From NCBI GenBank assembly GCA_015066105.1, contig SVOY01000001.1:372001-436000 (forward strand): a stretch of 64,000 nucleotides of DNA, read 5' to 3'. The translations under genes and the position numbers were made by a program. Below, one piece after another: positions 1-64,000 of this stretch. Within the stretch, counting starts at the first letter, position 1. Each line of letters starts with the position of its first letter. The notes under the pieces are model-generated. The model did no database searches, had not been told where the DNA came from, and saw only the letters and a list, made by a program, of their open reading frames with translations. Origin of the DNA: Oscillospiraceae bacterium. Its GTDB lineage: Bacteria > Bacillota > Clostridia > Oscillospirales > Acutalibacteraceae.

Positions 1-603
1 TTTTTTATCATTTAAGTTTTTATTAATATACTTTTCAAGAATAAGCTGTTCACTTACAGACAACACATCCAATTTCGTTGCTTTATTCTTGGTTGGTTTG
101 CTTATTTCACCAATAATTAAATTACAAAAACCTTCCTGTGCCGCAAATTTTAAACTTGAATTCAAAATAAAGGAAATAGTTTTGACATAACTCGATGACA
201 ATCCACCTTTACCGTCAAGTCTGCCGTTTTCCGTCTTTTTATATAAGAATTTATTTATATAAACAGCAGTTATGCTTTTGATTTTCACCGAACCTATATC
301 AGGTATAATGTGTGTATCAATAAGCCTTTTATATTTGGAACAGGTTTGCTCCCGTAGGTTTAAACGATTATTATCTAACCATAAATAAAGCACTTCGCGT
401 AAAGAGATATCGCTATCTTTTTCAGGAAGTGCGTTTGTTATTATTGCTTGTTTTTTCTCTATAAGTTTTCTTTTTACATCCAAATATGATTTTGAATACA
501 CAGAACCATATTTCGCTTTACCTGTTAAATCATACTCTTTGATATATCTACCCTCCCATCTTCCATCCTTTCTTTTATGAATGTTCTCACCGCGTCTGGA
601 CAT
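1..603 (-). CDS. Tyrosine recombinase / phage-type integrase, C-terminus cut by window edge
   Basis: Reading the minus strand from ATG at 603 gives an uninterrupted frame of 201 codons that runs off the left edge. The N-terminus (MSRRGENIHKRKDGRWEGRY) is typical of the arm-binding domain of Tn916/ICE and phage integrases. It is followed by a SAM-like core-binding domain (around residues 60-170, including LREVLYLWLDNN and a helix beginning TCSKYKRLIDTHI). The catalytic domain with R..H-R-Y should lie outside the window. An AGGAGG sits 9 nt before the start. Enzymes of this family carry out site-specific insertion and excision of mobile elements. Its place beside an AT-rich accessory locus suggests that the locus, or the segment to the left, is or was an integrative element. 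Which side the element occupies cannot be decided here. Confidence 0.88.
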   Translation of the reverse strand, partial: MSRRGENIHKRKDGRWEGRYIKEYDLTGKAKYGSVYSKSYLDVKRKLIEKKQAIITNALPEKDSDISLREVLYLWLDNNRLNLREQTCSKYKRLIDTHIIPDIGSVKIKSITAVYINKFLYKKTENGRLDGKGGLSSSYVKTISFILNSSLKFAAQEGFCNLIIGEISKPTKNKATKLDVLSVSEQLILEKYINKNLNDKK

Positions 604-617
604 ATTTATTTTCCTCC

Positions 618-641
618 TTTTGACCATTATTTTGACCATTA
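618..641. repeat. Two perfect 12-bp direct repeats upstream of the integrase
   Basis: The 12-mer TTTTGACCATTA occurs twice head to tail at 618-629 and 630-641. It lies immediately upstream of the integrase ribosome binding site, and a minus-strand TATAAT (638-643) overlaps its right edge. It could be an operator, an integrase arm-type site or part of an att core. The sequence alone does not decide between these. Confidence 0.6.
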
Positions 642-740
642 TAAAATTCGAGTACATATAGGATAATACAAAAAAACTTAAAACTTTTTATCATTAATAT
701 ACAAATTTAAACATATACCGATTTTTTACTCTCATTTTAC

Positions 741-769
741 TTGACTTAATTAAATAAAAAGTTTATCAT
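741..769 (+). promoter_or_regulatory. SigA-type promoter for the FHA-PP2C-kinase operon
   Basis: TTGACT (741-746) and TATCAT (764-769) are separated by exactly 17 nt. They lie about 80 nt upstream of the TTG start at 852. No terminator-like hairpin lies between the promoter and the gene, so this is the best candidate for transcription of the operon beginning at 852. Confidence 0.75.
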
Positions 770-851
770 AAAGTGGTATATTTATATCTTAGAATTTGAT
801 GTTCTACGAAAGTATTTTAGTTTTGTATGTAGATATAAGCGAGGGATAGAT

Positions 852-1973
852 TTGAAAATTAAAGCTAAAGCAAAGGACCAACGCCTGATAGTTAAAGTCA
901 AATTTTCATCTAAAGAAAAATTTGACGAAAAACTTGTTGAAGCTTTTTCAAGAGTATATATGCGTGGCTTTTTGAAACCCACGATATTAAAGAAAAATCT
1001 TATCGAATATAGCGGTCCGACAGGCATCAGTCTTTCAGAGAGATTAAAAACAGCTATTTCAGCATATGATTTCTTTTTTTTGGTTGAGCAAATAGTTGTT
1101 TCTGTTGAAAAGTTAAAAAGGAACAAATTTAGTTTGAATCATATTATCTTGGATATGCAGAATTCATACATAAATTCAGTAACCAAAGAATTACAGTTAA
1201 TATATCTTCCGTTAATAGACAAAACAGACGATGTGGATTTTTGTGAATTCATAGAGAAGATTATATATTCAGTAATACCTGCTTCGGACAAAGATACGGA
1301 TCAAATATCCAAATTTACATACTTCTTGAAGTCACTCAAAAGATTTGACGGTGATGCGATAGAAAAGTACATTGCCAAAATAGACAGAAGTATCGTGAAT
1401 ACAATCAGAAAAAGCAATGTAGGACAAAGCGGTTTTATAACCAATAAAAAGAAAGATTATTATGATCATTATGACAATGATGACGATGCAACCGATAAGC
1501 TCGATGAAGATGAAGCTACAGGGTTGTTGGATGATGAAGATGAGGCAACAGGATTATTAAATGATGATAATGATGAAACAGGCTACTTAGAAGATGAAGA
1601 GACCGGATTGCTTGTTAATGATGAATCAGGTTATTCAGACGGTAGTGATGAAACTGCGCTTCTTGTAGAGAATGATGTTCATTATCCTTCCTTACTTCGG
1701 ATATTGACTGATGAAATTATTAGTATAAATAAACCAGTATTCAGAATAGGTAAAGAAAACAGTTATGTTGACTACTTTGTAAAGAATAACAATGCTGTAA
1801 GCCGAAGCCATGCTGATATTATTACAAGAGGAAACAACTATTTTGTTGTTGACTTAAACTCAAAAAATCACACATACATCAATAATCAGATGTTACTTGT
1901 AAAATGTGAGACTCAGATTTTTGACGGTGATATTTTGAAATTAGCTAACGAAGAGTTTATTTTTAAAGCATAA
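852..1973 (+). CDS. FHA-domain protein with acidic ETGLL repeat linker
   Basis: A 373-aa protein starting at TTG 852, with GAGGG 6-7 nt upstream. Residues 1-200 form an N-terminal domain related in position and style to that of the protein at 14446 (probably the DUF6382-type domain often joined to FHA domains; assigned from memory). Residues about 205-275 are a very acidic linker with six units roughly 10 residues apart: EATGLL twice, ETGYL, ETGLL, ESGYS and ETALL. Residues about 290-373 are an FHA domain with RIGKE, the SRSHA phosphate-binding motif and N-SKNHTYIN. FHA domains bind phosphothreonine, commonly with selectivity at +3, and T-G-L-L places Leu at +3. The linker could therefore be phosphorylated by the kinase at 2771 and read by FHA domains in cis or trans, as known for the ETTSVF motif of mycobacterial GarA. 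First gene of the operon, 23 nt before the phosphatase. Confidence 0.85.
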   Translation: MKIKAKAKDQRLIVKVKFSSKEKFDEKLVEAFSRVYMRGFLKPTILKKNLIEYSGPTGISLSERLKTAISAYDFFFLVEQIVVSVEKLKRNKFSLNHIILDMQNSYINSVTKELQLIYLPLIDKTDDVDFCEFIEKIIYSVIPASDKDTDQISKFTYFLKSLKRFDGDAIEKYIAKIDRSIVNTIRKSNVGQSGFITNKKKDYYDHYDNDDDATDKLDEDEATGLLDDEDEATGLLNDDNDETGYLEDEETGLLVNDESGYSDGSDETALLVENDVHYPSLLRILTDEIISINKPVFRIGKENSYVDYFVKNNNAVSRSHADIITRGNNYFVVDLNSKNHTYINNQMLLVKCETQIFDGDILKLANEEFIFKA

Positions 1974-1996
1974 ATGTTTATTGGGGAGGAGAGAAT

Positions 1997-2758
1997 ATGC
2001 GTTTTATTGCTACAGCTGATACAGACATAGGTATTTCTAAAAATACTAATCAGGACAGTTTACTTGTAAAGCATGCAAAAACTGATATAGGCGAAGTCCT
2101 TATGGCTATAGTTTGTGATGGTATGGGAGGCCTTTCTAAAGGTGAATTAGCAAGTGCAACTGTTATAAGAGCATTTTCTGAGTGGTTTGATAATGAATTA
2201 CCTTTCGAGCTTGAAAATACGGATATGCAGATAATCGGCTCAAAATGGTCGCTTATGTTAAAGGATCTCAATGTAAAAATATCTGAATACGGTGATGAGA
2301 TAGGTTCAAGTCTCGGAACTACATTTTCAGGAATTCTTTTTGTTGAAGATAAATATGTTCTTGTGCATGTTGGTGACTCTAGAATATATCATATAGGATC
2401 TTCATTAAATCAACTTACAACAGATCAGACTTTTGTTGCCCGTGAAATAAGCAGGGGAAATATGACTCCTGAACAGGCAAAAACTGACAAAAGAAGAAAC
2501 TTGTTGCTTCAGTGCGTGGGTGCCTCAAAAGTAGTTGAGCCGCAGATAATCTGCGGTAATACGGATAAGGGTGCTTATATGCTTTGTTCGGACGGATTCC
2601 GCCACGAAATATCAGAGGCAGAGATATACGAGTCACTTAATCCTGTTAATCTGATGAATAAAGAAGCGATGCACAGCAACGTTAAATATCTTATTGAGCA
2701 GAACAAACAGCGTCATGAAAGAGATAACATCTCCGTGATACTTGTAAAAGTAGTTTGA
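1997..2758 (+). CDS. PP2C-family Ser/Thr protein phosphatase
   Basis: A 253-aa protein of the usual length for bacterial Stp/PrpC phosphatases. PP2C motifs are in order: a first motif ending in NQDSLL, CDGMGG at about 36-41 (metal-binding Asp), SSLGTTFSG, a block around HVGDSRIYHI with the downstream TTDQTFV, and MLCSDGFRHEI plus RDNISVILV at the C-terminus. It should remove phosphate from Ser/Thr in a Mn2+/Mg2+-dependent reaction in the cytoplasm; no membrane segment is seen. The ATG at 1997 has a strong GGGGAGGAGA site. Its gene sits between an FHA protein and a Ser/Thr kinase, 12 nt before the kinase start. The obvious role is to reverse phosphorylation by that kinase, including of the ETGLL motifs. 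The general function is clear; the substrates are inferred. Confidence 0.95.
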   Translation: MRFIATADTDIGISKNTNQDSLLVKHAKTDIGEVLMAIVCDGMGGLSKGELASATVIRAFSEWFDNELPFELENTDMQIIGSKWSLMLKDLNVKISEYGDEIGSSLGTTFSGILFVEDKYVLVHVGDSRIYHIGSSLNQLTTDQTFVAREISRGNMTPEQAKTDKRRNLLLQCVGASKVVEPQIICGNTDKGAYMLCSDGFRHEISEAEIYESLNPVNLMNKEAMHSNVKYLIEQNKQRHERDNISVILVKVV

Positions 2759-2770
2759 GGAGGTAATTAA

Positions 2771-4459
2771 ATGACAAATATCGGAACCGTAATAGACGGA
2801 AAATACGAAATACTTAAAGAAATAGGCAGAGGTGGTATGTCTGTTGTATATCTTGCAATGGACAAGCACCTTAACAAGCAGTGGGCAGTTAAGGAAATCA
2901 GAAAAAGAGGCAACGGTAAAAATGATGAGATAGTTGTAAACAGTCTTCTTGCTGAAGCTAACATGATGAAAAAGCTTGACCATCCTTCTTTACCGAGAAT
3001 TGTTGATATTATTGATAACGGCGTAACAATATATGTTGTTATGGACTATATCGAAGGTGAATCACTTGATAAGATTTTAAATGAACACGGTGTTCAGCCT
3101 GAAGAATTAGTAATTGCGTGGGCCAAGCAGCTTTGCGATGCACTTTCTTATCTTCATTCACAAAAGCCGCCGATTATCTATAGAGATATGAAGCCGGCAA
3201 ACGTAATGCTTAAGCCAGAAGGAAACATCAAAATTATTGATTTTGGTATAGCAAGAGAGTACAAAGAACAAAACTTAGCTGATACTACAGTGCTTGGTAC
3301 AAAAGGTTTTGCACCACCGGAGCAGTATAGCGGTCAGACTGATGCAAGATCTGATATATATGCTTTGGGCATGACTATGCACAATCTGTTGACTGGTGTT
3401 GATCCTCGAAACAGTGAAGCATATGTGCCTGTAAGACAGTGGAATCCCGAGCTTTCAGAAGGTATTGAGTTAATTATTGATAAATGTGTTCAGCCGGCTG
3501 CTGAGAACAGATATCAGACCTGTGCGGATTTGCTTTATGATCTGGAGCATCCTACTCTTATAACTAAGGGATTTAAAAGGATACAGAAAAGGAAATTAAT
3601 GTCATTTATTGTTTCTGCTTCTCTTGCAGTAGTGATGCTGATATTAGGCTTTGTGTTCAATGGTTGGTCTGTTGCAGTTAATAACAACGAGTATGATAAC
3701 TTGGTTTCCGTTATGGCTTCAACATCCTACAATGAAAAAATAGAAAGCTATAAAAAAGCTGTTTCAATTTATCCCTATGATACAAGAGCTTACATAAAGC
3801 TACTTGAAGCTTATGAAAACGAAGGAAAGTTCAGTAAAGCTGAAAACGACCAGTTCCTTGCTCTTTATAATGCAAATAAGGAAGGCTTTGACAATGCTTC
3901 TCTTGAGATTGCAGAGCTTAATTACAAAATCGGTATGATGTATTTTAATTACTATACTGATGAAAAGGGAGGCAAGAGTTTTTCAAACCGTGTGCAGAAG
4001 GCGTTTCCTTTCTTTACTGCAAACTTCGAAAATGCTGAGATTTCAGTTGAGTTTACACAGAAGAGCTTATCTGATTGTTACTATCAGATTTGTTCATTCT
4101 ATAAAAAGTATATTTTAAATTCAGCCACAGTTGAAGAAGCTTCGCAAGAGGATTATGAAAGCTTGTTTGAAATAATTAAAAGTGCACTTGAAACAGTAAA
4201 AAATGAAAGCCAGTATGATCAGCTTACACTTTATAACGGTGTGTTTATGTTGATATATGATCAGCGTGCAAGTATGGCTTCTGTAAATATGGATAAAGAA
4301 GAAATTCTCACATTGCTTGAAACTGTATATCAAAGCGCAAAATCTCTCAGTGTTCAGAAGGAGCAATCGAAAAAATTGCAGGATGAAGTGCTGGTTAATT
4401 ATGAACAGTACAAAGAAGCAATTGAGAGAATCTATACCAATAAGGAAGAGAGGAACTGA
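2771..4459 (+). CDS. Membrane Ser/Thr protein kinase with extracytoplasmic helical domain
   Basis: A 562-aa protein. The kinase domain spans about 10-262 with all key residues: glycine loop GRGGMSVV (19-26), Lys41 in AVK, Glu62 in the C-helix, YRDMKPAN (137-144; catalytic Asp139), DFG at 157-159, an activation segment rich in Thr (DTTVLGT, 171-177) and PPE at 182-184. One membrane segment lies at about 277-299. The outer 260 residues are predicted helical and TPR-like rather than PASTA repeats, so this is not a PrkC/Stk1-type peptidoglycan sensor. Kinase-TM-helical outer domain is also the layout of EssB/YukC, the pseudokinase subunit of Firmicutes type VII secretion, which has no separate gene recognised here. 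Start ATG 2771 follows GAGGAGG. Co-transcribed with the PP2C phosphatase. The EssB parallel is inference. Confidence 0.93.
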   Translation: MTNIGTVIDGKYEILKEIGRGGMSVVYLAMDKHLNKQWAVKEIRKRGNGKNDEIVVNSLLAEANMMKKLDHPSLPRIVDIIDNGVTIYVVMDYIEGESLDKILNEHGVQPEELVIAWAKQLCDALSYLHSQKPPIIYRDMKPANVMLKPEGNIKIIDFGIAREYKEQNLADTTVLGTKGFAPPEQYSGQTDARSDIYALGMTMHNLLTGVDPRNSEAYVPVRQWNPELSEGIELIIDKCVQPAAENRYQTCADLLYDLEHPTLITKGFKRIQKRKLMSFIVSASLAVVMLILGFVFNGWSVAVNNNEYDNLVSVMASTSYNEKIESYKKAVSIYPYDTRAYIKLLEAYENEGKFSKAENDQFLALYNANKEGFDNASLEIAELNYKIGMMYFNYYTDEKGGKSFSNRVQKAFPFFTANFENAEISVEFTQKSLSDCYYQICSFYKKYILNSATVEEASQEDYESLFEIIKSALETVKNESQYDQLTLYNGVFMLIYDQRASMASVNMDKEEILTLLETVYQSAKSLSVQKEQSKKLQDEVLVNYEQYKEAIERIYTNKEERN

Positions 4460-4461
4460 TT

Positions 4462-4995
4462 ATGGCAGAAGTATTATCTATAATTTCGTTAGTCTCTTTC
4501 ATTATTGCAGGTATAAGTTTTGCTTTAGCTGTTACATTCTTCTTTGTGTTTAAGATACCGAATGTTATCGGTGACTTGTCCGGTAGAAACGCTCAAAGGT
4601 CAATTGCTCAATTAAGAGCAATTAATGAAAAATCAGGCTCAAAAGCTTATAAGACAAGTGAAACAAATGCAAAACGCGGAAAGCTGACCGGTACAATGGA
4701 AGAATCAGGTAAGCTTAAAAAGAAAAACAAAAAGAGCGGAGAACTCAAGAAAAAGTCTTCAACAGACGAGGAAAGACCTGAGACAGGTTTGCTTGAGTCT
4801 AATGTTGTTGAGAAAAGTGATGTTCAACAGACAGAGCTTCTCGACACTAACGATGAAACCGGATTGTTAGGTGATCCGAACGAAACCGAAACACTAGAGC
4901 TTGCATCTAATAAAGCAAAGCCTCGTATCGGCGGTAAAAAACTTGAAATGATTGAGGATATTATGCTTATTCACACCGAAGAGGTGATTGAATAA
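4462..4995 (+). CDS. Single-pass membrane protein with ETGLL phospho-motif tail
   Basis: A 177-aa protein beginning 2 nt after the kinase stop. One N-terminal membrane helix (about 5-30) is followed by a long charged, Lys-rich cytoplasmic tail with repeated SGKL/SGEL-type segments. The tail then carries four threonine motifs: ETGLL (107-111), QTELL (123-127), ETGLL (132-136) and ETETLEL (141-147). These match the repeats in the FHA protein at 852, yet this protein has no FHA domain. The simplest reading is a membrane-anchored docking platform that, once phosphorylated by the neighbouring kinase, recruits FHA proteins or the FHA-bearing EssC ATPase. No known family was recognised. Gene, membrane helix and motifs are seen directly; the docking role is inferred. 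Confidence 0.8.
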   Translation: MAEVLSIISLVSFIIAGISFALAVTFFFVFKIPNVIGDLSGRNAQRSIAQLRAINEKSGSKAYKTSETNAKRGKLTGTMEESGKLKKKNKKSGELKKKSSTDEERPETGLLESNVVEKSDVQQTELLDTNDETGLLGDPNETETLELASNKAKPRIGGKKLEMIEDIMLIHTEEVIE

Positions 4996-5489
4996 TGTTG
5001 AAGGGTTTAAAACTTTGGTTTTGCTTATCTTTAACTTTTGTATCTGTTCAGAGTATTTGTTTGTTGATTATTCCTCTTTTGGAGATTGGCAATGTATTAA
5101 ATGTCATTTTGGCTATTATATTTTGGATGAGTTTGGCGCTTTACATAGTTTCAGTCATACTTAGTTCTAAACAGCGTCAGAAAATAGAAAAAAGCAAATT
5201 CAAAGTTAAAAAGCTGAAGAAAAACCATTTCGGAATTTTGAAGTTTTTTCAAAACAAAGAAGCAGTCATTTTTGATGTACTGTTATTTATATCAACCGCA
5301 TTGATAATTGTTTCCCTGGTACTAAAAACAGAATCCGTGTGGTTGATTGCAGTAGGTTTATTTTTGTGGTTCATATCATTTAATTTGCATTGTTTATTCA
5401 ATGGTAAGAATTACATATATATAAAAGCTTATGAAATTTATAAAAAGGAGCATGGAAAAAATGAGCAAAAAAAATGTAAAAGTTGCTGA
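4995..5489 (+). CDS. Four-TM membrane protein of unknown function
   Basis: A 164-aa protein whose ATG overlaps the previous stop by one base (TAATG), which indicates translational coupling. Four hydrophobic segments are visible at about 5-27, 30-55, 90-112 and 115-137, with a basic loop (KQRQKIEKSKFKVKK) between helices 2 and 3. The C-terminus is Lys-rich and cytoplasmic. No family was recognised. Its coupling to the ETGLL membrane protein and its position before the giant surface protein suggest a membrane partner of the phospho-signalling or secretion machinery. Confidence 0.75.
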   Translation: MLKGLKLWFCLSLTFVSVQSICLLIIPLLEIGNVLNVILAIIFWMSLALYIVSVILSSKQRQKIEKSKFKVKKLKKNHFGILKFFQNKEAVIFDVLLFISTALIIVSLVLKTESVWLIAVGLFLWFISFNLHCLFNGKNYIYIKAYEIYKKEHGKNEQKKCKSC

Positions 5490-8400
5490 TAAATTTTTAG
5501 CAGTTTTCCTTACTGTTCTTATGCTTTTCAGTATGATGCCTGTATCCATTTTTGCAAATGCGGCAGCAGAAACTGATTACACAATTACAGTAAAAGACGA
5601 AGAAGCTAACTCAATCAGCGGAGCAACAGTTGATTTCATAATCAGCGTTGATGGTGAAATAGCAAGTGATGGCAGTGCAACTACCGACGAAAACGGTGCA
5701 GCAGTTATCGATTTGGCTGAATATGCTGACGAAAAGGCAGATGACAAGGCCATCACTATTGATTGCAATGTGACTAAAGACGGTTATGTTGCAAAAGAGA
5801 CAGAAATTACTGTTGAAGCACTTAACGGTAACACTGAGGTTACTCTTGAAGAGATCAAAGTTGAAACTGTAAATGTTTCTGTATCTAAAACAGGTAATGG
5901 TACAGTGAAAATCAACGGCGAAGAAAGTGTAGCTACCGTTGAGAAGGGTTCTGATGTTGAAATTAAGATTGAACCTGAAGATGGTGCATACATCAAGTCT
6001 CTTACCGTTAACGGCAAAGAAAAAACTGTTGCAGAGGGTGAAGGTTATACCGAAAGCGTTACTGCAAATGAAGATATTAGTATAGCTGTTACATTTTCAA
6101 CCAAGTACACAGTAAGTGTTAAGGGTGAAATTGAGCACGGAAAGATTACTCTTGACGGTAAAGATATTAAATCCTTAACAATTGATAAGGACGAAAAAGT
6201 TAAAATCACTGTTACTCCTGATAAGGGATATCAGATTGCAAGTGTTCTTCTTAATGATGCTGAGCAGCTTGAGGCTAATGCTGTAACTTTTGAAAAAGAA
6301 GTTTCTGCTGCAACAACCGTTGAAGTTAGCTTTGTAAAAGTTTACGAAGTTACTGTAACATACACAGACAATGGTATAGTTAAAACCGATTCCGATCCTG
6401 ATAACGAAGGCGGAGAGATATCCGTTGTTTCAGGTAAAGCTTCTATTTTTGAAATCGGTAAGAAATTCCAGATTATTGCTGTTCCTAATGAGAATTACCG
6501 TGTTTCAAAGGTAATTATCAATGATGATATACAAACTGTTGATGTAGAAGGTAAAGCTATTGGTGAAAACGAAGCGACTTATAAAAGTCAGAAATTAGAT
6601 GTTAATAAGAATTATTCAATTACTGTGACATTTGCACATAATGTATATAATGTTACCGTAAATGAGTCGGATAACGGTACAGTCATTTTGTCTTCAACTA
6701 GTGTAGAACATGGCGGAAAACTTGATATAAGCGTAACCCCTAAGAAGGGATATAATGTTAAGAGTTTAAACATTAATTCAGAAACGGTTAATCTTATTGG
6801 TCCTTCCGATGAAGGAGAATTTACTTATGAGATCGCTTCTGTTGAAGATAATATTGAATTAGTGTTTGAGTATGAATTAGTTCAGACAGCATTAAGCACA
6901 GAACTTAAATTTCACAGTGAAGATGCATTGAATTATATAGAAGCTACAAATACATATGTGTTTAAAAAAGGCGTTAAAGCAACTTTTGAAACAACAGGAC
7001 AGGGTATGTGGTTCTATGAAGATAGCGAATGTAATAAAAGAATCCATTATAATTGGCCGGTTGAAACCACAACTAAATCGTGGGGCTTTGAGTCAAACAT
7101 AACAATTGGTGGAATTGAAATTTGGAAAAATGGCAAACGTTTAAATGTTTCATTGTCAGCACCTATTAATATTGTTTTCGATGAAACCATGCCTACTGCT
7201 GATATTAAACCGAAAGAAAAAGCAGTTAGCAATGGTTATTATAATTCTGATGTACCGGTGAAAATTACTGTTAAAGACCCGGGTGATTATTCCGGTATAG
7301 GAACAGTTACATATAAAATTGAAGCTGTTGTAAATGGTGAAACAGTTACAGAAAAAGGCACTCTTTATTCTTACTCCGAAACTTCAGATATTCTTGGAGA
7401 ATTTGAAACTGAAGTTATAATTGATGCGAAAAAATTCAATAGCGCTGACGTTACTTTAACTGTAAATGTTGAAGACCGTGCCGGTAATAAATCCACTGAT
7501 CCTGCTGATGTAGAGAAATTCAAAATTAATTCAATTGCTCCTACTGTAACGGTCAGTGAAGTTAGTGAAGTCAGTGATGAAATTAATAGTGCTAAAGTTT
7601 GGATTGACGGTGAACTTAATGATGCACGTAAAGATAAACATTTTAAAGAAGCAGAAATTATTGTTAAAATCAACGATAGATCTGACACATTTGACGTAGT
7701 GTCTGCAAATAATGCAGTTACAATTTCTGCTAAAAAGGATATTGTTGATAAGAACCATAAAGATTATGGTAATACAGTTGATGTAGTAATCGACAATACT
7801 ACAGCCTTAAGTTTATGGACACCTGAAGAAGACGATCAGGGCAACATTATATATGATTCTAACGGTAACTGTAATTATGTAGCTACTTTAACGCTTACGG
7901 ATGATGCAAGATATGAGGTTTCTGTAGGCACATATAAAAATGGAGCTTCTTTATCTGATGCAGTTAATGCAAAGAGAACTTTTAATGTTGATAACAAGGC
8001 ACCGTCAGGTGTAATTTCAGCAGACGAAAGCTCATGGTCAGAGCTTCTTACAAGTCTGACATTTGGTTTATTTAAAAATGATAAAATAGAAGTTACAGCT
8101 ACTGCAGAGGACGAAATTTCCGATATTTATGAAATTGAATATTATAAGGATAACGGAAAGACTGTTCTCAGTGCTGTAAAGCTTGAAGAACTTTATAGTG
8201 ATGGCAGCTTTACAACTGAACCTTATACTGTAGGTGAGGATGAAGATGCTACTGACGAAAGATTTGTAGTTTATGCCCGTCTTGTTGATAAGGCAGGTAA
8301 TGTTGCTTACATAGGAACAAACGGAATAATTTATGATACAACTGAAAGCACAGTCTCTGAAATTGTGATGCCAGCATATCCCAGTAGCGAACATCAGATT

Positions 8401-11400
8401 TACAATGACAGCATAGAGGTTGAAGTAAATGTTTCTGAAGTTCCTTTAAAGGTTCTTGATGAACAGGGTGATATTGCAAATATTTATTCCGGTATCAAGG
8501 AAGTCAAGTACGAGATTGTTGACCTTAATGATACTGATACAATAACTCCTGCAAAAACGGTGTTTAAATATAAATATGAAGAGGAAGAAGGCAAATATGT
8601 AGCTTCAGAGTGGATCTGGAACGAAGACTGTTACGGTGAATCCGAAGAAGAAGGCGATTATGATAATGTTGTTTCATTCGACACTCTTCCTACCTATAAG
8701 GAACTTGAAAATATTGCTGAATGGAATGGCAAAATTAGGATTGACTCCGGAAAATACAACAGTGACAGAATTAAGCTGTCTGTTACTGCAACTGATAATG
8801 CGGGCAATGTATCTGAGCCTGTAGAAAAGATATTCTCAATCAATGTTGACAGACCTATAGTAAATATTGAAATAGGCAAAAACAACGGAGAAGGCGATCT
8901 TATTGATACAGAAGTTGAGCCTATTAATCCGGACGAATACGGAACTGAAGATAAAGGTTATTATGATGCTCCCAGAAAGGCTGTCATTACACTTATTGAA
9001 AGAGCAACTGCCTTTAATGCTGAAAATGCAACCAATGCAATTAAAATTACTGCTGTGGATGTAAACGGTACACCTGTTGAAGGTGCATTCAATATCAGCG
9101 AATGGAGTAGTAAGGCATTAGAGGGTACTGATAAAACGGAATTTAAAGCTGTTGTTACTTTTGATAAGGATGCTAACTATACATTTAACTTTGACGGTTA
9201 TGTCAATAATGCTATGAATGGGCTCGATAAGAAATCGGCTGACACATACACAGTTACAGGCAAAACTCCTTACAACTTTACTGTCGATACAACAGATCCT
9301 ATAGGTACAGTAACAGTACTCGGAAACACTTGGGACAAGCTTTTATCTACTCTTACATTTGGTCTTTTTGGAACCACTGAAGAAAAGGTAACAGCTGACT
9401 ATAGCGATAAAACAAGTCCTATACACAAGGTTGAGTATTACAAAACAAGCAATCCTTTAGCTGTCGAGGAAAAAACTCTTATCGAATATTATGAAGCCGA
9501 TAAGAAAAACGAATCAGAGGAAGATGATTATTTCCTTGATTATCCGAAATTTATTGATGATGCTAACCCGGATGTTGTAATTTCTGCCGATGAACAAGCT
9601 GTAGTATACTTCAGAATCGAAGACAATGCAGGTAATTATAAGTACATCAGCTCCGACGGCGCTATTATAGATGAGACACCGAGTACTGTTGATTTTACTC
9701 CTGAAAAGAAAGAGCCTGAGATAACTCTTGAAGCAATAAGCTACAACATCGAAGATGGTGATGTAACCGTAGGCATTAATGTTGAAGAACCATTGGAAAA
9801 AGATGCAGATGGCGAAGAAATCAAGGGAAACTATTCCGGTATACAGAAAATTGAATATTGGGTTGTTAAAGACGGAAACATCGAAGAGTATACTCAAAGT
9901 GGTGTTCTTTATGAATTCGAGTATAAGAGAGATACCAACGATGATAACCTTAATATTAATGGTGGCGAATTAACTGAAACTGACAATGGTACTGTAGTTA
10001 AGGATGAAAAAGGCCATGTTCCTACTCAGGATATGCTTAAACAGTCATGGTCCGGCTCGGTAGATATCATCGCTGAAGGAAATAATAGCTGCGATGTTGT
10101 CCTTTATGTAAAAGTTATTGATAATTCAGGAAATGAGTTTACAAATGCCCAGGCAATTGACATTGATGTTACTGCACCTGCTATTGATATTGAATTCAAT
10201 AATAACAAAGTTAATGCCGTGGTTGACGGAAGGGGTTATTTCCCTGATGACAGAACAGCAACTGTAATAATTACAGAAAGAGCTGCTCACTTTGATGCTG
10301 AAGCTGCAACTGCCGGTATTTCAATAACAGCAAAAAATGCAAAGGGCGAGGATGTTGTTGATGCGTATACAATCAGTGAGTGGACAACAGTTAAAGGCGT
10401 AACTCCTGATGAGGATACCCATACAGCTACAATTCACTTTGCTAAGGATGCAAACTATACTTTTGACATTTCTTATACCGACAAAGCAGGAAATAAAAAT
10501 AATGAAGTGAAGTTCGCAGAAGGTACACAGACTCCTAATGAATTCACCGTTGATACTGTTAAACCTTTCGGTACTGTAACTGCTAAATCTAAAGAAGGCA
10601 GAGAAACTGAATGGGATAAGCTCATAACAGATTTAACCTTTGGTTTCTGGTCAAGAGAAGAGATTGCTATTACAAGCACAAGTGATGATGAAACATCTCC
10701 CATCGCAAGCGTTGAGTATTATATCAATGAAGCAAAAGAAGAAAAAGATGCATCTGCTGCTATTACAGGTGCTGAACTTGATGCTGTTAAGGAATGGAAA
10801 ACACTTGAAAAGCTTTATATTGAAGATAACAAGAGATTTACTGTTTATCTTAAGATAACCGATAATGCAGGCAACTATTCTTACATAAGCACAGACGGTC
10901 TTATTGTTGACGAAGAAGCTCCCATTGAAGAGGTAATTGCTCCTGAAGTTACCGTAATGCCCGAACAGCCCATAAACGGTTTTTATAACGGAGATGTTAA
11001 GGTTGCCATAAAGGTTGTAGATCCTCTTGTCAAGGGTTCATATTCAGGTCTTAAGACAGTTTCTTATAAGGTTTACGATAAGGCTATAAGTGAAACAGAA
11101 CCTACACAGAGTGGTACACTTTATACCTTTAAAACCGAAAATCCGAAGCAGGATCAGCTTCTTAAAGAATGGACAGGTCAGATCACAGTTGACAGCTCTA
11201 AGAATAACAGCAACGATGTTGTTATTGAAGTCTTTGCAGAGGATAATTCGCTTAACACATCAAGAGATGATGTTGCAATCAAGATTGACGTAACAGCACC
11301 TGAAATCAATGTTTCCTATAATAACAATAAAGTTGACAGTAACAGCTTCTTTAAAGCTGACAGAACAGCGACTATTGTAGTAACAGAAAGAAACTTTAAT

Positions 11401-13101
11401 CCTGATGATGTTGTAGTCAATATTACAAACACTGACGGTAAGGCTCCTGCAATCACAAAGTGGAAGAAGACTGAAGGCAAGGGTAATCTTGACAATACCA
11501 AATGGACAACTACTGTTACTTATGATAAAGATGGTGATTACACCTTTGATATCGAGTATACAGACTTAGCTGACAACAAGTGTAGCGGTGCCGAGTACGG
11601 AAAGAGCAAGGCAGCAAAGAAGTTCACAATTGATAAAACTGATCCTGTGGTTTCTGTAAGCTATGACAACAACACTGCAAAGAACGGAAAGTATTTTGCA
11701 TCAGGACGTACTGCAACTATCGTTATTGATGAGCATAATTTTGATATTAACCGTGTAAGCTTTGCTCGCACATCAAGACTTGATGGTAGAAACATTGCTA
11801 CACCTGACGTTTCATGGAATCATTCCGGTGATGTTCACACCGCAACCATAACTTATACTGCAGACGGTGATTACACCTTTGATGTAGAGGTTGATGATAA
11901 GGCAGGCAACAACAATAAATCAGTAAATTATGGCAGCAGTATTGCAGGCGAAGAATTTACAGTTGATAAGACAATTGCAAAGCCGACAATCAATGGCGTT
12001 GTAAACGGTAAGGCTTATAAGGATGAGGTCATTCCTTCAATTTCCTTCAGTGATATAAACTATGATACTTATGAAGTAAAGCTTCTTCGTACCCGTATGG
12101 GAGAGAAGAATGTGGATGTAACATCTCAGCTTATGAAGGGTGTATCGCAGAACGCAACAGGCGGTTCAGGAACTTATGATACCTTTGACAAGATTGCTGA
12201 CAATGATGGTATCTACACCCTTAATGTAAAGGTAATTGATAAAGCCGGAAATGAAGATAGTGATAGTGTAACATTTACTGTTAACCGTTTTGGTTCTGTT
12301 TATGAGTACAGCGATTATCTCATTGACCGAATTGAAAAACGTTATATTACTTCGATTGATGAGGACTTAATTATTACCGAATACAATGCGGACAGACTTG
12401 TTGGCGGTTCTCTCAATATTGAAGTTACCTGTGACGGTAAGCCCTTAGGAGATGTACAGTATGATGTTTCACCTGTAATGAACGAAACAGTTGCTGTTGG
12501 CTCAAGCGGTTGGTTCCAGTATGAATACACAATCAGTAAAGCTAATTTCGAATCTGACGGTGTTTATAAAATCTTTGTATCATCTGAAGATGCAACAGGT
12601 AATAAACCTGAGAACAGCAACTATGAAGATAAGGCTATCACCTTTATGGTTGACAGCACTGCTCCAGAAATAACAAGTATTACAGGTCTTGAAGAGGCTA
12701 TCGTAAATGCTACCGAACAGGAAGTTAAATATACTATTTTTGATACCATTGGCCTTAAGTCAATCAAGGTTCTCGTTGACGGAAAGCAGGTTGGTGATAC
12801 AATTACTGATTTCAGTGCAGATTTGAATAACTATAGTGGTTCATTTAAGCTTAGTGAAAAATCACCTGCTCAGAATGTTCAGATTATTGTTGAAGATTTG
12901 GCTGGTAATGTAACGGATACTGAATCAGAGACATTTACAAGTGAATATGTATTCAACAGTAAGGTTACTGTCTCAACAAACTTCTTCGTTCGTTGGTATG
13001 CAAATAAGGGTCTTTTCTGGGGCTCGATTGCCGGATTCCTTGCACTTGCAGCTGCAATAATCTTCATTGTAGTCAAGCGTAGAAAAAAGGACGAAGAGTA
13101 A
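5461..13101 (+). CDS. Giant cell-surface protein with InlB-like B-repeats and Ig-like modules
   Basis: From ATG 5461 the product is 2546 aa. This start is preferred because AGGAG (5446-5450) is well spaced from it and leads straight into a signal peptide (residues 1-35, ending near SIFANAAA); an in-frame ATG at 5452 is too close. It overlaps the previous gene by 29 nt. Residues about 110-460 hold four copies of a domain with G-x-V/I-x-x-x and GY-x-V/I-x-S/K-L-x-V/I-N motifs, resembling InlB B-repeat/Flg_new-type domains. Most of the rest is Ig-like bacterial repeats with DxAGN signatures. Three long modules of about 430 residues each carry a W-x-x-L-TFGLF-like marker. The end is a membrane helix followed by KRRKKDEE, with no LPXTG, so it is membrane-anchored. 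It is probably an adhesin or a surface scaffold. Transcription with the kinase operon links its display to that system. Confidence 0.9.
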   Translation: MSKKNVKVADKFLAVFLTVLMLFSMMPVSIFANAAAETDYTITVKDEEANSISGATVDFIISVDGEIASDGSATTDENGAAVIDLAEYADEKADDKAITIDCNVTKDGYVAKETEITVEALNGNTEVTLEEIKVETVNVSVSKTGNGTVKINGEESVATVEKGSDVEIKIEPEDGAYIKSLTVNGKEKTVAEGEGYTESVTANEDISIAVTFSTKYTVSVKGEIEHGKITLDGKDIKSLTIDKDEKVKITVTPDKGYQIASVLLNDAEQLEANAVTFEKEVSAATTVEVSFVKVYEVTVTYTDNGIVKTDSDPDNEGGEISVVSGKASIFEIGKKFQIIAVPNENYRVSKVIINDDIQTVDVEGKAIGENEATYKSQKLDVNKNYSITVTFAHNVYNVTVNESDNGTVILSSTSVEHGGKLDISVTPKKGYNVKSLNINSETVNLIGPSDEGEFTYEIASVEDNIELVFEYELVQTALSTELKFHSEDALNYIEATNTYVFKKGVKATFETTGQGMWFYEDSECNKRIHYNWPVETTTKSWGFESNITIGGIEIWKNGKRLNVSLSAPINIVFDETMPTADIKPKEKAVSNGYYNSDVPVKITVKDPGDYSGIGTVTYKIEAVVNGETVTEKGTLYSYSETSDILGEFETEVIIDAKKFNSADVTLTVNVEDRAGNKSTDPADVEKFKINSIAPTVTVSEVSEVSDEINSAKVWIDGELNDARKDKHFKEAEIIVKINDRSDTFDVVSANNAVTISAKKDIVDKNHKDYGNTVDVVIDNTTALSLWTPEEDDQGNIIYDSNGNCNYVATLTLTDDARYEVSVGTYKNGASLSDAVNAKRTFNVDNKAPSGVISADESSWSELLTSLTFGLFKNDKIEVTATAEDEISDIYEIEYYKDNGKTVLSAVKLEELYSDGSFTTEPYTVGEDEDATDERFVVYARLVDKAGNVAYIGTNGIIYDTTESTVSEIVMPAYPSSEHQIYNDSIEVEVNVSEVPLKVLDEQGDIANIYSGIKEVKYEIVDLNDTDTITPAKTVFKYKYEEEEGKYVASEWIWNEDCYGESEEEGDYDNVVSFDTLPTYKELENIAEWNGKIRIDSGKYNSDRIKLSVTATDNAGNVSEPVEKIFSINVDRPIVNIEIGKNNGEGDLIDTEVEPINPDEYGTEDKGYYDAPRKAVITLIERATAFNAENATNAIKITAVDVNGTPVEGAFNISEWSSKALEGTDKTEFKAVVTFDKDANYTFNFDGYVNNAMNGLDKKSADTYTVTGKTPYNFTVDTTDPIGTVTVLGNTWDKLLSTLTFGLFGTTEEKVTADYSDKTSPIHKVEYYKTSNPLAVEEKTLIEYYEADKKNESEEDDYFLDYPKFIDDANPDVVISADEQAVVYFRIEDNAGNYKYISSDGAIIDETPSTVDFTPEKKEPEITLEAISYNIEDGDVTVGINVEEPLEKDADGEEIKGNYSGIQKIEYWVVKDGNIEEYTQSGVLYEFEYKRDTNDDNLNINGGELTETDNGTVVKDEKGHVPTQDMLKQSWSGSVDIIAEGNNSCDVVLYVKVIDNSGNEFTNAQAIDIDVTAPAIDIEFNNNKVNAVVDGRGYFPDDRTATVIITERAAHFDAEAATAGISITAKNAKGEDVVDAYTISEWTTVKGVTPDEDTHTATIHFAKDANYTFDISYTDKAGNKNNEVKFAEGTQTPNEFTVDTVKPFGTVTAKSKEGRETEWDKLITDLTFGFWSREEIAITSTSDDETSPIASVEYYINEAKEEKDASAAITGAELDAVKEWKTLEKLYIEDNKRFTVYLKITDNAGNYSYISTDGLIVDEEAPIEEVIAPEVTVMPEQPINGFYNGDVKVAIKVVDPLVKGSYSGLKTVSYKVYDKAISETEPTQSGTLYTFKTENPKQDQLLKEWTGQITVDSSKNNSNDVVIEVFAEDNSLNTSRDDVAIKIDVTAPEINVSYNNNKVDSNSFFKADRTATIVVTERNFNPDDVVVNITNTDGKAPAITKWKKTEGKGNLDNTKWTTTVTYDKDGDYTFDIEYTDLADNKCSGAEYGKSKAAKKFTIDKTDPVVSVSYDNNTAKNGKYFASGRTATIVIDEHNFDINRVSFARTSRLDGRNIATPDVSWNHSGDVHTATITYTADGDYTFDVEVDDKAGNNNKSVNYGSSIAGEEFTVDKTIAKPTINGVVNGKAYKDEVIPSISFSDINYDTYEVKLLRTRMGEKNVDVTSQLMKGVSQNATGGSGTYDTFDKIADNDGIYTLNVKVIDKAGNEDSDSVTFTVNRFGSVYEYSDYLIDRIEKRYITSIDEDLIITEYNADRLVGGSLNIEVTCDGKPLGDVQYDVSPVMNETVAVGSSGWFQYEYTISKANFESDGVYKIFVSSEDATGNKPENSNYEDKAITFMVDSTAPEITSITGLEEAIVNATEQEVKYTIFDTIGLKSIKVLVDGKQVGDTITDFSADLNNYSGSFKLSEKSPAQNVQIIVEDLAGNVTDTESETFTSEYVFNSKVTVSTNFFVRWYANKGLFWGSIAGFLALAAAIIFIVVKRRKKDEE

Positions 13102-13115
13102 AGTTTAAAATTCAA

Positions 13116-13150
13116 GCTATCTCTCTTCTAAATTGTTGAAGAGAGATAGC
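13116..13150 (+). terminator. Perfect 13-bp hairpin after the giant surface gene
   Basis: GCTATCTCTCTTC (13116-13128) pairs perfectly with GAAGAGAGATAGC (13138-13150) across a 9-nt loop. No U-run follows, so it is either a weak or partial terminator, or an mRNA-stabilising or processing hairpin separating the very long surface-protein message from the two small genes downstream. Confidence 0.6.
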
Positions 13151-13170
13151 CGATAGAAAAGGAGATTATT

Positions 13171-13368
13171 ATGAAAAAAGCAGGTATTATTCTTATTGTT
13201 TTACAGGTAATAGCTTTAGTAGGCGGTATTGCAGGAGGAAGCCTATCACTTACTCCTAATGCTCTTGGAATTGCAGAGTTGTTAGGTTTCTGTCTTCCGG
13301 GAATTATTGGTGTAATATTGCTTATTAAGGCAAAAAAGAACAATAAAGAAAAAAATAAAGGAGAATAA
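13171..13368 (+). CDS. Small two-TM membrane protein
   Basis: A 65-aa protein with a clear AAGGAG site before ATG 13171. Two hydrophobic segments (about 4-24 and 33-52) are separated by a short loop, and the tail is very Lys/Asn-rich (KAKKNNKEKNKGE), predicted cytoplasmic. Too short for family assignment. It lies 20 nt after a strong hairpin and 4 nt before the lipoprotein gene, so it probably forms a two-gene unit with that gene. Confidence 0.65.
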   Translation: MKKAGIILIVLQVIALVGGIAGGSLSLTPNALGIAELLGFCLPGIIGVILLIKAKKNNKEKNKGE

Positions 13369-13372
13369 GATT

Positions 13373-14224
13373 ATGAAAAAAAACAGATTGATATATGTAA
13401 TAGTAACTATATTATTAGTTTGTTTTATTTTTACAGCTTGTGGATCGAAAACAAACACAACAAATAATAATGGATTAACAACTGAGAACAAGAATTCAAG
13501 TGAAAATATCGTTGATAAGCCAGTTGATACTTCGAATAAAAATTATATTAATTCAAAAGAATCCTTTGTAGAAAAAATAAGCGACTTGGTTGATTTGTCT
13601 CAATATGAGGATTTGGATCAATCTGAAGTGGGAAACAGTGTTTTATATTTTTACAATATGAATTCCGAAAAAGAAACTACAATAAATTTTGATTATTCCA
13701 TTCAACTAGGTGATGGTTCAGAGTTTGTGATGCCTATAACTCTTAATGAACTCGAAGTAAAAGGTTGGAAACTTCATTACAGCAGTGACCCTAATTTTGA
13801 ATTAAAGTCCGGATATTCTACTACTGATTTAATAGAGAATAAAGACGGCAAACAATTATATGTTGATTTATTTAATCCTAATGAAGAAACTATCGCCTTA
13901 AAAGATGCTACTGTTGTAGCAATTGAGTCTGAGCAGTTTTCTACCAGCTATCACGAAGAAAAAATGGATCAGGCTATTGAATTTAAAGTTTGTGATTCTA
14001 TTACAAATACTTCAACTTTAGAAGATATCATTTCTGTTTTAGGTAATCCGAATGAAATTGTATGTACTATTGTTAACAATGATAATGGCTATGATCATTG
14101 CAAAATAGAAATATCTTATAATGGTAGTTCAGCGTACAGTAATATTGAGTTTAACCTTTCAGGCGATGGAAATTATATTTTGAATATGAGTTATGATTAT
14201 GATATTAAAGCTTTTTATAATTAA
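13373..14224 (+). CDS. Lipoprotein of unknown function
   Basis: A 283-aa protein with a type II signal peptide: basic MKKNR, hydrophobic core, then the lipobox FTAC|G, so Cys23 or thereabouts would be lipidated and the protein anchored outside the membrane. A Ser/Thr/Asn-rich linker follows. The mature part (about 60-283) is a mixed alpha/beta domain in two halves with no motif I recognise. The ribosome binding site overlaps the end of the upstream small gene. Located between the kinase/surface operon and the secretion operon; it may be an outer-face accessory, but nothing in the sequence proves this. Confidence 0.8.
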   Translation: MKKNRLIYVIVTILLVCFIFTACGSKTNTTNNNGLTTENKNSSENIVDKPVDTSNKNYINSKESFVEKISDLVDLSQYEDLDQSEVGNSVLYFYNMNSEKETTINFDYSIQLGDGSEFVMPITLNELEVKGWKLHYSSDPNFELKSGYSTTDLIENKDGKQLYVDLFNPNEETIALKDATVVAIESEQFSTSYHEEKMDQAIEFKVCDSITNTSTLEDIISVLGNPNEIVCTIVNNDNGYDHCKIEISYNGSSAYSNIEFNLSGDGNYILNMSYDYDIKAFYN

Positions 14225-14263
14225 GTAACATTGTTCTTACTTATTAGGTTAAAGGTAAATTAA

Positions 14264-14339
14264 ATCGATATCGATGAAAATAAACCTAAGAAAAAAGGTC
14301 TATTTTCAAAGTTGTTTAAAAAGGATAATAAAAAAATAG
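14264..14339 (+). pseudogene. Remnant of a basic C-terminal tail (kinase/FHA-like)
   Basis: A short open stretch without start codon encodes DENKPKKKGLFSKLFKKDNK. This resembles the ends of signalling proteins in this locus, for example the SKGIFGKFFGKQ end of the protein at 26874. It enters a 7-A run just before what would be a TAG in the adjacent frame, suggesting a frameshifted gene end. The 220-nt gap it sits in has no other coding signal. Probably the residue of a deleted kinase or FHA gene. Confidence 0.4.
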
Positions 14340-14372
14340 CTGTTTCGTGTAGTTTAACTACACGAAACAGCT
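14338..14372. terminator. 35-nt near-perfect palindrome hairpin
   Basis: AGCTGTTTCGTGTAGTT is followed, after one base, by its exact reverse complement. Effective stem is about 15 bp with a 5-nt loop. The better U-run lies on the minus-strand side (complement of the A-rich 14324-14337), while the plus side has only a mixed A/T tract. It probably separates the lipoprotein unit from the secretion operon starting at 14446 and may act in both directions. Confidence 0.6.
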
Positions 14373-14445
14373 CCAAAAATTATTTTTCAAAATTAATTAT
14401 TTTAGTTGATTGTGAAAAGTGATTTTTAAATCGGAGGATTAAGTT

Positions 14446-15372
14446 ATGAATTCATTGATCGATAATGGAAATATTGTTGAAATGTCATGTGGCACAAATT
14501 TTGCTTATATTTTATGTGACAACAATCTTTTTCATTCAACTGAATATAAGGTTTTACAGAGTCAGACTACAACATGTTTTGTTAAATGTATGAGGCAACT
14601 TTATAACGGAAACATTCAGTTGTTTTATCTGATCGGCAATCTGAAGCCTTTTTCAACAATGATACCTAATCTTGATCCGGATAATTTTTTGACCATAGTT
14701 TCAAATATGTTGGCTGATATTATTGATGTAAAGCACAACGGATTTTTATCTTGTCAGAACATCGATATTTCTTTTGACAAGATTTTCGTTGATCCTGCAA
14801 CATTGAAGGTCAGTCTTGTATATTTGCCGGTAAACAAAAGAGTTTATAGTGATGCTTTAATGTTTGAAAATGAATTGAGAACAAGTCTTGTTAAGCTTAT
14901 ATCGGGTGTATCTACTTTATCTTCACCTAAGACAACTCAGTTCAGTGTTGATCTTTCTAACGGAACGCTTTCTATTGAAGATCTTTATAATCGTATAAAG
15001 GGCAATGGTAGTTTTGGCGGTGTAAGAACTGAACCAGAAGCAGATCCTGTGCCAACACCGTCAAAGACAGCATCAATGAGACTTGTTGCGATGAATGCTC
15101 CGACAAGAGTTGAAATTGAAATAACGAAAGATGAGTTCGTTATCGGTAAAAAAGCTGAGCTTGTAGACGGAGTGGTATCGTTTAATAAAATGATCAGCAG
15201 ATCTCATTGCAAAATTATAAGAAAAAACAATCAATACAGTGTTATCGACTTGCAGAGTGCAAACGGAACTTATGTAAATAAAATAAGGCTTCAACCGAAC
15301 AAGCCTTGTGCAATTAATAATGGTGACATTATTCGTTTGGCAAATAGCGATTTCCAGGTTGTTATAGGATAA
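14446..15372 (+). CDS. FHA-domain protein (second paralogue), type VII locus
   Basis: A 308-aa protein with GGAGG before ATG 14446. The N-terminal ~190 residues resemble the N-terminal domain of the FHA protein at 852 (a similar block around FDKIFVDPATLKVSLVYLPV against its LQLIYLPL region). A Pro/Thr linker follows at about 190-210. The FHA domain occupies about 220-308, with FVIGKKAE, the full SRSHC motif and SANGTYVNK, so all main phosphopeptide contacts are kept. It lacks the ETGLL tract of its paralogue, so it is a reader rather than an obvious substrate. First gene of the operon that leads into the ATPase, YukD and EssC genes, 12 nt before the next start. Probably a cytoplasmic adaptor that couples phosphorylation to secretion. 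Confidence 0.87.
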   Translation: MNSLIDNGNIVEMSCGTNFAYILCDNNLFHSTEYKVLQSQTTTCFVKCMRQLYNGNIQLFYLIGNLKPFSTMIPNLDPDNFLTIVSNMLADIIDVKHNGFLSCQNIDISFDKIFVDPATLKVSLVYLPVNKRVYSDALMFENELRTSLVKLISGVSTLSSPKTTQFSVDLSNGTLSIEDLYNRIKGNGSFGGVRTEPEADPVPTPSKTASMRLVAMNAPTRVEIEITKDEFVIGKKAELVDGVVSFNKMISRSHCKIIRKNNQYSVIDLQSANGTYVNKIRLQPNKPCAINNGDIIRLANSDFQVVIG

Positions 15373-15384
15373 GGAGGGAAAGTG

Positions 15385-16443
15385 ATGGCAAAACCAAGAA
15401 TAATAATTGCTGATACAGATATAAACTACATAATCCCTCTTCAATTAAAATTTGTAGAAGATTTTTTCGAGCTTGTAGACCTTGAAATAATAACTGATGA
15501 GGATTATTTTAATGAGCTTTTTTCAACTCCGCAGAATGCGGAAATTCTGATCGTTTCGGAAGAGCTTTATAAACAATCTGTTCAGCGTCATAATATTTCG
15601 CATACTTTCCTTATGACAGAGCAATACGAAGAGGATCAGACAGTAGATTTAAGAGTAAATTTCATTTTTAAATATACAAGCATTAAAGAAATTTTTAATG
15701 AAATAACAGGAAAAAGTGCGGATGTATTAAATTTAAAAAGAGAATATAAACAAGAGACAGAAGTGGTATTGTTTTATTCTGCTTCAGGCGGCACTGGAAA
15801 GACAACATTGGCTATGGGCGTTGCGGCTTCTCTTACTAAGAATTACAAAAGGGTATTATATGTAAACGCAGCCAGATTACAGTCTTTTTATCATTTTCTT
15901 GAGAATAAAGCAACAATTACAGAAACAGAAGTTTACGCAAAGTTGACAAATCCTACAGAGAGCATTTATCACGATATTAAGCATGTATTAAGAAAAGAAA
16001 TATTTAATTATTTGCCTCCTTTCAAGGCTGCTTTGATGTCCTTAGGATTGCAATATTCAGTTTATGAGAAATTTATATTGTCAGCAAAAAAAAGCGGAGA
16101 CTATGATTTTATTGTTGTTGATGCTGACGTTACTTTTGATGAGGAAAAGGCGCAATTGTTAAACTTAGCTGATAAGGTTGTTGTTGTGACAAAACAGTCA
16201 ATGGCTGCTGTATCGTCTACAAATGTGCTTGTTTCAAATATAAATGGCATTAGTTCAGATAAATACATTTTCATTTGCAATGATTTTGACAAGCAAGCTG
16301 ACAATGCCCTTATTTCACCAAATATTTCTTTAAAGTTTACAATCAGTGATTATGTAGAACATTTCAGATATTTTGATTCGATGAAACCTGATGATTTGTC
16401 TAAAGAAGGATGTATACAAAGGACAGCTTTTTTAATTATTTAA
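15385..16443 (+). CDS. CpaE/MinD-like P-loop ATPase of the type VII locus
   Basis: A 352-aa protein if ATG 15385 is used (GGAGGG 6 nt upstream); GTG 15382 would be too close to that site. Residues 1-115 look like a receiver-like fold without clear phospho-acceptor chemistry, as in CpaE/TadZ proteins. The ATPase domain has a deviant Walker A, SASGGTGKTTLAMG, at about 130-143, and a hydrophobic strand ending VVDAD near 250 (IVVDADVTFD). MinD/ParA relatives dimerise on ATP and position or load membrane machines. A ParA-like ATPase, EspI, is known beside mycobacterial ESX-1, so a regulatory or positioning role for the EssC machine is plausible. Tightly placed between an FHA gene and the YukD-like gene. 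Confidence 0.85.
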   Translation: MAKPRIIIADTDINYIIPLQLKFVEDFFELVDLEIITDEDYFNELFSTPQNAEILIVSEELYKQSVQRHNISHTFLMTEQYEEDQTVDLRVNFIFKYTSIKEIFNEITGKSADVLNLKREYKQETEVVLFYSASGGTGKTTLAMGVAASLTKNYKRVLYVNAARLQSFYHFLENKATITETEVYAKLTNPTESIYHDIKHVLRKEIFNYLPPFKAALMSLGLQYSVYEKFILSAKKSGDYDFIVVDADVTFDEEKAQLLNLADKVVVVTKQSMAAVSSTNVLVSNINGISSDKYIFICNDFDKQADNALISPNISLKFTISDYVEHFRYFDSMKPDDLSKEGCIQRTAFLII

Positions 16444-16456
16444 GAGGTGAGAAAAT

Positions 16457-16708
16457 ATGAAAGATACTGCAATAATTGTATTTAACATAACAAAAAGAAA
16501 TTTTACTGTAGATTTAGAAGTACCACTTGATATATCTGCCAATGAATTAGTTGTTGCGTTGAATACAGCTTATGAATTGGGTATAGATACAACGGATATT
16601 AAAAACTGTTATTTAAAAGCGGAAAATCCGATTGCTCTTTTAAAGGGCAATAAAACTTTAGCAGAGTTTGGTATCAGAAACGGTAGCGTAATTAATTATA
16701 CCGACTAA
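16457..16708 (+). CDS. YukD/EsaB-like ubiquitin-fold protein
   Basis: An 83-aa protein matching the size and pattern of YukD/EsaB: an initial beta hairpin (AIIVFNITKRNFTVDLEVPL), a central helix (ANELVVALNTAYELG), then LKAENPIALLKG and a closing strand GIRNGSVINY. YukD is a conserved small component of Firmicutes type VII secretion, and the equivalent fold forms the N-terminus of EccD in ESX systems. It lacks the C-terminal di-glycine of true ubiquitin. Ribosome binding site GAGGTGAG. The gene is 22 nt before that of the EssC-type ATPase, the conserved order of these systems. Confidence 0.85.
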   Translation: MKDTAIIVFNITKRNFTVDLEVPLDISANELVVALNTAYELGIDTTDIKNCYLKAENPIALLKGNKTLAEFGIRNGSVINYTD

Positions 16709-16730
16709 AAGTTTCGGGAAAGGAGAAAAC

Positions 16731-19700
16731 ATGATGGATAAACGATATAAGATTATACTTTCAAGTAATAATTTATATAAAGAAATCGAACTTGCTCAGG
16801 ATGCACAGAGAGTAAAAGTCGGAACAACAATTGATTGTGATGTCAGATTAAGAAAAGATTTGTTTTTTGGTACTGTTGAACTGTTTTTTGTTAAAAACGG
16901 TGTAAACTGGTCTGTTCACTGTTCGGATAATTTGTACTTAACTGTTGGTGATATCAGAAAGTTGATGACCAAGAATTTGGTTCATGGTGATTCGTTGGAA
17001 ATTAAGTATCAGGAATCGGATAATTTATTGTTTGAACTTGATTTTTTGATTGATTTTGACGATGGAAAGAGAAAGTATGAGAGAATTATTGATGTATTAA
17101 GCGCATCAACGATTACCATTGGTACATCATCTACCAGTAACATTTGTTTGAATAGCCCATATGTAAAAAATGATGCTGTTACCCTTACAAAAAAAGGAAA
17201 TGCATATGTAGTTGATATCAAACAGACAACATACGGTGTTTACATAAACGGTAAAAAAGCTAAATCTAAAGATGTTCTTAATAACGGAGACTTTCTGTCC
17301 GTTTCTGATTTCTTCTTCTATTATAAAGATAATAAAATTTGGACACAGAAAAACTCAGGAATACAAGTTAATTCATTAAACTTTGAGGATAAGACGACGA
17401 TGAATTCTTATCCCAAATTTAATCGAAATACGAGAATAAAAACGGTTGTATGTAAGGATGATATTGAAATTCTCGATCCTCCAGCGGCACCTCAGAAGCC
17501 TAAGAATAACCTTCTGACAAGGCTTCTCCCTTCTATGGGTATGCTTATTGCGTCAGGCGTCATGGCATTTTTTGGTGGAGCTATGATCATTATGTCAGTT
17601 ATTTCTGCGGGAATGGCAATCTTTACTTCAGTACTCACTCTAAAGCAAGGTAACAAGGAATATAATCAGATCAGTGAAGAGAGGATTAAAAAATATAACG
17701 CTTATATTTCCAACAAGCGTAAAGATGTAGAAGCCTGCAGAGCTGATGAGAAAGCAGTGCTCGATAGCCTTTATATTTCTCAAGACGAAGAGATAAGATG
17801 TTTCGAAGCTTTTTCACCAGGCCTTTTTGATAGAACTCCTGAGGACAAGGATTTCTTGTCTGTCAAGCTTGGTGAGGGTGCAGTAGAGGCACAAAGACAC
17901 ATTAAGTATAAGAAACAGGAAAAACTTGAAATAGACGATGAATTGCAGGTGCTCCCAGGACAGTTATGTGACGAGTATAGATATATCAATAGTGCTCCTG
18001 TTGTATGTAGCTTTAAGGATGTAAATGCAGTGGGCATTGTTGGTGCATTGGAAGACAGATACAACATATTCAAGAACACAATCATTGATATTGCGGCTCG
18101 TCAGTATTTCAAGGACGTCAAGATGGTGTTTGTTGCGCAGGAGGACAATGCAGATAAGATTTATTGGCTTCGTATGTTGCCTCAGGTGTCTGTCGATGAG
18201 CAAAAAATCAAAACCGTTGTTACAGATAATGAGAGTAAAAATATAGTCTTTGAGTATCTATATAAGGAATTGACTCTTCGCCAGCAAACAAAAAAATACG
18301 ACAATCACATTGTCATTTTCCTTTTTGATGAATATGGATTCAAAAGCCATCCGATTTCAAAGTTTGTAGAGAAAGCCAAGGATTTAGGTGTTACATTTGT
18401 TTTCTTTGGCGCAACAACTGCAGATATTACTCTTGGTTGCGAAAGATTGATTTCCTTAAAGGGGGCAAACTCCGGCTGTATTATGCTGACAGAGGATAAT
18501 AGTAAGGCTACAGAGTTCACCTATACTCCTCTTTCTACTGAAGATGCGAAGAAGATAGTGGATTTAATGGCTCCTATTTATAGTGAGGAAATCTCACTGG
18601 AAGGCACTTTGACAAAGAGTATTTCGATGTTCGAAATGTTAAATATTTTGGCAGTAGACGATATTAACTTGGAAGAAAGATGGAAGACTTCTGAAGTTTA
18701 CAAGTCTATGGCTGCCCCGTTAGGCGTATCAAAAAGCGGTATGGTATATTTAGATCTGCATGACAAGGCACATGGTCCTCACGGTCTTGTGGCAGGTACT
18801 ACCGGTTCTGGTAAGTCTGAAATCTTGCAGACATATATTCTTTCTATGGCTACCTTGTTCCATCCTTATGAAGTGGGATTTGTAATTATCGACTTCAAAG
18901 GTGGCGGTATGGTTAATCAATTTAAGAACCTTCCACATTTGATGGGCGCCATAACAAATATCGATGGTAAGGAAATTGATCGTTCCTTGAAGTCGATTAA
19001 GGCAGAACTCCAAAAGAGACAAAGACTATTTGCAGAGGCAGAAGTTAATCATATTGACAAATATATACGTAAATTTAAAGGTGGAGAAGTAGCAATTCCG
19101 TTACCCCACTTGATAGTGATTGTTGATGAATTTGCTGAATTAAAAGCTGAACAGCCGGAATTTATGAAGGAACTTATATCGGCGGCTCGTATTGGTCGTA
19201 GTTTAGGTGTTCATCTTATTCTTGCAACGCAAAAGCCTTCTGGCCAGGTGAATGAGCAAATATGGAGTAACTCCAAATTCAAACTGTGTCTTAAGGTTCA
19301 AAGCCAAGAAGATAGTAACGAGGTTATTAAATCACCATTAGCAGCTGAAATTAAAGAGCCAGGCCGCGCGTATTTGCAGGTAGGAAACAATGAAATATTC
19401 GAACTATTCCAGTCTGCATACAGTGGTGCTCCCGAAAAGATGGATGATACCTCTATTAAGGAATTTTCAATTAGAAGTGTTTCCTCTTGCGGTAAGAGAA
19501 CTCCTGTTTATGTTCAGAAACGCAAAAAAGCAGATGGAATAAACACCACGCAGTTGGATGCTATTGTCGAATATGTAAATCTCTACAGTCAAAAGGAAGG
19601 CATTGAGAGATTACCTAACATATGTTTACCTCCGTTGGAGAGGTCCATTTCGGTACCAAAAGAATTGACTGTAAAAGGCAACAGTTATCCTATTGGTATT

Positions 19701-21230
19701 TACGATGATCCAGATACTCAATATCAGGGTGAAGCGTATTTTGATTTTGATTCTGATAATACAATCATTGTGGGAGCATCCCAAACTGGTAAGACCAATC
19801 TTCTTCAGCTTATTGTTAGAGAAATAGCATCACAAAAGAAGGCTAACGAAGCAAGTTTTTACATTATTGATTTTGGTTCAATGATTCTTAAGAATTTTGA
19901 GGAATTGAATCACGTTGGTGGTGTTGTTCTCTCTTCTGAAGAAGAAAAGTTAAAAAATTTATTTAAGCTCCTCTTACAAGAATTAGATGTCAGAAAAGAG
20001 AAATTGATGTCTGTAGGTGTCAGCTCTATATCTTCGTATAATGAAGCTGGTTACAACGATATTCCGCATCTGTACGTAATTCTTGAGAACTTTGCTGTAT
20101 TTAGAGAACTGTATGCGGATAAATATGAGGACGATTTCCTGTTCATTGCACGTGAAGGCATTACTTATGGTATTTCCTTAATTGTTACTGCGACCACTAC
20201 AAGTGGTTTCGGGTACAAATATATGTCAAATTTTGCAAACCATATTGCACTTACATGTAATGATAATTCGGAGTATTCTAATCTCTTTGATCGTTGCAGA
20301 ACTGAACCGAGCAATATACCTGGACGTGTTCTTGTTTGTTTCAATAAAGTTATTTACGAAGCTCAAACATATTTGAGCTTTGACGGAGAAAAAGAGATTG
20401 ATAGAATAAGTGCAATCAAAGCGTTTATTGCCGAACAAAATAACCGTAATGCCGGTTTACGAGCTAAACGCATTCCCGAGGTTCCGGATATCCTTGATCA
20501 ATCTTATATTTATGATAACTTTACGGTTAATGTTCAGAATCAGATTGCGGTTTCTCTTAACTACCAGCAGGTTGAGCCTGTATACTTTGACATTACATCA
20601 ATGCCTCAGCTTACGCTTGTTGGTAAATTGACGACAAATATGATAGGTTTTGAGAAGGCTCTTATTAACGAGATTAAGATGAGCTACTTTGACCGTCCTG
20701 CAGACGTATATATAATCGATTCTCTTTCCAGAGACCTGGCAAAATATGCAGAAGAACCTTTTGTGGAAGAATACTCGATTGATTACTCTATGTTGAGCAC
20801 GATCTTTGAGGATGTAACAAGCAAACTCGAAGAGAGATACGCAGAGGTATTGGAAGAAGGCCTTGAGGTCCTTGATAATAAGCCTTTACTGTTTGTGCTT
20901 ATAAATAACACAAGTGCCATCGAATACATTTCCACTTCAAAAGAACTTATGGCTATGTACACTTCGATTGTAACAAAGTATAAGGCTATGAAGGTGATGT
21001 TGGTATTTGGTGGTATTAATGATGAGGCAATAGGATACTCAAGCGGAGATCTTCTTAAGAAGTTAAAAGAAAACAAGAATGCTATGATCTTTACGAATCT
21101 TGCTGAACATAAGGTGTTCGATGTTCCGGCAGCATTTATTAGAGCAAATAAGAAACCTATTGATGCATCTCAGGGATATTATCTGCGCGAAACAGAAATT
21201 GTAAAGATTCGTTTTGCAAAGGAGGAATAA
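16731..21230 (+). CDS. essC: EssC/YukB-type FtsK/SpoIIIE secretion ATPase with N-terminal FHA domains
   Basis: A 1499-aa protein, the usual size for EssC/YukB. Residues 1-205 hold two FHA-like domains (the second with TITIGTSSTSNICL and GVYINGKK). Two membrane helices lie at about 267-303. Three ATPase modules follow: the first has Walker A GTTGSGKS (689-696), FKGGG, and Walker B ending VIVDEFAEL (DE 799-800); the second has GASQTGKT (1015-1022); the third (from about 1320, LTLVGKLTTN) is degenerate. This is the motor and substrate-recognition core of type VII secretion, which exports WXG100/LXG proteins. AAGGAG lies before the ATGATG start; the second ATG is also possible. The FHA domains make it a direct candidate reader for the phosphothreonine motifs encoded upstream. 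Confidence 0.95.
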   Translation: MMDKRYKIILSSNNLYKEIELAQDAQRVKVGTTIDCDVRLRKDLFFGTVELFFVKNGVNWSVHCSDNLYLTVGDIRKLMTKNLVHGDSLEIKYQESDNLLFELDFLIDFDDGKRKYERIIDVLSASTITIGTSSTSNICLNSPYVKNDAVTLTKKGNAYVVDIKQTTYGVYINGKKAKSKDVLNNGDFLSVSDFFFYYKDNKIWTQKNSGIQVNSLNFEDKTTMNSYPKFNRNTRIKTVVCKDDIEILDPPAAPQKPKNNLLTRLLPSMGMLIASGVMAFFGGAMIIMSVISAGMAIFTSVLTLKQGNKEYNQISEERIKKYNAYISNKRKDVEACRADEKAVLDSLYISQDEEIRCFEAFSPGLFDRTPEDKDFLSVKLGEGAVEAQRHIKYKKQEKLEIDDELQVLPGQLCDEYRYINSAPVVCSFKDVNAVGIVGALEDRYNIFKNTIIDIAARQYFKDVKMVFVAQEDNADKIYWLRMLPQVSVDEQKIKTVVTDNESKNIVFEYLYKELTLRQQTKKYDNHIVIFLFDEYGFKSHPISKFVEKAKDLGVTFVFFGATTADITLGCERLISLKGANSGCIMLTEDNSKATEFTYTPLSTEDAKKIVDLMAPIYSEEISLEGTLTKSISMFEMLNILAVDDINLEERWKTSEVYKSMAAPLGVSKSGMVYLDLHDKAHGPHGLVAGTTGSGKSEILQTYILSMATLFHPYEVGFVIIDFKGGGMVNQFKNLPHLMGAITNIDGKEIDRSLKSIKAELQKRQRLFAEAEVNHIDKYIRKFKGGEVAIPLPHLIVIVDEFAELKAEQPEFMKELISAARIGRSLGVHLILATQKPSGQVNEQIWSNSKFKLCLKVQSQEDSNEVIKSPLAAEIKEPGRAYLQVGNNEIFELFQSAYSGAPEKMDDTSIKEFSIRSVSSCGKRTPVYVQKRKKADGINTTQLDAIVEYVNLYSQKEGIERLPNICLPPLERSISVPKELTVKGNSYPIGIYDDPDTQYQGEAYFDFDSDNTIIVGASQTGKTNLLQLIVREIASQKKANEASFYIIDFGSMILKNFEELNHVGGVVLSSEEEKLKNLFKLLLQELDVRKEKLMSVGVSSISSYNEAGYNDIPHLYVILENFAVFRELYADKYEDDFLFIAREGITYGISLIVTATTTSGFGYKYMSNFANHIALTCNDNSEYSNLFDRCRTEPSNIPGRVLVCFNKVIYEAQTYLSFDGEKEIDRISAIKAFIAEQNNRNAGLRAKRIPEVPDILDQSYIYDNFTVNVQNQIAVSLNYQQVEPVYFDITSMPQLTLVGKLTTNMIGFEKALINEIKMSYFDRPADVYIIDSLSRDLAKYAEEPFVEEYSIDYSMLSTIFEDVTSKLEERYAEVLEEGLEVLDNKPLLFVLINNTSAIEYISTSKELMAMYTSIVTKYKAMKVMLVFGGINDEAIGYSSGDLLKKLKENKNAMIFTNLAEHKVFDVPAAFIRANKKPIDASQGYYLRETEIVKIRFAKEE

Positions 21231-21234
21231 GGCG

Positions 21235-21567
21235 ATGGCAGGTCAATTTGATTTCAAGCTTGATACGAGTGCATTCACAGAATCGGCAGAGGCAGCAAAA
21301 AAACTTGCCGAAACTTTGGAAGGCGCTATCGCAAAAGCTGACAAGGCTATAAACAATCTGTATGATGTTTGGGCTGGCAAAGGCCGAAACGAGTTCGAAA
21401 AAAAATATAAAATTTTCGAGCAACAGGTTGCAGACATTAAAAATGGTCTTTGGGATTTATATGAGGATATCGTTGCTGCCGAAGAAGGATATATACAAGC
21501 CGATACTGATGCAGCTAAGGCGATGGATGGTGTATCCGAGGGCGGTATATCCCTTAGTGATTATTAA
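21235..21567 (+). CDS. WXG100-family secreted protein (first)
   Basis: A 110-aa protein starting at ATG 21235, 8 nt after AGGAGG and 4 nt after the EssC stop; upstream extension is not needed. Helix-turn-helix hairpin layout with VWAGKGRNEFEKK in the turn, so the W-x-G motif is intact at about residue 43-45. The C-terminal half contains the hydrophobic/charged pattern ending EGGISLSDY. WXG100 proteins are exported as helical dimers by EssC-type ATPases and carry a C-terminal Y-xxx-D/E signal; here a short GYIQADTD segment could serve. Probably the EsxA-like structural substrate of this system. Confidence 0.9.
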   Translation: MAGQFDFKLDTSAFTESAEAAKKLAETLEGAIAKADKAINNLYDVWAGKGRNEFEKKYKIFEQQVADIKNGLWDLYEDIVAAEEGYIQADTDAAKAMDGVSEGGISLSDY

Positions 21568-21587
21568 TTGAAAAGGAGGCGAGAATC

Positions 21588-21989
21588 TTGGCTTACTCAG
21601 TAGAAACATTAAAGAGCTGGCGCCGTGATGCAAAAAGCAAAAGAAAAACTAACAAAAACCGCAGAGACGCTGTTAGAAAACCGTATGATAACGGTTGGAA
21701 AATGGATGATTACTACTCCAAGATTAAAAAGAAAGTAGAAGATTGCACCTCTGAATTAGAAAATGGCATTAAGGGTATGAGCTCTGTCCTGAACGGAAAA
21801 TGCAGTGCTATTGAAGATCACAGAGAAAAGCAATGTCTTACAAATCAGTATAATTTCTCACAAGCTCTTTCATACATGGCCAGTGAGATAAATCGTTGTC
21901 AGGGTAATATGGATTACTATGACGGAAAAATAGCCGATTACGAAAGGCAGATAAAGGAGCAAGGCGGAGTAATTCTGCCGTGGGAATAA
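21588..21989 (+). CDS. Small helical type VII-associated protein
   Basis: A 133-aa protein starting at TTG 21588, 8 nt after AGGAGG. It is basic in its first 60 residues and helical throughout, with a heptad-like pattern, and has Trp residues at 11 and 34 rather than a classical W-x-G. Size and position match the small helical partners (DUF5082/YwqI-like) that accompany LXG or long type VII substrates. It ends 3 nt before the next gene, so the two are likely translated together and their products may bind each other as partner/chaperone and substrate. Family assignment is tentative. Confidence 0.7.
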   Translation: MAYSVETLKSWRRDAKSKRKTNKNRRDAVRKPYDNGWKMDDYYSKIKKKVEDCTSELENGIKGMSSVLNGKCSAIEDHREKQCLTNQYNFSQALSYMASEINRCQGNMDYYDGKIADYERQIKEQGGVILPWE

Positions 21990-21992
21990 GAT

Positions 21993-23363
21993 ATGGGCAA
22001 AATAACAATTGACTATTCAGAAATAAATAGTGCGGCAAAGAAAGCCCGTTCTGCTTCTGGATATTTTGAAGATTTCGAAGAGGAACTCGAGAAGAAAGTT
22101 TCAAAAAAACTTAGTGGACTACCTGGTTCTGACAGTAAGGGCAATATTGGAAATGCAAAGAGTGTCGTTTCTTCAAAGATTAAAGAACTTAGGGAAAAAA
22201 AGAAATACTATTCCGATTTAGCCTCAAGTCTCGAAAAACTTGCGGATAACATTGAGTATGAAGAGAAAAGTGTTGTTACTGACGTAAGATACATTGCAAC
22301 TGAGGCACTTGAGCTAAACAGACAGTCTAAATGGCAAGCATTCTGTCAGTGGGCATATGGAACATTTTGTGTTGATATGCTGAACTGGAATCCTATTACT
22401 CGCTTTATCGGTAATGGTATAAAGAAAGGCCTTGATTGGGTTCAAGAAAAAGGAACTAAAATTGTTGACTGGTTTAAACATGGTGAAGGCAAATATTATT
22501 TAGGAATTGCACTTGACGCCTTAGCAGTTGTTGGCGCAATTGCTGGTACAGTTGCTGCAATTGCTTTAGCTGTTGCCACGGGTGGTGCTGCAGCTCCTTT
22601 GGTGGTTGCAGCGGTTGCCTCGACTATTGGTACAGTAATGACAATGGTTGATTCTGGTTTCTCAATTTATAATAAGGTTAAAGCCTTAAAGGTTGAAAAG
22701 GAAACCGGTGATCCTGGACGTGCACGTTATTACGGTAACATCAGCGGTGTCAGCGATACAATTGATAAGACAGATATGGGTGGAAAAACCGCCAACGATG
22801 TGTGGGGCGTTGTAGGAACGGGATATGATGTGGTTCATGTTGCAGCAGACATTACGGCCGTTGTTTCTGGTACAATCGGTGCTGCTGGATTATCCGGACA
22901 GGCAGTAAAAAATCCCGTAACCGGAAAGTTTGAACTTAAAACTACATATGATCCTACAAAGATTAAGGGTAACCTGAAGAGCACTTTCCTTGAAAAAATT
23001 GGTTTCCGAAATAACGGTGGAAAATGGACATTTAACATCAAGAATTTGTTCAGTACAAAACGGCCTACAGGAACAATGCCAAGAACCGATATATTTAAGA
23101 AAGATATTATTGGTGACAAAATTGGAGATACGACATATAAGACAATCAATAAGATTAAAAAGTATGCGGGTCTTCCCGGTAAATACTATAAAAAGGCGAC
23201 ACAGATTGAGAAGATATTATTGCCGGATAGTTCTGATTATGATAGGTTTAAAAATGTAATGAAATATATTGGTGGAACGGATTTTAATATATCCTCTCCT
23301 GTTAGTGATTTTAATGATACTGTATTAGAAATAATTGATACTGTTATTGATATAGCATCGTAA
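21993..23363 (+). CDS. Probable type VII secreted substrate (LXG-like N-terminus, hydrophobic middle)
   Basis: A 456-aa protein. Residues 1-110 form long helices similar in arrangement to LXG/WXG-class substrates. Residues 170-225 are strongly hydrophobic and Gly/Ala-rich (AVVGAIAGTVAAIALAVATG and following), as seen in the central part of many type VII effectors. The remaining 230 residues are basic and Gly-rich with no toxin motif that I recognise (no HNH, no ADP-ribosyltransferase triad, no peptidase motif). No adjacent gene looks like a dedicated immunity gene, though the 2-TM product at 23375 could be one. The start 3 nt after the previous stop has a weak ribosome site, implying coupling. 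Most likely an exported effector or structural substrate. Confidence 0.72.
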   Translation: MGKITIDYSEINSAAKKARSASGYFEDFEEELEKKVSKKLSGLPGSDSKGNIGNAKSVVSSKIKELREKKKYYSDLASSLEKLADNIEYEEKSVVTDVRYIATEALELNRQSKWQAFCQWAYGTFCVDMLNWNPITRFIGNGIKKGLDWVQEKGTKIVDWFKHGEGKYYLGIALDALAVVGAIAGTVAAIALAVATGGAAAPLVVAAVASTIGTVMTMVDSGFSIYNKVKALKVEKETGDPGRARYYGNISGVSDTIDKTDMGGKTANDVWGVVGTGYDVVHVAADITAVVSGTIGAAGLSGQAVKNPVTGKFELKTTYDPTKIKGNLKSTFLEKIGFRNNGGKWTFNIKNLFSTKRPTGTMPRTDIFKKDIIGDKIGDTTYKTINKIKKYAGLPGKYYKKATQIEKILLPDSSDYDRFKNVMKYIGGTDFNISSPVSDFNDTVLEIIDTVIDIAS

Positions 23364-23374
23364 GGAGGGTGTTT

Positions 23375-23944
23375 ATGCAATCTTATGAAGTAAATCAAAG
23401 CAAACGAAAAAAAGCAATTAAACAGGTTGTAAAGACAAATGTTAAAACCGCAAAGAGCGGTGTGAAGTTCTGTTATGGACTAACATGGTTTCTTAGAATT
23501 CTAGCTGTTTTTTTAGGATTGGCAAACATTCTTTACGTTGTTTTTTTCAGCAGTTATGTTGTTGACATCATTTTCTTGATTATGACATTCGGCTTTCCGT
23601 ATGGCTTATCCTTCTTGTCGGCAACCGTTTATATTATTTCTGCCGGAGGAGAATATCGACTGAGAAGAAGAGAAACAATTACTTTTGCAAATGGTGGCTT
23701 TGTCTACAGTTATCATGACGATCGTGTTGGCCTCTCTGATGCTATCTTTGCTTTCAATGTTCTCTATGAGAATATTAGTAAGTACGATTACGATGATAAG
23801 ACAAAAATCCTTACTTTATATGGAAAAATCATCGGTGACACCTATGAAAATGGCGAATTAAAAGCATCTGATGAATACAATGAGATATCACTTCTTGATG
23901 TGTATGATTTCAGTGTGAAACAATTGTTAGACGAAAACTGTTAA
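23375..23944 (+). CDS. Two-TM membrane protein (possible immunity or accessory protein)
   Basis: A 189-aa protein from ATG 23375, 6 nt after AGGAGG; an upstream GTG at 23369 overlaps that site. A basic N-terminus (KRKKAIKQVVK) is followed by two membrane helices (about 32-52 and 57-83) and a soluble C-terminal domain of about 100 residues rich in beta strands. Same general design as the proteins at 25945 and 32858 (YcxB-like layout). It follows the probable secreted substrate directly, the place where immunity proteins of type VII toxins often lie, but no toxin domain was seen, so this remains a guess. Confidence 0.7.
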   Translation: MQSYEVNQSKRKKAIKQVVKTNVKTAKSGVKFCYGLTWFLRILAVFLGLANILYVVFFSSYVVDIIFLIMTFGFPYGLSFLSATVYIISAGGEYRLRRRETITFANGGFVYSYHDDRVGLSDAIFAFNVLYENISKYDYDDKTKILTLYGKIIGDTYENGELKASDEYNEISLLDVYDFSVKQLLDENC

Positions 23945-23960
23945 TGTGGAGGAAAGAGAA

Positions 23961-25250
23961 ATGCAAAATGTAACAGAAAATTCTCTTGATTTAATTAATC
24001 AAGGTTGTGCATTAATGGCGCAACAGCAATATGAGCAAGCTTTAGAAAAGTTTTTGCTCGCACAAAAGGACTCGCCTAAGTATATTGACTGCTATGTTAA
24101 CTTGGGTAATGTTTATTCGTGCTTAGAAAAATATGATGACGCTCTTGAGAACTTTAAGAAAGCACTGATGCTTGATGAGAAATCATCGACGGTACTCTTT
24201 GATATCGGAAACATCATGTACCTAAAGGGAGACAAGGTTGAGGCTGTCAAATATTATAACAAGGCCGACGAGTGCGGCGACTTGACAGCGGACATGTATG
24301 ATGTAATTTCCGGTCTGTTTATTGATGAGCATGACTATGTGCAAGCACTTCGATATATCAATCGTGCCATTAAGCTTGATCCTATGAATGGCGAGTATTA
24401 CCTTGAAAAGGCTAAAATCTTTATTGATCAGCAGAAGGCAACAGAAGCTCTGGAAACATTGCATGAACTCAACAAGCTGTTGCCAGATGCTTATGAAGCT
24501 TACGATATGCTCTCCGAAATTTATACAATCAAAAAGGACTACGATAATGCCCTTGGTATTGTGGAAAAGGGACTTGCTCGCTTCCCTGAAGACGTGAATC
24601 TCGCGTACCTGAAGCTGAAGGTATTGACAAGCTTTGAAAAAGACCAGGACGCCCATGCTTATATTTCTTCCTTAAAGGAATCAGGTGCGTATTATAAGCG
24701 CGAAACAGACTTCGCCCTCCTTGAAGCAGATGTATACTTACGAGGAAAGAACGTAGAAAAGGCAATCGAATGCTTAGAAGGTGCAGCCAAGGGGAACTAT
24801 AGTAATCAGCAGTTAGGTTTTGTCTTGTCAACTATCTACTTAAAGTCTGAGCAATTTGACAAGGTAATCAACATTGCTGAGAACATGCTTGCCGCAGAAT
24901 CTGAATTGTTCTACGCTGCCTCTGCTAAATTTTATCTTGCTCAGGCAAAATCTTTCCGTGGCGATGATGACGCGGAAAAAGTTCTTCGTGAAATTACTAA
25001 GGAATTCCGTCGTATTACAATTATGAATCCTTCCTTCTACGAGGGTTATGTTTACAGACTATTGGCACACAAAGCGTTGAAGGAATTCGACGAAGCACTT
25101 AACCTTGCTGAATACATGAAGAATCTTTTCCCTGATCGTCCGGATGGATATGTATTTAAGTACACAATCTATAAAGATATGAATGATCTGGAAAAGGCCG
25201 AACAAGAAAAGAGAGAGGCATTGAATATAGATTCTTCTTTCGTATTCTAA
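23961..25250 (+). CDS. TPR-repeat protein of the type VII locus
   Basis: A 429-aa protein starting at ATG 23961, 8 nt after GGAGG. Tandem 34-residue TPR units run almost end to end, for example YIDCYVNLGNVYSCLEKYDD followed by a segment with the same spacing, and again around MNGEYYLEKAKIFIDQQKAT. There is no signal peptide and no membrane helix, so it is cytoplasmic. TPR proteins are scaffolds; here between secreted substrates it could be a chaperone or an assembly factor for WXG100 cargo. It is immediately followed (10 nt) by a WXG100-like gene. Confidence 0.85.
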   Translation: MQNVTENSLDLINQGCALMAQQQYEQALEKFLLAQKDSPKYIDCYVNLGNVYSCLEKYDDALENFKKALMLDEKSSTVLFDIGNIMYLKGDKVEAVKYYNKADECGDLTADMYDVISGLFIDEHDYVQALRYINRAIKLDPMNGEYYLEKAKIFIDQQKATEALETLHELNKLLPDAYEAYDMLSEIYTIKKDYDNALGIVEKGLARFPEDVNLAYLKLKVLTSFEKDQDAHAYISSLKESGAYYKRETDFALLEADVYLRGKNVEKAIECLEGAAKGNYSNQQLGFVLSTIYLKSEQFDKVINIAENMLAAESELFYAASAKFYLAQAKSFRGDDDAEKVLREITKEFRRITIMNPSFYEGYVYRLLAHKALKEFDEALNLAEYMKNLFPDRPDGYVFKYTIYKDMNDLEKAEQEKREALNIDSSFVF

Positions 25251-25260
25251 GGAGGTTATT

Positions 25261-25551
25261 ATGGCAGATATTACCTACGATATCGATAAGTTGAAAAAAG
25301 CAAAAGAAGCAATAGATGATCTTATTGATAATCTAAATGATGACAACAAAAAACTCACGGAGGCCTTAGCTGATTTGAAAACTGGCTGGAAAACAGATAC
25401 AGGTACGAAATTCTTTGATGAACATAAGGATACCTGGACTGAATACGTGAAGAAGTATGTCAAGAAGCTCAAAGGAGTTAGCGATATGCTCCAAAAAGCT
25501 ATTGACAGATATGAAAATATCGGTAGTGAAGTGAAAAATCTTAAGGTTTAA
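25261..25551 (+). CDS. WXG100-like protein (second, W-K-T variant)
   Basis: A 96-aa helical hairpin protein with the turn sequence LKTGWKTDTGTKF. The Trp is kept but the usual W-x-G glycine is replaced (W-K-T), with another Gly at +4. AAGGAGG precedes ATG 25261. It forms an apparent pair with the W-Q-G protein 40 nt downstream, as EsxA/EsxB-like heterodimer partners do. It is highly charged and Lys-rich. Confidence 0.82.
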   Translation: MADITYDIDKLKKAKEAIDDLIDNLNDDNKKLTEALADLKTGWKTDTGTKFFDEHKDTWTEYVKKYVKKLKGVSDMLQKAIDRYENIGSEVKNLKV

Positions 25552-25590
25552 CACTTTATTATATACTTTAATTTAAAGGAGGTGAAAACA

Positions 25591-25875
25591 ATGGCAATCT
25601 ATGTTGAAAGAGAAGGTATTGAATCTTGTATCAAGAAGATTCAGGATGCTATTGAGCAGCTCCAGTCTGCAGCATCCGACATTGACAAGACAATGGGAGA
25701 ACTTCCGACATATTGGCAGGGTGCTGCTTATGACAAAGCATCTACTACTTATATTGACGAGTATCAGACATTGTTGACTAAAACTGTGCCTGACAGTGTT
25801 GATAGCTTTAAGCAGTTCATCAACGGTTGTAAGGATACGATCATTGATATTGATAACCAGCTTTCTGGACAGTAA
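25591..25875 (+). CDS. WXG100-family protein (third, canonical)
   Basis: A 94-aa protein from ATG 25591, with AAAGGAGGTG just upstream. Two helices flank a turn with PTYWQGAAYDKA, an intact W-x-G. The C-terminal helix ends near IIDIDNQLSG. Classical EsxA-like size. Last gene before a good intrinsic terminator, so it closes the secretion operon. Likely an exported dimer partner of the 25261 product. Confidence 0.9.
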   Translation: MAIYVEREGIESCIKKIQDAIEQLQSAASDIDKTMGELPTYWQGAAYDKASTTYIDEYQTLLTKTVPDSVDSFKQFINGCKDTIIDIDNQLSGQ

Positions 25876-25892
25876 CAATGAACTCAAATTTG

Positions 25893-25930
25893 CCTACCTG
25901 TCCTTAAATGGATAGGTAGGTTGTTCTTTT
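25893..25930 (+). terminator. Rho-independent terminator ending the type VII operon
   Basis: CCTACCTGTCC (25893-25903) pairs with GGATAGGTAGG (25910-25920), 11 bp with one G-U, loop TTAAAT, followed by TTGTTCTTTT. Confidence 0.85.
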
Positions 25931-25944
25931 AATAGGAGATGAAA

Positions 25945-26400
25945 ATGAAGCAGGAATTTAATATAAAATTGCAAGGCAAACAATATGCAAAGAGGCACGG
26001 AAGATTAGTTTTTATGCTATTATGCTTTATCGTTTCTATTGTTATACTAATGATGTATTCTTCTAGGTATTTTATCGCTTTGATGGCTCCGGTGTTTTAT
26101 CTTATCCTGCGACTTAAGAACGTATCGGCTGAAAAAAACTTCTTAACTGATGCTGTTTGCACAGTTATTACTCATGATTTTGGCGTGGTATTATCCATTA
26201 AATCAGCACAGTCAAAATTGTGTGAAACATATAACGTGTTGTATTCAACTGTAAATGATTTTTCAGTTTGTGGACGAAAGGTTAGTGTTTGTTATACAAG
26301 CAACGAAAAAGGCAAGTTGCGTAATAGAATTATTGAATTTCATATTCTGCCTAATGATGTTGTATTTTGGTGTGAATTGTCAAATAAATTTAGCAAATAG
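25945..26400 (+). CDS. Two-TM protein with soluble C-terminal domain
   Basis: A 151-aa protein from ATG 25945, 6 nt after AGGAG; the ATG at 25939 touches that site and is less likely. Two closely spaced membrane helices (about 22-42 and 44-63) and a C-terminal beta-rich domain ending in LPNDVVFWCELSNKF. Layout resembles the proteins at 23375 and 32858. Family uncertain (YcxB-like suggested by layout only). It lies beyond the operon terminator and presumably has its own weak promoter or depends on read-through. Confidence 0.68.
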   Translation: MKQEFNIKLQGKQYAKRHGRLVFMLLCFIVSIVILMMYSSRYFIALMAPVFYLILRLKNVSAEKNFLTDAVCTVITHDFGVVLSIKSAQSKLCETYNVLYSTVNDFSVCGRKVSVCYTSNEKGKLRNRIIEFHILPNDVVFWCELSNKFSK

Positions 26401-26458
26401 TTTTCACTAAGGAAATTGAAACCATCTTTGGACATCTTTTTTACAAATGTAGCAAGGT

Positions 26459-26856
26459 GGAGATGTACCTATTAAGATAATAAGAAATGATATAACTTAA
26501 ATTGAATGCGATGTCATTGTTAATGCCCATTCCTTTTTGAGAGGCGGCGTTGATGGCGCTATACATAGAGCTACTGGCAAGGGGCTCCTTTTGGAATGCA
26601 TGAAAATTGGTGGATGTAAGGTTGGCCAGGCAAAGCTCACAAAAGCTTATAAACTCTCTTCTAAACATATTATACATACAGATTGTCCGAAGGGGAAAGG
26701 CGGCAAAAATGTCGAGAAAGAGCTTTTGGGGAGCTGTTATAGGAAGTCGCTGACGCTTGCTTTAAACAACAAGGTGAATCTGGTGCGTTTTCTTTAAATT
26801 CAAGAGGAGTATACGGATACCATAAGATCAAGCATTGTAAGACGAGAATTGTTTGA
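26459..26856 (+). pseudogene. Broken macro-domain (ADP-ribose-binding) gene
   Basis: Frame at 26465 reads VPIKIIRNDIT, then an in-frame TAA (26498-26500), then IECDVIVNAHS and a GGVDGAIHRATG-type ADP-ribose-binding segment, then CKVGQAKLTKAYKLSSKHII. After about 26760 the similarity continues one base out of frame as GESGAFSLNSRGVYGYHK, ending at TGA 26854-26856. These are the hallmark blocks of macro-domain proteins (IVNAAN, GGVDGAIH, G-E-A-x-x-T, SxGxYGYP), which bind or remove ADP-ribose. There is no start codon, and one stop and one frameshift are present, so it is not functional as read. Its end abuts the ribosome site of the PARG-fusion gene. Confidence 0.85.
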
Positions 26857-26873
26857 AGGATCAGGAGGGAAAC

Positions 26874-29800
26874 ATGAAAAAAGAAAAGCTTATAAAATGC
26901 TTTGAAGATACCATTAAGATTTCTAAATCAAATAAGTTGGCTGAAAAAACAGAAAAAGCAATATTGTCAAACAAGATTTACTGTGAAAACAGCACTTGTA
27001 ATACTCCCAAAGTTAAAAGTGGAGTACACAATGACAATATAATTGTTGAGCAGAACACTACATTTAACGCAGCAAAAAAATACAGCCATTTAGGCAGAAT
27101 GGCTGTGTTGAACTTTGCCAATCCTGTAAATCCGGGGGGCGGAGTGCAAAACGGTGCAATGGCTCAGGAAGAATGCTTGTGCAGAAGCAGTAATTTATAT
27201 CTATGCCTTTGTGCAGATAATGTGCGTGACGATTATTATTCATATCATTCTAAAAAAGGGAATCAGTTCTGGTCAGACAGATTAATATACACACGTGATG
27301 TAACTGTATTTAAAGATGACAAAGACATCCCCAAACTTTTACCTGAAAAAGAATGGTTTGATGTTGATGTAATCACATGTGCTGCTCCTTATCTTGCAAA
27401 GAGGAAGTATACAAACTTAACTGCATTATCGCAATTATTTGAAAGTAGAATTAAAAATATTTTTGAAGCCGCAATAGATAATAATGTTGATGTTTTGATT
27501 TTAGGTGCATTTGGTTGTGGCGCTTTTAAGAATCCACCTAAAATCGTTTCGGAGGCATTTCGTAAGGTTATATATACAAATTGTTATTATGAAAAATTTA
27601 AGAAAATTATATTCGCAATTAAGCCAACAAGTGAAAATTGTTCTAATTATAGAGCTTTTGATGATTCATTAATAGATCATTCTGATGAGTGTCAGTTGTT
27701 GTTTTCTTACCTTGAAAAAAGATACGATAAAATTCCTGAATATATAAATAATATTATGATTAAGAATAGTCATTATGAAAATTGGGTAGAATATCATAAT
27801 AAATATTTTGGTAAACAGTTTTCTATTCTTGGAGACTCTATAAGTACGCTTGATGGTTATAATCCACTAGGATATAATGTTTTTTACAAGGATGATAATT
27901 GTGAAAAATCCGGAATTAAACAAATGAGTGACACATGGTGGGGTAAAGTGATCGACTTTTTTGGCGGTGAACTTCTTGTTAATAATTCCTGGTCGGGCAG
28001 TCGGGTAACAAAGCTACACAACAAAGAATCTCTTTTTCCATCAGGATGCTCTGATGAACGCACATCAGCATTACACATCAATAATGTTAAGCCTGATGTA
28101 ATAATTGTGTATCTCGGTACAAATGACTGGGCCTATGGTGCCAGAACGGGAAATGATACAAAGCTTCTTGGCGAGGATGATAATGAGCATTTTGATGAAG
28201 CTTATGGATGTATGATAAAAAAACTTAAGCGTAATTATCCGGAAAGTGAAATCTGGTGTTGCACACTAAATAAAACATTTATGTCCCAAAAACCATCTTT
28301 TGTATTTCCAGAAAAACACAGTGGTATCCATATTGAGGAATATAACGAAATTATCAGACGTGTTGCAAGTTATACGAATTGTAAACTTATCGATTTATAT
28401 AGTTACAACCTCCCTTATGATGCAGTTGACGGTTCGCATCCGAATGCTGATGGTATGAATACATTAGCAACTTTAATGATAAGGGAAATTGGCGGAGAAG
28501 AGATTAATAAATTTCTTGATTGTTCTGCATCTCTTGATTATTATGATGATATATTAGATCTTACAGTGAAAAATACAGGAGAAAAGATTTACTGTAGTAA
28601 AAATATGGTGCGTGTTGGGCGAGAAAGAGAGTATGTTGATATTTATTTTGGTAATCAAGAAATATCAAGATGCCAGGGACTTTTTATATATAAAAATAAC
28701 AGATGGTTTTTGTGTGACACTAATTCGATTAATGGTACTTGGTTAAATGGTAAAAGAATTGAATCACGAAAAGAGTACGAGTTGTGCGCAAATGATGTTA
28801 TTAATTTTGCCAATGTTTTAGAAGTAATATTCAATAAAATTACAAATTTGAATTTAGATGATTTAAAACATGGATTTGTAATTGCAGATGAATATACGGG
28901 TGGTATAAAGTTTGTATGTAAGAAGTGCGGTAAAATTAAACATGAAAGCACAGTATATTCTAATTACACAGAATGTGATAATGATGTTACTGTTGAACTG
29001 GATGCTGATAAAACAACCATTGCTTATGATAATTCTAATTTACAACAGCTTGGTTTTGTTGGTAAGGTTTTATACGAAAAGTATTCAGTTTTAAAACAGA
29101 TTCCTTCCGGAGGCTTTTTTAAGATTTATTTAGTTGAGGACATTAAAACAAATAAAAAGATGTTAATGAAAGTATGTGATAAAAGTCAAAAAGATTATAC
29201 TGATAATATTCGTGAAATTATACTTCAGGAACCAAAAATGATGATGAAATTTAATCATCCTGCGATGCCGAAGGTTTTTGATGTGATTGAGGATAGTAGG
29301 TATATATTAATTATCAGAAATTATTTTGAAGGGGAATCTTTGGATATTGTTATTCGGAATAAAGGGCCTCAGTCAGCAGAAAAAGTTGTCGAATGGGGCA
29401 AGCAGCTTTGCGATGCACTTTCGTATTTGCACAATCTTACTCCGCCTCACATTTATAGGGATATGAAACCGCATAATGTGGCTTTAACTCCTGAAGGTAA
29501 TTTAAAATTGATTGATTTCGGAATAATGAGGCTGTATAATCCTCAGAAATCATGTGATACTACAAACTTAGGCACCAAAGGTTATGCAGCACCTGAACAA
29601 TATGGTGGTTTAGGTCAAACGGATGCGAGAACAGATATCTTCGGCTTGGGTATGACGTTGTGTGAGTTGGTTACCGGCGAAGATCCTAAAAAGCGAGAAT
29701 ATGTACATAGACCAATACGTCAAAATAATCCGGATTTGCCTAAGGGTTTGGAATACATAATTTCTAAATGTACTGAAATTGATCCTAAAAACAGATATCA

Positions 29801-29891
29801 GTCATGTTCTGAATTGTTGGATGATCTTAATAATTATATGAGTTTGCCAAAATCTAAAGGAATTTTCGGGAAGTTTTTTGGAAAACAATGA
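26874..29891 (+). CDS. PARG - SGNH hydrolase - FHA - Ser/Thr kinase fusion protein
   Basis: A 1005-aa protein from ATG 26874 (AGGAGG 7 nt upstream). Residues 25-255 are a bacterial poly(ADP-ribose) glycohydrolase domain with the catalytic GGG-x7-QEE signature (GGGVQNGAMAQEE, about 88-100) and GAFGCGAF near 211. Residues 310-540 are an SGNH/GDSL hydrolase: GDS (block I), SWSG (II), GTND (III) and DGSHPNADG (V), so Ser, Gly, Asn and His are all present. Residues 570-655 are FHA, with RVGRE, SRCQ where SRxH is usual, and SINGTWLNG. A CxxC pair follows near 682. Residues 740-985 are a kinase with Lys766, YRDMKPHN (catalytic Asp863), IDFG and APEQY; it is a close paralogue of the 2771 kinase. No membrane helix. 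It could hydrolyse ADP-ribose, deacylate or de-esterify a substrate, bind phosphothreonine and phosphorylate. The combined role is unknown. Confidence 0.93.
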   Translation: MKKEKLIKCFEDTIKISKSNKLAEKTEKAILSNKIYCENSTCNTPKVKSGVHNDNIIVEQNTTFNAAKKYSHLGRMAVLNFANPVNPGGGVQNGAMAQEECLCRSSNLYLCLCADNVRDDYYSYHSKKGNQFWSDRLIYTRDVTVFKDDKDIPKLLPEKEWFDVDVITCAAPYLAKRKYTNLTALSQLFESRIKNIFEAAIDNNVDVLILGAFGCGAFKNPPKIVSEAFRKVIYTNCYYEKFKKIIFAIKPTSENCSNYRAFDDSLIDHSDECQLLFSYLEKRYDKIPEYINNIMIKNSHYENWVEYHNKYFGKQFSILGDSISTLDGYNPLGYNVFYKDDNCEKSGIKQMSDTWWGKVIDFFGGELLVNNSWSGSRVTKLHNKESLFPSGCSDERTSALHINNVKPDVIIVYLGTNDWAYGARTGNDTKLLGEDDNEHFDEAYGCMIKKLKRNYPESEIWCCTLNKTFMSQKPSFVFPEKHSGIHIEEYNEIIRRVASYTNCKLIDLYSYNLPYDAVDGSHPNADGMNTLATLMIREIGGEEINKFLDCSASLDYYDDILDLTVKNTGEKIYCSKNMVRVGREREYVDIYFGNQEISRCQGLFIYKNNRWFLCDTNSINGTWLNGKRIESRKEYELCANDVINFANVLEVIFNKITNLNLDDLKHGFVIADEYTGGIKFVCKKCGKIKHESTVYSNYTECDNDVTVELDADKTTIAYDNSNLQQLGFVGKVLYEKYSVLKQIPSGGFFKIYLVEDIKTNKKMLMKVCDKSQKDYTDNIREIILQEPKMMMKFNHPAMPKVFDVIEDSRYILIIRNYFEGESLDIVIRNKGPQSAEKVVEWGKQLCDALSYLHNLTPPHIYRDMKPHNVALTPEGNLKLIDFGIMRLYNPQKSCDTTNLGTKGYAAPEQYGGLGQTDARTDIFGLGMTLCELVTGEDPKKREYVHRPIRQNNPDLPKGLEYIISKCTEIDPKNRYQSCSELLDDLNNYMSLPKSKGIFGKFFGKQ

Positions 29892-29907
29892 TTTTTTTGC
29901 TAATATT

Positions 29908-29937
29908 TGACACCGTAGGATGTGTCTAGCGGTGTCA
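29908..29937 (+). terminator. Weak hairpin after the PARG-kinase gene
   Basis: TGACACCG (29908-29915) pairs with CGGTGTCA (29930-29937) over a 14-nt loop; only a short ATTTG follows. Possible inefficient terminator. Confidence 0.4.
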
Positions 29938-30065
29938 TTTGATAGTATATTCACCAACACATTTCTTATGCAGAGGGTAGAATGCAGCATTATGTGAAAT
30001 TAGCCGATTTTCTGCAAAGTTAAGAATGTTTCAATACTTTAAATAAAAAGTAAGGAAATGAGAAA

Positions 30066-30355
30066 ATGAATGAAAATAAAGAAGTGAAATATAAAAATTC
30101 TATCTTAGCAAAAACTCTTATTATTGGCTAAGCCTATGAGTCCATGGTACTCATGTTTCCGGTTGTTTTTGTTTATGAAGCATTTAATTCTGGTTTTACT
30201 GAGGATACAATAGTGATTATGTTTGTTGCACCTTGTGTTTTTCTTATCGGTTTTTTGTTAAAAAATTGGGGCAAAAAATTGAAGATAGAAAAAAATATAA
30301 GTTTTGGTTAAAATTTATAACAGAAAAAGATTATATAGAAAAAATAAAAAAATGA
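30066..30355 (+). pseudogene. Degraded small membrane-protein gene
   Basis: ATG 30066 with AAGGAAATGAG upstream encodes MNENKEVKYKNSILAKTLII and a Gly, then a TAA at 30129. The same frame continues with two hydrophobic stretches (VLMFPVVFVYEAF and IVIMFVAPCVFLIGFLLKNW). It then shifts frame to a basic tail ending EKDYIEKIKK at the TGA at 30353. One stop plus one frameshift indicate decay of a roughly 90-aa two-TM protein. The rest of the 29.9-30.55 kb gap shows no gene. Confidence 0.65.
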
Positions 30356-30558
30356 TGATAATTTTGCTAAAATTATATATGATAATTCTCCGAATAAAAA
30401 ATGTCGCAAGTATCTTATTGAATTGAATAGCAGTATAGCAAATATATGAGATAGATTTATTTAAGTTGCTTTATAAAAATCTATTTGTTTACTTCAAATA
30501 AAGCAAAAATGCAATCATTAATAATCCTTAAAAGTCATTAAGATGGAGGTAGAAAACC

Positions 30559-31092
30559 ATGATATTCTTTAAAAAGAAAAATAAAACAATTGAAGAAAAA
30601 GGTGATGTTTCTCAGCTAGTTTCTTCAAAAACAGAGGTCGAAAAAGATAAGTCTGTTTCACCCCCTCGTAAAAGTGCAATGTATAAGTTTAAGCCTATTT
30701 ATTCAAATTATGAATCAATTGAGGAAGTTGTAAATATTATTGAAGAAATAGAAATTACGCTTGAGAGGATACATACATGGGGTACGAGTTCATCTCACGA
30801 TGGAGATATTGGGTTCGATAACTCATATAATAATATGGCTGAATTTAAATCCAAAGTATTTGAAGATTACAAACGGGCAAAAGAAAGGTATAAAGATTGT
30901 GCTAATCTAAATTGGGGATGTACAATTTTTTCGTTTTATAAGAGTTTTAGAGATAAAGGGATGCAAATCAGCATAATTTCTATTGGTCCGGAAGCTGAAG
31001 AAATCAATTTTTTAATCGACTATACTGATGAAGATGAATTTAAAGTGGAAAGTGTAATTGTAAAGGTAGAAGAATATTTAGAAGAGTATTAA
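30559..31092 (+). CDS. Hypothetical cytoplasmic protein
   Basis: A 177-aa protein with GGAGGT before ATG 30559. Basic N-terminus (FFKKKNK), then a Ser/Thr/Glu-rich linker to about residue 45, then a helical region and an alpha/beta C-terminal part (CTIFSFYKSF, ISIISIGPEAEEINFLIDY, VESVIVKVEEYL). No signal peptide, no membrane helix, no motif I recognise. It follows debris from the kinase/type VII region and may be the last intact accessory gene there. No function is proposed. Confidence 0.65.
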   Translation: MIFFKKKNKTIEEKGDVSQLVSSKTEVEKDKSVSPPRKSAMYKFKPIYSNYESIEEVVNIIEEIEITLERIHTWGTSSSHDGDIGFDNSYNNMAEFKSKVFEDYKRAKERYKDCANLNWGCTIFSFYKSFRDKGMQISIISIGPEAEEINFLIDYTDEDEFKVESVIVKVEEYLEEY

Positions 31093-31160
31093 GCTTCTTT
31101 ACAGAAAGATTTTGAGTTTGAAATGTATAATTGAAAATACAAATTTTATGCTTTAAAGTC

Positions 31161-31189
31161 TTGAAATAGAATTTAAAATGTGTTATAAT
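31161..31189 (+). promoter_or_regulatory. Consensus SigA promoter of a candidate ncRNA
   Basis: TTGAAA (31161-31166), 17-nt spacer, TATAAT (31184-31189). The next 220 nt lack a plausible ORF but are strongly structured and end in an intrinsic terminator. Confidence 0.8.
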
Positions 31190-31195
31190 CCACTT

Positions 31196-31417
31196 GCAAA
31201 ACAGACAAGAATATGTCTCTTGTTATCAACCCTGATAACCATTTGATAGCAAACAGCTGTATAGGGAATGCAGTACATAGAATACAAACAATCAAAATAA
31301 GACGAGCAATATTTCTTAAGCAACTTTGTTTAAGATGACATTGGTCTCGGCGAGTGGGAATAAACAGAAAAATACCCGAAAGCCTTGTAAAATCTAGGTT
31401 TTCGGGTTAATTTTTTT
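31196..31417 (+). ncRNA. Candidate structured non-coding RNA, ~220 nt
   Basis: Bounded by a consensus promoter and a strong terminator, with no ORF longer than about 10 codons. Helices visible by eye: closing helix ATGTCTCTT (31213-31221) with AAGA-T-GACAT (31332-31341, one bulge), extended by AGAC (31203-31206)/GTCT (31344-31347); hairpin GTTATC/GATAAC (31222-31227, 31234-31239; loop AACCCT); TTTGAT (31242-31247)/ATCAAA (31291-31296) enclosing CTGTAT/ATGCAG (31257-31273; loop AGGGA); and TCTTAAGCA/TGTTTAAGA (31314-31335), which would compete with the inner part of the closing helix. Loop bases CCCT (31230-31233) can pair with AGGG (31263-31266), a possible kissing contact. I cannot assign a family. 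6S RNA seems unlikely because the RNA is multibranched. The raiA-motif class is worth comparing. Confidence 0.62.
31374..31417 (+). terminator. Intrinsic terminator of the candidate ncRNA
   Basis: ACCCGAAAGCCT (31374-31385) pairs with AGGTTTTCGGGT (31396-31407), 12 bp with one G-U, followed by TAA and seven T. Confidence 0.9.
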
Positions 31418-31484
31418 GCTTTTGAGTACAATTTGAGTTCAAAATTTTGAGGTTGAAAATTCGAGTAGGGGAGAGTTCCTAATT

Positions 31485-31919
31485 TTATTTAGGTATTGCA
31501 CCTGAACGCTGAAGCTCCATTTCAATGGCGTCAATGTAATCTTTCATTTCATTCATAACATCAAGAATAGCTTGCTCATTTGTGTCGCCGTATTTAGCGG
31601 CACTTTTTTCATATCCGTAGGTAATTTTCTCCCACTTTAATATGTCTTTGAAAACGTCATCAGACTTTAACATAAAAGCAAGACTTTGTGCATTTGAATC
31701 TGTGCCGTTCACTTTGGCATTAAAGAATTGTGAAACAAATGGATTAATGTCAAATGAAACTGTTTCGGGAATTAGTCCGTCATCTTCACCTCGTTCACCT
31801 TTGATAATGAGTAGATTTGTTTTTATGAGCATAAGGAGCAGTCCCATAAAATCGCCTTTGGTTTCAAGACGGATATTATTATCTATTCCTGATATTGCAA
31901 AAGAACTTACACCGGGGGG
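31485..31919 (-). pseudogene. 5'-truncated gene remnant beside the transposase
   Basis: The minus-strand frame encodes a coherent C-terminal segment of about 135 residues (from SSFAISGIDNNIRLETKGDF, through TVSFDINPFVSQFF, to a helical end IEMELQRSGAIPK). To the right its natural N-terminus is missing: the frame runs straight into the G-run and the hairpin repeat at 31921, so the gene was probably cut by insertion of the transposase unit. No family recognised. The internal Met (MGLLLML) has no good ribosome site. Confidence 0.6.
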
Positions 31920-31920
31920 G

Positions 31921-31943
31921 AGACAGGGGACGGTTCTCTGTCT
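31921..31943 (+). repeat. REP-like hairpin copy 1 (left side of transposase)
   Basis: AGACAG, constant loop GGGACGGTTCT (31927-31937), CTGTCT. Member of a five-copy family in this window in which the loop is constant and the stem varies with preserved pairing. It lies just upstream of the transposase, in inverse orientation to copy 2. Confidence 0.85.
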
Positions 31944-31971
31944 TGACAAAATGAAAATAATGATATATAAT
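31943..31971 (+). promoter_or_regulatory. Promoter of the REP-associated transposase
   Basis: TTGACA (31943-31948), 17-nt spacer, TATAAT (31966-31971). The -35 box overlaps the last base of hairpin copy 1, so a change in DNA structure or protein binding at the hairpin could affect transposase expression. Confidence 0.75.
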
Positions 31972-31990
31972 TTGCTTGAGGTGGTAAAAA

Positions 31991-32743
31991 ATGCCAAGAC
32001 AAGCGAGAAAAAAGAGCTCAAGCGGAATATATCACGTAATGCTCAGGGGAATAAACAAACAGCAGATTTTTGAGGATGAAGAAGACTGCGATAAATTCCT
32101 TTGGGTTTTGAAAGAAACAAAGGCAGTAAGTGAATTTAAGTTGTTCGCTTACTGCCTTATGGGTAATCATATACATTTGCTTATAAAAGAAGAAAAAGAG
32201 CCTATAGAACAGATTTTCAAGCGCATAGGCGGAAAATTTGTTTATTGGTACAATATTAAATACCAACGAGTAGGACATCTTTTTCAGGACAGATTTAAGA
32301 GTGAGCCGGTAGAGGATGAATCCTATTTATTTGCGGTATTGAGGTACATACATCAGAACCCCGTTAAAGCAAAGCTTTGTAAAAATGTTGAGGATTACGA
32401 GTTCAGCAGTTACAGAGAATATACGGACAGAAAGTGGATTGTTGACACTGATTTTGTTCTCGACATATTGCCGCTTGATGAATTTACAACGTTCAATCAC
32501 GAAGAGAGCATGGATAAGTGTTTGGAAATTGAAGAAAAAGAGGCTGTGCGCTTGACAGACGAACAGGCAAAAGCTATAATTGAATTGTGTTCAGGTTGCA
32601 GAAATGTAACCGAATTTCAGGCTTTGCCAAAGGCAGATCAGGAGAAATTCATAGAAGAATTCAGAAACAAAGGTTTGTCGATAAGACAAATTGTCAGGTT
32701 AACAGGAACAAGTAAGGGGTTGGTTGAGAAATGGCTGAAATGA
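31991..32743 (+). CDS. REP-associated tyrosine transposase (Y1/HUH family)
   Basis: A 250-aa protein with the IS200/IS605-like Y1 transposase fold: an N-terminal GIYHVMLRGINKQQIF strand, the HUH motif as HIH in MGNHIHLLIK (about 54-63), GHLFQDRFKSEPV, and the catalytic Tyr in YIHQNPVKA (about 118). An extra C-terminal helical region (residues 180-250) ends in a helix-turn-helix-like GLSIRQIVRLTGTSKGLVEK segment, as in RAYT proteins. Such enzymes nick single-stranded DNA at small hairpins (REP elements) and are thought to spread them. Matching hairpins flank this gene in inverted orientation and three more lie within 0.9 kb. GAGGTGG precedes ATG 31991. Confidence 0.93.
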   Translation: MPRQARKKSSSGIYHVMLRGINKQQIFEDEEDCDKFLWVLKETKAVSEFKLFAYCLMGNHIHLLIKEEKEPIEQIFKRIGGKFVYWYNIKYQRVGHLFQDRFKSEPVEDESYLFAVLRYIHQNPVKAKLCKNVEDYEFSSYREYTDRKWIVDTDFVLDILPLDEFTTFNHEESMDKCLEIEEKEAVRLTDEQAKAIIELCSGCRNVTEFQALPKADQEKFIEEFRNKGLSIRQIVRLTGTSKGLVEKWLK

Positions 32744-32753
32744 TAAAAGCCAC

Positions 32754-32780
32754 GAAGACAGAGAACCGTCCCCTGTCTTC
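32754..32780 (-). repeat. REP-like hairpin copy 2 (right side of transposase)
   Basis: Plus strand: GAAGACAG, AGAACCGTCCC, CTGTCTTC, an 8-bp stem. It is copy 1 in reverse orientation with the same stem family, so the transposase gene is bracketed by inverted hairpins at 31921 and 32754. Confidence 0.85.
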
Positions 32781-32857
32781 CCGGAATTCAAACAGATGCA
32801 ATCGAATATGAAATAAAATATGATGCATATATTTATTGATTGGGTAGGTGATTGTAA

Positions 32858-33325
32858 ATGATTGAATTTAATGGATGCATTTCTGGGAAAGCAAAAAAAC
32901 ATTTTATTAAAAAGTGTCGACGATTTGTTCAAATATTATTATTTATTGGTATGCTTTTCTTCTGTCCGACAATTTGTTATTTTGCTATCAAAAACAAAAG
33001 TAATTTTCTGATAGAATTATTTGCTTATTGCTTCATTGGTATGTTTGGAATGACATATATTCCTAAAAGCAAAAAAGAAGAGAAATCATTAACACCTAGG
33101 AAAATATTCGTGTCTGATGAAACTATTGTTTGTATTGCTGATAAATACACGGAATCTCAATCGATTCATGATGTTAAGAAAATTAAGGATTACGGAGATT
33201 TTTACGATTTGATTTTTCCGATTGGTAGGTATAGTGAAAAATTTATTTGCCAAAAAGAATTGTTATCAAAAGGAACATTAGAAGAATTCGAAGCTTTGTT
33301 TGAAGGCAAAATAGAACGGAAATAG
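32858..33325 (+). CDS. Two-TM protein with soluble C-terminal domain
   Basis: A 155-aa protein from ATG 32858 (upstream TAGGTG). A basic N-terminus, two membrane helices (about 24-44 and 52-70), then a Lys/Glu linker and a beta-rich domain containing FVSDETIVCIADKYTESQSI and DYGDFYDLIFPIGR. This layout is found in YcxB-like proteins. It parallels the 23375 and 25945 products of the type VII region. It sits between REP-like hairpins and may be a passenger or an old resident gene. Function unknown. Confidence 0.65.
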   Translation: MIEFNGCISGKAKKHFIKKCRRFVQILLFIGMLFFCPTICYFAIKNKSNFLIELFAYCFIGMFGMTYIPKSKKEEKSLTPRKIFVSDETIVCIADKYTESQSIHDVKKIKDYGDFYDLIFPIGRYSEKFICQKELLSKGTLEEFEALFEGKIERK

Positions 33326-33344
33326 TAATGATACCTAATGCAGG

Positions 33345-33371
33345 TCAATCAGGGGACGGTTCTCTGATTGA
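33345..33371 (+). repeat. REP-like hairpin copy 3
   Basis: TCAATCAG, GGGACGGTTCT, CTGATTGA: a perfect 8-bp stem wholly different from copies 1 and 2, with the identical 11-nt loop. Confidence 0.85.
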
Positions 33372-33386
33372 TAAAGAATGATTAAT

Positions 33387-33411
33387 GGGTGGTGGTCGCT
33401 CTCCACCACCC
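33387..33411. repeat. GC-rich hairpin, second repeat family, copy A
   Basis: GGGTGGTGG (33387-33395), loop TCGCTCT, CCACCACCC (33403-33411); preceded by GATTAAT. Paired with copy B at 33486. Confidence 0.75.
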
Positions 33412-33441
33412 ACTCTCCGCTGACGGTTTAAGAACCTACTA

Positions 33442-33466
33442 AACACAGGGGACGGTACTATGTGTT
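33442..33466 (+). repeat. REP-like hairpin copy 4
   Basis: AACACA, then GGGGACGGTACTA, then TGTGTT. The loop differs by one base (TACT for TTCT); the stem matches copy 5. The loop-closing pair seen in copies 1-3 is mismatched. Confidence 0.75.
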
Positions 33467-33485
33467 CAGCTGAAGACTGATTAAT

Positions 33486-33510
33486 AGGCGGTGGTTTCTC
33501 TCCACCGCCT
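33486..33510. repeat. GC-rich hairpin, second repeat family, copy B
   Basis: AGGCGGTGG (33486-33494), loop TTTCTCT, CCACCGCCT (33502-33510); preceded by GATTAATA. Relative to copy A a T-A pair has become C-G, keeping the stem. The stretch that follows (33511-33570, with GTCAG/CTGAC and TCCCTCAGTC) looks like fragments of dispersed intergenic repeats. Confidence 0.75.
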
Positions 33511-33570
33511 TGCCGCTCACTCCCTCAGTCAGCTCTGCTGACATCTCCCTTCACATCTGAATAGCATTAA

Positions 33571-33600
33571 GCACAGGGTTAAGTTGCCCTGTGCTTTTTT
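33571..33600 (+). terminator. Intrinsic terminator within the repeat region
   Basis: GCACAGGG (33571-33578) pairs with CCCTGTGC (33587-33594), followed by six T. Confidence 0.8.
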
Positions 33601-33624
33601 GCGTGAATTGTTGAATTTAATGAG

Positions 33625-33649
33625 AACACAGGGGACGGTTCTGTGTGTT
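33625..33649 (+). repeat. REP-like hairpin copy 5
   Basis: AACACA, GGGGACGGTTCTG, TGTGTT, followed by GACGAAAAT; the right flank resembles that of copy 1 (GACAAAAT). The 33326-33695 interval holds only these hairpins, the terminator and repeat debris; I see no gene in it. Confidence 0.8.
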
Positions 33650-33695
33650 GACGAAAATTAAGTTGCTTGCCTCTCCCTTAAGTTAATGACATTGC

Positions 33696-33989
33696 TCAGC
33701 GAGGGAGCCAAAAAGCCTTCCTCTTGGGGAACACAGTGGGATGCTTTGACCGTAACGGATAAGGCAGAACGGAAACTCTTTTATTTGTCAGCTTGTGCAC
33801 CTCTGGGCCCACACCGATAAGCATTGAGCCCCAACACTCTGCACTTATTGTGGGCTTTGAGGAAAGGGCGTTATACGTAACCGCACCGGAAGCAAAAATG
33901 CGGTCAAAGCTTGGTGTATCGGCATCCCTGAACCAGGCACCCGCTCCGTCAACACCGATAACTATTACGTGTGAATATTTTCGTGACAT
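33696..33989 (-). pseudogene. N-terminal fragment of an alkaline-phosphatase-superfamily gene
   Basis: From ATG 33989 (GGAG 9 nt upstream on the minus strand) the frame reads SRKYSHVIVIGVDGAGAW, then DTPSFDRIFASGAV and SAECWGSMLIGV. This is the metal-binding start (VDG, with Thr/Ser-containing KPTISAECW) of type I phosphodiesterase/nucleotide pyrophosphatase-like enzymes. After about 67 residues it runs into repeat sequence and stops, against 250 or more residues for a whole enzyme. The 3' part was evidently lost when repeat elements invaded. Confidence 0.7.
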
Positions 33990-34174
33990 AATTATCATCT
34001 CCGCCATTAAACAATAACTTACATACAGACTAACATATAAAAGCCGGGATTCAATGCATTGCTTAAAAATAATCGTTTTTAACAGAATTTATTTTCTGGT
34101 GCTGCTATTGTAAATTGTTTTGCTTATGTGATAAAATATGAATATATCAAAAGCACTTGTTAAGGGGTGATTTA

Positions 34175-36295
34175 ATGTTAAAGGCTAACTGGATTCTTCC
34201 CGGCTATAAAATGAGCAAGGTCTGTCCTCTTTTCAGAAAAGATTTTTCTGTAAATAAGGATGTTGCATCGGCTACCTTATACGTAACCGCCCGTGGCGTA
34301 TATGAAGCAACACTTAACGGTCAGCGTGCAGGAGATTTCATTATGGCTCCCGGCTGGACCTCTTATCACAACCGTCTGCAGGTGCAGGCTTATGATGTAA
34401 CCAATCTTTTGCAGAAAGAAAATACCATGCTTATTCACCTTGCTGAGGGTTGGTTCCGGCGGCTCAAAGACCCCAAGCCCAAGGCAGTTATAGCTGAATT
34501 GCGCATAAGCTATACTGACGGCACCGTGCAGAGCATAGGCACTGATGAAAGCTGGCTCGTTGCAAAAAGCAATCTGCGATTCTGCCATTTATATGACGGA
34601 ATAAAGTATAACGCTGCCCGTACACCTGTTTTTAAATATAAAGCAAAAACCGCGGAAGATAACTCTCAGGCACTGCTGATATCCCAGGAGGGTGAAACCG
34701 TAAAAGAACAGGAGCGGCTTGCCGTAAAGGATATTATCATCACTCCTAAGGGCGAAACCGTGCTTGATTTCGGTCAGAATATGACCGGCTACCTCGAATT
34801 CACCGTAGAGGCAAAAAAGGGAGACAAGGTATCCTTTTCGTTTGCAGAAATTCTTGATAAAGATGGAAACTTCTACAACAAAAATTACCGTAAAGCTAAA
34901 GCAATTTACAAATACACCTGCAAAGACGGCTTGCAGACCTATAAGCCTAATCTGACATTTTACGGCTTCAGATATGTGCGGGTGGATTCTTATCCTGCCG
35001 AAATCAAGGGTGAAAGCTTTACCGCCATTGTTCTTCACAGCGATATGAAGCGTACCGGATATATCGAAAGCTCCGACCCTATGCTCAATCAGCTGTTCAG
35101 CAACATAATATGGGGTCAAAAGGGTAATTTCCTTGACATTCCAACCGACTGCCCTCAACGTGATGAAAGATTAGGGTGGACAGGGGATGCACAGGTGTTT
35201 GTCCGTACGGCAAGCTACAACTATGATGTGCTGAAATTTTTCAAAAAATGGCTTAATGATATGAAGGCGGAGCAATATGAAGATGGCGGTGTGCCCGATT
35301 TTATTCCGTCAATATATCCCCGTAAACCGAAATTCAGTACAGCCTGGGCTGATGCAGTTGCAATTTGTCCTTGGCAGTGTTATCTCACTTACGGTGACAA
35401 GGAAATATTGGAAAATCTTTTTGAGCCTGTTTGCAAATGGGTGGATTATATATCGCACAAAACAACAAAACCGAATTTGTGGCTTGGCGGTAACCACTAT
35501 GCGGATTGGCTGGAGCTCGGCGGAAAATACGGAGAGTTCAAAGGGCCGACACGTGATGATATTGTTGCTTCTGCTTATTATTCGGGCACGGTAAACATAC
35601 TTGTTAAAATGGGCAAGGTGCTCGGCAGGGATGTTTCGGAATATGAAGAGCTTCACAAAAATATCCGCGCCGCGTTTATTGAGGAGTTTCGGGATGATTT
35701 CAGAACTCAGACCGAGCATATAATGGCACTTCAGTTTGAGCTTACGGACAAGCCTCAGACTGTTGCGGATTCTCTTGCAACGCTCATACATAAGCAGGGC
35801 GATATGATACAGACGGGCTTTGTCGGCACACCCTATATACTGCATGTGTTATCCCGTTACGGCCACACCGAGCTTGCATACACACTGCTTTTGAAAAAAG
35901 ACTATCCTTCGTGGCTTTATCCTGTCAGCAAGGGTGCCACAACCGTTTGGGAGCATTGGGACGGCATTAAGCCCAACGGTGATATATGGCCTGCAAAAAT
36001 GAACTCGTTTAATCACTACGCATACGGTGCGGTAGGTGACTGGATGTACGGCGTTATGGCAGGCATCAACACAGTTGAGGATGCACCGGGCTTTGCAAAG
36101 GTTCATTTTGCACCCACTCCCGACAGCCGCCTTGATTGGTTCAGGGCTGAAATCGATACCACCAACGGAAAGGTTTCTTCCCGTTGGTGGCACGAAAACG
36201 GCAAGGTACATTATGAAATCAGCACGCCCGTTGAAGCTGTTGCAGTTATTGAAGGAAAGACACATAAGCTTTCTCCCGGCACACATATTTTTTGA
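34175..36295 (+). CDS. Alpha-L-rhamnosidase (GH78)
   Basis: A 706-aa protein from ATG 34175, preceded by AGGGGTGA. An N-terminal beta domain (ARGVYEATLNGQRAGDFIMA, 40-59) of the rhamnosidase N type and a second beta domain with DFGQNMTGYLEF (198-209) lead into the (alpha/alpha)6 catalytic domain from about 300. This contains DCPQRDERLGWTGD (325-338), which carries the acidic catalytic residues of GH78. A beta-sandwich closes the protein. No signal peptide is seen, so it is probably cytoplasmic, acting on rhamnosides taken up as oligosaccharides or glycosylated plant compounds. It is somewhat shorter than many GH78 enzymes (often 850-1000 aa) but covers all core domains. It stands alone. Confidence 0.9.
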   Translation: MLKANWILPGYKMSKVCPLFRKDFSVNKDVASATLYVTARGVYEATLNGQRAGDFIMAPGWTSYHNRLQVQAYDVTNLLQKENTMLIHLAEGWFRRLKDPKPKAVIAELRISYTDGTVQSIGTDESWLVAKSNLRFCHLYDGIKYNAARTPVFKYKAKTAEDNSQALLISQEGETVKEQERLAVKDIIITPKGETVLDFGQNMTGYLEFTVEAKKGDKVSFSFAEILDKDGNFYNKNYRKAKAIYKYTCKDGLQTYKPNLTFYGFRYVRVDSYPAEIKGESFTAIVLHSDMKRTGYIESSDPMLNQLFSNIIWGQKGNFLDIPTDCPQRDERLGWTGDAQVFVRTASYNYDVLKFFKKWLNDMKAEQYEDGGVPDFIPSIYPRKPKFSTAWADAVAICPWQCYLTYGDKEILENLFEPVCKWVDYISHKTTKPNLWLGGNHYADWLELGGKYGEFKGPTRDDIVASAYYSGTVNILVKMGKVLGRDVSEYEELHKNIRAAFIEEFRDDFRTQTEHIMALQFELTDKPQTVADSLATLIHKQGDMIQTGFVGTPYILHVLSRYGHTELAYTLLLKKDYPSWLYPVSKGATTVWEHWDGIKPNGDIWPAKMNSFNHYAYGAVGDWMYGVMAGINTVEDAPGFAKVHFAPTPDSRLDWFRAEIDTTNGKVSSRWWHENGKVHYEISTPVEAVAVIEGKTHKLSPGTHIF

Positions 36296-36329
36296 TTGGT
36301 TTGCTGTGTGATGTGACAAGCTGAATATG

Positions 36330-36359
36330 AAGGTCAAGAGAAGGGGAATTCTTGACCTT
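36330..36359 (+). terminator. Perfect 10-bp hairpin after the rhamnosidase gene
   Basis: AAGGTCAAGA (36330-36339) pairs with TCTTGACCTT (36350-36359); only a short T tract follows. Confidence 0.55.
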
Positions 36360-36430
36360 GTAACGGAAAGGTATAATTTAATATTAAGATAATTTGTTGA
36401 AATCTGTCTCAATTTTCAACCCCGCAACGC

Positions 36431-36467
36431 ACAGGGCTCGGCTCACTTGCCGCCCTGTGTGTTTTTT
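36431..36467 (+). terminator. Intrinsic terminator
   Basis: ACAGGGC (36431-36437) pairs with GCCCTGT (36452-36458), followed by GTG and six T. Confidence 0.75.
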
Positions 36468-36501
36468 ATTACGCTTAAATAAAGAACATACACCGCATTT
36501 A

Positions 36502-36530
36502 TTGACAATTTTTTCAAAATATGTTATAAA
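36502..36530 (+). promoter_or_regulatory. SigA promoter of the ECF sigma gene
   Basis: TTGACA (36502-36507), 17-nt spacer, TATAAA (36525-36530), about 45 nt upstream of the ATG at 36577. Confidence 0.8.
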
Positions 36531-36576
36531 TTATTTATTGATTTTTTTAAGAAAAATTAATAAGGGGAGTGAGAAG

Positions 36577-37092
36577 ATGCTCAATCAGGAAGAGCTGGCG
36601 GAGTTCAGCAAACAGCACTATCCTATGATTTTGAAATATTGCAGTAAACGTCTCAGCAATTCTGAAGACGCAAAAGATTTAACCCAAGAGGTTTTTCTTG
36701 TATTTACGCAGAAATGTCACCTAATTGAAGAGGAGCACGTTGTTCCATGGCTGTTTGCTACGGCTCATAAGATGCTTCTCCGGGAGTATAAAAAGCATGC
36801 ACAAAACAGCGGCAGAAGCTTCTCATATAACGAAAGCGTTGACGAGCTTGCTAAGAAAATCAAAGTTATTGAAGATGACATAATTGATTACTACAGTGAA
36901 AAATATGTGGATGAAATATACAGCCGTTTGACCCCGTCGGAAAAGAAAATGTTTGATTTGTTCAGCGACGGCACAATCAAAACGGGAGAAATTGCAAAAA
37001 TTGTTGATATTGAGCCTCACGCTTGTTCAATGCGTAAAAAGCGGCTGAAAGAGAAATGCCGTGATATAATGGAAGAAATTATATTTATTTAA
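36577..37092 (+). CDS. ECF-type RNA polymerase sigma factor
   Basis: A 171-aa protein from ATG 36577 (GGGGAGTGAG upstream); the open frame extends further 5' but without ribosome site and through the promoter. Region 2 is visible as YCSKRLSNSEDAKDLTQEVF and the following VVPWLFATAHKMLLREYKK, and region 4 near the end as SRLTPSEKKMFDLF with a helix-turn-helix (TGEIAKIVDIEPHACSMRKK). Length fits ECF sigma factors. The next gene encodes a single-pass membrane protein of the kind that holds an ECF sigma inactive, so the two probably form a sigma/anti-sigma pair that controls the downstream secreted protein and unknown targets. Confidence 0.88.
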   Translation: MLNQEELAEFSKQHYPMILKYCSKRLSNSEDAKDLTQEVFLVFTQKCHLIEEEHVVPWLFATAHKMLLREYKKHAQNSGRSFSYNESVDELAKKIKVIEDDIIDYYSEKYVDEIYSRLTPSEKKMFDLFSDGTIKTGEIAKIVDIEPHACSMRKKRLKEKCRDIMEEIIFI

Positions 37093-37172
37093 AAATTTTT
37101 TTGTTACGTTTTCGCTTTTCGGTAATATATATGGCGAAGAGCGAAACTTACCAAAAGGAAGGGTGGTCTGTT

Positions 37173-38015
37173 TTGGAAGACGAAAACAAGGTTTTCGGTC
37201 CTTCGACCGAGAACAATGATGATTTACAGGACGAAATTTGGTTCAGCAAAAGCAATATAGAAACAAAAAAGGCTAAGCTTGATAAGTCAGCGAAGGATTT
37301 CACTGAATTTATGACGGAATATATATCTGACGTTGAGGATATTCCTCAGGAGGATGTTGACCGCGGGGTTGCTGAAATCCTTAAAAAGGCATTCCCTGCC
37401 GATACACAGGCCGAAACCAAGGCAACGAAAAAGACAAGTAAGATTACGCTTAAGGTGCTCTTCATTGCGGCGTTGCTTTCAGCGATTGTTTTTTCAACCA
37501 TCTGTGTTGTGGGCAAAAGCAACAATATAAGCATTGAAAACGGTTTTGTTACTTTTGCTAAGGATGCAGTGAAAATAGTATTTTTTGATAAAGACAATGA
37601 AGCTTTTATTGATGTAAAAACGCTGGCAGAGGATTTGGCTTTTCACGGATATGAAGATATTTTGTTGCCTCAGAAGCTTTGTAATTACAAAGTAAGTGTA
37701 CCAGAGTATTACTATGATTCTGATGTCACAGAGACAAATGATTTCGTTGTTTTTGAGCTTAGTAATAACACATCTTCGTATGTTTTCAAAATAGAAAAAT
37801 CAATTTCAGATGAGTTGATAAGCAATTATTTTTCTGAATTGGATGATGCTGAAAATATTGTAGTTGACGGCATTGATATATATGTTTTTGAATATGAAGG
37901 TGGAACTTCATCTGTTTATTTTGTTGATAATAATTATACTTATTTTATTCAGTCTGATGTTACGATGTCTGAAATGATAAATGTTGCACAAACAATAATA
38001 AAAGCGGAGGAATAA
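37173..38015 (+). CDS. Membrane anti-sigma-like protein (DUF4367-like C-terminus)
   Basis: The best start is TTG 37173, 6-9 nt after AAGGAAGGGTGG, giving 280 aa; an ATG at 37131 in the same frame has no ribosome site. About 90 cytoplasmic residues, acidic, precede one membrane helix (VLFIAALLSAIVFSTICVVG). The outer domain of about 170 residues ends with IYVFEYEGGTSSVYFVDNNY and a helix MSEMINVAQTIIKAEE, the pattern of DUF4367 domains found in anti-sigma-like proteins. It follows the ECF sigma gene and precedes a secreted protein gene by 3 nt. The anti-sigma role is inferred from order and topology; no zinc-binding ZAS motif is seen. Confidence 0.75.
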   Translation: MEDENKVFGPSTENNDDLQDEIWFSKSNIETKKAKLDKSAKDFTEFMTEYISDVEDIPQEDVDRGVAEILKKAFPADTQAETKATKKTSKITLKVLFIAALLSAIVFSTICVVGKSNNISIENGFVTFAKDAVKIVFFDKDNEAFIDVKTLAEDLAFHGYEDILLPQKLCNYKVSVPEYYYDSDVTETNDFVVFELSNNTSSYVFKIEKSISDELISNYFSELDDAENIVVDGIDIYVFEYEGGTSSVYFVDNNYTYFIQSDVTMSEMINVAQTIIKAEE

Positions 38016-38018
38016 TCG

Positions 38019-38495
38019 GTGAAAAAATTATTTTCGTTGTTACTGTGTGTTGTGGTTTTGATTACATGTTGCGTTTGTCAGTCAGGGGCTGTAGATGAAA
38101 AAGTGTTTATCCCGGACACTTTAAATTATTCATTAACCGAGCCTGTTTATTCGCAGGGAGAAGGCAGAGCAACCGGTTTAATTCTGGCCTATGGTATGCT
38201 TCTTTCTGTCTCTGGCAATACACTTAGACTTCAAGCCGAAACAAATTGTTTAGCAAGTGTTGTTAAATGTGGATTTAAAGATTTTACCCTTCAAAGAAAA
38301 AAATTAACAAGCACTGTGTGGTCTAATTATTATGAATATGGTGACATCTTTTTTGATACATTTGCAGCAAATGTAAACACTACCCTTAATGTTTCTTCGG
38401 GTTATCAGTACAGAATTAGCTGTAAGCACTATGCTAAAAAGAGTTTACTTGTAACACAAAATATAAGTAACACATCAAACGTAGTAATTGTATAA
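38019..38495 (+). CDS. Small secreted protein
   Basis: A 158-aa protein with a GTG start (GGAGG 8 nt upstream). Signal peptide at 1-24 (KKLFSLLLCVVVLITCCVC, then QSGA); the Cys residues near the end of the hydrophobic core could make it a lipoprotein, but no clean lipobox is present. The mature part is beta-rich (YGMLLSVSGNTLRLQAETNC, TTLNVSSGYQYRISCKHYAK), with two Cys that may form a disulfide. Family uncertain (DUF6147-like suggested from memory only). Third gene of the ECF sigma operon; ends at a strong terminator. Confidence 0.7.
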   Translation: MKKLFSLLLCVVVLITCCVCQSGAVDEKVFIPDTLNYSLTEPVYSQGEGRATGLILAYGMLLSVSGNTLRLQAETNCLASVVKCGFKDFTLQRKKLTSTVWSNYYEYGDIFFDTFAANVNTTLNVSSGYQYRISCKHYAKKSLLVTQNISNTSNVVIV

Positions 38496-38517
38496 ATAAT
38501 ATTCTTTCCACCCACAT

Positions 38518-38555
38518 CAGGGCTGTTGTGCAAAGGCGCAATAGCCCTGTTCTTC
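38518..38555 (+). terminator. Intrinsic terminator of the ECF sigma operon
   Basis: CAGGGCTGTTGTGC (38518-38531) pairs with GCGCAATAGCCCTG (38536-38549), 14 bp with two G-U, loop AAAG, followed by TTCTTCTG. Confidence 0.85.
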
Positions 38556-38573
38556 TGTTGTGTAAATATTTTA

Positions 38574-38602
38574 TTGACAAAATGAATTTTTAAGTGTAAA
38601 AT
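38574..38602 (+). promoter_or_regulatory. Strong SigA promoter of the 48-aa peptide gene
   Basis: TTGACA (38574-38579), 17-nt spacer, TAAAAT (38597-38602), about 50 nt before the start codon. Confidence 0.82.
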
Positions 38603-38655
38603 ATAACCGACGCAAAATACTGCAGAAAATTTTTTGATTTATCGGAGGTATAACT

Positions 38656-38802
38656 ATGGCAGACTTACGCGCAGATATCGCTGAATTCATCAAGAGCGTA
38701 GCAAAGGCAATTCTCGGCTTCTTCAACGGCACTGATTCAGAGCTTACCGAAGAGCAGCTTGCAGGCATTGAGAACTTTGTAAACCTTATTTTCTCACTGT
38801 AA
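38656..38802 (+). CDS. 48-aa amphipathic peptide, self-contained gene
   Basis: ATG 38656 with GGAGGT 7 nt upstream, 48 codons, TAA at 38800, then a strong terminator; a consensus promoter lies upstream, so it forms a monocistronic unit. The sequence starts MADLRADIAEFIKSVAKAIL, then GFFNGTDSELTEEQLAGIEN, and ends FVNLIFSL. The first 23 residues form an amphipathic helix, and a second acidic helix follows after a G/N turn. There is no signal peptide or leader cleavage motif. It is broadly reminiscent in size and helix pattern of leaderless or phenol-soluble-modulin-like peptides, but no sequence family is recognised; it could equally be a small regulator. Confidence 0.72.
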   Translation: MADLRADIAEFIKSVAKAILGFFNGTDSELTEEQLAGIENFVNLIFSL

Positions 38803-38821
38803 TTTAAAGCGAAAACCCGTA

Positions 38822-38851
38822 ACACCGTCGGCAGAGCCGGCGGTGTTTTTT
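38822..38851 (+). terminator. Intrinsic terminator of the 48-aa peptide gene
   Basis: ACACCGTCGGC (38822-38832) pairs with GCCGGCGGTGT (38836-38846), 11 bp with one G-U, loop AGA, followed by TTTTTT. Confidence 0.92.
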
Positions 38852-38919
38852 GCAATATTTTAAACAATAAAGTGTATTTGTGTAACATAGACAGATGTTG
38901 CAATGTTTTTATCGGTTAA

Positions 38920-39219
38920 AGTGCATATATCCCCGCAGTTGAAGCTACCTGCTCGTCAGAGGGCTACACTGAAGGTAAGAAGTGTACTGTATGCGGTAAG
39001 ATTACCGTTGAGCCTCAGATAGTTTCCAAGCTTCCTCATACGGATGCTGATGAAGACGGAGTTTGCGACGTTTGCGGTCAGACTGACCTTTATGCAGGCT
39101 GCGGCTGTCTGTGCCACAACAACAACTGGTTCTGGCATATTGTTTACCTTATTATCCGCATAATCTGGAAGGTATTCAAAATCCATCCCGTATGTGCTTG
39201 CGGAAGAGTGCATTATTAA
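38920..39219 (+). pseudogene. C-terminal fragment of a Cys-rich surface protein
   Basis: An open frame without start codon reads AVEATCSSEGYTEGKKCTVC and then IVSKLPHTDADEDGVCDVCG. These are the EATCxxxGYTEGKKCxVC and DxDxxGxCDxCG units common at the ends of large Clostridia surface proteins. A hydrophobic segment (NNNWFWHIVYLIIRIIWKVF) and PVCACGRVHY end it at TAA 39217. An in-frame stop (38917) lies just upstream and there is no ribosome site, so it is the residue of a larger gene. Confidence 0.7.
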
Positions 39220-39255
39220 TTGAATAATCATTTGGACATAGGCATATAAATGCTT

Positions 39256-39290
39256 CCCCCGATACCTCAGGGTGTCGGGGGAGAGCTTTT
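39256..39290 (+). terminator. Intrinsic terminator
   Basis: CCCCCGATACC (39256-39266) pairs with GGTGTCGGGGG (39271-39281), 11 bp with one G-U, followed by AGAGCTTTT. Confidence 0.82.
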
Positions 39291-39349
39291 ATAAACCAAC
39301 GCTTGACTTGAAGTTTCCGTTAAGGTATACTTTTTGTGGTGATGATAAA

Positions 39350-40135
39350 ATGTTTGAAATTGCAAAAAGAATAAACCTTTCGCCCTTATTGCTTGAAAAA
39401 CTGGCACATATTGAAAAAACAAAAATCCAAAGCCTTGCAGATAAGTGTCTGTCAGACGGCTTTTTCGTTTTAAAAAGGTGCAATGATATTATGCGCCTTG
39501 CCGTTATGCTTGAGCTTGCCGTAAGGGTAAAGCAAAGGTACGATGCGGTCGGGATAGACGAAAAAATCTATTATGACACAATGAGCGATATAAGGATATG
39601 GTGCGAGGAAAACGGTAACAGAGGGCTTAAAAACTACGGCTGGATTAAAAATCACGTGTCCTTTGAGCTTTTTCGGCTGGGCAGACTTCAGTTTCAGCTT
39701 TACGAATGTAAAAACAGAACCCTGCTTTATAATAAGCTGCCCTTTGCTTACGGAGAAAAGCTTGTTTATATCCACATTCCCGCCGGTGAGAGGCTTGACA
39801 CTGAGCAGTGCAAAGCTTCCCTTGAAGCATCGAAAAAGTTCTTTTCGCAATTCTTTCCAGATTACAGCTACCGTTACTACTTTTGCGAAAGCTGGCTTCT
39901 TTTTGGAAATAACAGAGATTTTATGTCGAAGGACAGTAATATTGTAAGCTTTATGTCGCTTTTTGATATCTGCTACAGCGTTAAGGTTGATAAGCAGGCT
40001 ATTGAGCGCATATTTAAAAAAAGATGCCTTTTCAAAAGGAATTATCCCGAAAATACCTCCTTACAGCTTGCGGCAAAAAAATATATGCAGGGCGGTAACC
40101 GTCTCGGAATCGGAATAGGTGTTATTGCCAAATAA
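39350..40135 (+). CDS. Acyltransferase-domain protein (GNAT-like fold)
   Basis: A 261-aa protein from ATG 39350 (GGTGATG upstream); the frame is open further 5' but crosses the preceding terminator. The N-terminal helical part (LAVMLELAVRVKQRYDAVGI) is followed by WIKNHVSFELFRLGRLQFQL, VYIHIPAGERL and YFCESWLLFG. This set matches the two-domain acyltransferase family formerly listed as DUF5596, which has an N-terminal domain and a GNAT-like C-terminal fold. Substrate unknown. It stands alone and converges with the permease gene on the other strand, with a shared bidirectional terminator. Confidence 0.75.
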   Translation: MFEIAKRINLSPLLLEKLAHIEKTKIQSLADKCLSDGFFVLKRCNDIMRLAVMLELAVRVKQRYDAVGIDEKIYYDTMSDIRIWCEENGNRGLKNYGWIKNHVSFELFRLGRLQFQLYECKNRTLLYNKLPFAYGEKLVYIHIPAGERLDTEQCKASLEASKKFFSQFFPDYSYRYYFCESWLLFGNNRDFMSKDSNIVSFMSLFDICYSVKVDKQAIERIFKKRCLFKRNYPENTSLQLAAKKYMQGGNRLGIGIGVIAK

Positions 40136-40143
40136 AATATAAT

Positions 40144-40219
40144 AAAACAGATATATCTGCCTCTGAAACGTCTCAGACCTGTGAGGTTCGCTTTCGGGGA
40201 CTCGATATATCTGTTTTTC
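40144..40219. terminator. Bidirectional terminator between convergent genes
   Basis: AAAACAGATATATC (40144-40157) and GATATATCTGTTTT (40204-40217) form a 14-bp stem around a 46-nt insert that contains further pairing; A and T tracts lie on each side. Confidence 0.7.
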
Positions 40220-40241
40220 TTTTAAAATGTTTCGCTTTTGC

Positions 40242-41348
40242 TTATATGAGCAGTGAAACCGCCGTAAGAAGAACAAGGCCGATAATGTTCGTTACGGTGA
40301 AGAAGAGAAGAAACCTTGCAGCTTTGGCACCGTGACTTTTCATATAAAGCTTAAGGGTGATAAGGCTTGCAAGCGAAGCAATCGGTGTGCCCAGACCGCC
40401 GATATTTACACCGGCAAGCAGGTCTCTGATGTTTTCGGTAAAGCCCGAAAGAAGCACGGCGGCGGGAACGTTGCTGATTATCTGACTTGTTGCAATTGAA
40501 GTCATAAGCGTGCTTTTTTCAAGCAGTGCCTGCAAAAAGGTGCGCACAACATCAAGTCTGCTTAAGTTTTCCGAAATTATGAAAAAGCAGACAAAGGTTA
40601 AAAGCAGCATAAAATCAATTTCCTTGAAAAGTCTGCGGCTGATAAGCAGTAAAGCGCCGACGGTTATTGCGGTGGCAAGCTGATAGGGCATTACCCTTAA
40701 AACGGAAAGCACGGATAAAACGAAAAGGATAATAAAAGCAATCAGCTGTTTTCGGTCAGTGACACCTTCCTTTTCAATTTCGTTAATGCTCAGCTTTTTC
40801 GGGAGAAGAAAAAGCGACACGGCAGAAAGTGCGGCAAGGCTTACAGCCGTAAGCGGCAACGTTACGCCAAAAAATTCTCCGTAGCCGAGGCTGAAAGAGG
40901 AAAAGAGAAACAGATTCTGCGGATTGCCGACGGGAGTTGCCATACTGCCGAGATTGGCGGCAACGGTCTGCATAACGGTAACGGCTATAATCTGTGCCCT
41001 GCAGTCGGACTTTTCCAAAAGTGCGATTGTAAAGGGTATAAATATAATAAGTGCAACATCGTTTGTGATAAGCATTGAGGTGAAAAAGGGGAGAAGCACA
41101 AGCACAAGGCCGAGTATTCTTCCGCTTTTAACACGGTTTAAAAGCTGATATGTAAGCGAGGAGAAAACACCAACGCTTTTTAAGCCTGCAACAACCGCCA
41201 TAAGGCACAAAAGCAGACACAATACACGAAAATCAATGTAGCTCAGATATTCCGCATCCAGCGGTACAAGCAGCATTGTAGCCGCGGCGCACAGAGCAGA
41301 AATTACAAGCACGGCTTCATTTTTTAAAAATACTTTGATTTTGCTCAC
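40242..41348 (-). CDS. SLC13/ArsB-type anion permease
   Basis: A 368-aa protein with a GTG start at 41348 and GGAGG about 10 nt upstream. Ten or so membrane helices are visible. Ion-transporter superfamily marks include SMLITNDVALIIFIPF and a discontinuous-helix motif NLGSMATPVGNPQNL (about 130-145), typical of DASS/CitMHS/ArsB carriers; a second half-repeat near the C-terminus has IISNVPAAVLLSGF. Such proteins move dicarboxylates, citrate, sulfate or arsenite with Na+ or H+. The substrate cannot be read from sequence. It is slightly short for the family (usually 400-450 aa) but the two halves look complete. Possibly co-transcribed with the upstream membrane phosphoesterase, 28 nt apart. Confidence 0.85.
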   Translation of the reverse strand: MSKIKVFLKNEAVLVISALCAAATMLLVPLDAEYLSYIDFRVLCLLLCLMAVVAGLKSVGVFSSLTYQLLNRVKSGRILGLVLVLLPFFTSMLITNDVALIIFIPFTIALLEKSDCRAQIIAVTVMQTVAANLGSMATPVGNPQNLFLFSSFSLGYGEFFGVTLPLTAVSLAALSAVSLFLLPKKLSINEIEKEGVTDRKQLIAFIILFVLSVLSVLRVMPYQLATAITVGALLLISRRLFKEIDFMLLLTFVCFFIISENLSRLDVVRTFLQALLEKSTLMTSIATSQIISNVPAAVLLSGFTENIRDLLAGVNIGGLGTPIASLASLITLKLYMKSHGAKAARFLLFFTVTNIIGLVLLTAVSLLI

Positions 41349-41376
41349 TTAAAAGTGTCCTCCCGTTTTTTATGCT

Positions 41377-42951
41377 TTACCAGGAAAATTCTTTGTCAAC
41401 AGCTGTTTTCGCATTGTTGTCAACGGCCTTGATTTCAAAGCCGTCCTTGCTCAGTGTAAGCAGAGAAGCAATGTAATTTTCATTCTGCTTTCCGCCGTCA
41501 ACGTAGCCGATGATATCGGGATATTTTTCAGCGGTTTCTTTTTCATAGCCCTCTTTTTCACCGAGAAAACGGCAGGTATGCTCATGGCCGGAGAGTAAAA
41601 GCCTTGTGTTAAGCCTGTCAAGCTCAGCCCAGCCTGCGGCTGAAAGCTCGGGCTCAACGTCGCTTATTTTCCAGGAGTGAGAGAGTGCAATAACCCTTTT
41701 GTTTTTCAGCTCAACATCCTTAAGCCATTCAATCATATCGGCTCTGTAGGTGTTGTAGTCATTCATACCGCCGTATTCAACGTGTGAATCGTCCTTATCC
41801 TCTCCGCTGTCAAGCACAACAAATGAGTAGGGGCCGATATCGGCGGTGTAATAAAACTGCTCAATACCAAGTGCCGCAGGCAAATCCTTTGCATAAGCAC
41901 CTCTTGTCTCATGGTTGCCTCTTACATAAAGCACGGGTCTTGTACCCTCTGAAACTCTGCCACCGAACTGAACGGTGTTTGTAACAACCTGCTGTTCAAA
42001 ATCAACACCGGGCGAAGCATCGCCCAAAAGAATGACACCGTCATAAGCACTGTTAAGGTTGTTGATTGCCGTATAAGCCGTGTCAAGCATTGTGTGCCAG
42101 TCGGAAATTACAAGCCAGGTCTGATTTTCAATGTCGTTATATGTGAAATTGTATTCGGCAGAGGTAACTGTTTTGCCCGTTCTGCTGCCGTAGCTGAATT
42201 CTTCAATAACTCTTGTTGAGCCTATCCTGTAGGAGTTGTTTCTAAGATGCTCGTAGGGTACGGCAACGCTGTGGATTTTGCTGTCACCGTTATTACGTCC
42301 GCCGGTGCTGTCATATACCTTGTATTCCTTGCCCTCGTATGTATATTCTGCCCAGGCTATGCCTTCGTCGCTTGTTGAAAAAACAATGCTGTATTCGTTT
42401 CCGTTGTCAATTACCATAGGCTCAGATGTGATTTTATAGGCTGATAACGGATAAAATGCGTTTATGCCCGCAAGCATAACTGCAATAAGAGAAGCGGCGG
42501 CAACACATTTTTTCGCCTTGCAGGAAAGCTTTGTAAAGAAAAGGGCGAAAAAGGGAACTGCAAGAAGTAAAGCACCCTCGGCAAGGGTTTTTCTGAGGTG
42601 GAGGGCAAAAACCTCACCGCTTTCGCTGACGGCAAGACCGATTGCATAAATAAATGAAAAGATAATAAGAATTACGGAAATCGCAAAGGTAACCGCGTAA
42701 GCAGCCTTGTAGGCCTTGCCGCTGCAAAGGGGCTTATTGTCAAGCTTAAGCCTCAGACCTATACCGAGTAACAGTGAGCATAAGACCATAAGTCCCAGTA
42801 AAAGAACGGGAAAGGCGATAAAGCCGACGGTTTTGCCGATGAAGACCCAGTTTGACCTTGATGCTCTGAACAAAACCGCACCGATTACCGTGAGTGCAAG
42901 CACTGCACAGTGGATAAGCCTTGAGCTGAAAAATTTTCCCTTTTTAGTCAT
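41377..42951 (-). CDS. Membrane-anchored metallophosphoesterase
   Basis: From ATG 42951 (7 nt after GAGGAG on the minus strand; ATG 42957 is too close) the product is 524 aa. Residues 1-165 contain five hydrophobic helices. A beta-rich domain follows, then a calcineurin-like phosphoesterase domain with SDWH, GDASPG, RGNHET, HSW and GHEHTC, giving the dinuclear metal ligands. The catalytic domain comes after the last membrane helix and is probably outside the cell. The beta domain before it (EYSIVFSTSDEGIAWAEYTY) resembles purple-acid-phosphatase-type N-terminal domains. Substrate unknown; extracellular phosphate release from organic esters is possible. Confidence 0.88.
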   Translation of the reverse strand: MTKKGKFFSSRLIHCAVLALTVIGAVLFRASRSNWVFIGKTVGFIAFPVLLLGLMVLCSLLLGIGLRLKLDNKPLCSGKAYKAAYAVTFAISVILIIFSFIYAIGLAVSESGEVFALHLRKTLAEGALLLAVPFFALFFTKLSCKAKKCVAAASLIAVMLAGINAFYPLSAYKITSEPMVIDNGNEYSIVFSTSDEGIAWAEYTYEGKEYKVYDSTGGRNNGDSKIHSVAVPYEHLRNNSYRIGSTRVIEEFSYGSRTGKTVTSAEYNFTYNDIENQTWLVISDWHTMLDTAYTAINNLNSAYDGVILLGDASPGVDFEQQVVTNTVQFGGRVSEGTRPVLYVRGNHETRGAYAKDLPAALGIEQFYYTADIGPYSFVVLDSGEDKDDSHVEYGGMNDYNTYRADMIEWLKDVELKNKRVIALSHSWKISDVEPELSAAGWAELDRLNTRLLLSGHEHTCRFLGEKEGYEKETAEKYPDIIGYVDGGKQNENYIASLLTLSKDGFEIKAVDNNAKTAVDKEFSW

Positions 42952-43078
42952 ATTCATTCTCCTCGTTAATCTTGATAATTATAATATACAAAACATAAAC
43001 TGCAATGTCAATTGTAAAATAAATAAAACGGGGATAAAGTAATTTAATTTATATTTCCTGACTTTGGTATAAAAATAT

Positions 43079-43100
43079 GCCTGTCCGATATCGGGCAGGC
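43079..43100 (-). terminator. Hairpin terminator downstream of sigG
   Basis: On the minus strand GCCTGCCCGA is followed by TATCGGACAGGC-type complement, a 10-bp stem with one mismatch, then ATATTTTTAT. Confidence 0.55.
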
Positions 43101-43108
43101 TATTTTGG

Positions 43109-43882
43109 TTACTTGTGGTGGCTTTTGATGCGGTCAAGCGCACCCTTTTCAAGGCGTGAAACCTGAGCCTGAGAGATGCCGATTTCCTTTGCAACCTCAG
43201 TCTGGGTCATACCCTGCATAAACCTTAAGGAAAGTATATTCTTTTCACGCTCGGGCAGCTCGCGAAGGGATTTTTTTAAAAGAATTTCGTCAATCCAGTT
43301 GATGTCACTGTTATTGTCGCCGACCTGGTCCATTACGTAAATTGTATCGCCGGCGTCATAATAAACGGGCTCATACAGTGAAACGGGCTCAATAATTGCC
43401 TCAAGGGCAAGCACAACGCTTTCTTTTTTCACACCCATTTCTTTTGCAATTTCCTCGGGTGTAGGCTCGCGCTGTGTTTCGTTTACTATCCGCTCCTTAA
43501 TCTGCATTGCGCGGTATGCCGTGTCTCTTATTGAACGGCTGACCCTCACCGGATTGTAGTCTCTGAGATAACGGCGTATTTCTCCTATAATCATCGGCAC
43601 CGCATAGGTGGAAAAGCGGACATTCTGACTTATATCAAAGTTGTCAATTGCTTTTATAAGGCCGATACAGCCCACCTGAAAAAGGTCGTCGCTGTTTTCG
43701 CCCCTTGATGAAAAACGCTGGATAACCGACAGAACGAGCCTTAAATTGCCGTTTATCAGCTTTTCCCGTGCGGCCTTGTCGCCCTCGCGGGATTTTTTAA
43801 GAAGCTCTGTTTTTTCCTTTTCCTTCAGCAGCTTCAGCTTCGTTGTATCTATACCGCAAATTTCAACCTTGTTATAATACAA
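43109..43882 (-). CDS. sigG: Sporulation sigma factor SigG
   Basis: 257 aa using TTG 43882, which is 8 nt after GGGGG and gives the typical N-terminus LYYNKVEICGIDTTKL. Matches B. subtilis SigG closely: REKLINGNLRLVLSVIQRF, DDLFQVGCIGLIKAIDNFD, STYAVPMIIGEIRRYLRDYN, then the region 4 helix-turn-helix TQTEVAKEIGISQAQVSRLE. SigG drives late forespore transcription in endospore formers, so the organism sporulates or recently did. Divergent from the beta-galactosidase gene. Its own expression would be under SigF/SigG-type promoters, which I could not place confidently. Confidence 0.95.
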   Translation of the reverse strand: MYYNKVEICGIDTTKLKLLKEKEKTELLKKSREGDKAAREKLINGNLRLVLSVIQRFSSRGENSDDLFQVGCIGLIKAIDNFDISQNVRFSTYAVPMIIGEIRRYLRDYNPVRVSRSIRDTAYRAMQIKERIVNETQREPTPEEIAKEMGVKKESVVLALEAIIEPVSLYEPVYYDAGDTIYVMDQVGDNNSDINWIDEILLKKSLRELPEREKNILSLRFMQGMTQTEVAKEIGISQAQVSRLEKGALDRIKSHHK

Positions 43883-43945
43883 GATATAACCCCCACAAAA
43901 AATCATTGCTGTAAAAGTATTGGCAATTAAGTTTGTTTTTAGTAA

Positions 43946-43974
43946 TTGAAATAACTGTAATTATATGGTATAAT
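43946..43974 (+). promoter_or_regulatory. SigA promoter of the beta-galactosidase gene
   Basis: TTGAAA (43946-43951), 17-nt spacer, TATAAT (43969-43974), 28 nt before the ATG at 44003. Confidence 0.82.
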
Positions 43975-43981
43975 TATTTAA

Positions 43982-47008
<3,027 letters not shown>

Positions 47009-47049
47009 ATTTGATATTTTGTACAATAATTCAGCATAATATTCGTAAA

Positions 47050-47098
47050 AATGACCAACCAAGTTTTGCTTGAACAAGGTTGGTCATTGTGTTATAAT
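47050..47098 (+). promoter_or_regulatory. Promoter with overlapping inverted-repeat operator for the iol genes
   Basis: TTGAAC (47070-47075), 17-nt spacer, TATAAT (47093-47098). The spacer contains GGTTGGTCATT (47078-47088), which is the exact complement of AATGACCAACC at 47050-47060, an 11-bp inverted repeat spanning the -35 box. It could be an operator for a repressor of the inositol genes and/or the terminator hairpin of the upstream gene. Confidence 0.65.
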
Positions 47099-47159
47099 GT
47101 GTAATGAATAGTGTGGCTTTTAATGCCGTGCGGTAATTTTAATTTTCGGAGGAATCCAT

Positions 47160-48173
47160 ATGAAACAGTTAAACATTGGTATTATCGGTGCAGGTCGTAT
47201 CGGTAAGGTTCACATGCAGTCAATCACTTACAATGTGCCCGGTGCAAGGGTGCTCGGTATCACTGACGTTTTCAAGGACGGCTTACAGGAGCTTGCTGAT
47301 AAGTACGGCATTGAAAAGGTGTATGAGGATTACAGAGAAATGCTTGCAGATAAGGATATCGACGCCGTTCTCGTTTGCTCATCAACAGATACACACGCCG
47401 ATATTTCAATCGAAGCCGCCCGGGCAGGCAAGCACGTTTTCTGCGAAAAGCCCGTTGACCTTACTCCCGAAAAGGTTAAGGCAGTTATCGAAGCTGTTGA
47501 AAAGGCAGGCGTTAAGCTTCAGGTAGGCTTCAACAGACGCTTTGACCATAACTTTGCTCACGTACGTTCACTTATCAATGACGGTAAGGTGGGTAACCTT
47601 GAGCTTATCAAAATTACTTCACGCGACCCCGAGCCTCCCTCAGCCGAATATGCAGCAGTTTCCGGCGGTATGTTCCTTGATATGACAATTCACGATTTTG
47701 ATATGGCACGCTTCCTTGCAGGCTGTGATGTTACAGAGGTTTATGTAAACGCTACCTGTCTTGTTGACCCTGCAATCGGTGAAGCAGGCGACGTTGATAC
47801 TGCTATCATCAACCTCAAGTTTGAAAACGGCGCTCTCGGTGTTATTGATAACAGCCGCCGCGCCGCATACGGCTATGACCAGAGAATTGAGGTTTTCGGC
47901 TCACTCGGTGCAGCTATGGCTGCAAACGATACTCCCACCAATGTTACTGTTATGAACGCTGACGGTGTAACAACCGATAAGCCTCTCTATTTCTTCCTTG
48001 AAAGATATATGCAGTCCTTCCGTGACGAAATGATTCAGTTTGTTGACGCAGTTCAGAACGACAAGCCCACACCCACAACAGGTCTTGACGGTCTTAACTC
48101 AATCCTTGTTGCCCTTGCCGCCAAAAAGTCAGTTGCAGAAGGCAGAGCAGTAAAGATTTCCGAAATCGGCTAA
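47160..48173 (+). CDS. iolG: Inositol 2-dehydrogenase-type oxidoreductase (Gfo/Idh/MocA)
   Basis: A 337-aa protein with the Rossmann start GIIGAGRIGKVH, the CEKP motif (HVFCEKPVDL, about 94-103) carrying the catalytic Lys, GFNRRFD, and the C-terminal motif GGMFLDMTIHDFDMARFL with catalytic Asp/His. It oxidises myo-inositol to scyllo-inosose (2-keto-myo-inositol) with NAD+. Assignment to IolG rather than another Gfo/Idh member rests on length, the HDFDMARF segment and the neighbouring iolD and iolE. CGGAGG precedes the start. Confidence 0.88.
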   Translation: MKQLNIGIIGAGRIGKVHMQSITYNVPGARVLGITDVFKDGLQELADKYGIEKVYEDYREMLADKDIDAVLVCSSTDTHADISIEAARAGKHVFCEKPVDLTPEKVKAVIEAVEKAGVKLQVGFNRRFDHNFAHVRSLINDGKVGNLELIKITSRDPEPPSAEYAAVSGGMFLDMTIHDFDMARFLAGCDVTEVYVNATCLVDPAIGEAGDVDTAIINLKFENGALGVIDNSRRAAYGYDQRIEVFGSLGAAMAANDTPTNVTVMNADGVTTDKPLYFFLERYMQSFRDEMIQFVDAVQNDKPTPTTGLDGLNSILVALAAKKSVAEGRAVKISEIG

Positions 48174-48181
48174 TTAGAAAA

Positions 48182-48208
48182 CCGCAGGCATAACGTCTGC
48201 GGCTTTTT
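48182..48208 (+). terminator. Hairpin between iolG and iolD
   Basis: CCGCAG (48182-48187) pairs with CTGCGG (48197-48202), then CTTTTTC. May attenuate transcription and lower iolD/iolE relative to iolG. Confidence 0.65.
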
Positions 48209-48244
48209 CAGTGAGAATAAACTCATCAGAAAGGATGATTTTTT

Positions 48245-50092
48245 ATGAAGCTTACAATGGCTCAGGCTCTTGTAAAATTTCTTGACAATCAGTATGTCTG
48301 CTTTGACGGCAAAGAGACAAAATTTGTAGACGGCATCTTCGGTATTTTCGGCCACGGATGTGTTGTAGGTGTAGGTCAGGCTCTTGAGCAGGGCGGTCAC
48401 AGCCTTACATATTATCAGGGTCATAATGAGCAGGGTATGGCTCACGCCGCCATTGCCTTTGCAAAGCAGATGAACAGAAGAAAGATTATTCCCTGCGTTT
48501 CATCTATAGGCCCCGGTGCCCTCAATATGGTTACTGCCTGCGGCACTGCTACAGCTAACCGTATCCCCTTGCTTGTTCTTCCCGGCGATACCTTTGCCTG
48601 CCGTCAGCCCGACCCCGTGCTGCAGCAGATTGAGCAGTTTGACAGCTGTGCAATTACCGCAAACGATGCCTTCAAGGCCGTGTGCAAGTATTGGGACAGA
48701 ATCAACCGTCCCGAGCAGCTCATGACTGCCTGCATCAATGCAATGCGCGTGCTTACAGACCCCGCCGACACAGGTGCGGTTTGCATTGCAATGCCCCAGG
48801 ATGTTGAGGCTGAGGCCTTTGATTATCCCGATTATTTCCTTGAAAAGAGAGTATGGTATATAGACAGACGCGTACCCTCTGAAAGAGAGATTGACGCCGC
48901 CTGCGAGCTTATCGCAGGTGCAAAGAATCCTATGATTATTGTTGGTGGCGGTGTTACTTATTCAAACAGCTACGAAGCAGTTCTCGCCATGGCTGAAAAG
49001 TACAACATTCCCATCGGCGAAACCCAGGCCGGTAAGGGTCAGGTTCCCTTTGAGCATCCGCTCAATATGGGCGGCTGCGGTGTAACGGGCGGTCCTGCCG
49101 CTAACGCTGTTGCCAAAAAGGCAGACCTTGTTATTGCCGTTGGTACAAGACTTACCGACTTTACAACCTGCTCAAAGTGGGGCTTCCATAACCCCGATGT
49201 AAAGATGCTTTCAATCAATGTGTGCTCCTTTGACGCATTCAAGATGGATTCAACCGCAGTTGTTGCCGATGCAAAGGCCGCCTGCGATGCAATCACCGCA
49301 AAGCTTGACGGCTACAAATCAGCCTGGGGCAGTGAGCTTGCCGATATCAAGGCCGATTACGTTGCCGAGATTGAACGCTGTCATACAGAAAAGCTTGACG
49401 GCGTGCTTTCACAGAAGAGAGCACTCGGCATTATCAATGAGGTTGTAGCTGACGATTCAATCGTTCTCGGCTCCTCGGGCTCACTTCCCGGTTGCCTTCA
49501 GAGAATATGGAAGTCTAAGGCTCCTTATACCTATCACCTTGAATACGGCTTCTCCTGTATGGGCTATGAAATCTGCGGTGCTCTCGGTGCAAAAATGGCC
49601 TGCCCCGAAAGAGAGGTTTACTCAATGGTGGGCGACGGCAGCTTCCTTATGCTTCACAGTGAGCTTTACACGGCCGTTCAGGAAAACAAAAAGGTCAACA
49701 TTATGCTTTTTGACAACAGTGGCTGGGGATGCATTGAAAATCTTCAGAACAACCAGGGCACAGACACCTTCGGCACACGCTTTACAAGAAGAAACGATGA
49801 AAGCGGACTTCTTGACGGCGAGGTTATTATGACGGATTATGCAAAAATTGCCGAGGGCTACGGCTGTAAGGCTTACAGCATTTATACCGAAGAGGAGCTT
49901 TACGCCGCACTTGAGGACAGCAAAAAGCAGACAGTGCCCACCTTCTTTGACATCAAGGTAGGTCACAAGTCAATGACTGACGGCTACGATTCCTGGTGGA
50001 GAGTAGGCGTTGCAGAGGTATCAGAAAGTGCAACTGTGCAGGCCTGCTACGAGGATATGAAGGCCAACATTGAAAAGGCACGACTTTATTAA
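48245..50092 (+). CDS. iolD: 3D-(3,5/4)-trihydroxycyclohexane-1,2-dione hydrolase
   Basis: A 615-aa thiamine-diphosphate enzyme. N-terminal ThDP domain with GIFGHGCVVGVGQAL and the catalytic Glu segment YYQGHNEQGMAHAAIAFAKQ (about 56-75), a central domain with NPMIIVGGGVTYS, and the C-terminal pyrophosphate-binding domain with YSMVGDGSFLMLHSEL and LFDNSGWG. The EQGM-type substrate motif and length fit IolD, which opens the inositol-derived ring to 5-deoxy-D-glucuronate. 71 nt downstream of iolG, 30 nt before iolE. Confidence 0.93.
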   Translation: MKLTMAQALVKFLDNQYVCFDGKETKFVDGIFGIFGHGCVVGVGQALEQGGHSLTYYQGHNEQGMAHAAIAFAKQMNRRKIIPCVSSIGPGALNMVTACGTATANRIPLLVLPGDTFACRQPDPVLQQIEQFDSCAITANDAFKAVCKYWDRINRPEQLMTACINAMRVLTDPADTGAVCIAMPQDVEAEAFDYPDYFLEKRVWYIDRRVPSEREIDAACELIAGAKNPMIIVGGGVTYSNSYEAVLAMAEKYNIPIGETQAGKGQVPFEHPLNMGGCGVTGGPAANAVAKKADLVIAVGTRLTDFTTCSKWGFHNPDVKMLSINVCSFDAFKMDSTAVVADAKAACDAITAKLDGYKSAWGSELADIKADYVAEIERCHTEKLDGVLSQKRALGIINEVVADDSIVLGSSGSLPGCLQRIWKSKAPYTYHLEYGFSCMGYEICGALGAKMACPEREVYSMVGDGSFLMLHSELYTAVQENKKVNIMLFDNSGWGCIENLQNNQGTDTFGTRFTRRNDESGLLDGEVIMTDYAKIAEGYGCKAYSIYTEEELYAALEDSKKQTVPTFFDIKVGHKSMTDGYDSWWRVGVAEVSESATVQACYEDMKANIEKARLY

Positions 50093-50122
50093 GAAAATAA
50101 CAAGGATAAAGGAGTAATAATT

Positions 50123-51016
50123 ATGCTTAACAAAGAAAAGGTTAATCTTGCCTGTGCCCCCATCGCATGGACAAACGACGATATGCCCGACCTCGGTGCC
50201 GAAAACACCTTTGAGCAGTGCGTGAGCGAAATGGCACTTGCAGGCTTCACCGGCAGCGAAATCGGCAACAAATATCCCAAGGATGTTGAAACCCTTAAGC
50301 ACAAGCTTGAGGTAAGAGGTATGAGAATCTGCAACGCCTGGTTCTCCTCACTTCTTCTTTCAGAGGGCTACGAGGCAACAATCGAAGCCTTTATCAAGCA
50401 CAGAGATTTCCTTCACGCACTCGGTGCAAAGGTTATCGGTGCTTCTGAGCAGGGCAACAGTATTCAGGGCAAGGATTTAAGCATCTTCGGTGCAAAGCCC
50501 GAATACACTGAGGAGCAGTGGCAGCTCATTGCAAGGGGCTTTAACGAAATGGGCCGCCTTGCAAAGGAAAAGGGCATGTATTTCACCGTTCACCATCATA
50601 TGGGCACCGGTGTGCAGACCGAGGCTGAAATTGACAAGCTTATGGAGCTTACAGACCCCGACCTTGTTTATCTTCTTTTTGATACGGGTCATCTTTCCTT
50701 CAGCGGTGAGGATGTTATCGGCGTGCTTAAAAAGTATGTAAACAGAGTCAAGCATGTTCATCTCAAGAGCATCCGTCAGAGCGTTATTGACGAGGCTAAG
50801 GTTAAGGGCTACAGCTTCCTTGACTGTGTGCGCGCAGGCTCATTCACCGTTCCCGGTGACGGCGACTTTGACTTTACTCCCGTTTTCGATATTCTTGACG
50901 AAGCAGGCTATGAAGGCTGGGTTGTTGTTGAGGCTGAGCAGGACCCCGCAGTTGCAAATCCCTATGAATATGCAGTTCTTGCAAGAAATTATATAAGAGA
51001 AAAGACAGGTCTTTAA
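50123..51016 (+). CDS. iolE: 2-keto-myo-inositol dehydratase
   Basis: A 297-aa TIM-barrel protein of the xylose-isomerase-like superfamily. The start [15 protein letters not shown] is characteristic of IolE; further marks are [57 protein letters not shown], the GDGDFDF segment and [11 protein letters not shown], giving the metal ligands Glu, Asp, His and Glu. It dehydrates scyllo-inosose to the diketone used by IolD. GGAG precedes the start. The operon stops after this gene; iolB, iolC, iolJ, iolA and an inositol transporter are not in the window. Confidence 0.93.
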
Positions 51017-51027
51017 TTAAAAGAAGT

Positions 51028-51065
51028 GCACAGTATAGGGTCAGGCCTTATACTGTGCTGATTTT
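51028..51065 (+). terminator. Intrinsic terminator after iolE
   Basis: GCACAGTATA (51028-51037) pairs with TATACTGTGC (51049-51058), 10 bp, followed by TGATTTTTG. Confidence 0.85.
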
Positions 51066-51076
51066 TGAGGTGGAAT

Positions 51077-52447
51077 ATGAAGAATTTGAAGTTTTATCAC
51101 CTGACTGACCTTCATTACTACGCTAATGAAAGAATCGGCTCAAGCGGTGTTGCATATAAGCTCAAGTGTGAGCTTGACCAGAAATGTATGGCTGAAAGCG
51201 GTGCTATTGTTGATGCCGCCTTCAAGGCACTTTGTGAGGATAAGGAAATTGACATTGTTCTTATTTCCGGTGACCTTACCTTTGACGGTGAAAAGCAGAG
51301 CCACGATGCTCTTGTTGAAAAGCTGCAGAAGCTCAAGGATAACGGAAAAAGAGTTTTCACAACCTTTGCCACCCACGATTTTTATATGCACGCCCGTAAA
51401 TATACCGACGAAGAGGGCGAAACCGAGCTTCCAAAATATACAAGGGCAGAGCTTCGCAATCTCTATAACGATTTCGGCTACAGCGATGCTATTGCAGAGC
51501 ACAAGGGCTCCTATTCCTACTGTGTTCAGCTTTCTGAGGATGTGAGAATGCTTGCACTCAACGATGACGGAGATTTCGACGAATTCTGCGGTTATTACAA
51601 CGATTTGCTCTTTTGGATAAAGCAGCAGGTTGAGGAAGCAAAAAAGGCAGGCTGTGAAATTTTTGCAATGACACACCATCCCGTTGTGGAGCCGTCACCC
51701 GTTTATCCCTTGTTTTCACACAAGGCTATGCTCGGCGGCTACGAGTTTACAACACCGTACCTTGCAGACCTCGGCATAAGATATGTTTTTGTGGGTCACA
51801 CACATATTCACGATATTGACTATATCGAGAGCAAAAAGGGCAACCGACTTTATCAGATTAACACCGCATCGCTCACGGCATATCCGCTTGCATACCGTGT
51901 TGCAGAGTTCTCCGACGAAGGAATGGATGTAAAAACCGTTCAGGTTAAGGAAATTGACTTTGACCTTGGCGGAAGAGATGTGCTTGAATATGCAAAAGAG
52001 CATTTTACTTATATGATAAAGAGCGTGTTTGATTCCATTGAGCACGATTATGAAAAATTTATTCTTCTCTCGCAGGGCTTCAGCGGAGAAGGGGATAAGC
52101 TCCGTAAGCTTCAGCCGGTTGTGCAGAAGCTTGGCACCTTTGCAAACAGACTTACCTTCAAAAAGCTTTGCGGTCTTTTCGACTGCGGCAAATATGTTGA
52201 AGCTGAAATTGCAGATAAAAGCATAATTGAATTTATCTGTCAGGTTATTCTCAATATGTACAGCGGCCGCGAAATCTATTCGCCCGAAACGCCCGAGTAC
52301 AAGGCCTTTATTCCCTTGTGCAAAAGGCTCGGCAAGGTTGTTAAGCTCAAGGATTTCCACGGAAATCCCGTTGCACTTGATAAGCTTGTTGCCGACGTGC
52401 TTTATGATGACAACGGCATTGATGACTGGGATGCAATGCTTAAATAA
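51077..52447 (+). CDS. Cytoplasmic metallophosphoesterase
   Basis: A 456-aa protein from ATG 51077, 6 nt after GAGGTGG. Calcineurin-like motifs: TDLHYY (metal site 1), ISGDLTFDGE, FATHDFY where GNHD is usual (so the Asn ligand is replaced by Thr), MTHHPV, and FVGHTHIHDID. The C-terminal 180 residues are helical and form an extra domain. No signal peptide. It stands just after the inositol genes beyond a terminator; involvement in inositol-phosphate breakdown is conceivable but not shown. The altered GNH motif is worth noting. Confidence 0.85.
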   Translation: MKNLKFYHLTDLHYYANERIGSSGVAYKLKCELDQKCMAESGAIVDAAFKALCEDKEIDIVLISGDLTFDGEKQSHDALVEKLQKLKDNGKRVFTTFATHDFYMHARKYTDEEGETELPKYTRAELRNLYNDFGYSDAIAEHKGSYSYCVQLSEDVRMLALNDDGDFDEFCGYYNDLLFWIKQQVEEAKKAGCEIFAMTHHPVVEPSPVYPLFSHKAMLGGYEFTTPYLADLGIRYVFVGHTHIHDIDYIESKKGNRLYQINTASLTAYPLAYRVAEFSDEGMDVKTVQVKEIDFDLGGRDVLEYAKEHFTYMIKSVFDSIEHDYEKFILLSQGFSGEGDKLRKLQPVVQKLGTFANRLTFKKLCGLFDCGKYVEAEIADKSIIEFICQVILNMYSGREIYSPETPEYKAFIPLCKRLGKVVKLKDFHGNPVALDKLVADVLYDDNGIDDWDAMLK

Positions 52448-52456
52448 AAGGAATAA

Positions 52457-52490
52457 AAAAGCTACGGATGAGTTGAAATCCGTAGCTTTT
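52457..52490. terminator. Bidirectional terminator between convergent genes
   Basis: AAAAGCTACGGAT (52457-52469) pairs with ATCCGTAGCTTTT (52478-52490), 13 bp, with A tract before and T tract after. Confidence 0.92.
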
Positions 52491-52496
52491 ATCATA

Positions 52497-53522
52497 TTAT
52501 TTTTCCCACTTCATAACGGTTTTGCCGAAGGTGTTCTGAATGTCAAAGTCAAAGGCCTCGGTTATATCCTTTATGCTTCTTACGGGGCGTACGTGACCGA
52601 CCATACGGGAAAGATGCTCAACTATTTCGGGATATTTATCGTACATATCAACGGTTTTCTGAAAATCCTCACGGCCGCTTCTGCTTGAGCCGAAGATGCG
52701 AAGGCCCTTTTCAAGCACCATTCTTGTGTTTATGGGTACGGGATATTCGCTTACGCCGAGAATGGAAATTGTTCCCTCGGGGTTGATGTAGTCGATAATC
52801 TGATTGATGGCAATCTGTGAGCCGTTGCCGCCCACACATTCAAAGGCGTGGTCAACATGAAGGTCCTCGGGAATCTGTGAGGTAAGATAGGTTTCATCCG
52901 CAAAGGTGAAGTCGGCAAGCTTTTTGGGCACGATGCCGAAAACGCAAATCTTACTTTCGGGGAAAAACTTTCTAAGGAAAAGTCCCGTCATAAAGCTGAG
53001 GATACCGTCACCCCAGATGCCGATGGTGTTTCTTCTTGAATGTGCAATTTTGTCAAAGCGTGAAATTGCGTGCACGCTTACGGAAACAATCTCTGTAAAG
53101 GATGCAACCGTGGGGTCAATTCCTTCGGGGAGAAGAACGAGTCTGTCTGCGGGCAGCTGAACGTATTCCTGCATAAAGCCGTCAAAGCCGCTTGCGCGGA
53201 ATTTGCTTGAGCGCAGATAGTTTTCTGCAATGATATCGTCCTTTTCCGTGGGAGTGTTGGGTATCATAACAACCATATCTCCGGGCTTGAAGGAGCCGTC
53301 GGGAGCATGTACAACCTCGCCGACTGCTTCGTGGATAAGAGCCATAGGAAGCTTTTGGGCCAGAACCTTTGCATCACGCTGACCCTGGAAGTATCTCTGG
53401 TCTGCGTGGCAGATTGAAAGATATTTGGGTCTTACGATAACATCGCTGCTGAAAATATCAATTTCTGAAAATTCAATTTCGATTTTTCTCGGCTGAGTCA
53501 ATCTGTAAACTGTGTTAAGCAT
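52497..53522 (-). CDS. TarJ-like ribulose-5-phosphate reductase (zinc-type alcohol dehydrogenase)
   Basis: A 341-aa MDR-family protein. N-terminal catalytic domain with SICHADQRYFQGQRD and MALIHEAVGEVV (zinc ligands Cys and His-Glu), KPGDMVVMIPN, then a Rossmann domain (GIWGDGILSFMTGLFLRKF). The distinctive start with RPKYLSICHADQRYFQG is that of TarJ/ribitol-5-phosphate dehydrogenases, which reduce ribulose 5-phosphate with NADPH. It lies 15 nt downstream of the cytidylyltransferase gene, the same pairing as tarI-tarJ, so together they should make CDP-ribitol for wall or surface polymers. GAGGTAA precedes the start. Confidence 0.85.
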   Translation of the reverse strand: MLNTVYRLTQPRKIEIEFSEIDIFSSDVIVRPKYLSICHADQRYFQGQRDAKVLAQKLPMALIHEAVGEVVHAPDGSFKPGDMVVMIPNTPTEKDDIIAENYLRSSKFRASGFDGFMQEYVQLPADRLVLLPEGIDPTVASFTEIVSVSVHAISRFDKIAHSRRNTIGIWGDGILSFMTGLFLRKFFPESKICVFGIVPKKLADFTFADETYLTSQIPEDLHVDHAFECVGGNGSQIAINQIIDYINPEGTISILGVSEYPVPINTRMVLEKGLRIFGSSRSGREDFQKTVDMYDKYPEIVEHLSRMVGHVRPVRSIKDITEAFDFDIQNTFGKTVMKWEK

Positions 53523-53537
53523 TTAATTTACCTCTTA

Positions 53538-54245
53538 TTAAAGTTCTTCGTCGAGCAGAGCCTTTGCAACGCGAAGGTCATAGGGATAGGTGATTTTGAT
53601 GTTGTGCACCTCACCGTCAATCATATGAACGTCATAGCCCTTCATGCTGAAAATTTTGCAGGCATCGGTGAGGATATCCTTTTCCTCCTCGGTAAGGCTG
53701 TAGTAAAGCTCCTTGAGCAGCTTGGCCTTGAAGGCCTGGGGAGTCTGACCCTGATAGAGCTTGCTTCTGTCGGGAATTGAGCTTATTGTTTCACCGTTCT
53801 GACTTTCAACAATAGTGTCGGTTGCAGGAACAACCGTGTCCGTTGCACCGTATTTGAGGGCGGCCTCAATGTTTTCGTCAATAATTCTTGCCGAAACAAA
53901 GGGGCGCACGGCGTCGTGGGTGACGATGATTGTTTCGTCGTCAAGGCCGTCGGTTTCTTCAATATATCTGATTGAGTTCATAATGGTTTCATTTCTTGTG
54001 CTGCCGCCCTTGAGCACAAGAACCTTGTCATTTTCGGGCAGATACTTTGCAAGAAGCTCCTTGGTATAATTCACCCACTGGTCGGGGCAGAGAATTATAA
54101 CCTTTCTGAATTTGCTGTTTACAAAAAACTTTTCAACTGTATGAACAATAATGGGCTTATCCTTAATTTTAAGATACTGCTTGGGCTTTTCCATATTTCC
54201 CATTCTGCTGCCAATTCCGCCGGCGGCAATTACTGCATATGTCAT
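53538..54245 (-). CDS. TarI-like ribitol-5-phosphate cytidylyltransferase (IspD family)
   Basis: A 235-aa nucleotidyltransferase with AAGGIGSRMG and KPKQYLKIKDKPIIVHTVE (CTP binding), a conserved Arg/Lys, THDAVRPFV, ATDTIVE and QTPQAFK near the end. IspD and TarI share this fold. Adjacency to a TarJ-like reductase and a LicD-family transferase favours TarI (CDP-ribitol formation) over IspD (isoprenoid precursor). GAGGTG precedes the ATG at 54245. Confidence 0.85.
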   Translation of the reverse strand: MTYAVIAAGGIGSRMGNMEKPKQYLKIKDKPIIVHTVEKFFVNSKFRKVIILCPDQWVNYTKELLAKYLPENDKVLVLKGGSTRNETIMNSIRYIEETDGLDDETIIVTHDAVRPFVSARIIDENIEAALKYGATDTVVPATDTIVESQNGETISSIPDRSKLYQGQTPQAFKAKLLKELYYSLTEEEKDILTDACKIFSMKGYDVHMIDGEVHNIKITYPYDLRVAKALLDEEL

Positions 54246-54287
54246 AAATTCACCTCAAAAAAATAATAATATAAAATAACACATATT

Positions 54288-54315
54288 ATTATACTTGTTA
54301 TTGCTGTTTTGTCAA
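54288..54315 (-). promoter_or_regulatory. SigA promoter of the tarI/tarJ-like pair
   Basis: On the minus strand TTGACA (54315-54310), 16-nt spacer, TATAAT (54293-54288). Confidence 0.8.
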
Positions 54316-54337
54316 CCTTAATAATTTATATACTCGG

Positions 54338-54366
54338 TTGACAAAAAACACACTGCAAGGTATAAT
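54338..54366 (+). promoter_or_regulatory. SigA promoter of the SDR-LicD gene
   Basis: TTGACA (54338-54343), 17-nt spacer, TATAAT (54361-54366): full consensus, 36 nt upstream of ATG 54403 and back to back with the minus-strand promoter. Confidence 0.88.
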
Positions 54367-54402
54367 ATCAACGAATTATAAATAAAAAGGATTGACAGAA
54401 TT

Positions 54403-56373
54403 ATGAATCAGTTTTTTTTGGACGAGCTTAATTGTGTTGCCAAGGATATAGGCAAGTACCTTACAAATCCCCGTTTTTATTGCGGTAATGAAATAAATAT
54501 CATCGGTGACGAAAACGCTCTTTCGGCTTATCTTGCAGGCTACAATGCTTCTTTGCTTGATGAAGGCGACAACGGAGCGGTCAACATCATTACTCAGGGC
54601 GAGCTTCGCAACAAAAGGCTCTATGCTGAAATTGAAGAGGGCTACGGCCACAAAAACTGTCTGAGCTTCCTTAAGGACTACGATGAGTATATTGCCGGAA
54701 CAGATGACAGCAGAATCAAACGCTTTTATTATATTGCCAACCTTCAGCTTGATGAATACAAGGATGAGACCTTTGCCGAGGAAAAGATTAAAAATCTTGA
54801 CAAGTGGCTCACCTATGCAATGAAGAATAAGGGCAGATTTATCTTTGTGCCCATATTCAATTTTTCAAAGCCCTTACCCGACGGTATTGCCGCCTGCTCA
54901 GAGCGTGAGCTTGAGGCGATTGCCGCGTATGACGAGGACTTTTATCAGGGCAGAATTCTCTGCAGAATGGAGGAGGTCTGCCGCAAGCACTTCAAGGGTG
55001 AAGAAAGCTATATCAAGGTTGTACGCTTTGATAACATTTTCGGCCCCCTTGTGCCCTCAACATCAAATCTCGGTCTTGATGAGGTAATTGACGAGCTGAT
55101 AAATGATAACAAAATTGTTTTCTATACATCGGATTCCCGCACCTATCATACGGGCTGTTATATAAGGCAGGCACTTACTGCCGTTTATTACGTTGACTTT
55201 ATGGGTAAGGTCGGTAATGTATATAACGCAGCAAATTACTGCTTTACAATGTATGACGTTAAAAGCGCACTTTACAGAAGCTTCAGAAAAAGAAACCCTG
55301 CCGCATCATTTGTTGACGACAGCAACGGCGTTGTGCCTGAAAACGATTTTGACTGTCTCGGAAACATCAAAATCAGAAATCTCGGCTGGACAAGAAAGAC
55401 CGCTCTTAAAGAGGCGGTTTACAGAACGGCACTTGCAAAGTGTGACGATGAATACGACGCCAGCTTTTACGTTTCCGTTTATCAGGGCAAGCTTGACCGT
55501 ATCAAGGCTCTTGAAATGGAAATTATGCGCGAGATTGACCGCATCTGCAAAAAACACAACATTACCTATTTCCTTGTCGGCGGAACACTGCTTGGTGCCG
55601 TAAGACATAAGGGCTTCATTCCATGGGATGACGATATGGATATCGGTATGCTGCGTGACGATTACGATAAATTCCGCAAGGTCTGCCCCCAGGAGCTTCA
55701 GTCACACCTGAGCTATCAGTCTCACATTGAAGAGACAACCTCGCACTATATTTTTGACAAGGTGCGACTCAAGGACACTTATTTCAACACAAAATTCTCC
55801 AACAGATTTGACGATATTCAGAACGGTATTTTCATTGACGTGCTTGTTTTTGATAAAACGGGCAACAACAAAAAAATTCAGAAGGCACACATCAAGCTTA
55901 TCAAAATTTTCCGCAGACTTATCAACGTCCGTTGGGTAAACATTGCAAGAAGGGGAATACACTACCGCGCATCAAAGCTGTTCCTGCCGCTTATGAGACT
56001 TGTTCCCTATAAGCTGTATCACCGCTGCCTTGACAAATCGCTCACCCTTTTCCACAAAAACAAAAAGGCGGGCTATCTCATTGACGGTGTAGGCCTCAAC
56101 CTTGATAAGGGCGCCTTCCCGGCAGAATGGTTCGGCGAATTCATTGATATGCAATATGAGGATATGACCCTCAAGGTTCCCGTCGGCTACGATAATTACC
56201 TTCGTATGTGGTACGGCGATAATTATATGCAGCTTCTGCCGCTTTCCTCACGCTTCTCGGGCCACAAGCTTCTCCGCCTTGACCTGGGTAAATACATTCT
56301 TCCCGAAACCGAAGAAATGACCGCTCACGAAAACCATCTTCTCGGTGAGCTTTACGAGGATACCCTTGAATAA
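54403..56373 (+). CDS. SDR/epimerase-like - LicD phosphotransferase fusion
   Basis: A 656-aa protein. Residues 1-340 look like an extended short-chain dehydrogenase (nucleotide-sugar epimerase) that has lost the N-terminal GxxGxxG loop: VVRFDNIFGPLVPSTS, an SDSRTYHTGCYIRQAL segment and GNVYNAANY are typical of the family's substrate half. Residues about 375-640 are LicD: REIDRICKKHNITYFLVGGT, then LLGAVRHKGFIPWDDDMDIG with the DDD metal motif. LicD proteins transfer phosphocholine or polyol phosphates to glycans. Divergent from a CDP-ribitol pair, it most likely transfers ribitol-phosphate. The SDR half may be structural or act on the acceptor sugar. The terminal helices are basic and could touch the membrane. 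Confidence 0.86.
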   Translation: MNQFFLDELNCVAKDIGKYLTNPRFYCGNEINIIGDENALSAYLAGYNASLLDEGDNGAVNIITQGELRNKRLYAEIEEGYGHKNCLSFLKDYDEYIAGTDDSRIKRFYYIANLQLDEYKDETFAEEKIKNLDKWLTYAMKNKGRFIFVPIFNFSKPLPDGIAACSERELEAIAAYDEDFYQGRILCRMEEVCRKHFKGEESYIKVVRFDNIFGPLVPSTSNLGLDEVIDELINDNKIVFYTSDSRTYHTGCYIRQALTAVYYVDFMGKVGNVYNAANYCFTMYDVKSALYRSFRKRNPAASFVDDSNGVVPENDFDCLGNIKIRNLGWTRKTALKEAVYRTALAKCDDEYDASFYVSVYQGKLDRIKALEMEIMREIDRICKKHNITYFLVGGTLLGAVRHKGFIPWDDDMDIGMLRDDYDKFRKVCPQELQSHLSYQSHIEETTSHYIFDKVRLKDTYFNTKFSNRFDDIQNGIFIDVLVFDKTGNNKKIQKAHIKLIKIFRRLINVRWVNIARRGIHYRASKLFLPLMRLVPYKLYHRCLDKSLTLFHKNKKAGYLIDGVGLNLDKGAFPAEWFGEFIDMQYEDMTLKVPVGYDNYLRMWYGDNYMQLLPLSSRFSGHKLLRLDLGKYILPETEEMTAHENHLLGELYEDTLE

Positions 56374-56390
56374 AAATAAAATGTATTGGA

Positions 56391-56420
56391 AAACACGGGT
56401 CTTGCACCTGTGTTTTTTGA
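56391..56420 (+). terminator. Intrinsic terminator after the LicD fusion gene
   Basis: AAACACGGGT (56391-56400) pairs with ACCTGTGTTT (56406-56415), 10 bp with one G-U, loop CTTGC, followed by T-rich sequence. Confidence 0.88.
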
Positions 56421-56458
56421 TTATTGAGCGGTTTTCGGTTTATTTTGACGGTTATTTC

Positions 56459-56487
56459 TTGACATAAGTTTTATTTAATAGTATTAT
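56459..56487 (+). promoter_or_regulatory. SigA promoter of the rnj operon
   Basis: TTGACA (56459-56464), 17-nt spacer, TATTAT (56482-56487), about 100 nt upstream of the rnj start. Confidence 0.78.
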
Positions 56488-56585
56488 ATCCTATAATACC
56501 ATTACTATGGGCAATTAGCGTCTTGATTATTTTAAACGGATTTATATATATGAAAATTTTAAAAAAAGGAGTGTTAGGCAGTTAA

Positions 56586-58511
56586 ATGAGTGAGAACAAA
56601 CAAAACAACACAAAGACCCGAAAGAAAACACAGCAGAAGCCTGCTTCCGTAAAAAAAGACAATACGCAGAAAAACGATAAGGCAACCAACGTGCCTCAGG
56701 AAAAAAAGAAGGGCAAGGCTGTTTCGCAGACGAAAAAGCAGACAGCTGCCGCTCAGGGCAAAAGCACAAAAAAATCTTCACCTGCTATGCAGAAAAAGAA
56801 TAAGGCGCCTTCGGGAAAAACCAAAAAACGCAGCACTAAGAACAAAGCTGCTGCCGAGCCCATAAAAATTGCTTTTCTCGGCGGCCTCAATGAGGTCGGA
56901 AAGAATATTACCGTGTTCCAGTACAAGGAGGATATTCTTATTGTTGACAGCGGCCTTGCCTTCCCCGATGAGGATATGCCCGGCATTGACCTTGTAATTC
57001 CCGATTTTACCTATCTTGAGAAAAATGCGGATAAAATCAAGGCTATATGCATTACTCACGGACATGAGGACCATATAGGCTCGCTTGCATATTTGCTTAA
57101 AAAGGTGAATATTCCCGTTTACAGCACAAGGCTTACAAACGGCCTTATTGAAGGGAAGCTGAAGGAGCACGGGCTTCTCGGCAGCGCAAGGCTCAATGTT
57201 GTAAAAGCCGGTGAGTGCGTAAAAGCAGGCGAATTCACTGTTGAATTCATTCACGTCAACCATTCAATTCCCGATGCGGTGGGCTTTGCGATAAAGTGTG
57301 ACGGCGGCACGGTTGTGCACACGGGCGACTTTAAAATTGACACCACACCCATTGACGGCGGAATGATTGACCTTGCACGCTTTGCCGAGCTCGGCAAGGA
57401 GGGCGTGCTTTGTATGATGGCCGATTCAACCAACGCGGAAAGGCACGGATATACCGAGAGCGAAAGCAAGGTGGGTGCATCCTTTGAGCTTCTTTTCAGA
57501 AAGGCCGAAAAAAGGCGCATCATTGTTGCAACCTTTGCTTCAAACATCCACCGTGTTCAGCAGATAATCAATGTTGCCGCAGAGCTCGGCAGAAAGGTTG
57601 CCCTTTCGGGCAGAAGCCTTGAAAACGTTGTTGCCGTTGCCGCAGAGCTCGGCTATCTCAAGGTTCCCGAGGGTATACTCATAAAGCTTGATATGATTAA
57701 CCGCTATGCCGACCATGAGGTTGTGCTTATCACAACGGGCAGTCAGGGCGAGCCTATGTCGGCACTTACGAGAATGGCCTTTTCCGACCACCGCAAGGTT
57801 TTTGTCGGCCCTAACGATTACGTTATTATTTCGGCAACGCCCATCCCCGGCAACGAAAAAACCGTCAGCAGGGTTGTCAACGAGCTTATGAAGCTCGGCG
57901 CCGAGGTTGTTTATGAAAAGATGTATGACGTACACGTTTCGGGTCACGCCTGCCGTGAGGAGCTTAAAATGATGCTCGGCATTGTCAGACCGCAGTATTT
58001 TGTTCCCGTTCACGGTGAGCAGAAGCATCTTTTAAAGCACGCTGAGCTTGCCGAGTCCGTGGGAATTCCCTCCTCAAACATTGTAATCGCCGATAACGGT
58101 ATGCTTCTTGAGGTTTCACAAAAGCATATCAAAAAAATCGGCACCGTGCCCGCAGGCAGAATATTTGTTGACGGCTACGGTGTTGGCGACGTCGGCTCCG
58201 TTGTTCTTCGCGACAGAAAGCACCTTGCCGAGGACGGTATAATTATTGTTGTTGCAACGGTCGACAGCGTATCGGGCGACCTTGTTTCGGGACCCGATAT
58301 CGTTTCGCGAGGCTTTGTATTCGTTAAGGAAAACGAGGAGCTTATCGAAGAGGCAAAAGCCACGGCTTATAACGTCATAATGCGTTGCTTTGACAGAAAT
58401 ATTACGGATTGGGGCTCAATCAAAAGCCGTGTACGTGACGAGGTTTCAAGGCTTATGTATGAAAAAACCAAGAGAAGCCCCATGATTCTTCCCATACTTA
58501 TGGAGATTTAA
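56586..58511 (+). CDS. rnj: Ribonuclease J with Lys-rich N-terminal extension
   Basis: A 641-aa protein. The metallo-beta-lactamase/beta-CASP core begins at about residue 92 (PIKIAFLGGLNEVGKNITVF), with the zinc motif HGHEDH at 158-163, GDFKID, ADSTNAERHG, TGSQGEP, and the C-terminal HVSGHA and PVHGEQ. It performs 5'-3' exo- and endonucleolytic mRNA decay and rRNA maturation in Firmicutes. Residues 1-91 are a low-complexity tail rich in Lys, Thr, Gln and Ala that standard RNase J1 (about 555 aa) lacks, probably an RNA-binding or protein-contact extension. First gene of a housekeeping run with 1-nt spacing to gdpP. Confidence 0.95.
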   Translation: MSENKQNNTKTRKKTQQKPASVKKDNTQKNDKATNVPQEKKKGKAVSQTKKQTAAAQGKSTKKSSPAMQKKNKAPSGKTKKRSTKNKAAAEPIKIAFLGGLNEVGKNITVFQYKEDILIVDSGLAFPDEDMPGIDLVIPDFTYLEKNADKIKAICITHGHEDHIGSLAYLLKKVNIPVYSTRLTNGLIEGKLKEHGLLGSARLNVVKAGECVKAGEFTVEFIHVNHSIPDAVGFAIKCDGGTVVHTGDFKIDTTPIDGGMIDLARFAELGKEGVLCMMADSTNAERHGYTESESKVGASFELLFRKAEKRRIIVATFASNIHRVQQIINVAAELGRKVALSGRSLENVVAVAAELGYLKVPEGILIKLDMINRYADHEVVLITTGSQGEPMSALTRMAFSDHRKVFVGPNDYVIISATPIPGNEKTVSRVVNELMKLGAEVVYEKMYDVHVSGHACREELKMMLGIVRPQYFVPVHGEQKHLLKHAELAESVGIPSSNIVIADNGMLLEVSQKHIKKIGTVPAGRIFVDGYGVGDVGSVVLRDRKHLAEDGIIIVVATVDSVSGDLVSGPDIVSRGFVFVKENEELIEEAKATAYNVIMRCFDRNITDWGSIKSRVRDEVSRLMYEKTKRSPMILPILMEI

Positions 58512-58512
58512 A

Positions 58513-60471
58513 ATGAAAAAGATATGGAAAATTTATGATTTTTCCCTGCCGTTTGCTTTTGTTGCGGCTGTTTTTGCCGCAATACTGCTGCTCAAGGACA
58601 GAAACTTAGGCATAATTGCTTATGTTTTTATCGGTCTGGCACTTGCAGGAAAATTCATTTATTACAAACAGAAAAAGGATAAGCTTTTAGCTCAGGTTGA
58701 GGCGGTTTCCGCTGAGCTGACCTTTGACCAAGGCAAGGCCTTTGAGGCCTTGACGGTGCCCTGCTGTGTTATTGAAGAGGACGGCAGCTTTATCTGGTTC
58801 AACGGCAGCTTCAAGGATTATTTCAACATCACGGCTGAAAGCACAATGAAAAGCATCGGCGAAATCGTTAACCGCGACAGCATTGAAAAGCTGCTTGTCG
58901 GCAAGGGATACCGCATAAGGGTTGACAACCAGTATTTTTCCGTTTATTCCAACGAGATTTCCGTTCTTGACGATAAGCTTTATCTGCTTTACTTTTTTGA
59001 TGAAACAAAGCTTCGTATTACCGAAAAGGAGTATTACGATTCAAGGCCGTCTATAATGCTTTGCGTTATTGATAACGCTGACGAGATTTATCAGAACTTC
59101 AAGGACAGTGAATGTACTGCGATTATCGGTGCAATTGAAGAAATGATTGAAAGCTGGGTTTCCTCCTTCGGGGGACTGTGCCGAAAATATTCGAGCGACC
59201 GTGTGCTTGTTTTTGTTGAAGAGCGCGGCCTGCAGAGAATGATAACCGATAAGTTCAGTATTCTCGATAAGGTCAGAGAGTACACCTTTGACGGCAAAAG
59301 CGTTGACGTAACGCTTTCAATCGGTGTGGGTAAGGATGCCGCAATGCCCGAGGCTCATGCCTCTGCCAAGCAGGCCCTTGATATGGCGCAAAGCCGCGGC
59401 GGCGACCAGGTTGCAGTCAAGCATGAGGTGCAGTACAAGTTTTACGGCGGCGTTTCTGCAGGTCACGAAAAGAAAAATAAGGCGAAAACCCGACTTATTG
59501 CAAAAACCGTTGCCGAGATTATACGAGACAGCGATAACGTGCTTATTATGGGTCACCGCTTTGCGGATTTTGATGCCTTCGGCGGTGCGGTGGGCGTTTA
59601 TGCCGTTGCACGTCATTTCGGTAAAAGGGTGAATATTGTTTTAAACCGTAAAACCTCACTTGCAGAGCCTCTTACAGAGCGTTTTGTAAACGAATACGGT
59701 GAAGATGTTATTGTTACGCCCGAAAAGGCATCGGCTCTTGTGCACGGCAATACGCTTCTTGTAGTTGTTGACACTCATAAGCGTGATGTTACCGAGTCTC
59801 CCGAGCTTGTTGACAGATGCGAAAAGGTTATGGTTATTGACCACCACAGAAAGAGCGTCGGCTTTATTGAAAATACGGTTATGTTCTATCATATGCCCAA
59901 TTCGTCCTCAACCAGCGAAATGATGGCGGAGCTTGTTCAGTACGTTGATGCAAAGCCCGTTATCAACCCCTTTGATGCACTTGCACTTTTCTCGGGAATT
60001 ATGCTTGACACGCGTAACTTTATTATCCGTGCCGGTGTAAGAACCTTTGAGGCTGCGGCTTATCTGCGTTCACGCGGTGCAAACACCGTTGAGGCAAAAA
60101 AGCTTTTTTCAAACGATATGGAAATTTTCCGTCATCGCAACACAATTATTGATACGGCGACAGAGTACAAAGCCTGTGCAATTTCTCTTGCAAGCGACGA
60201 GATTGAAAATGTTCGTCTCGTAACCTCTCAGGCAGCTGACGAAATGCTTAACATAGACGGCGTAAAGGCTTCCTTTGTGCTTTACATCAGCGGCAACGGT
60301 GTCAACATTTCGGCAAGAAGCTACGGCGAAATGAACGTTCAGCTTGTAATGGAAGCAATGGGCGGCGGCGGACATCAGACAATGTCAGCCTGTCAGCTTA
60401 AGGATGTTTCCCTTGAGCAGGCGCAGGAAATGCTTGAAAAAGCAATAGACAATTATTACGAAAATAATTAA
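58513..60471 (+). CDS. gdpP: GdpP-type c-di-AMP phosphodiesterase
   Basis: A 652-aa protein. Two membrane helices (about 11-30 and 33-50), a PAS-like domain ([17 protein letters not shown]), a degenerate GGDEF domain ([14 protein letters not shown] and [20 protein letters not shown], without a clean GGDEF loop), then the DHH domain: [32 protein letters not shown], and DHHA1 with [16 protein letters not shown] and GGGGHQ. Matches GdpP/YybT domain order and length. It hydrolyses c-di-AMP to pApA, which influences potassium and osmotic balance, wall stress and beta-lactam tolerance. Located between rnj and rplI, the usual gdpP-rplI-dnaB order. Confidence 0.95.
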
Positions 60472-60485
60472 CGGAGGATATAAAA

Positions 60486-60926
60486 ATGAAAGTAGTATTA
60501 AAGCAGGATGTAAAGGGACTCGGCAAAAAGGGCGAGCTTGTTAACACCTCAGACGGATATGCAAGAAATTTCCTTTTCCCCAAGGGACTTGCCGTTGAGG
60601 CAAATGCGCAGAGCATGACTGAGCTTAAAAACCGCGAGCAGTCACAGAAATATAAGATTGAAACCGAAACCGCTGCCGCTAAAAAGGCTGCCGCTGAAAT
60701 TCAGGGCAAAACAATCCGCATCAAGGCCAAGGCAGGTCAGAACGGTAAGCTTTTCGGCTCGGTAACAAGCAAGGAAATTGCCGAAAAGCTCAAGGAAGAA
60801 TTCAAGCTTGACGTTGACAAGCGCAAGGTTGTTGTTGAGGATATCAAGCAATTCGGCACCTTTGAGTTTGAGGTTAAGCTTTATCAGGGCATTTCCGCTA
60901 AGCTTTTTGTAGCTGTAGGGGAATAA
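60486..60926 (+). CDS. rplI: 50S ribosomal protein bL9
   Basis: A 146-aa protein with the bL9 signature: [20 protein letters not shown] and [16 protein letters not shown], followed by a long connecting helix (about 40-75, rich in Ala/Lys/Glu) and the C-terminal domain with [19 protein letters not shown]. Length is normal. CGGAGG precedes the start. It binds 23S rRNA domain V and helps maintain reading frame. Conserved position between gdpP and dnaB. Confidence 0.97.
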
Positions 60927-60953
60927 TTGTTTAAAATTCTGGAGTGAACAAAA

Positions 60954-62336
60954 ATGGAAAGAGGAAACACATTTGTATCCTTTGACGATGTGAATATGCC
61001 TTATTCTCTTGAGGCTGAGCAGGCTGTGCTCGGCTCAGTGCTCATTGACCCCTCCTGCATTACTCAGGTGCTTATTCTTGTAAAGCCCGAATATTTTTAT
61101 CTGCCTCAGCATAAGGCGATTTTCACAATAATGCAGGAAATTGACGCTCTCGGCGGAAAAATAGACCCTCTGATTGTGCTTGAAAAGCTTAAGAATGAAA
61201 GGGTCTATGACGATGCCAACGGAAAGCAGTATCTTTTACAGCTTTCTCAGCTCGTTCCCTCAACGGAAAACGTTGAAGCCTACGCTAAAATTATCCGTGA
61301 AAAGTTTTACGTAAGGTCGCTTATCAACGTTTCAAAGTCGATAATTGATGAGGCTTCAACCTCGTCTGAGCAGGCAGACATTCTTCTTGAATCTGCCGAG
61401 CAGAAGATTTATGACATCCGTCAGGGCAGAGTTACAAAGGGTCCCGCAAAAATAGGCGATATAATCGTTAACGAGGTTTACGATAAGCTGCAGAAGCTCA
61501 GCTCACCCGATAAGGATAAATACAAGGGCTTTACCACCGGCTTTGTTGACCTTGACAAGGCAATTACAGGCCTTAACAGGTCAGACCTGCTTATTATCGG
61601 TGCCCGTCCCGCAATGGGTAAAACCAGCCTTGCACTCAACCTTGCAAGAAACACCGCAATGATGGGTCACAAAAAGGTGCTGTTCTTCTCACTTGAAATG
61701 ACAAAGGAGCAGCTTGCTCAGAGAGTCCTTTCAACCGAGGCAAGAGTTGAAAGCACCAAAATGAGAACGGGCAATATCACAAGCGACGAGTGGGCAAAGC
61801 TTGCAACGGCAACGGGTCTTCTCAGCGGCTGCGAGCTTTATTTTGACGATACGTCAAACCTCACCGTTTCTGAAATGAAGTCGAGAATCAGACGTCTGCG
61901 TGACGTTGATGCGGTTTTTGTAGACTATCTTCAGCTTATGAAAAGCGGCTCAAGGTCTGAAAGCCGTGTTCAGGAGGTTTCGGAAATCACACGAAACCTC
62001 AAGCTTATGGCAAAGGACCTCAATATTCCCGTTGTTGTGCTTGCACAGCTTGCACGTTCAACCGAGGGCAGAGGAAAGTCACACAGACCTCAGCTTGCCG
62101 ACCTTCGTGAATCGGGCTCTATTGAGCAGGACGCCGATATTGTTATAATGCTTTACAGAGATGAGTATTACGCAACCGAAAAGGACAGCGATGCTTATGA
62201 GGAAAAGCCTGCCGTAAACGAGGCCGAGTTCATCATTGCCAAAAACAGACACGGCCCCACAACAACGGTAAAGGTTGCCTGGAACGGCGACTACACACTC
62301 TTCTCAAATCTGGAGACAATCAGAAATGATATGTAA
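60954..62336 (+). CDS. dnaB: Replicative DNA helicase
   Basis: A 460-aa protein. N-terminal helical domain (SLEAEQAVLGSVLIDPSC and on), linker helix, then a RecA-like motor with Walker A GARPAMGKTS (216-225), the ALNLARNTAM helix, Walker B FVDYLQLM, and a C-terminal motif with RESGSIEQDADIVIMLYRDE. It is the hexameric 5'-3' helicase that opens DNA at the fork. Follows rplI as in most Firmicutes. Its last 11 nt overlap the start of tilS. No intein is seen. Confidence 0.97.
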   Translation: MERGNTFVSFDDVNMPYSLEAEQAVLGSVLIDPSCITQVLILVKPEYFYLPQHKAIFTIMQEIDALGGKIDPLIVLEKLKNERVYDDANGKQYLLQLSQLVPSTENVEAYAKIIREKFYVRSLINVSKSIIDEASTSSEQADILLESAEQKIYDIRQGRVTKGPAKIGDIIVNEVYDKLQKLSSPDKDKYKGFTTGFVDLDKAITGLNRSDLLIIGARPAMGKTSLALNLARNTAMMGHKKVLFFSLEMTKEQLAQRVLSTEARVESTKMRTGNITSDEWAKLATATGLLSGCELYFDDTSNLTVSEMKSRIRRLRDVDAVFVDYLQLMKSGSRSESRVQEVSEITRNLKLMAKDLNIPVVVLAQLARSTEGRGKSHRPQLADLRESGSIEQDADIVIMLYRDEYYATEKDSDAYEEKPAVNEAEFIIAKNRHGPTTTVKVAWNGDYTLFSNLETIRNDM

Positions 62337-63636
62337 GGTTAAAGCTGCCGTTGAAAAATACGGCCTTATTGACAAAGGCGTAAAATCGGTTGCCGTCGGC
62401 TTTTCGGGCGGTGCGGATTCCGTCTGTCTTCTTGATATTTTAAGTAAAATAAAGGAAGATTACGGTATAATATTAAAGGCCGTGCACGTAAATCACAACA
62501 TCCGCGGTCAGGAGGCCGTGCGTGACGAGCTTTTTGTAAAGGACTTTTGTAAAAAAAGGGGCATTGAGCTTCTTGTGTTCAGCGTTGATGTGCCCTCACT
62601 TGCAAAGGAGCGTAAGCTGAGCCTTGAGCAGTGCGGCAGGCAGGTGCGCTATGAATGCTTTGAAAAAGCGGGCTGTGATGCCGTTGCGGTTGCCCACACC
62701 CTTTCTGACAGTATTGAAACCTTTCTCTTCAACCTGGCAAGAGGTACGGGTGCAAAGGGCCTTGGCGGAATAAGCCCCAAAAGGGAGCCTTCGGTGATAA
62801 GACCGCTTATTGAATGCACAAGGCAGGAGATTGAAGCCTACTGTGAAGAAAGCTCCCTGCAGTACGTTACGGACTCCACAAACCTTTCAGATGATTACAC
62901 AAGAAATCACATAAGGCACAGACTTGTGCCTGCCTTTGAAAAAATCAACACCGATTTTGAGGCCTCCTTTCACAGAGCTATGTGCAGTATACGCGAGCAG
63001 GATGCCTTTATTGAAAAATGCGCCCTGAGCCTTCTTGGTGAAAGTGCCGCAGAAAAGGGACATAAAATCGCCCTTTTGCAAAAGGCCGACAACGCGGTGC
63101 TTAAAAAAAGCATACTTTTTATGCTCAAGGATAATATGCAAAAGCCGCCCGAGGCAAAGCACATTGATGCCGTTTTTTCTCTCATTAAAGAGGGGAAGGG
63201 TAAAATTGAGCTTGCAAAGGACTTGTATATTTTGGCAGAGGGTGATATAATTGCCTTCATCCGCAATAAGAATATTGCATCGCAGTGGAAAAGTGAGCCC
63301 TGTAACGGTGTTGCAAAAACGCCTTACGGCACATTTATTCTTGCCGAGTCGGCAAAAGTCACTGCCGATTCCTTTGACGGTGACAGGGTGAGCAGTGAGG
63401 GACTTTGCTTTTCGTCAAGATATCCGGGGGACTGCTTCACCGATAAAAAAAGGGGAGTGACAAAAAGCCTTAAAAAGCTTTTTAACGAAATGAAAATCCC
63501 CGTGCACGAAAGAAATGCCGTTGCGGTGCTTCACGACGGCGAAAATGTTGTTTGGATTGAAAATATTGGCGTTAATGCCAAGTACATACCTGACACAAAC
63601 ACACAAAAAATAATTACAGTAAAAAAGGACGGGTAA
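62326..63636 (+). CDS. tilS: tRNA(Ile)-lysidine synthetase
   Basis: 436 aa from ATG 62326, overlapping dnaB by 11 nt. N-terminal PP-loop ATPase SGGADS (27-32), the conserved HVNHNIRGQEA, DAVAVAHTLSDSIETFLFNL, RGTGAKGL and RPLIECTRQEIEAYCE blocks. The long C-terminal part includes a substrate-binding domain ending in SRYPGDCFTD and MKIPVHERNAVAVLHDGENV, as in full-length TilS. It modifies C34 of the tRNA-Ile2 anticodon to lysidine so that it reads AUA, an essential function. It precedes hpt by 2 nt, the common tilS-hpt pairing. Confidence 0.95.
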   Translation: MICKVKAAVEKYGLIDKGVKSVAVGFSGGADSVCLLDILSKIKEDYGIILKAVHVNHNIRGQEAVRDELFVKDFCKKRGIELLVFSVDVPSLAKERKLSLEQCGRQVRYECFEKAGCDAVAVAHTLSDSIETFLFNLARGTGAKGLGGISPKREPSVIRPLIECTRQEIEAYCEESSLQYVTDSTNLSDDYTRNHIRHRLVPAFEKINTDFEASFHRAMCSIREQDAFIEKCALSLLGESAAEKGHKIALLQKADNAVLKKSILFMLKDNMQKPPEAKHIDAVFSLIKEGKGKIELAKDLYILAEGDIIAFIRNKNIASQWKSEPCNGVAKTPYGTFILAESAKVTADSFDGDRVSSEGLCFSSRYPGDCFTDKKRGVTKSLKKLFNEMKIPVHERNAVAVLHDGENVVWIENIGVNAKYIPDTNTQKIITVKKDG

Positions 63637-63638
63637 AA

Positions 63639-64000
63639 ATGCTCAACGATATCAAAGAAATTCTTGTATCAGAAAGTGAAATCAACAGCATTGTTGACAG
63701 AATTTCGAAGCAAATCAATGAAGATTACAAGGACAAAAATCTTCTCCTTGTCTGCATTCTCAAGGGCTCTGTATGCTTTATGGCCGACCTTATTAAAAAA
63801 ATCACAGTGCCCTGCGCAATTGACTTTATGGTGGCAAAAAGCTACTATGCCGGCACCGAGTCCAAGGGCGAGATAAAGATTTATAAGGACCTTGATGTGG
63901 ATATAAGCAATTACGACGTGCTTATTGTCGAGGATATCTTTGACAGCGGCAGAACTCTTAATTTGCTTGTTAAAAAGCTCAGCGAAAGAAATCCCCGTTC
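63639..64000 (+). CDS. hpt: Hypoxanthine phosphoribosyltransferase, 3' end outside window
   Basis: ATG 63639, 2 nt after the tilS stop; 120 codons are present of an expected ~175-180. Visible motifs: LLVCILKGSVCFMADLIKKI (the PPi-binding loop with LKGS), the flexible loop around SYYAGTESKGE, and the PRPP site VLIVEDIFDSGRTL. It salvages hypoxanthine and guanine to IMP and GMP. In many Firmicutes ftsH follows tilS-hpt; this cannot be checked here. Confidence 0.95.
   Translation, partial: MLNDIKEILVSESEINSIVDRISKQINEDYKDKNLLLVCILKGSVCFMADLIKKITVPCAIDFMVAKSYYAGTESKGEIKIYKDLDVDISNYDVLIVEDIFDSGRTLNLLVKKLSERNPR

Follow-up and report, generated by a model that had tools for sequence, protein, structure and literature searches.

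A PARG-SGNH fusion protein encoded after a type VII secretion locus in an Oscillospiraceae bacterium

Organization of the locus

The window analyzed here is a stretch of 64,000 nucleotides from the genome of an Oscillospiraceae bacterium, and all the features reported below are on its + strand. At positions 26874–29891, it carries a single frame of 1005 codons, which starts with ATG (AGGAGG at 26863) and encodes a protein of 1005 amino acids without any internal stop. This protein consists of PARG, SGNH hydrolase and FHA domains, a zinc-ribbon-like stretch and a protein kinase domain, and will be called the fusion.

The fusion gene follows a type VII secretion (T7SS) locus extending from 852 to 25875. 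The first genes encode a TseJ-like protein with a DUF6382-like and an FHA domain (852–1973), a PP2C phosphatase identified by domain match and resembling TseF (1997–2758), a TseD-like Ser/Thr kinase with a hydrophobic segment (2771–4459), and a TseI-like protein of 2556 amino acids, which contains Ig-like repeats and, at the C-terminus, a hydrophobic segment (5431–13101). They are followed by a second DUF6382-like and FHA protein (14446–15372; the DUF6382 matches are below the Pfam cut-off in both cases), the EssC/FtsK-type ATPase, which is the motor of the T7SS and has an N-terminal FHA domain (16731–21230), and three small proteins: a WXG100 protein (21214–21567), a WXG100/YwqH-like protein identified with Pfam (25261–25551), and a WXG100-like protein just under the Pfam cut-off (25582–25875). 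Between these genes and the fusion lie a terminator-like hairpin of 12 pairs (25892–25921), which is a consensus match only, three such hairpins being found in the region vs. 2.2 expected, and a decayed macro-domain gene (26462–26797). The latter, just upstream of the fusion, shows one in-frame stop, lacks three residues and is 62–64% identical to two intact homologs.

This organization resembles that of the T7SSe subtype described by Garrett et al. (2024). An FHA-bearing EssC, a membrane kinase and a PPM phosphatase, as well as a DUF6382-FHA protein, a large protein with Ig repeats and extra WXG100 proteins, are features which the window locus appears to have in common with the T7SSe as described (PMC11217815). 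The likeness concerns these six kinds of components, matched by domain, of a published set which also includes TseB, TseH, and TseK (PMC11217815). The main text of the same paper contains no occurrence of "glycohydrolase" or "GDSL" and appears to name no PARG, SGNH or macro component.

Domains of the fusion protein

The preliminary description of this DNA had assigned PARG, SGNH, FHA and Ser/Thr kinase domains to a single protein. All four were recovered in the one frame with Pfam scores exceeding the cut-offs: PARG_cat_microb (residues 16–148, E 4.9e-33, 115 bits vs. 23.5), Lipase_GDSL_2 (residues 319–528, E 2.2e-13, 51.5 bits vs. 32.9), FHA (residues 579–645, E 1.1e-13, 51.8 bits vs. 20.7), and Pkinase (residues 737–980, E 4.6e-39, 134.8 bits vs. 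31.7). No membrane segment was found by hydropathy (maximum 19-residue mean 1.23). The fusion is assembled from known domains, and searches of the open-licence PubMed Central literature yielded no paper describing this domain order, in keeping with what had previously been claimed.

The PARG domain (26928–27662, residues 19–263) was matched by the NCBIfam model TIGR02452 with 194.7 bits (cut-off 50) over profile positions 22–265 of 266, which is nearly its full length. The residues GGG (88–90) and QEE (98–100) form the motif GGG-x7-QEE (27135–27173), exactly as it had been written in the preliminary description, the catalytic signature of bacterial-type PARG being GGG-x(6-8)-QEE. In sequence comparisons, the PDB PARG chains 5zdb and 3sig match the domain with E-values of about 1e-26 to 1e-24. 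The HMM match, far above the cut-off, and the motif are common to the fusion and the bacterial-type enzymes (TIGR02452/PF10021; e.g. Deinococcus, Thermomonospora), and the domain is predicted to hydrolyze ADP-ribose linkages. Unlike plain bacterial-type PARG, it is joined to an SGNH domain, and seven of the ten relatives carry a kinase as well.

The SGNH (GDSL) hydrolase domain (27828–28457, residues 319–528) carries blocks I, II, III, and V: GDS (320–322), NNSWSG, GTND (415–418), and DGSHP (519–523). The Ser, Gly, Asn, and Asp-x-x-His blocks are shared with the SGNH/GDSL hydrolases of PF13472 and PF16255. The closest solved structures in terms of sequence are those of the uncharacterized GDSL proteins 4m8k and 4nrd. 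In a tree of 29 SGNH sequences, the window domain groups with 24 relatives (38–74% identity), and four more distant sequences fall outside this group; matches covering less than 120 query residues or with E above 1e-8 were excluded from the trees.

In the FHA domain (28608–28808, residues 579–645), the R, S, and N phosphothreonine contacts are retained and the His is replaced by Gln, SRxH reading SRCQ at 598–601. Between this domain and the kinase, a zinc-ribbon-like CxxC...C stretch (28917–28976, residues 682–701), absent from the preliminary description, was observed. A CxxC stretch also occurs in the six other kinase-bearing rows of alignment A1 (G224, G267, G272, G353, G397, and G212); Pfam zinc ribbons are matched by the proteins of G353 and G397, and none is matched by the window protein.

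The kinase domain (29082–29813, residues 737–980) retains Lys766, YRD (861–863), and DFG (881–883), and its Gly-rich loop reads PSGGFF instead of GxGxxG, which had also been overlooked. The earlier statement that all four domains keep their key residues therefore holds for the PARG and SGNH catalytic residues and is too strong in the case of the kinase. Among the eight fusion kinases, three (the window, G224, and G727) have a strongly degenerate Gly loop, and the first Gly of the loop is missing in G267; the kinase of G224 has also lost the Lys and the Gly of DFG, and that of G272 has YGD where YRD is expected. The window domain is 50% identical to the T7SS kinase at 2771–4459. The idea that each fusion kinase arose from the T7SS kinase of its own genome is unsupported, as the two sets of kinases do not pair by genome. 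Judging from descriptions, the fusion can be likened to EssB, the pseudokinase of the T7SSb, in that a kinase-fold domain occurs beside an FHA-bearing EssC. EssB is described as interacting with EssC, presumably without phosphorylation (PMC11217815), whereas the fusion keeps the Lys, YRD, and DFG and lacks a membrane segment according to its hydropathy.

Distribution of the fusion

PARG and SGNH domains in one frame were identified in 10 genomes belonging to three families: in 8 of 398 genomes of the same family (E 1e-40), in 6 of 394 genomes of the order, two of which were new, and in 1 of 398 genomes of the phylum, namely the window's own. Eight of these relatives are 45–65% identical to the window protein, with conserved catalytic residues. 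GGG/QEE as well as the SGNH Ser, Asn, and Asp-x-x-His are kept in 10/10 fusions. A kinase is present in seven of the ten carriers, the other three having none of any kind, and an FHA domain in three. The search for the four-domain order across genomes, proposed in the preliminary description, recovered the same order in a carrier genome consisting of two contigs and rated 100% complete. As the FHA domain is present in only 3/10 and the kinase in 7/10 of the relatives, the four-domain order is not fixed, and on the basis of these sequences the conserved unit is PARG-SGNH.

An assembly join between two genes had been considered in the preliminary description. The window comes from a draft genome of 27 contigs, and the fusion was absent from all 23 other genomes of the same genus searched, several of which are only 72–90% complete. 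An assembly join was nevertheless rejected because the PARG-SGNH frame recurs in the 10 genomes, and with catalytic residues conserved in all ten and carriers in three families, including the two-contig genome, a functionless product of assembly or of accidental gene fusion is hardly credible. A single origin of the PARG-SGNH fusion could not be established: the starred branches of the PARG tree force at least two label changes, although one change is possible in the SGNH tree.

In the plasmid collection, none of the 642 records had one place covering 80% of the full fusion protein, nor did any of the 20 records in the phage collection in the case of the PARG-SGNH part; the matches listed (30 and 10, respectively) correspond to single domains or to the kinase plus its flank. 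The 11 loci found in the scan of the contig collection matched solely through T7SS-type kinases and FHA domains.

Linkage to the type VII secretion system

Relatives of the fusion are encoded near a T7SS in several genera, and this linkage occurs in about half of the carriers. EssC was identified in four of the eight carriers tested, always on the same contig and strand as the fusion gene, at distances of 5.6, 6.5, 8.7, and 16.2 kb, so that the nearby type VII system noted in the preliminary description has counterparts beyond the window. In the other four carriers (G224, G272, G237, and G406), no EssC match was found at E 1e-30. With random placement, the chance of all four lying within 20 kb of EssC is about 1.6e-7, which is only a rough figure because G353 and G397 belong to the same genus. 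A fifth carrier, G698, has the terminal part of an EssC-like frame (32% identity over 136 amino acids) 8.0 kb upstream, at a contig edge.

Nine of the 398 family genomes have an EssC at least 46% identical, and five of these nine carry a fusion of the PARG-SGNH or SGNH-kinase type, vs. 4 of the 389 others (Fisher 1.9e-7, uncorrected for relatedness). Four of these five have the PARG, the fifth being the SGNH-FHA-kinase of G212. Since four of the nine have no such fusion, PARG-SGNH itself being present in 4/9, the fusion is not a core component of the T7SSe. PARGs not fused to SGNH have T7SS-type neighbors at only 3 of the 26 loci viewed: the PARG gene of G718 is part of a T7SS-like cluster, and those of G735 and G275 have T7SS-type kinase and FHA genes nearby. 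In G727, the neighbor of the fusion is a Tad pilus cluster.

The position of the gene after WXG100 genes, in the window as well as in G267 and G698, raises the question as to whether the fusion is itself a T7SS substrate exported to a target cell. This is very improbable: with Pfam, no T7 targeting domain of the LXG/WXG or any other type was detected, PARG is an eraser rather than a maker of damage, and the kinase would have to find ATP, which kinases require. Candidate T7SS substrates are, however, often encoded after WXG100 genes (PMC11217815).

Alternatively, the PARG-SGNH part might sense and erase endogenous ADP-ribosylation (or ADP-ribose) and signal via the FHA and kinase or kinase-like domains to the secretion machine, which would be the T7SS or, in G727, the Tad pilus. 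The resemblance between the fusion kinase and the T7SS kinase, the R, S, and N contacts retained in its FHA domain, the kinase, PP2C, and FHA genes surrounding both the T7SS and Tad clusters, and the phospho-regulation suggested for some T7SS subtypes (PMC11217815) are consistent with this idea. It nonetheless seems doubtful, given that the kinase and FHA domains are the least conserved parts (7/10 and 3/10), that the Gly loop of the window kinase is degenerate, that the R and S contacts seem, by eye, to be missing from the FHA domain of the window EssC, and that no writer was found among the window proteins scanned or, in the case of DUF3990, genome-wide.

Possible functions of the fusion

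We tentatively favor, with a probability of roughly 0.45, the reading that the fusion is a soluble ADP-ribosyl eraser associated with the T7SS, which is docked or regulated via its FHA and kinase domains and probably has a protective role. It would be an accessory of the T7SSe-like locus, reversing ADP-ribosylation: the PARG would cleave O-glycosidically linked ADP-ribose off RNA, protein or ADP-ribose chains, and the SGNH domain would cleave carboxylic esters on adducts beyond the reach of PARG, such as acyl groups which, after migration, occupy the 2'' or 3'' hydroxyl on the distal ribose. Asp/Glu-ADP-ribose and O-acyl-ADP-ribose are candidate adducts, acyl migration being known to occur in Asp/Glu-ADP-ribose and O-acetyl-ADP-ribose (PMC11664928, PMC11668277). 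The zinc ribbon, FHA, and kinase-like domains might either dock the protein to the kinase/PP2C/FHA circuit of the locus or subject it to the control of this circuit, and the likely benefit would be to shield the cell from ADP-ribosylating effectors of its own or rival systems. We infer all these enzyme activities, the SGNH substrate and the docking from domain content and gene neighborhood.

The erasers of ADP-ribosylation described so far belong to three families, the macrodomain (including PARG), ARH, and NADAR families (PMC11668277, PMC11833690). Genes of the window SGNH group lie near ARH genes in 3 of the 13 genomes examined: they are 20 bp apart on contig C14 of the window's own genome and 2.5 kb apart in G233, and in G755 the SGNH gene overlaps an FHA-ARH gene. 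In the 10 other genomes, no ARH was found near the SGNH gene. In view of these three cases, the SGNH part may also be involved in ADP-ribose removal. What sets the window group apart from the SGNH/GDSL hydrolases described previously is its linkage with PARG and, in certain genomes, with ARH. The open-licence PubMed Central searches yielded no description of a role of SGNH in ADP-ribose metabolism; a Legionella effector paper containing both "SGNH" and "ADP-ribosylation" appears to deal with SGNH effectors without any macrodomain or ADP-ribosylglycohydrolase terms.

Bacterial PARGs, which have been called functionally enigmatic, protect E. coli from an RNA-targeting ADP-ribosyltransferase (ART) toxin and act as immunity enzymes (PMC11833690), and for this reason protection by the fusion against ADP-ribosylating effectors is plausible by analogy. 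As in the case of Imm-ARG (PMC3482391) and the PARG immunity enzymes (PMC11833690), an eraser would serve as a protection in interbacterial conflict. In contrast to these systems, the window fusion is tied to kinase and FHA domains, and the adjacent cognate toxin typical of an ART-toxin immunity enzyme was not found: Pfam scans of a subset of the window frames revealed no ADP-ribosyltransferase gene. Since none was found beside the fusion, the protective role is one that we infer. DUF3990, the single ART-clan family searched genome-wide, is absent from the window's genome. It was rejected as a general writer, being present in 4 of 11 genomes (the 10 carriers and G212) and near the fusion in only one.

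The macro, VWA-like, PARG, and SGNH genes might instead act together as a module with a general role in ADP-ribose/NAD stress or in defense against phages, kept alongside in genomic islands by chance, with the kinase added in some cases. The order observed in G237 (a QueC/asparagine-synthase-like gene with sub-threshold matches, macro, VWA-like, PARG-SGNH), the VWA-like genes (below the Pfam cut-offs) preceding the fusion in G406 and G272, the macro remnant on the same side in the window, and a PARG match 1.5 kb from a VWA-like gene on a 446-kb viral contig speak for such a module. The fusion kinase also matches PADLOC kinase models. The PADLOC matches listed are, however, confined to the kinase, and those of the ordinary T7SS kinase are of similar or higher quality, so that they carry no weight and the fusion cannot be filed as a defense system on these grounds. 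As the linkage to essC is also left unexplained, this module appears unlikely.

The recurring PARG-SGNH unit and the SGNH genes beside ARH point to an unexplored ester-directed enzyme in ADP-ribose chemistry, and the placement at T7SS loci provides bacterial PARGs with a testable home in interbacterial conflict. The fusion suggests the existence of a hitherto undescribed protective or control part of the type VII secretion machine, and possibly a point of contact between ADP-ribosylation and phosphorylation within a single bacterial protein. Some of the other PARGs surveyed have ARH, ARH-Macro or ARH-NADAR as their fusion partners.

Domain composition of the fusion protein

The window spans positions 372001–436000 of contig C10 in a draft assembly of 2.48 Mb (27 contigs). 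The PARG-SGNH-FHA-kinase fusion is encoded there by a single frame of 1005 codons (positions 26874–29891), ahead of which lies a Shine-Dalgarno-like AGGAGG (26863). The preliminary description of a four-domain protein with named motifs was borne out: the motif positions agree, and Pfam recovered PARG, SGNH/GDSL, FHA, and kinase domains in this order, all four above their cut-offs. TIGR02452 matched the fusion with 194.7 bits (cut-off 50), and the sequences of solved bacterial PARG structures matched it with E values of ~1e-26 to 1e-24. The further claim that the key residues are kept in all four domains holds for the motifs but not for the Gly-rich loop of the kinase, which reads PSGGFF; in TseD-type kinases (Ser/Thr kinases with a hydrophobic segment found at type VII secretion system [T7SS] loci), this loop is GxGGMS in seven of the eight compared and GQGSMG in the eighth (that of genome G727).

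Since the loop is strongly degenerate in three of the eight fusion kinases (those of seven PARG-SGNH carriers and of G212), the Lys being lost only in G224, the kinase half may serve as a docking domain or a weak kinase. The fusion is devoid of any membrane segment on hydropathy, in contrast to the T7SS kinase. A CxxC...C stretch N-terminal to the kinase (residues 682–701) had been overlooked previously; a CxxC stretch also occurs in the six other kinase-bearing rows of the alignment of relatives, and Pfam zinc ribbons were matched in the G353 and G397 proteins. The component parts of the architecture are known domains; no description of the PARG-SGNH-FHA-kinase architecture and no paper linking SGNH to ADP-ribose biology were found in open-licence PubMed Central.

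Distribution and phylogeny

PARG and SGNH were identified in one frame in eight of 398 genomes of the same family (G000, the source genome, G224, G267, G272, G353, G397, G237, and G406) with a relative as the query (E 1e-40). An order-wide search of 394 genomes, with eight aligned PARG-SGNH proteins as the query, yielded six carriers, including two new ones, G698 and G727, from two other families. PARG-SGNH was detected only in G000 among 398 genomes searched across the phylum, and the fusion was not found in 23 other genomes of the same genus, several of them incomplete. The Pfam scan, which covered all 10 distinct carriers, showed a kinase in seven (not in G237, G406, or G698) and FHA between SGNH and kinase in three (G000, G272, and G727), the FHA of G272 being flanked by extra sequence and an SseB domain. 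The four-domain order recurs in G727 (1009 aa; assembly of two contigs, rated 100% complete). PARG is missing from the G212 protein, an SGNH-FHA-kinase fusion whose SGNH no longer has its catalytic His and Asn.

The PARG-SGNH fusions are more clustered in the trees than shuffled labels, and the trees do not establish one single origin. Since G698 groups across families with G237 and G406, on a starred branch in both the PARG and SGNH trees, its placement suggests lateral transfer.

Linkage to type VII secretion

The secretion genes in the window encode an EssC-type ATPase with FHA, two proteins that combine a DUF6382-like part with FHA, a membrane kinase, a PP2C, and WXG100 proteins, along with an Ig-repeat protein of 2556 aa; in these gene kinds the locus resembles T7SSe, as far as part of the published description of that subtype goes (PMC11217815). 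At E 1e-30, EssC was tested in 16 genomes including eight carriers: it was present in G000, G267, G353, and G397 and gave no match in G224, where the fusion gene starts ~0.2 kb from a contig end, or in G272, G237, and G406. In all four positive carriers, the fusion lies downstream of EssC on the same contig and strand, at 5.6, 6.5, 16.2, and 8.7 kb, respectively. EssC was found at E 1e-100 in 36 of the 398 family genomes, nine of them at ≥46% identity; five of these nine carry an SGNH-kinase fusion (four with PARG), vs. PARG-SGNH in four of the 389 others (Fisher, 1.9e-7, genomes treated as unrelated).

The contig stretch of G698 opens 8.0 kb upstream of PARG-SGNH with the last part of an EssC-like frame, and small T7SS-like genes and a WXG100 gene lie in between. 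Immediately before the fusion, G267 and G698 have two genes in common, one for an Mbeg1-like hydrolase and one WXG100-like. The SGNH-FHA-kinase gene of G212 lies directly 5' of a T7SS locus. Of 26 loci with a PARG not fused to SGNH whose neighborhood was retrieved, only three have T7SS-type genes beside it, which speaks against a general PARG-T7SS rule. The fusion of G727 has, at a distance of 5 kb, a kinase/PP2C/DUF6382-FHA cluster that includes Tad pilus genes (T2SSE, TadZ-like, and T2SSF), as if one phospho-circuit served both Tad pili and T7SS; the kinase, PP2C, and DUF6382-FHA genes adjoin the Tad cluster at L157:528–17748.

A 456-aa protein encoded 3' of essC in the window (21993–23363), with a charged, probably helical N-terminus, a hydrophobic middle, and no Pfam match, is a candidate T7SS substrate. 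Larger proteins without Pfam matches also occur 3' of essC at L044:13146–14861 and L155:1237–3105.

Possible role in ADP-ribose removal

ADP-ribosylglycohydrolase (ARH) genes were surveyed in 13 genomes carrying this SGNH group outside PARG fusions. Any ARH match was obtained in six, and ARH lies near SGNH in three. In G000 (contig C14), it follows SGNH after 20 bp, on the same strand; in G755, an interrupted SGNH frame overlaps an FHA-ARH gene; and in G233, ARH is 2.5 kb away on the opposite strand. None was found near SGNH in the other 10; the random expectation of three of 13 within 3 kb is roughly 5e-6, assuming one ARH per genome. In G275, also included in the ARH search, PARG and SGNH are separate genes 2.5 kb apart. 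Some other PARGs within the order occur as fusions with ARH, ARH-Macro, or ARH-NADAR. Taken together, the ARH proximity, the G275 pair, and the PARG-ARH fusions link the SGNH group by association to ADP-ribose removal, in which it may act on a related substrate. As a proposed chemical rationale, Asp/Glu-linked ADP-ribose and O-acetyl-ADP-ribose are described as migrating among the ribose hydroxyls (PMC11664928, PMC11668277), which would yield plain carboxylic esters fit for an SGNH esterase. Our main reading, given a probability of about 0.45, is that the fusion is a secretion-locus-associated ADP-ribosyl eraser, most likely protective; PARG immunity against an antibacterial RNA-targeting ADP-ribosyltransferase (ART) toxin has been published (PMC11833690).

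Single PARG-ARH proteins were observed at L049:912–4046, L053:8593–11127, L046:599–2647, L047:3076–5103, and L159:6701–8863; with a third eraser added in L049 (macro) and L053 (NADAR), the five jointly cover all three known eraser families. The FHA-ARH fusion overlapped by an SGNH gene (L176:1627–3183) is a further phospho-reader tied to an ADP-ribose eraser.

Other neighboring genes

A decayed macro-domain gene (26462–26797) lies 5' of the fusion, with a third-position GC of 0.44 vs. 0.15–0.29 by segment in the fusion, and an IS200-like (Y1_Tnp) transposase gene (31991–32743) lies 3' of it. PARG-SGNH of G237 directly follows a VWA-like gene, itself preceded by an intact macro gene; a VWA-like gene also precedes the fusion in G406 and G272, the VWA matches in all three being below the Pfam cut-offs. 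DUF3990, which Pfam assigns to the ART clan (PMC7955679), is present in four of 11 genomes and near the fusion only in G272, where two such genes occur within 4 kb, together with an HTH gene (L042:1581–3663). On a viral contig of 446 kb (L170:5001–7802), a PARG match is separated by 1.5 kb from a VWA-like gene whose VWA match is below the Pfam cut-off, and PARG matches were found in phage G and Lak phages.
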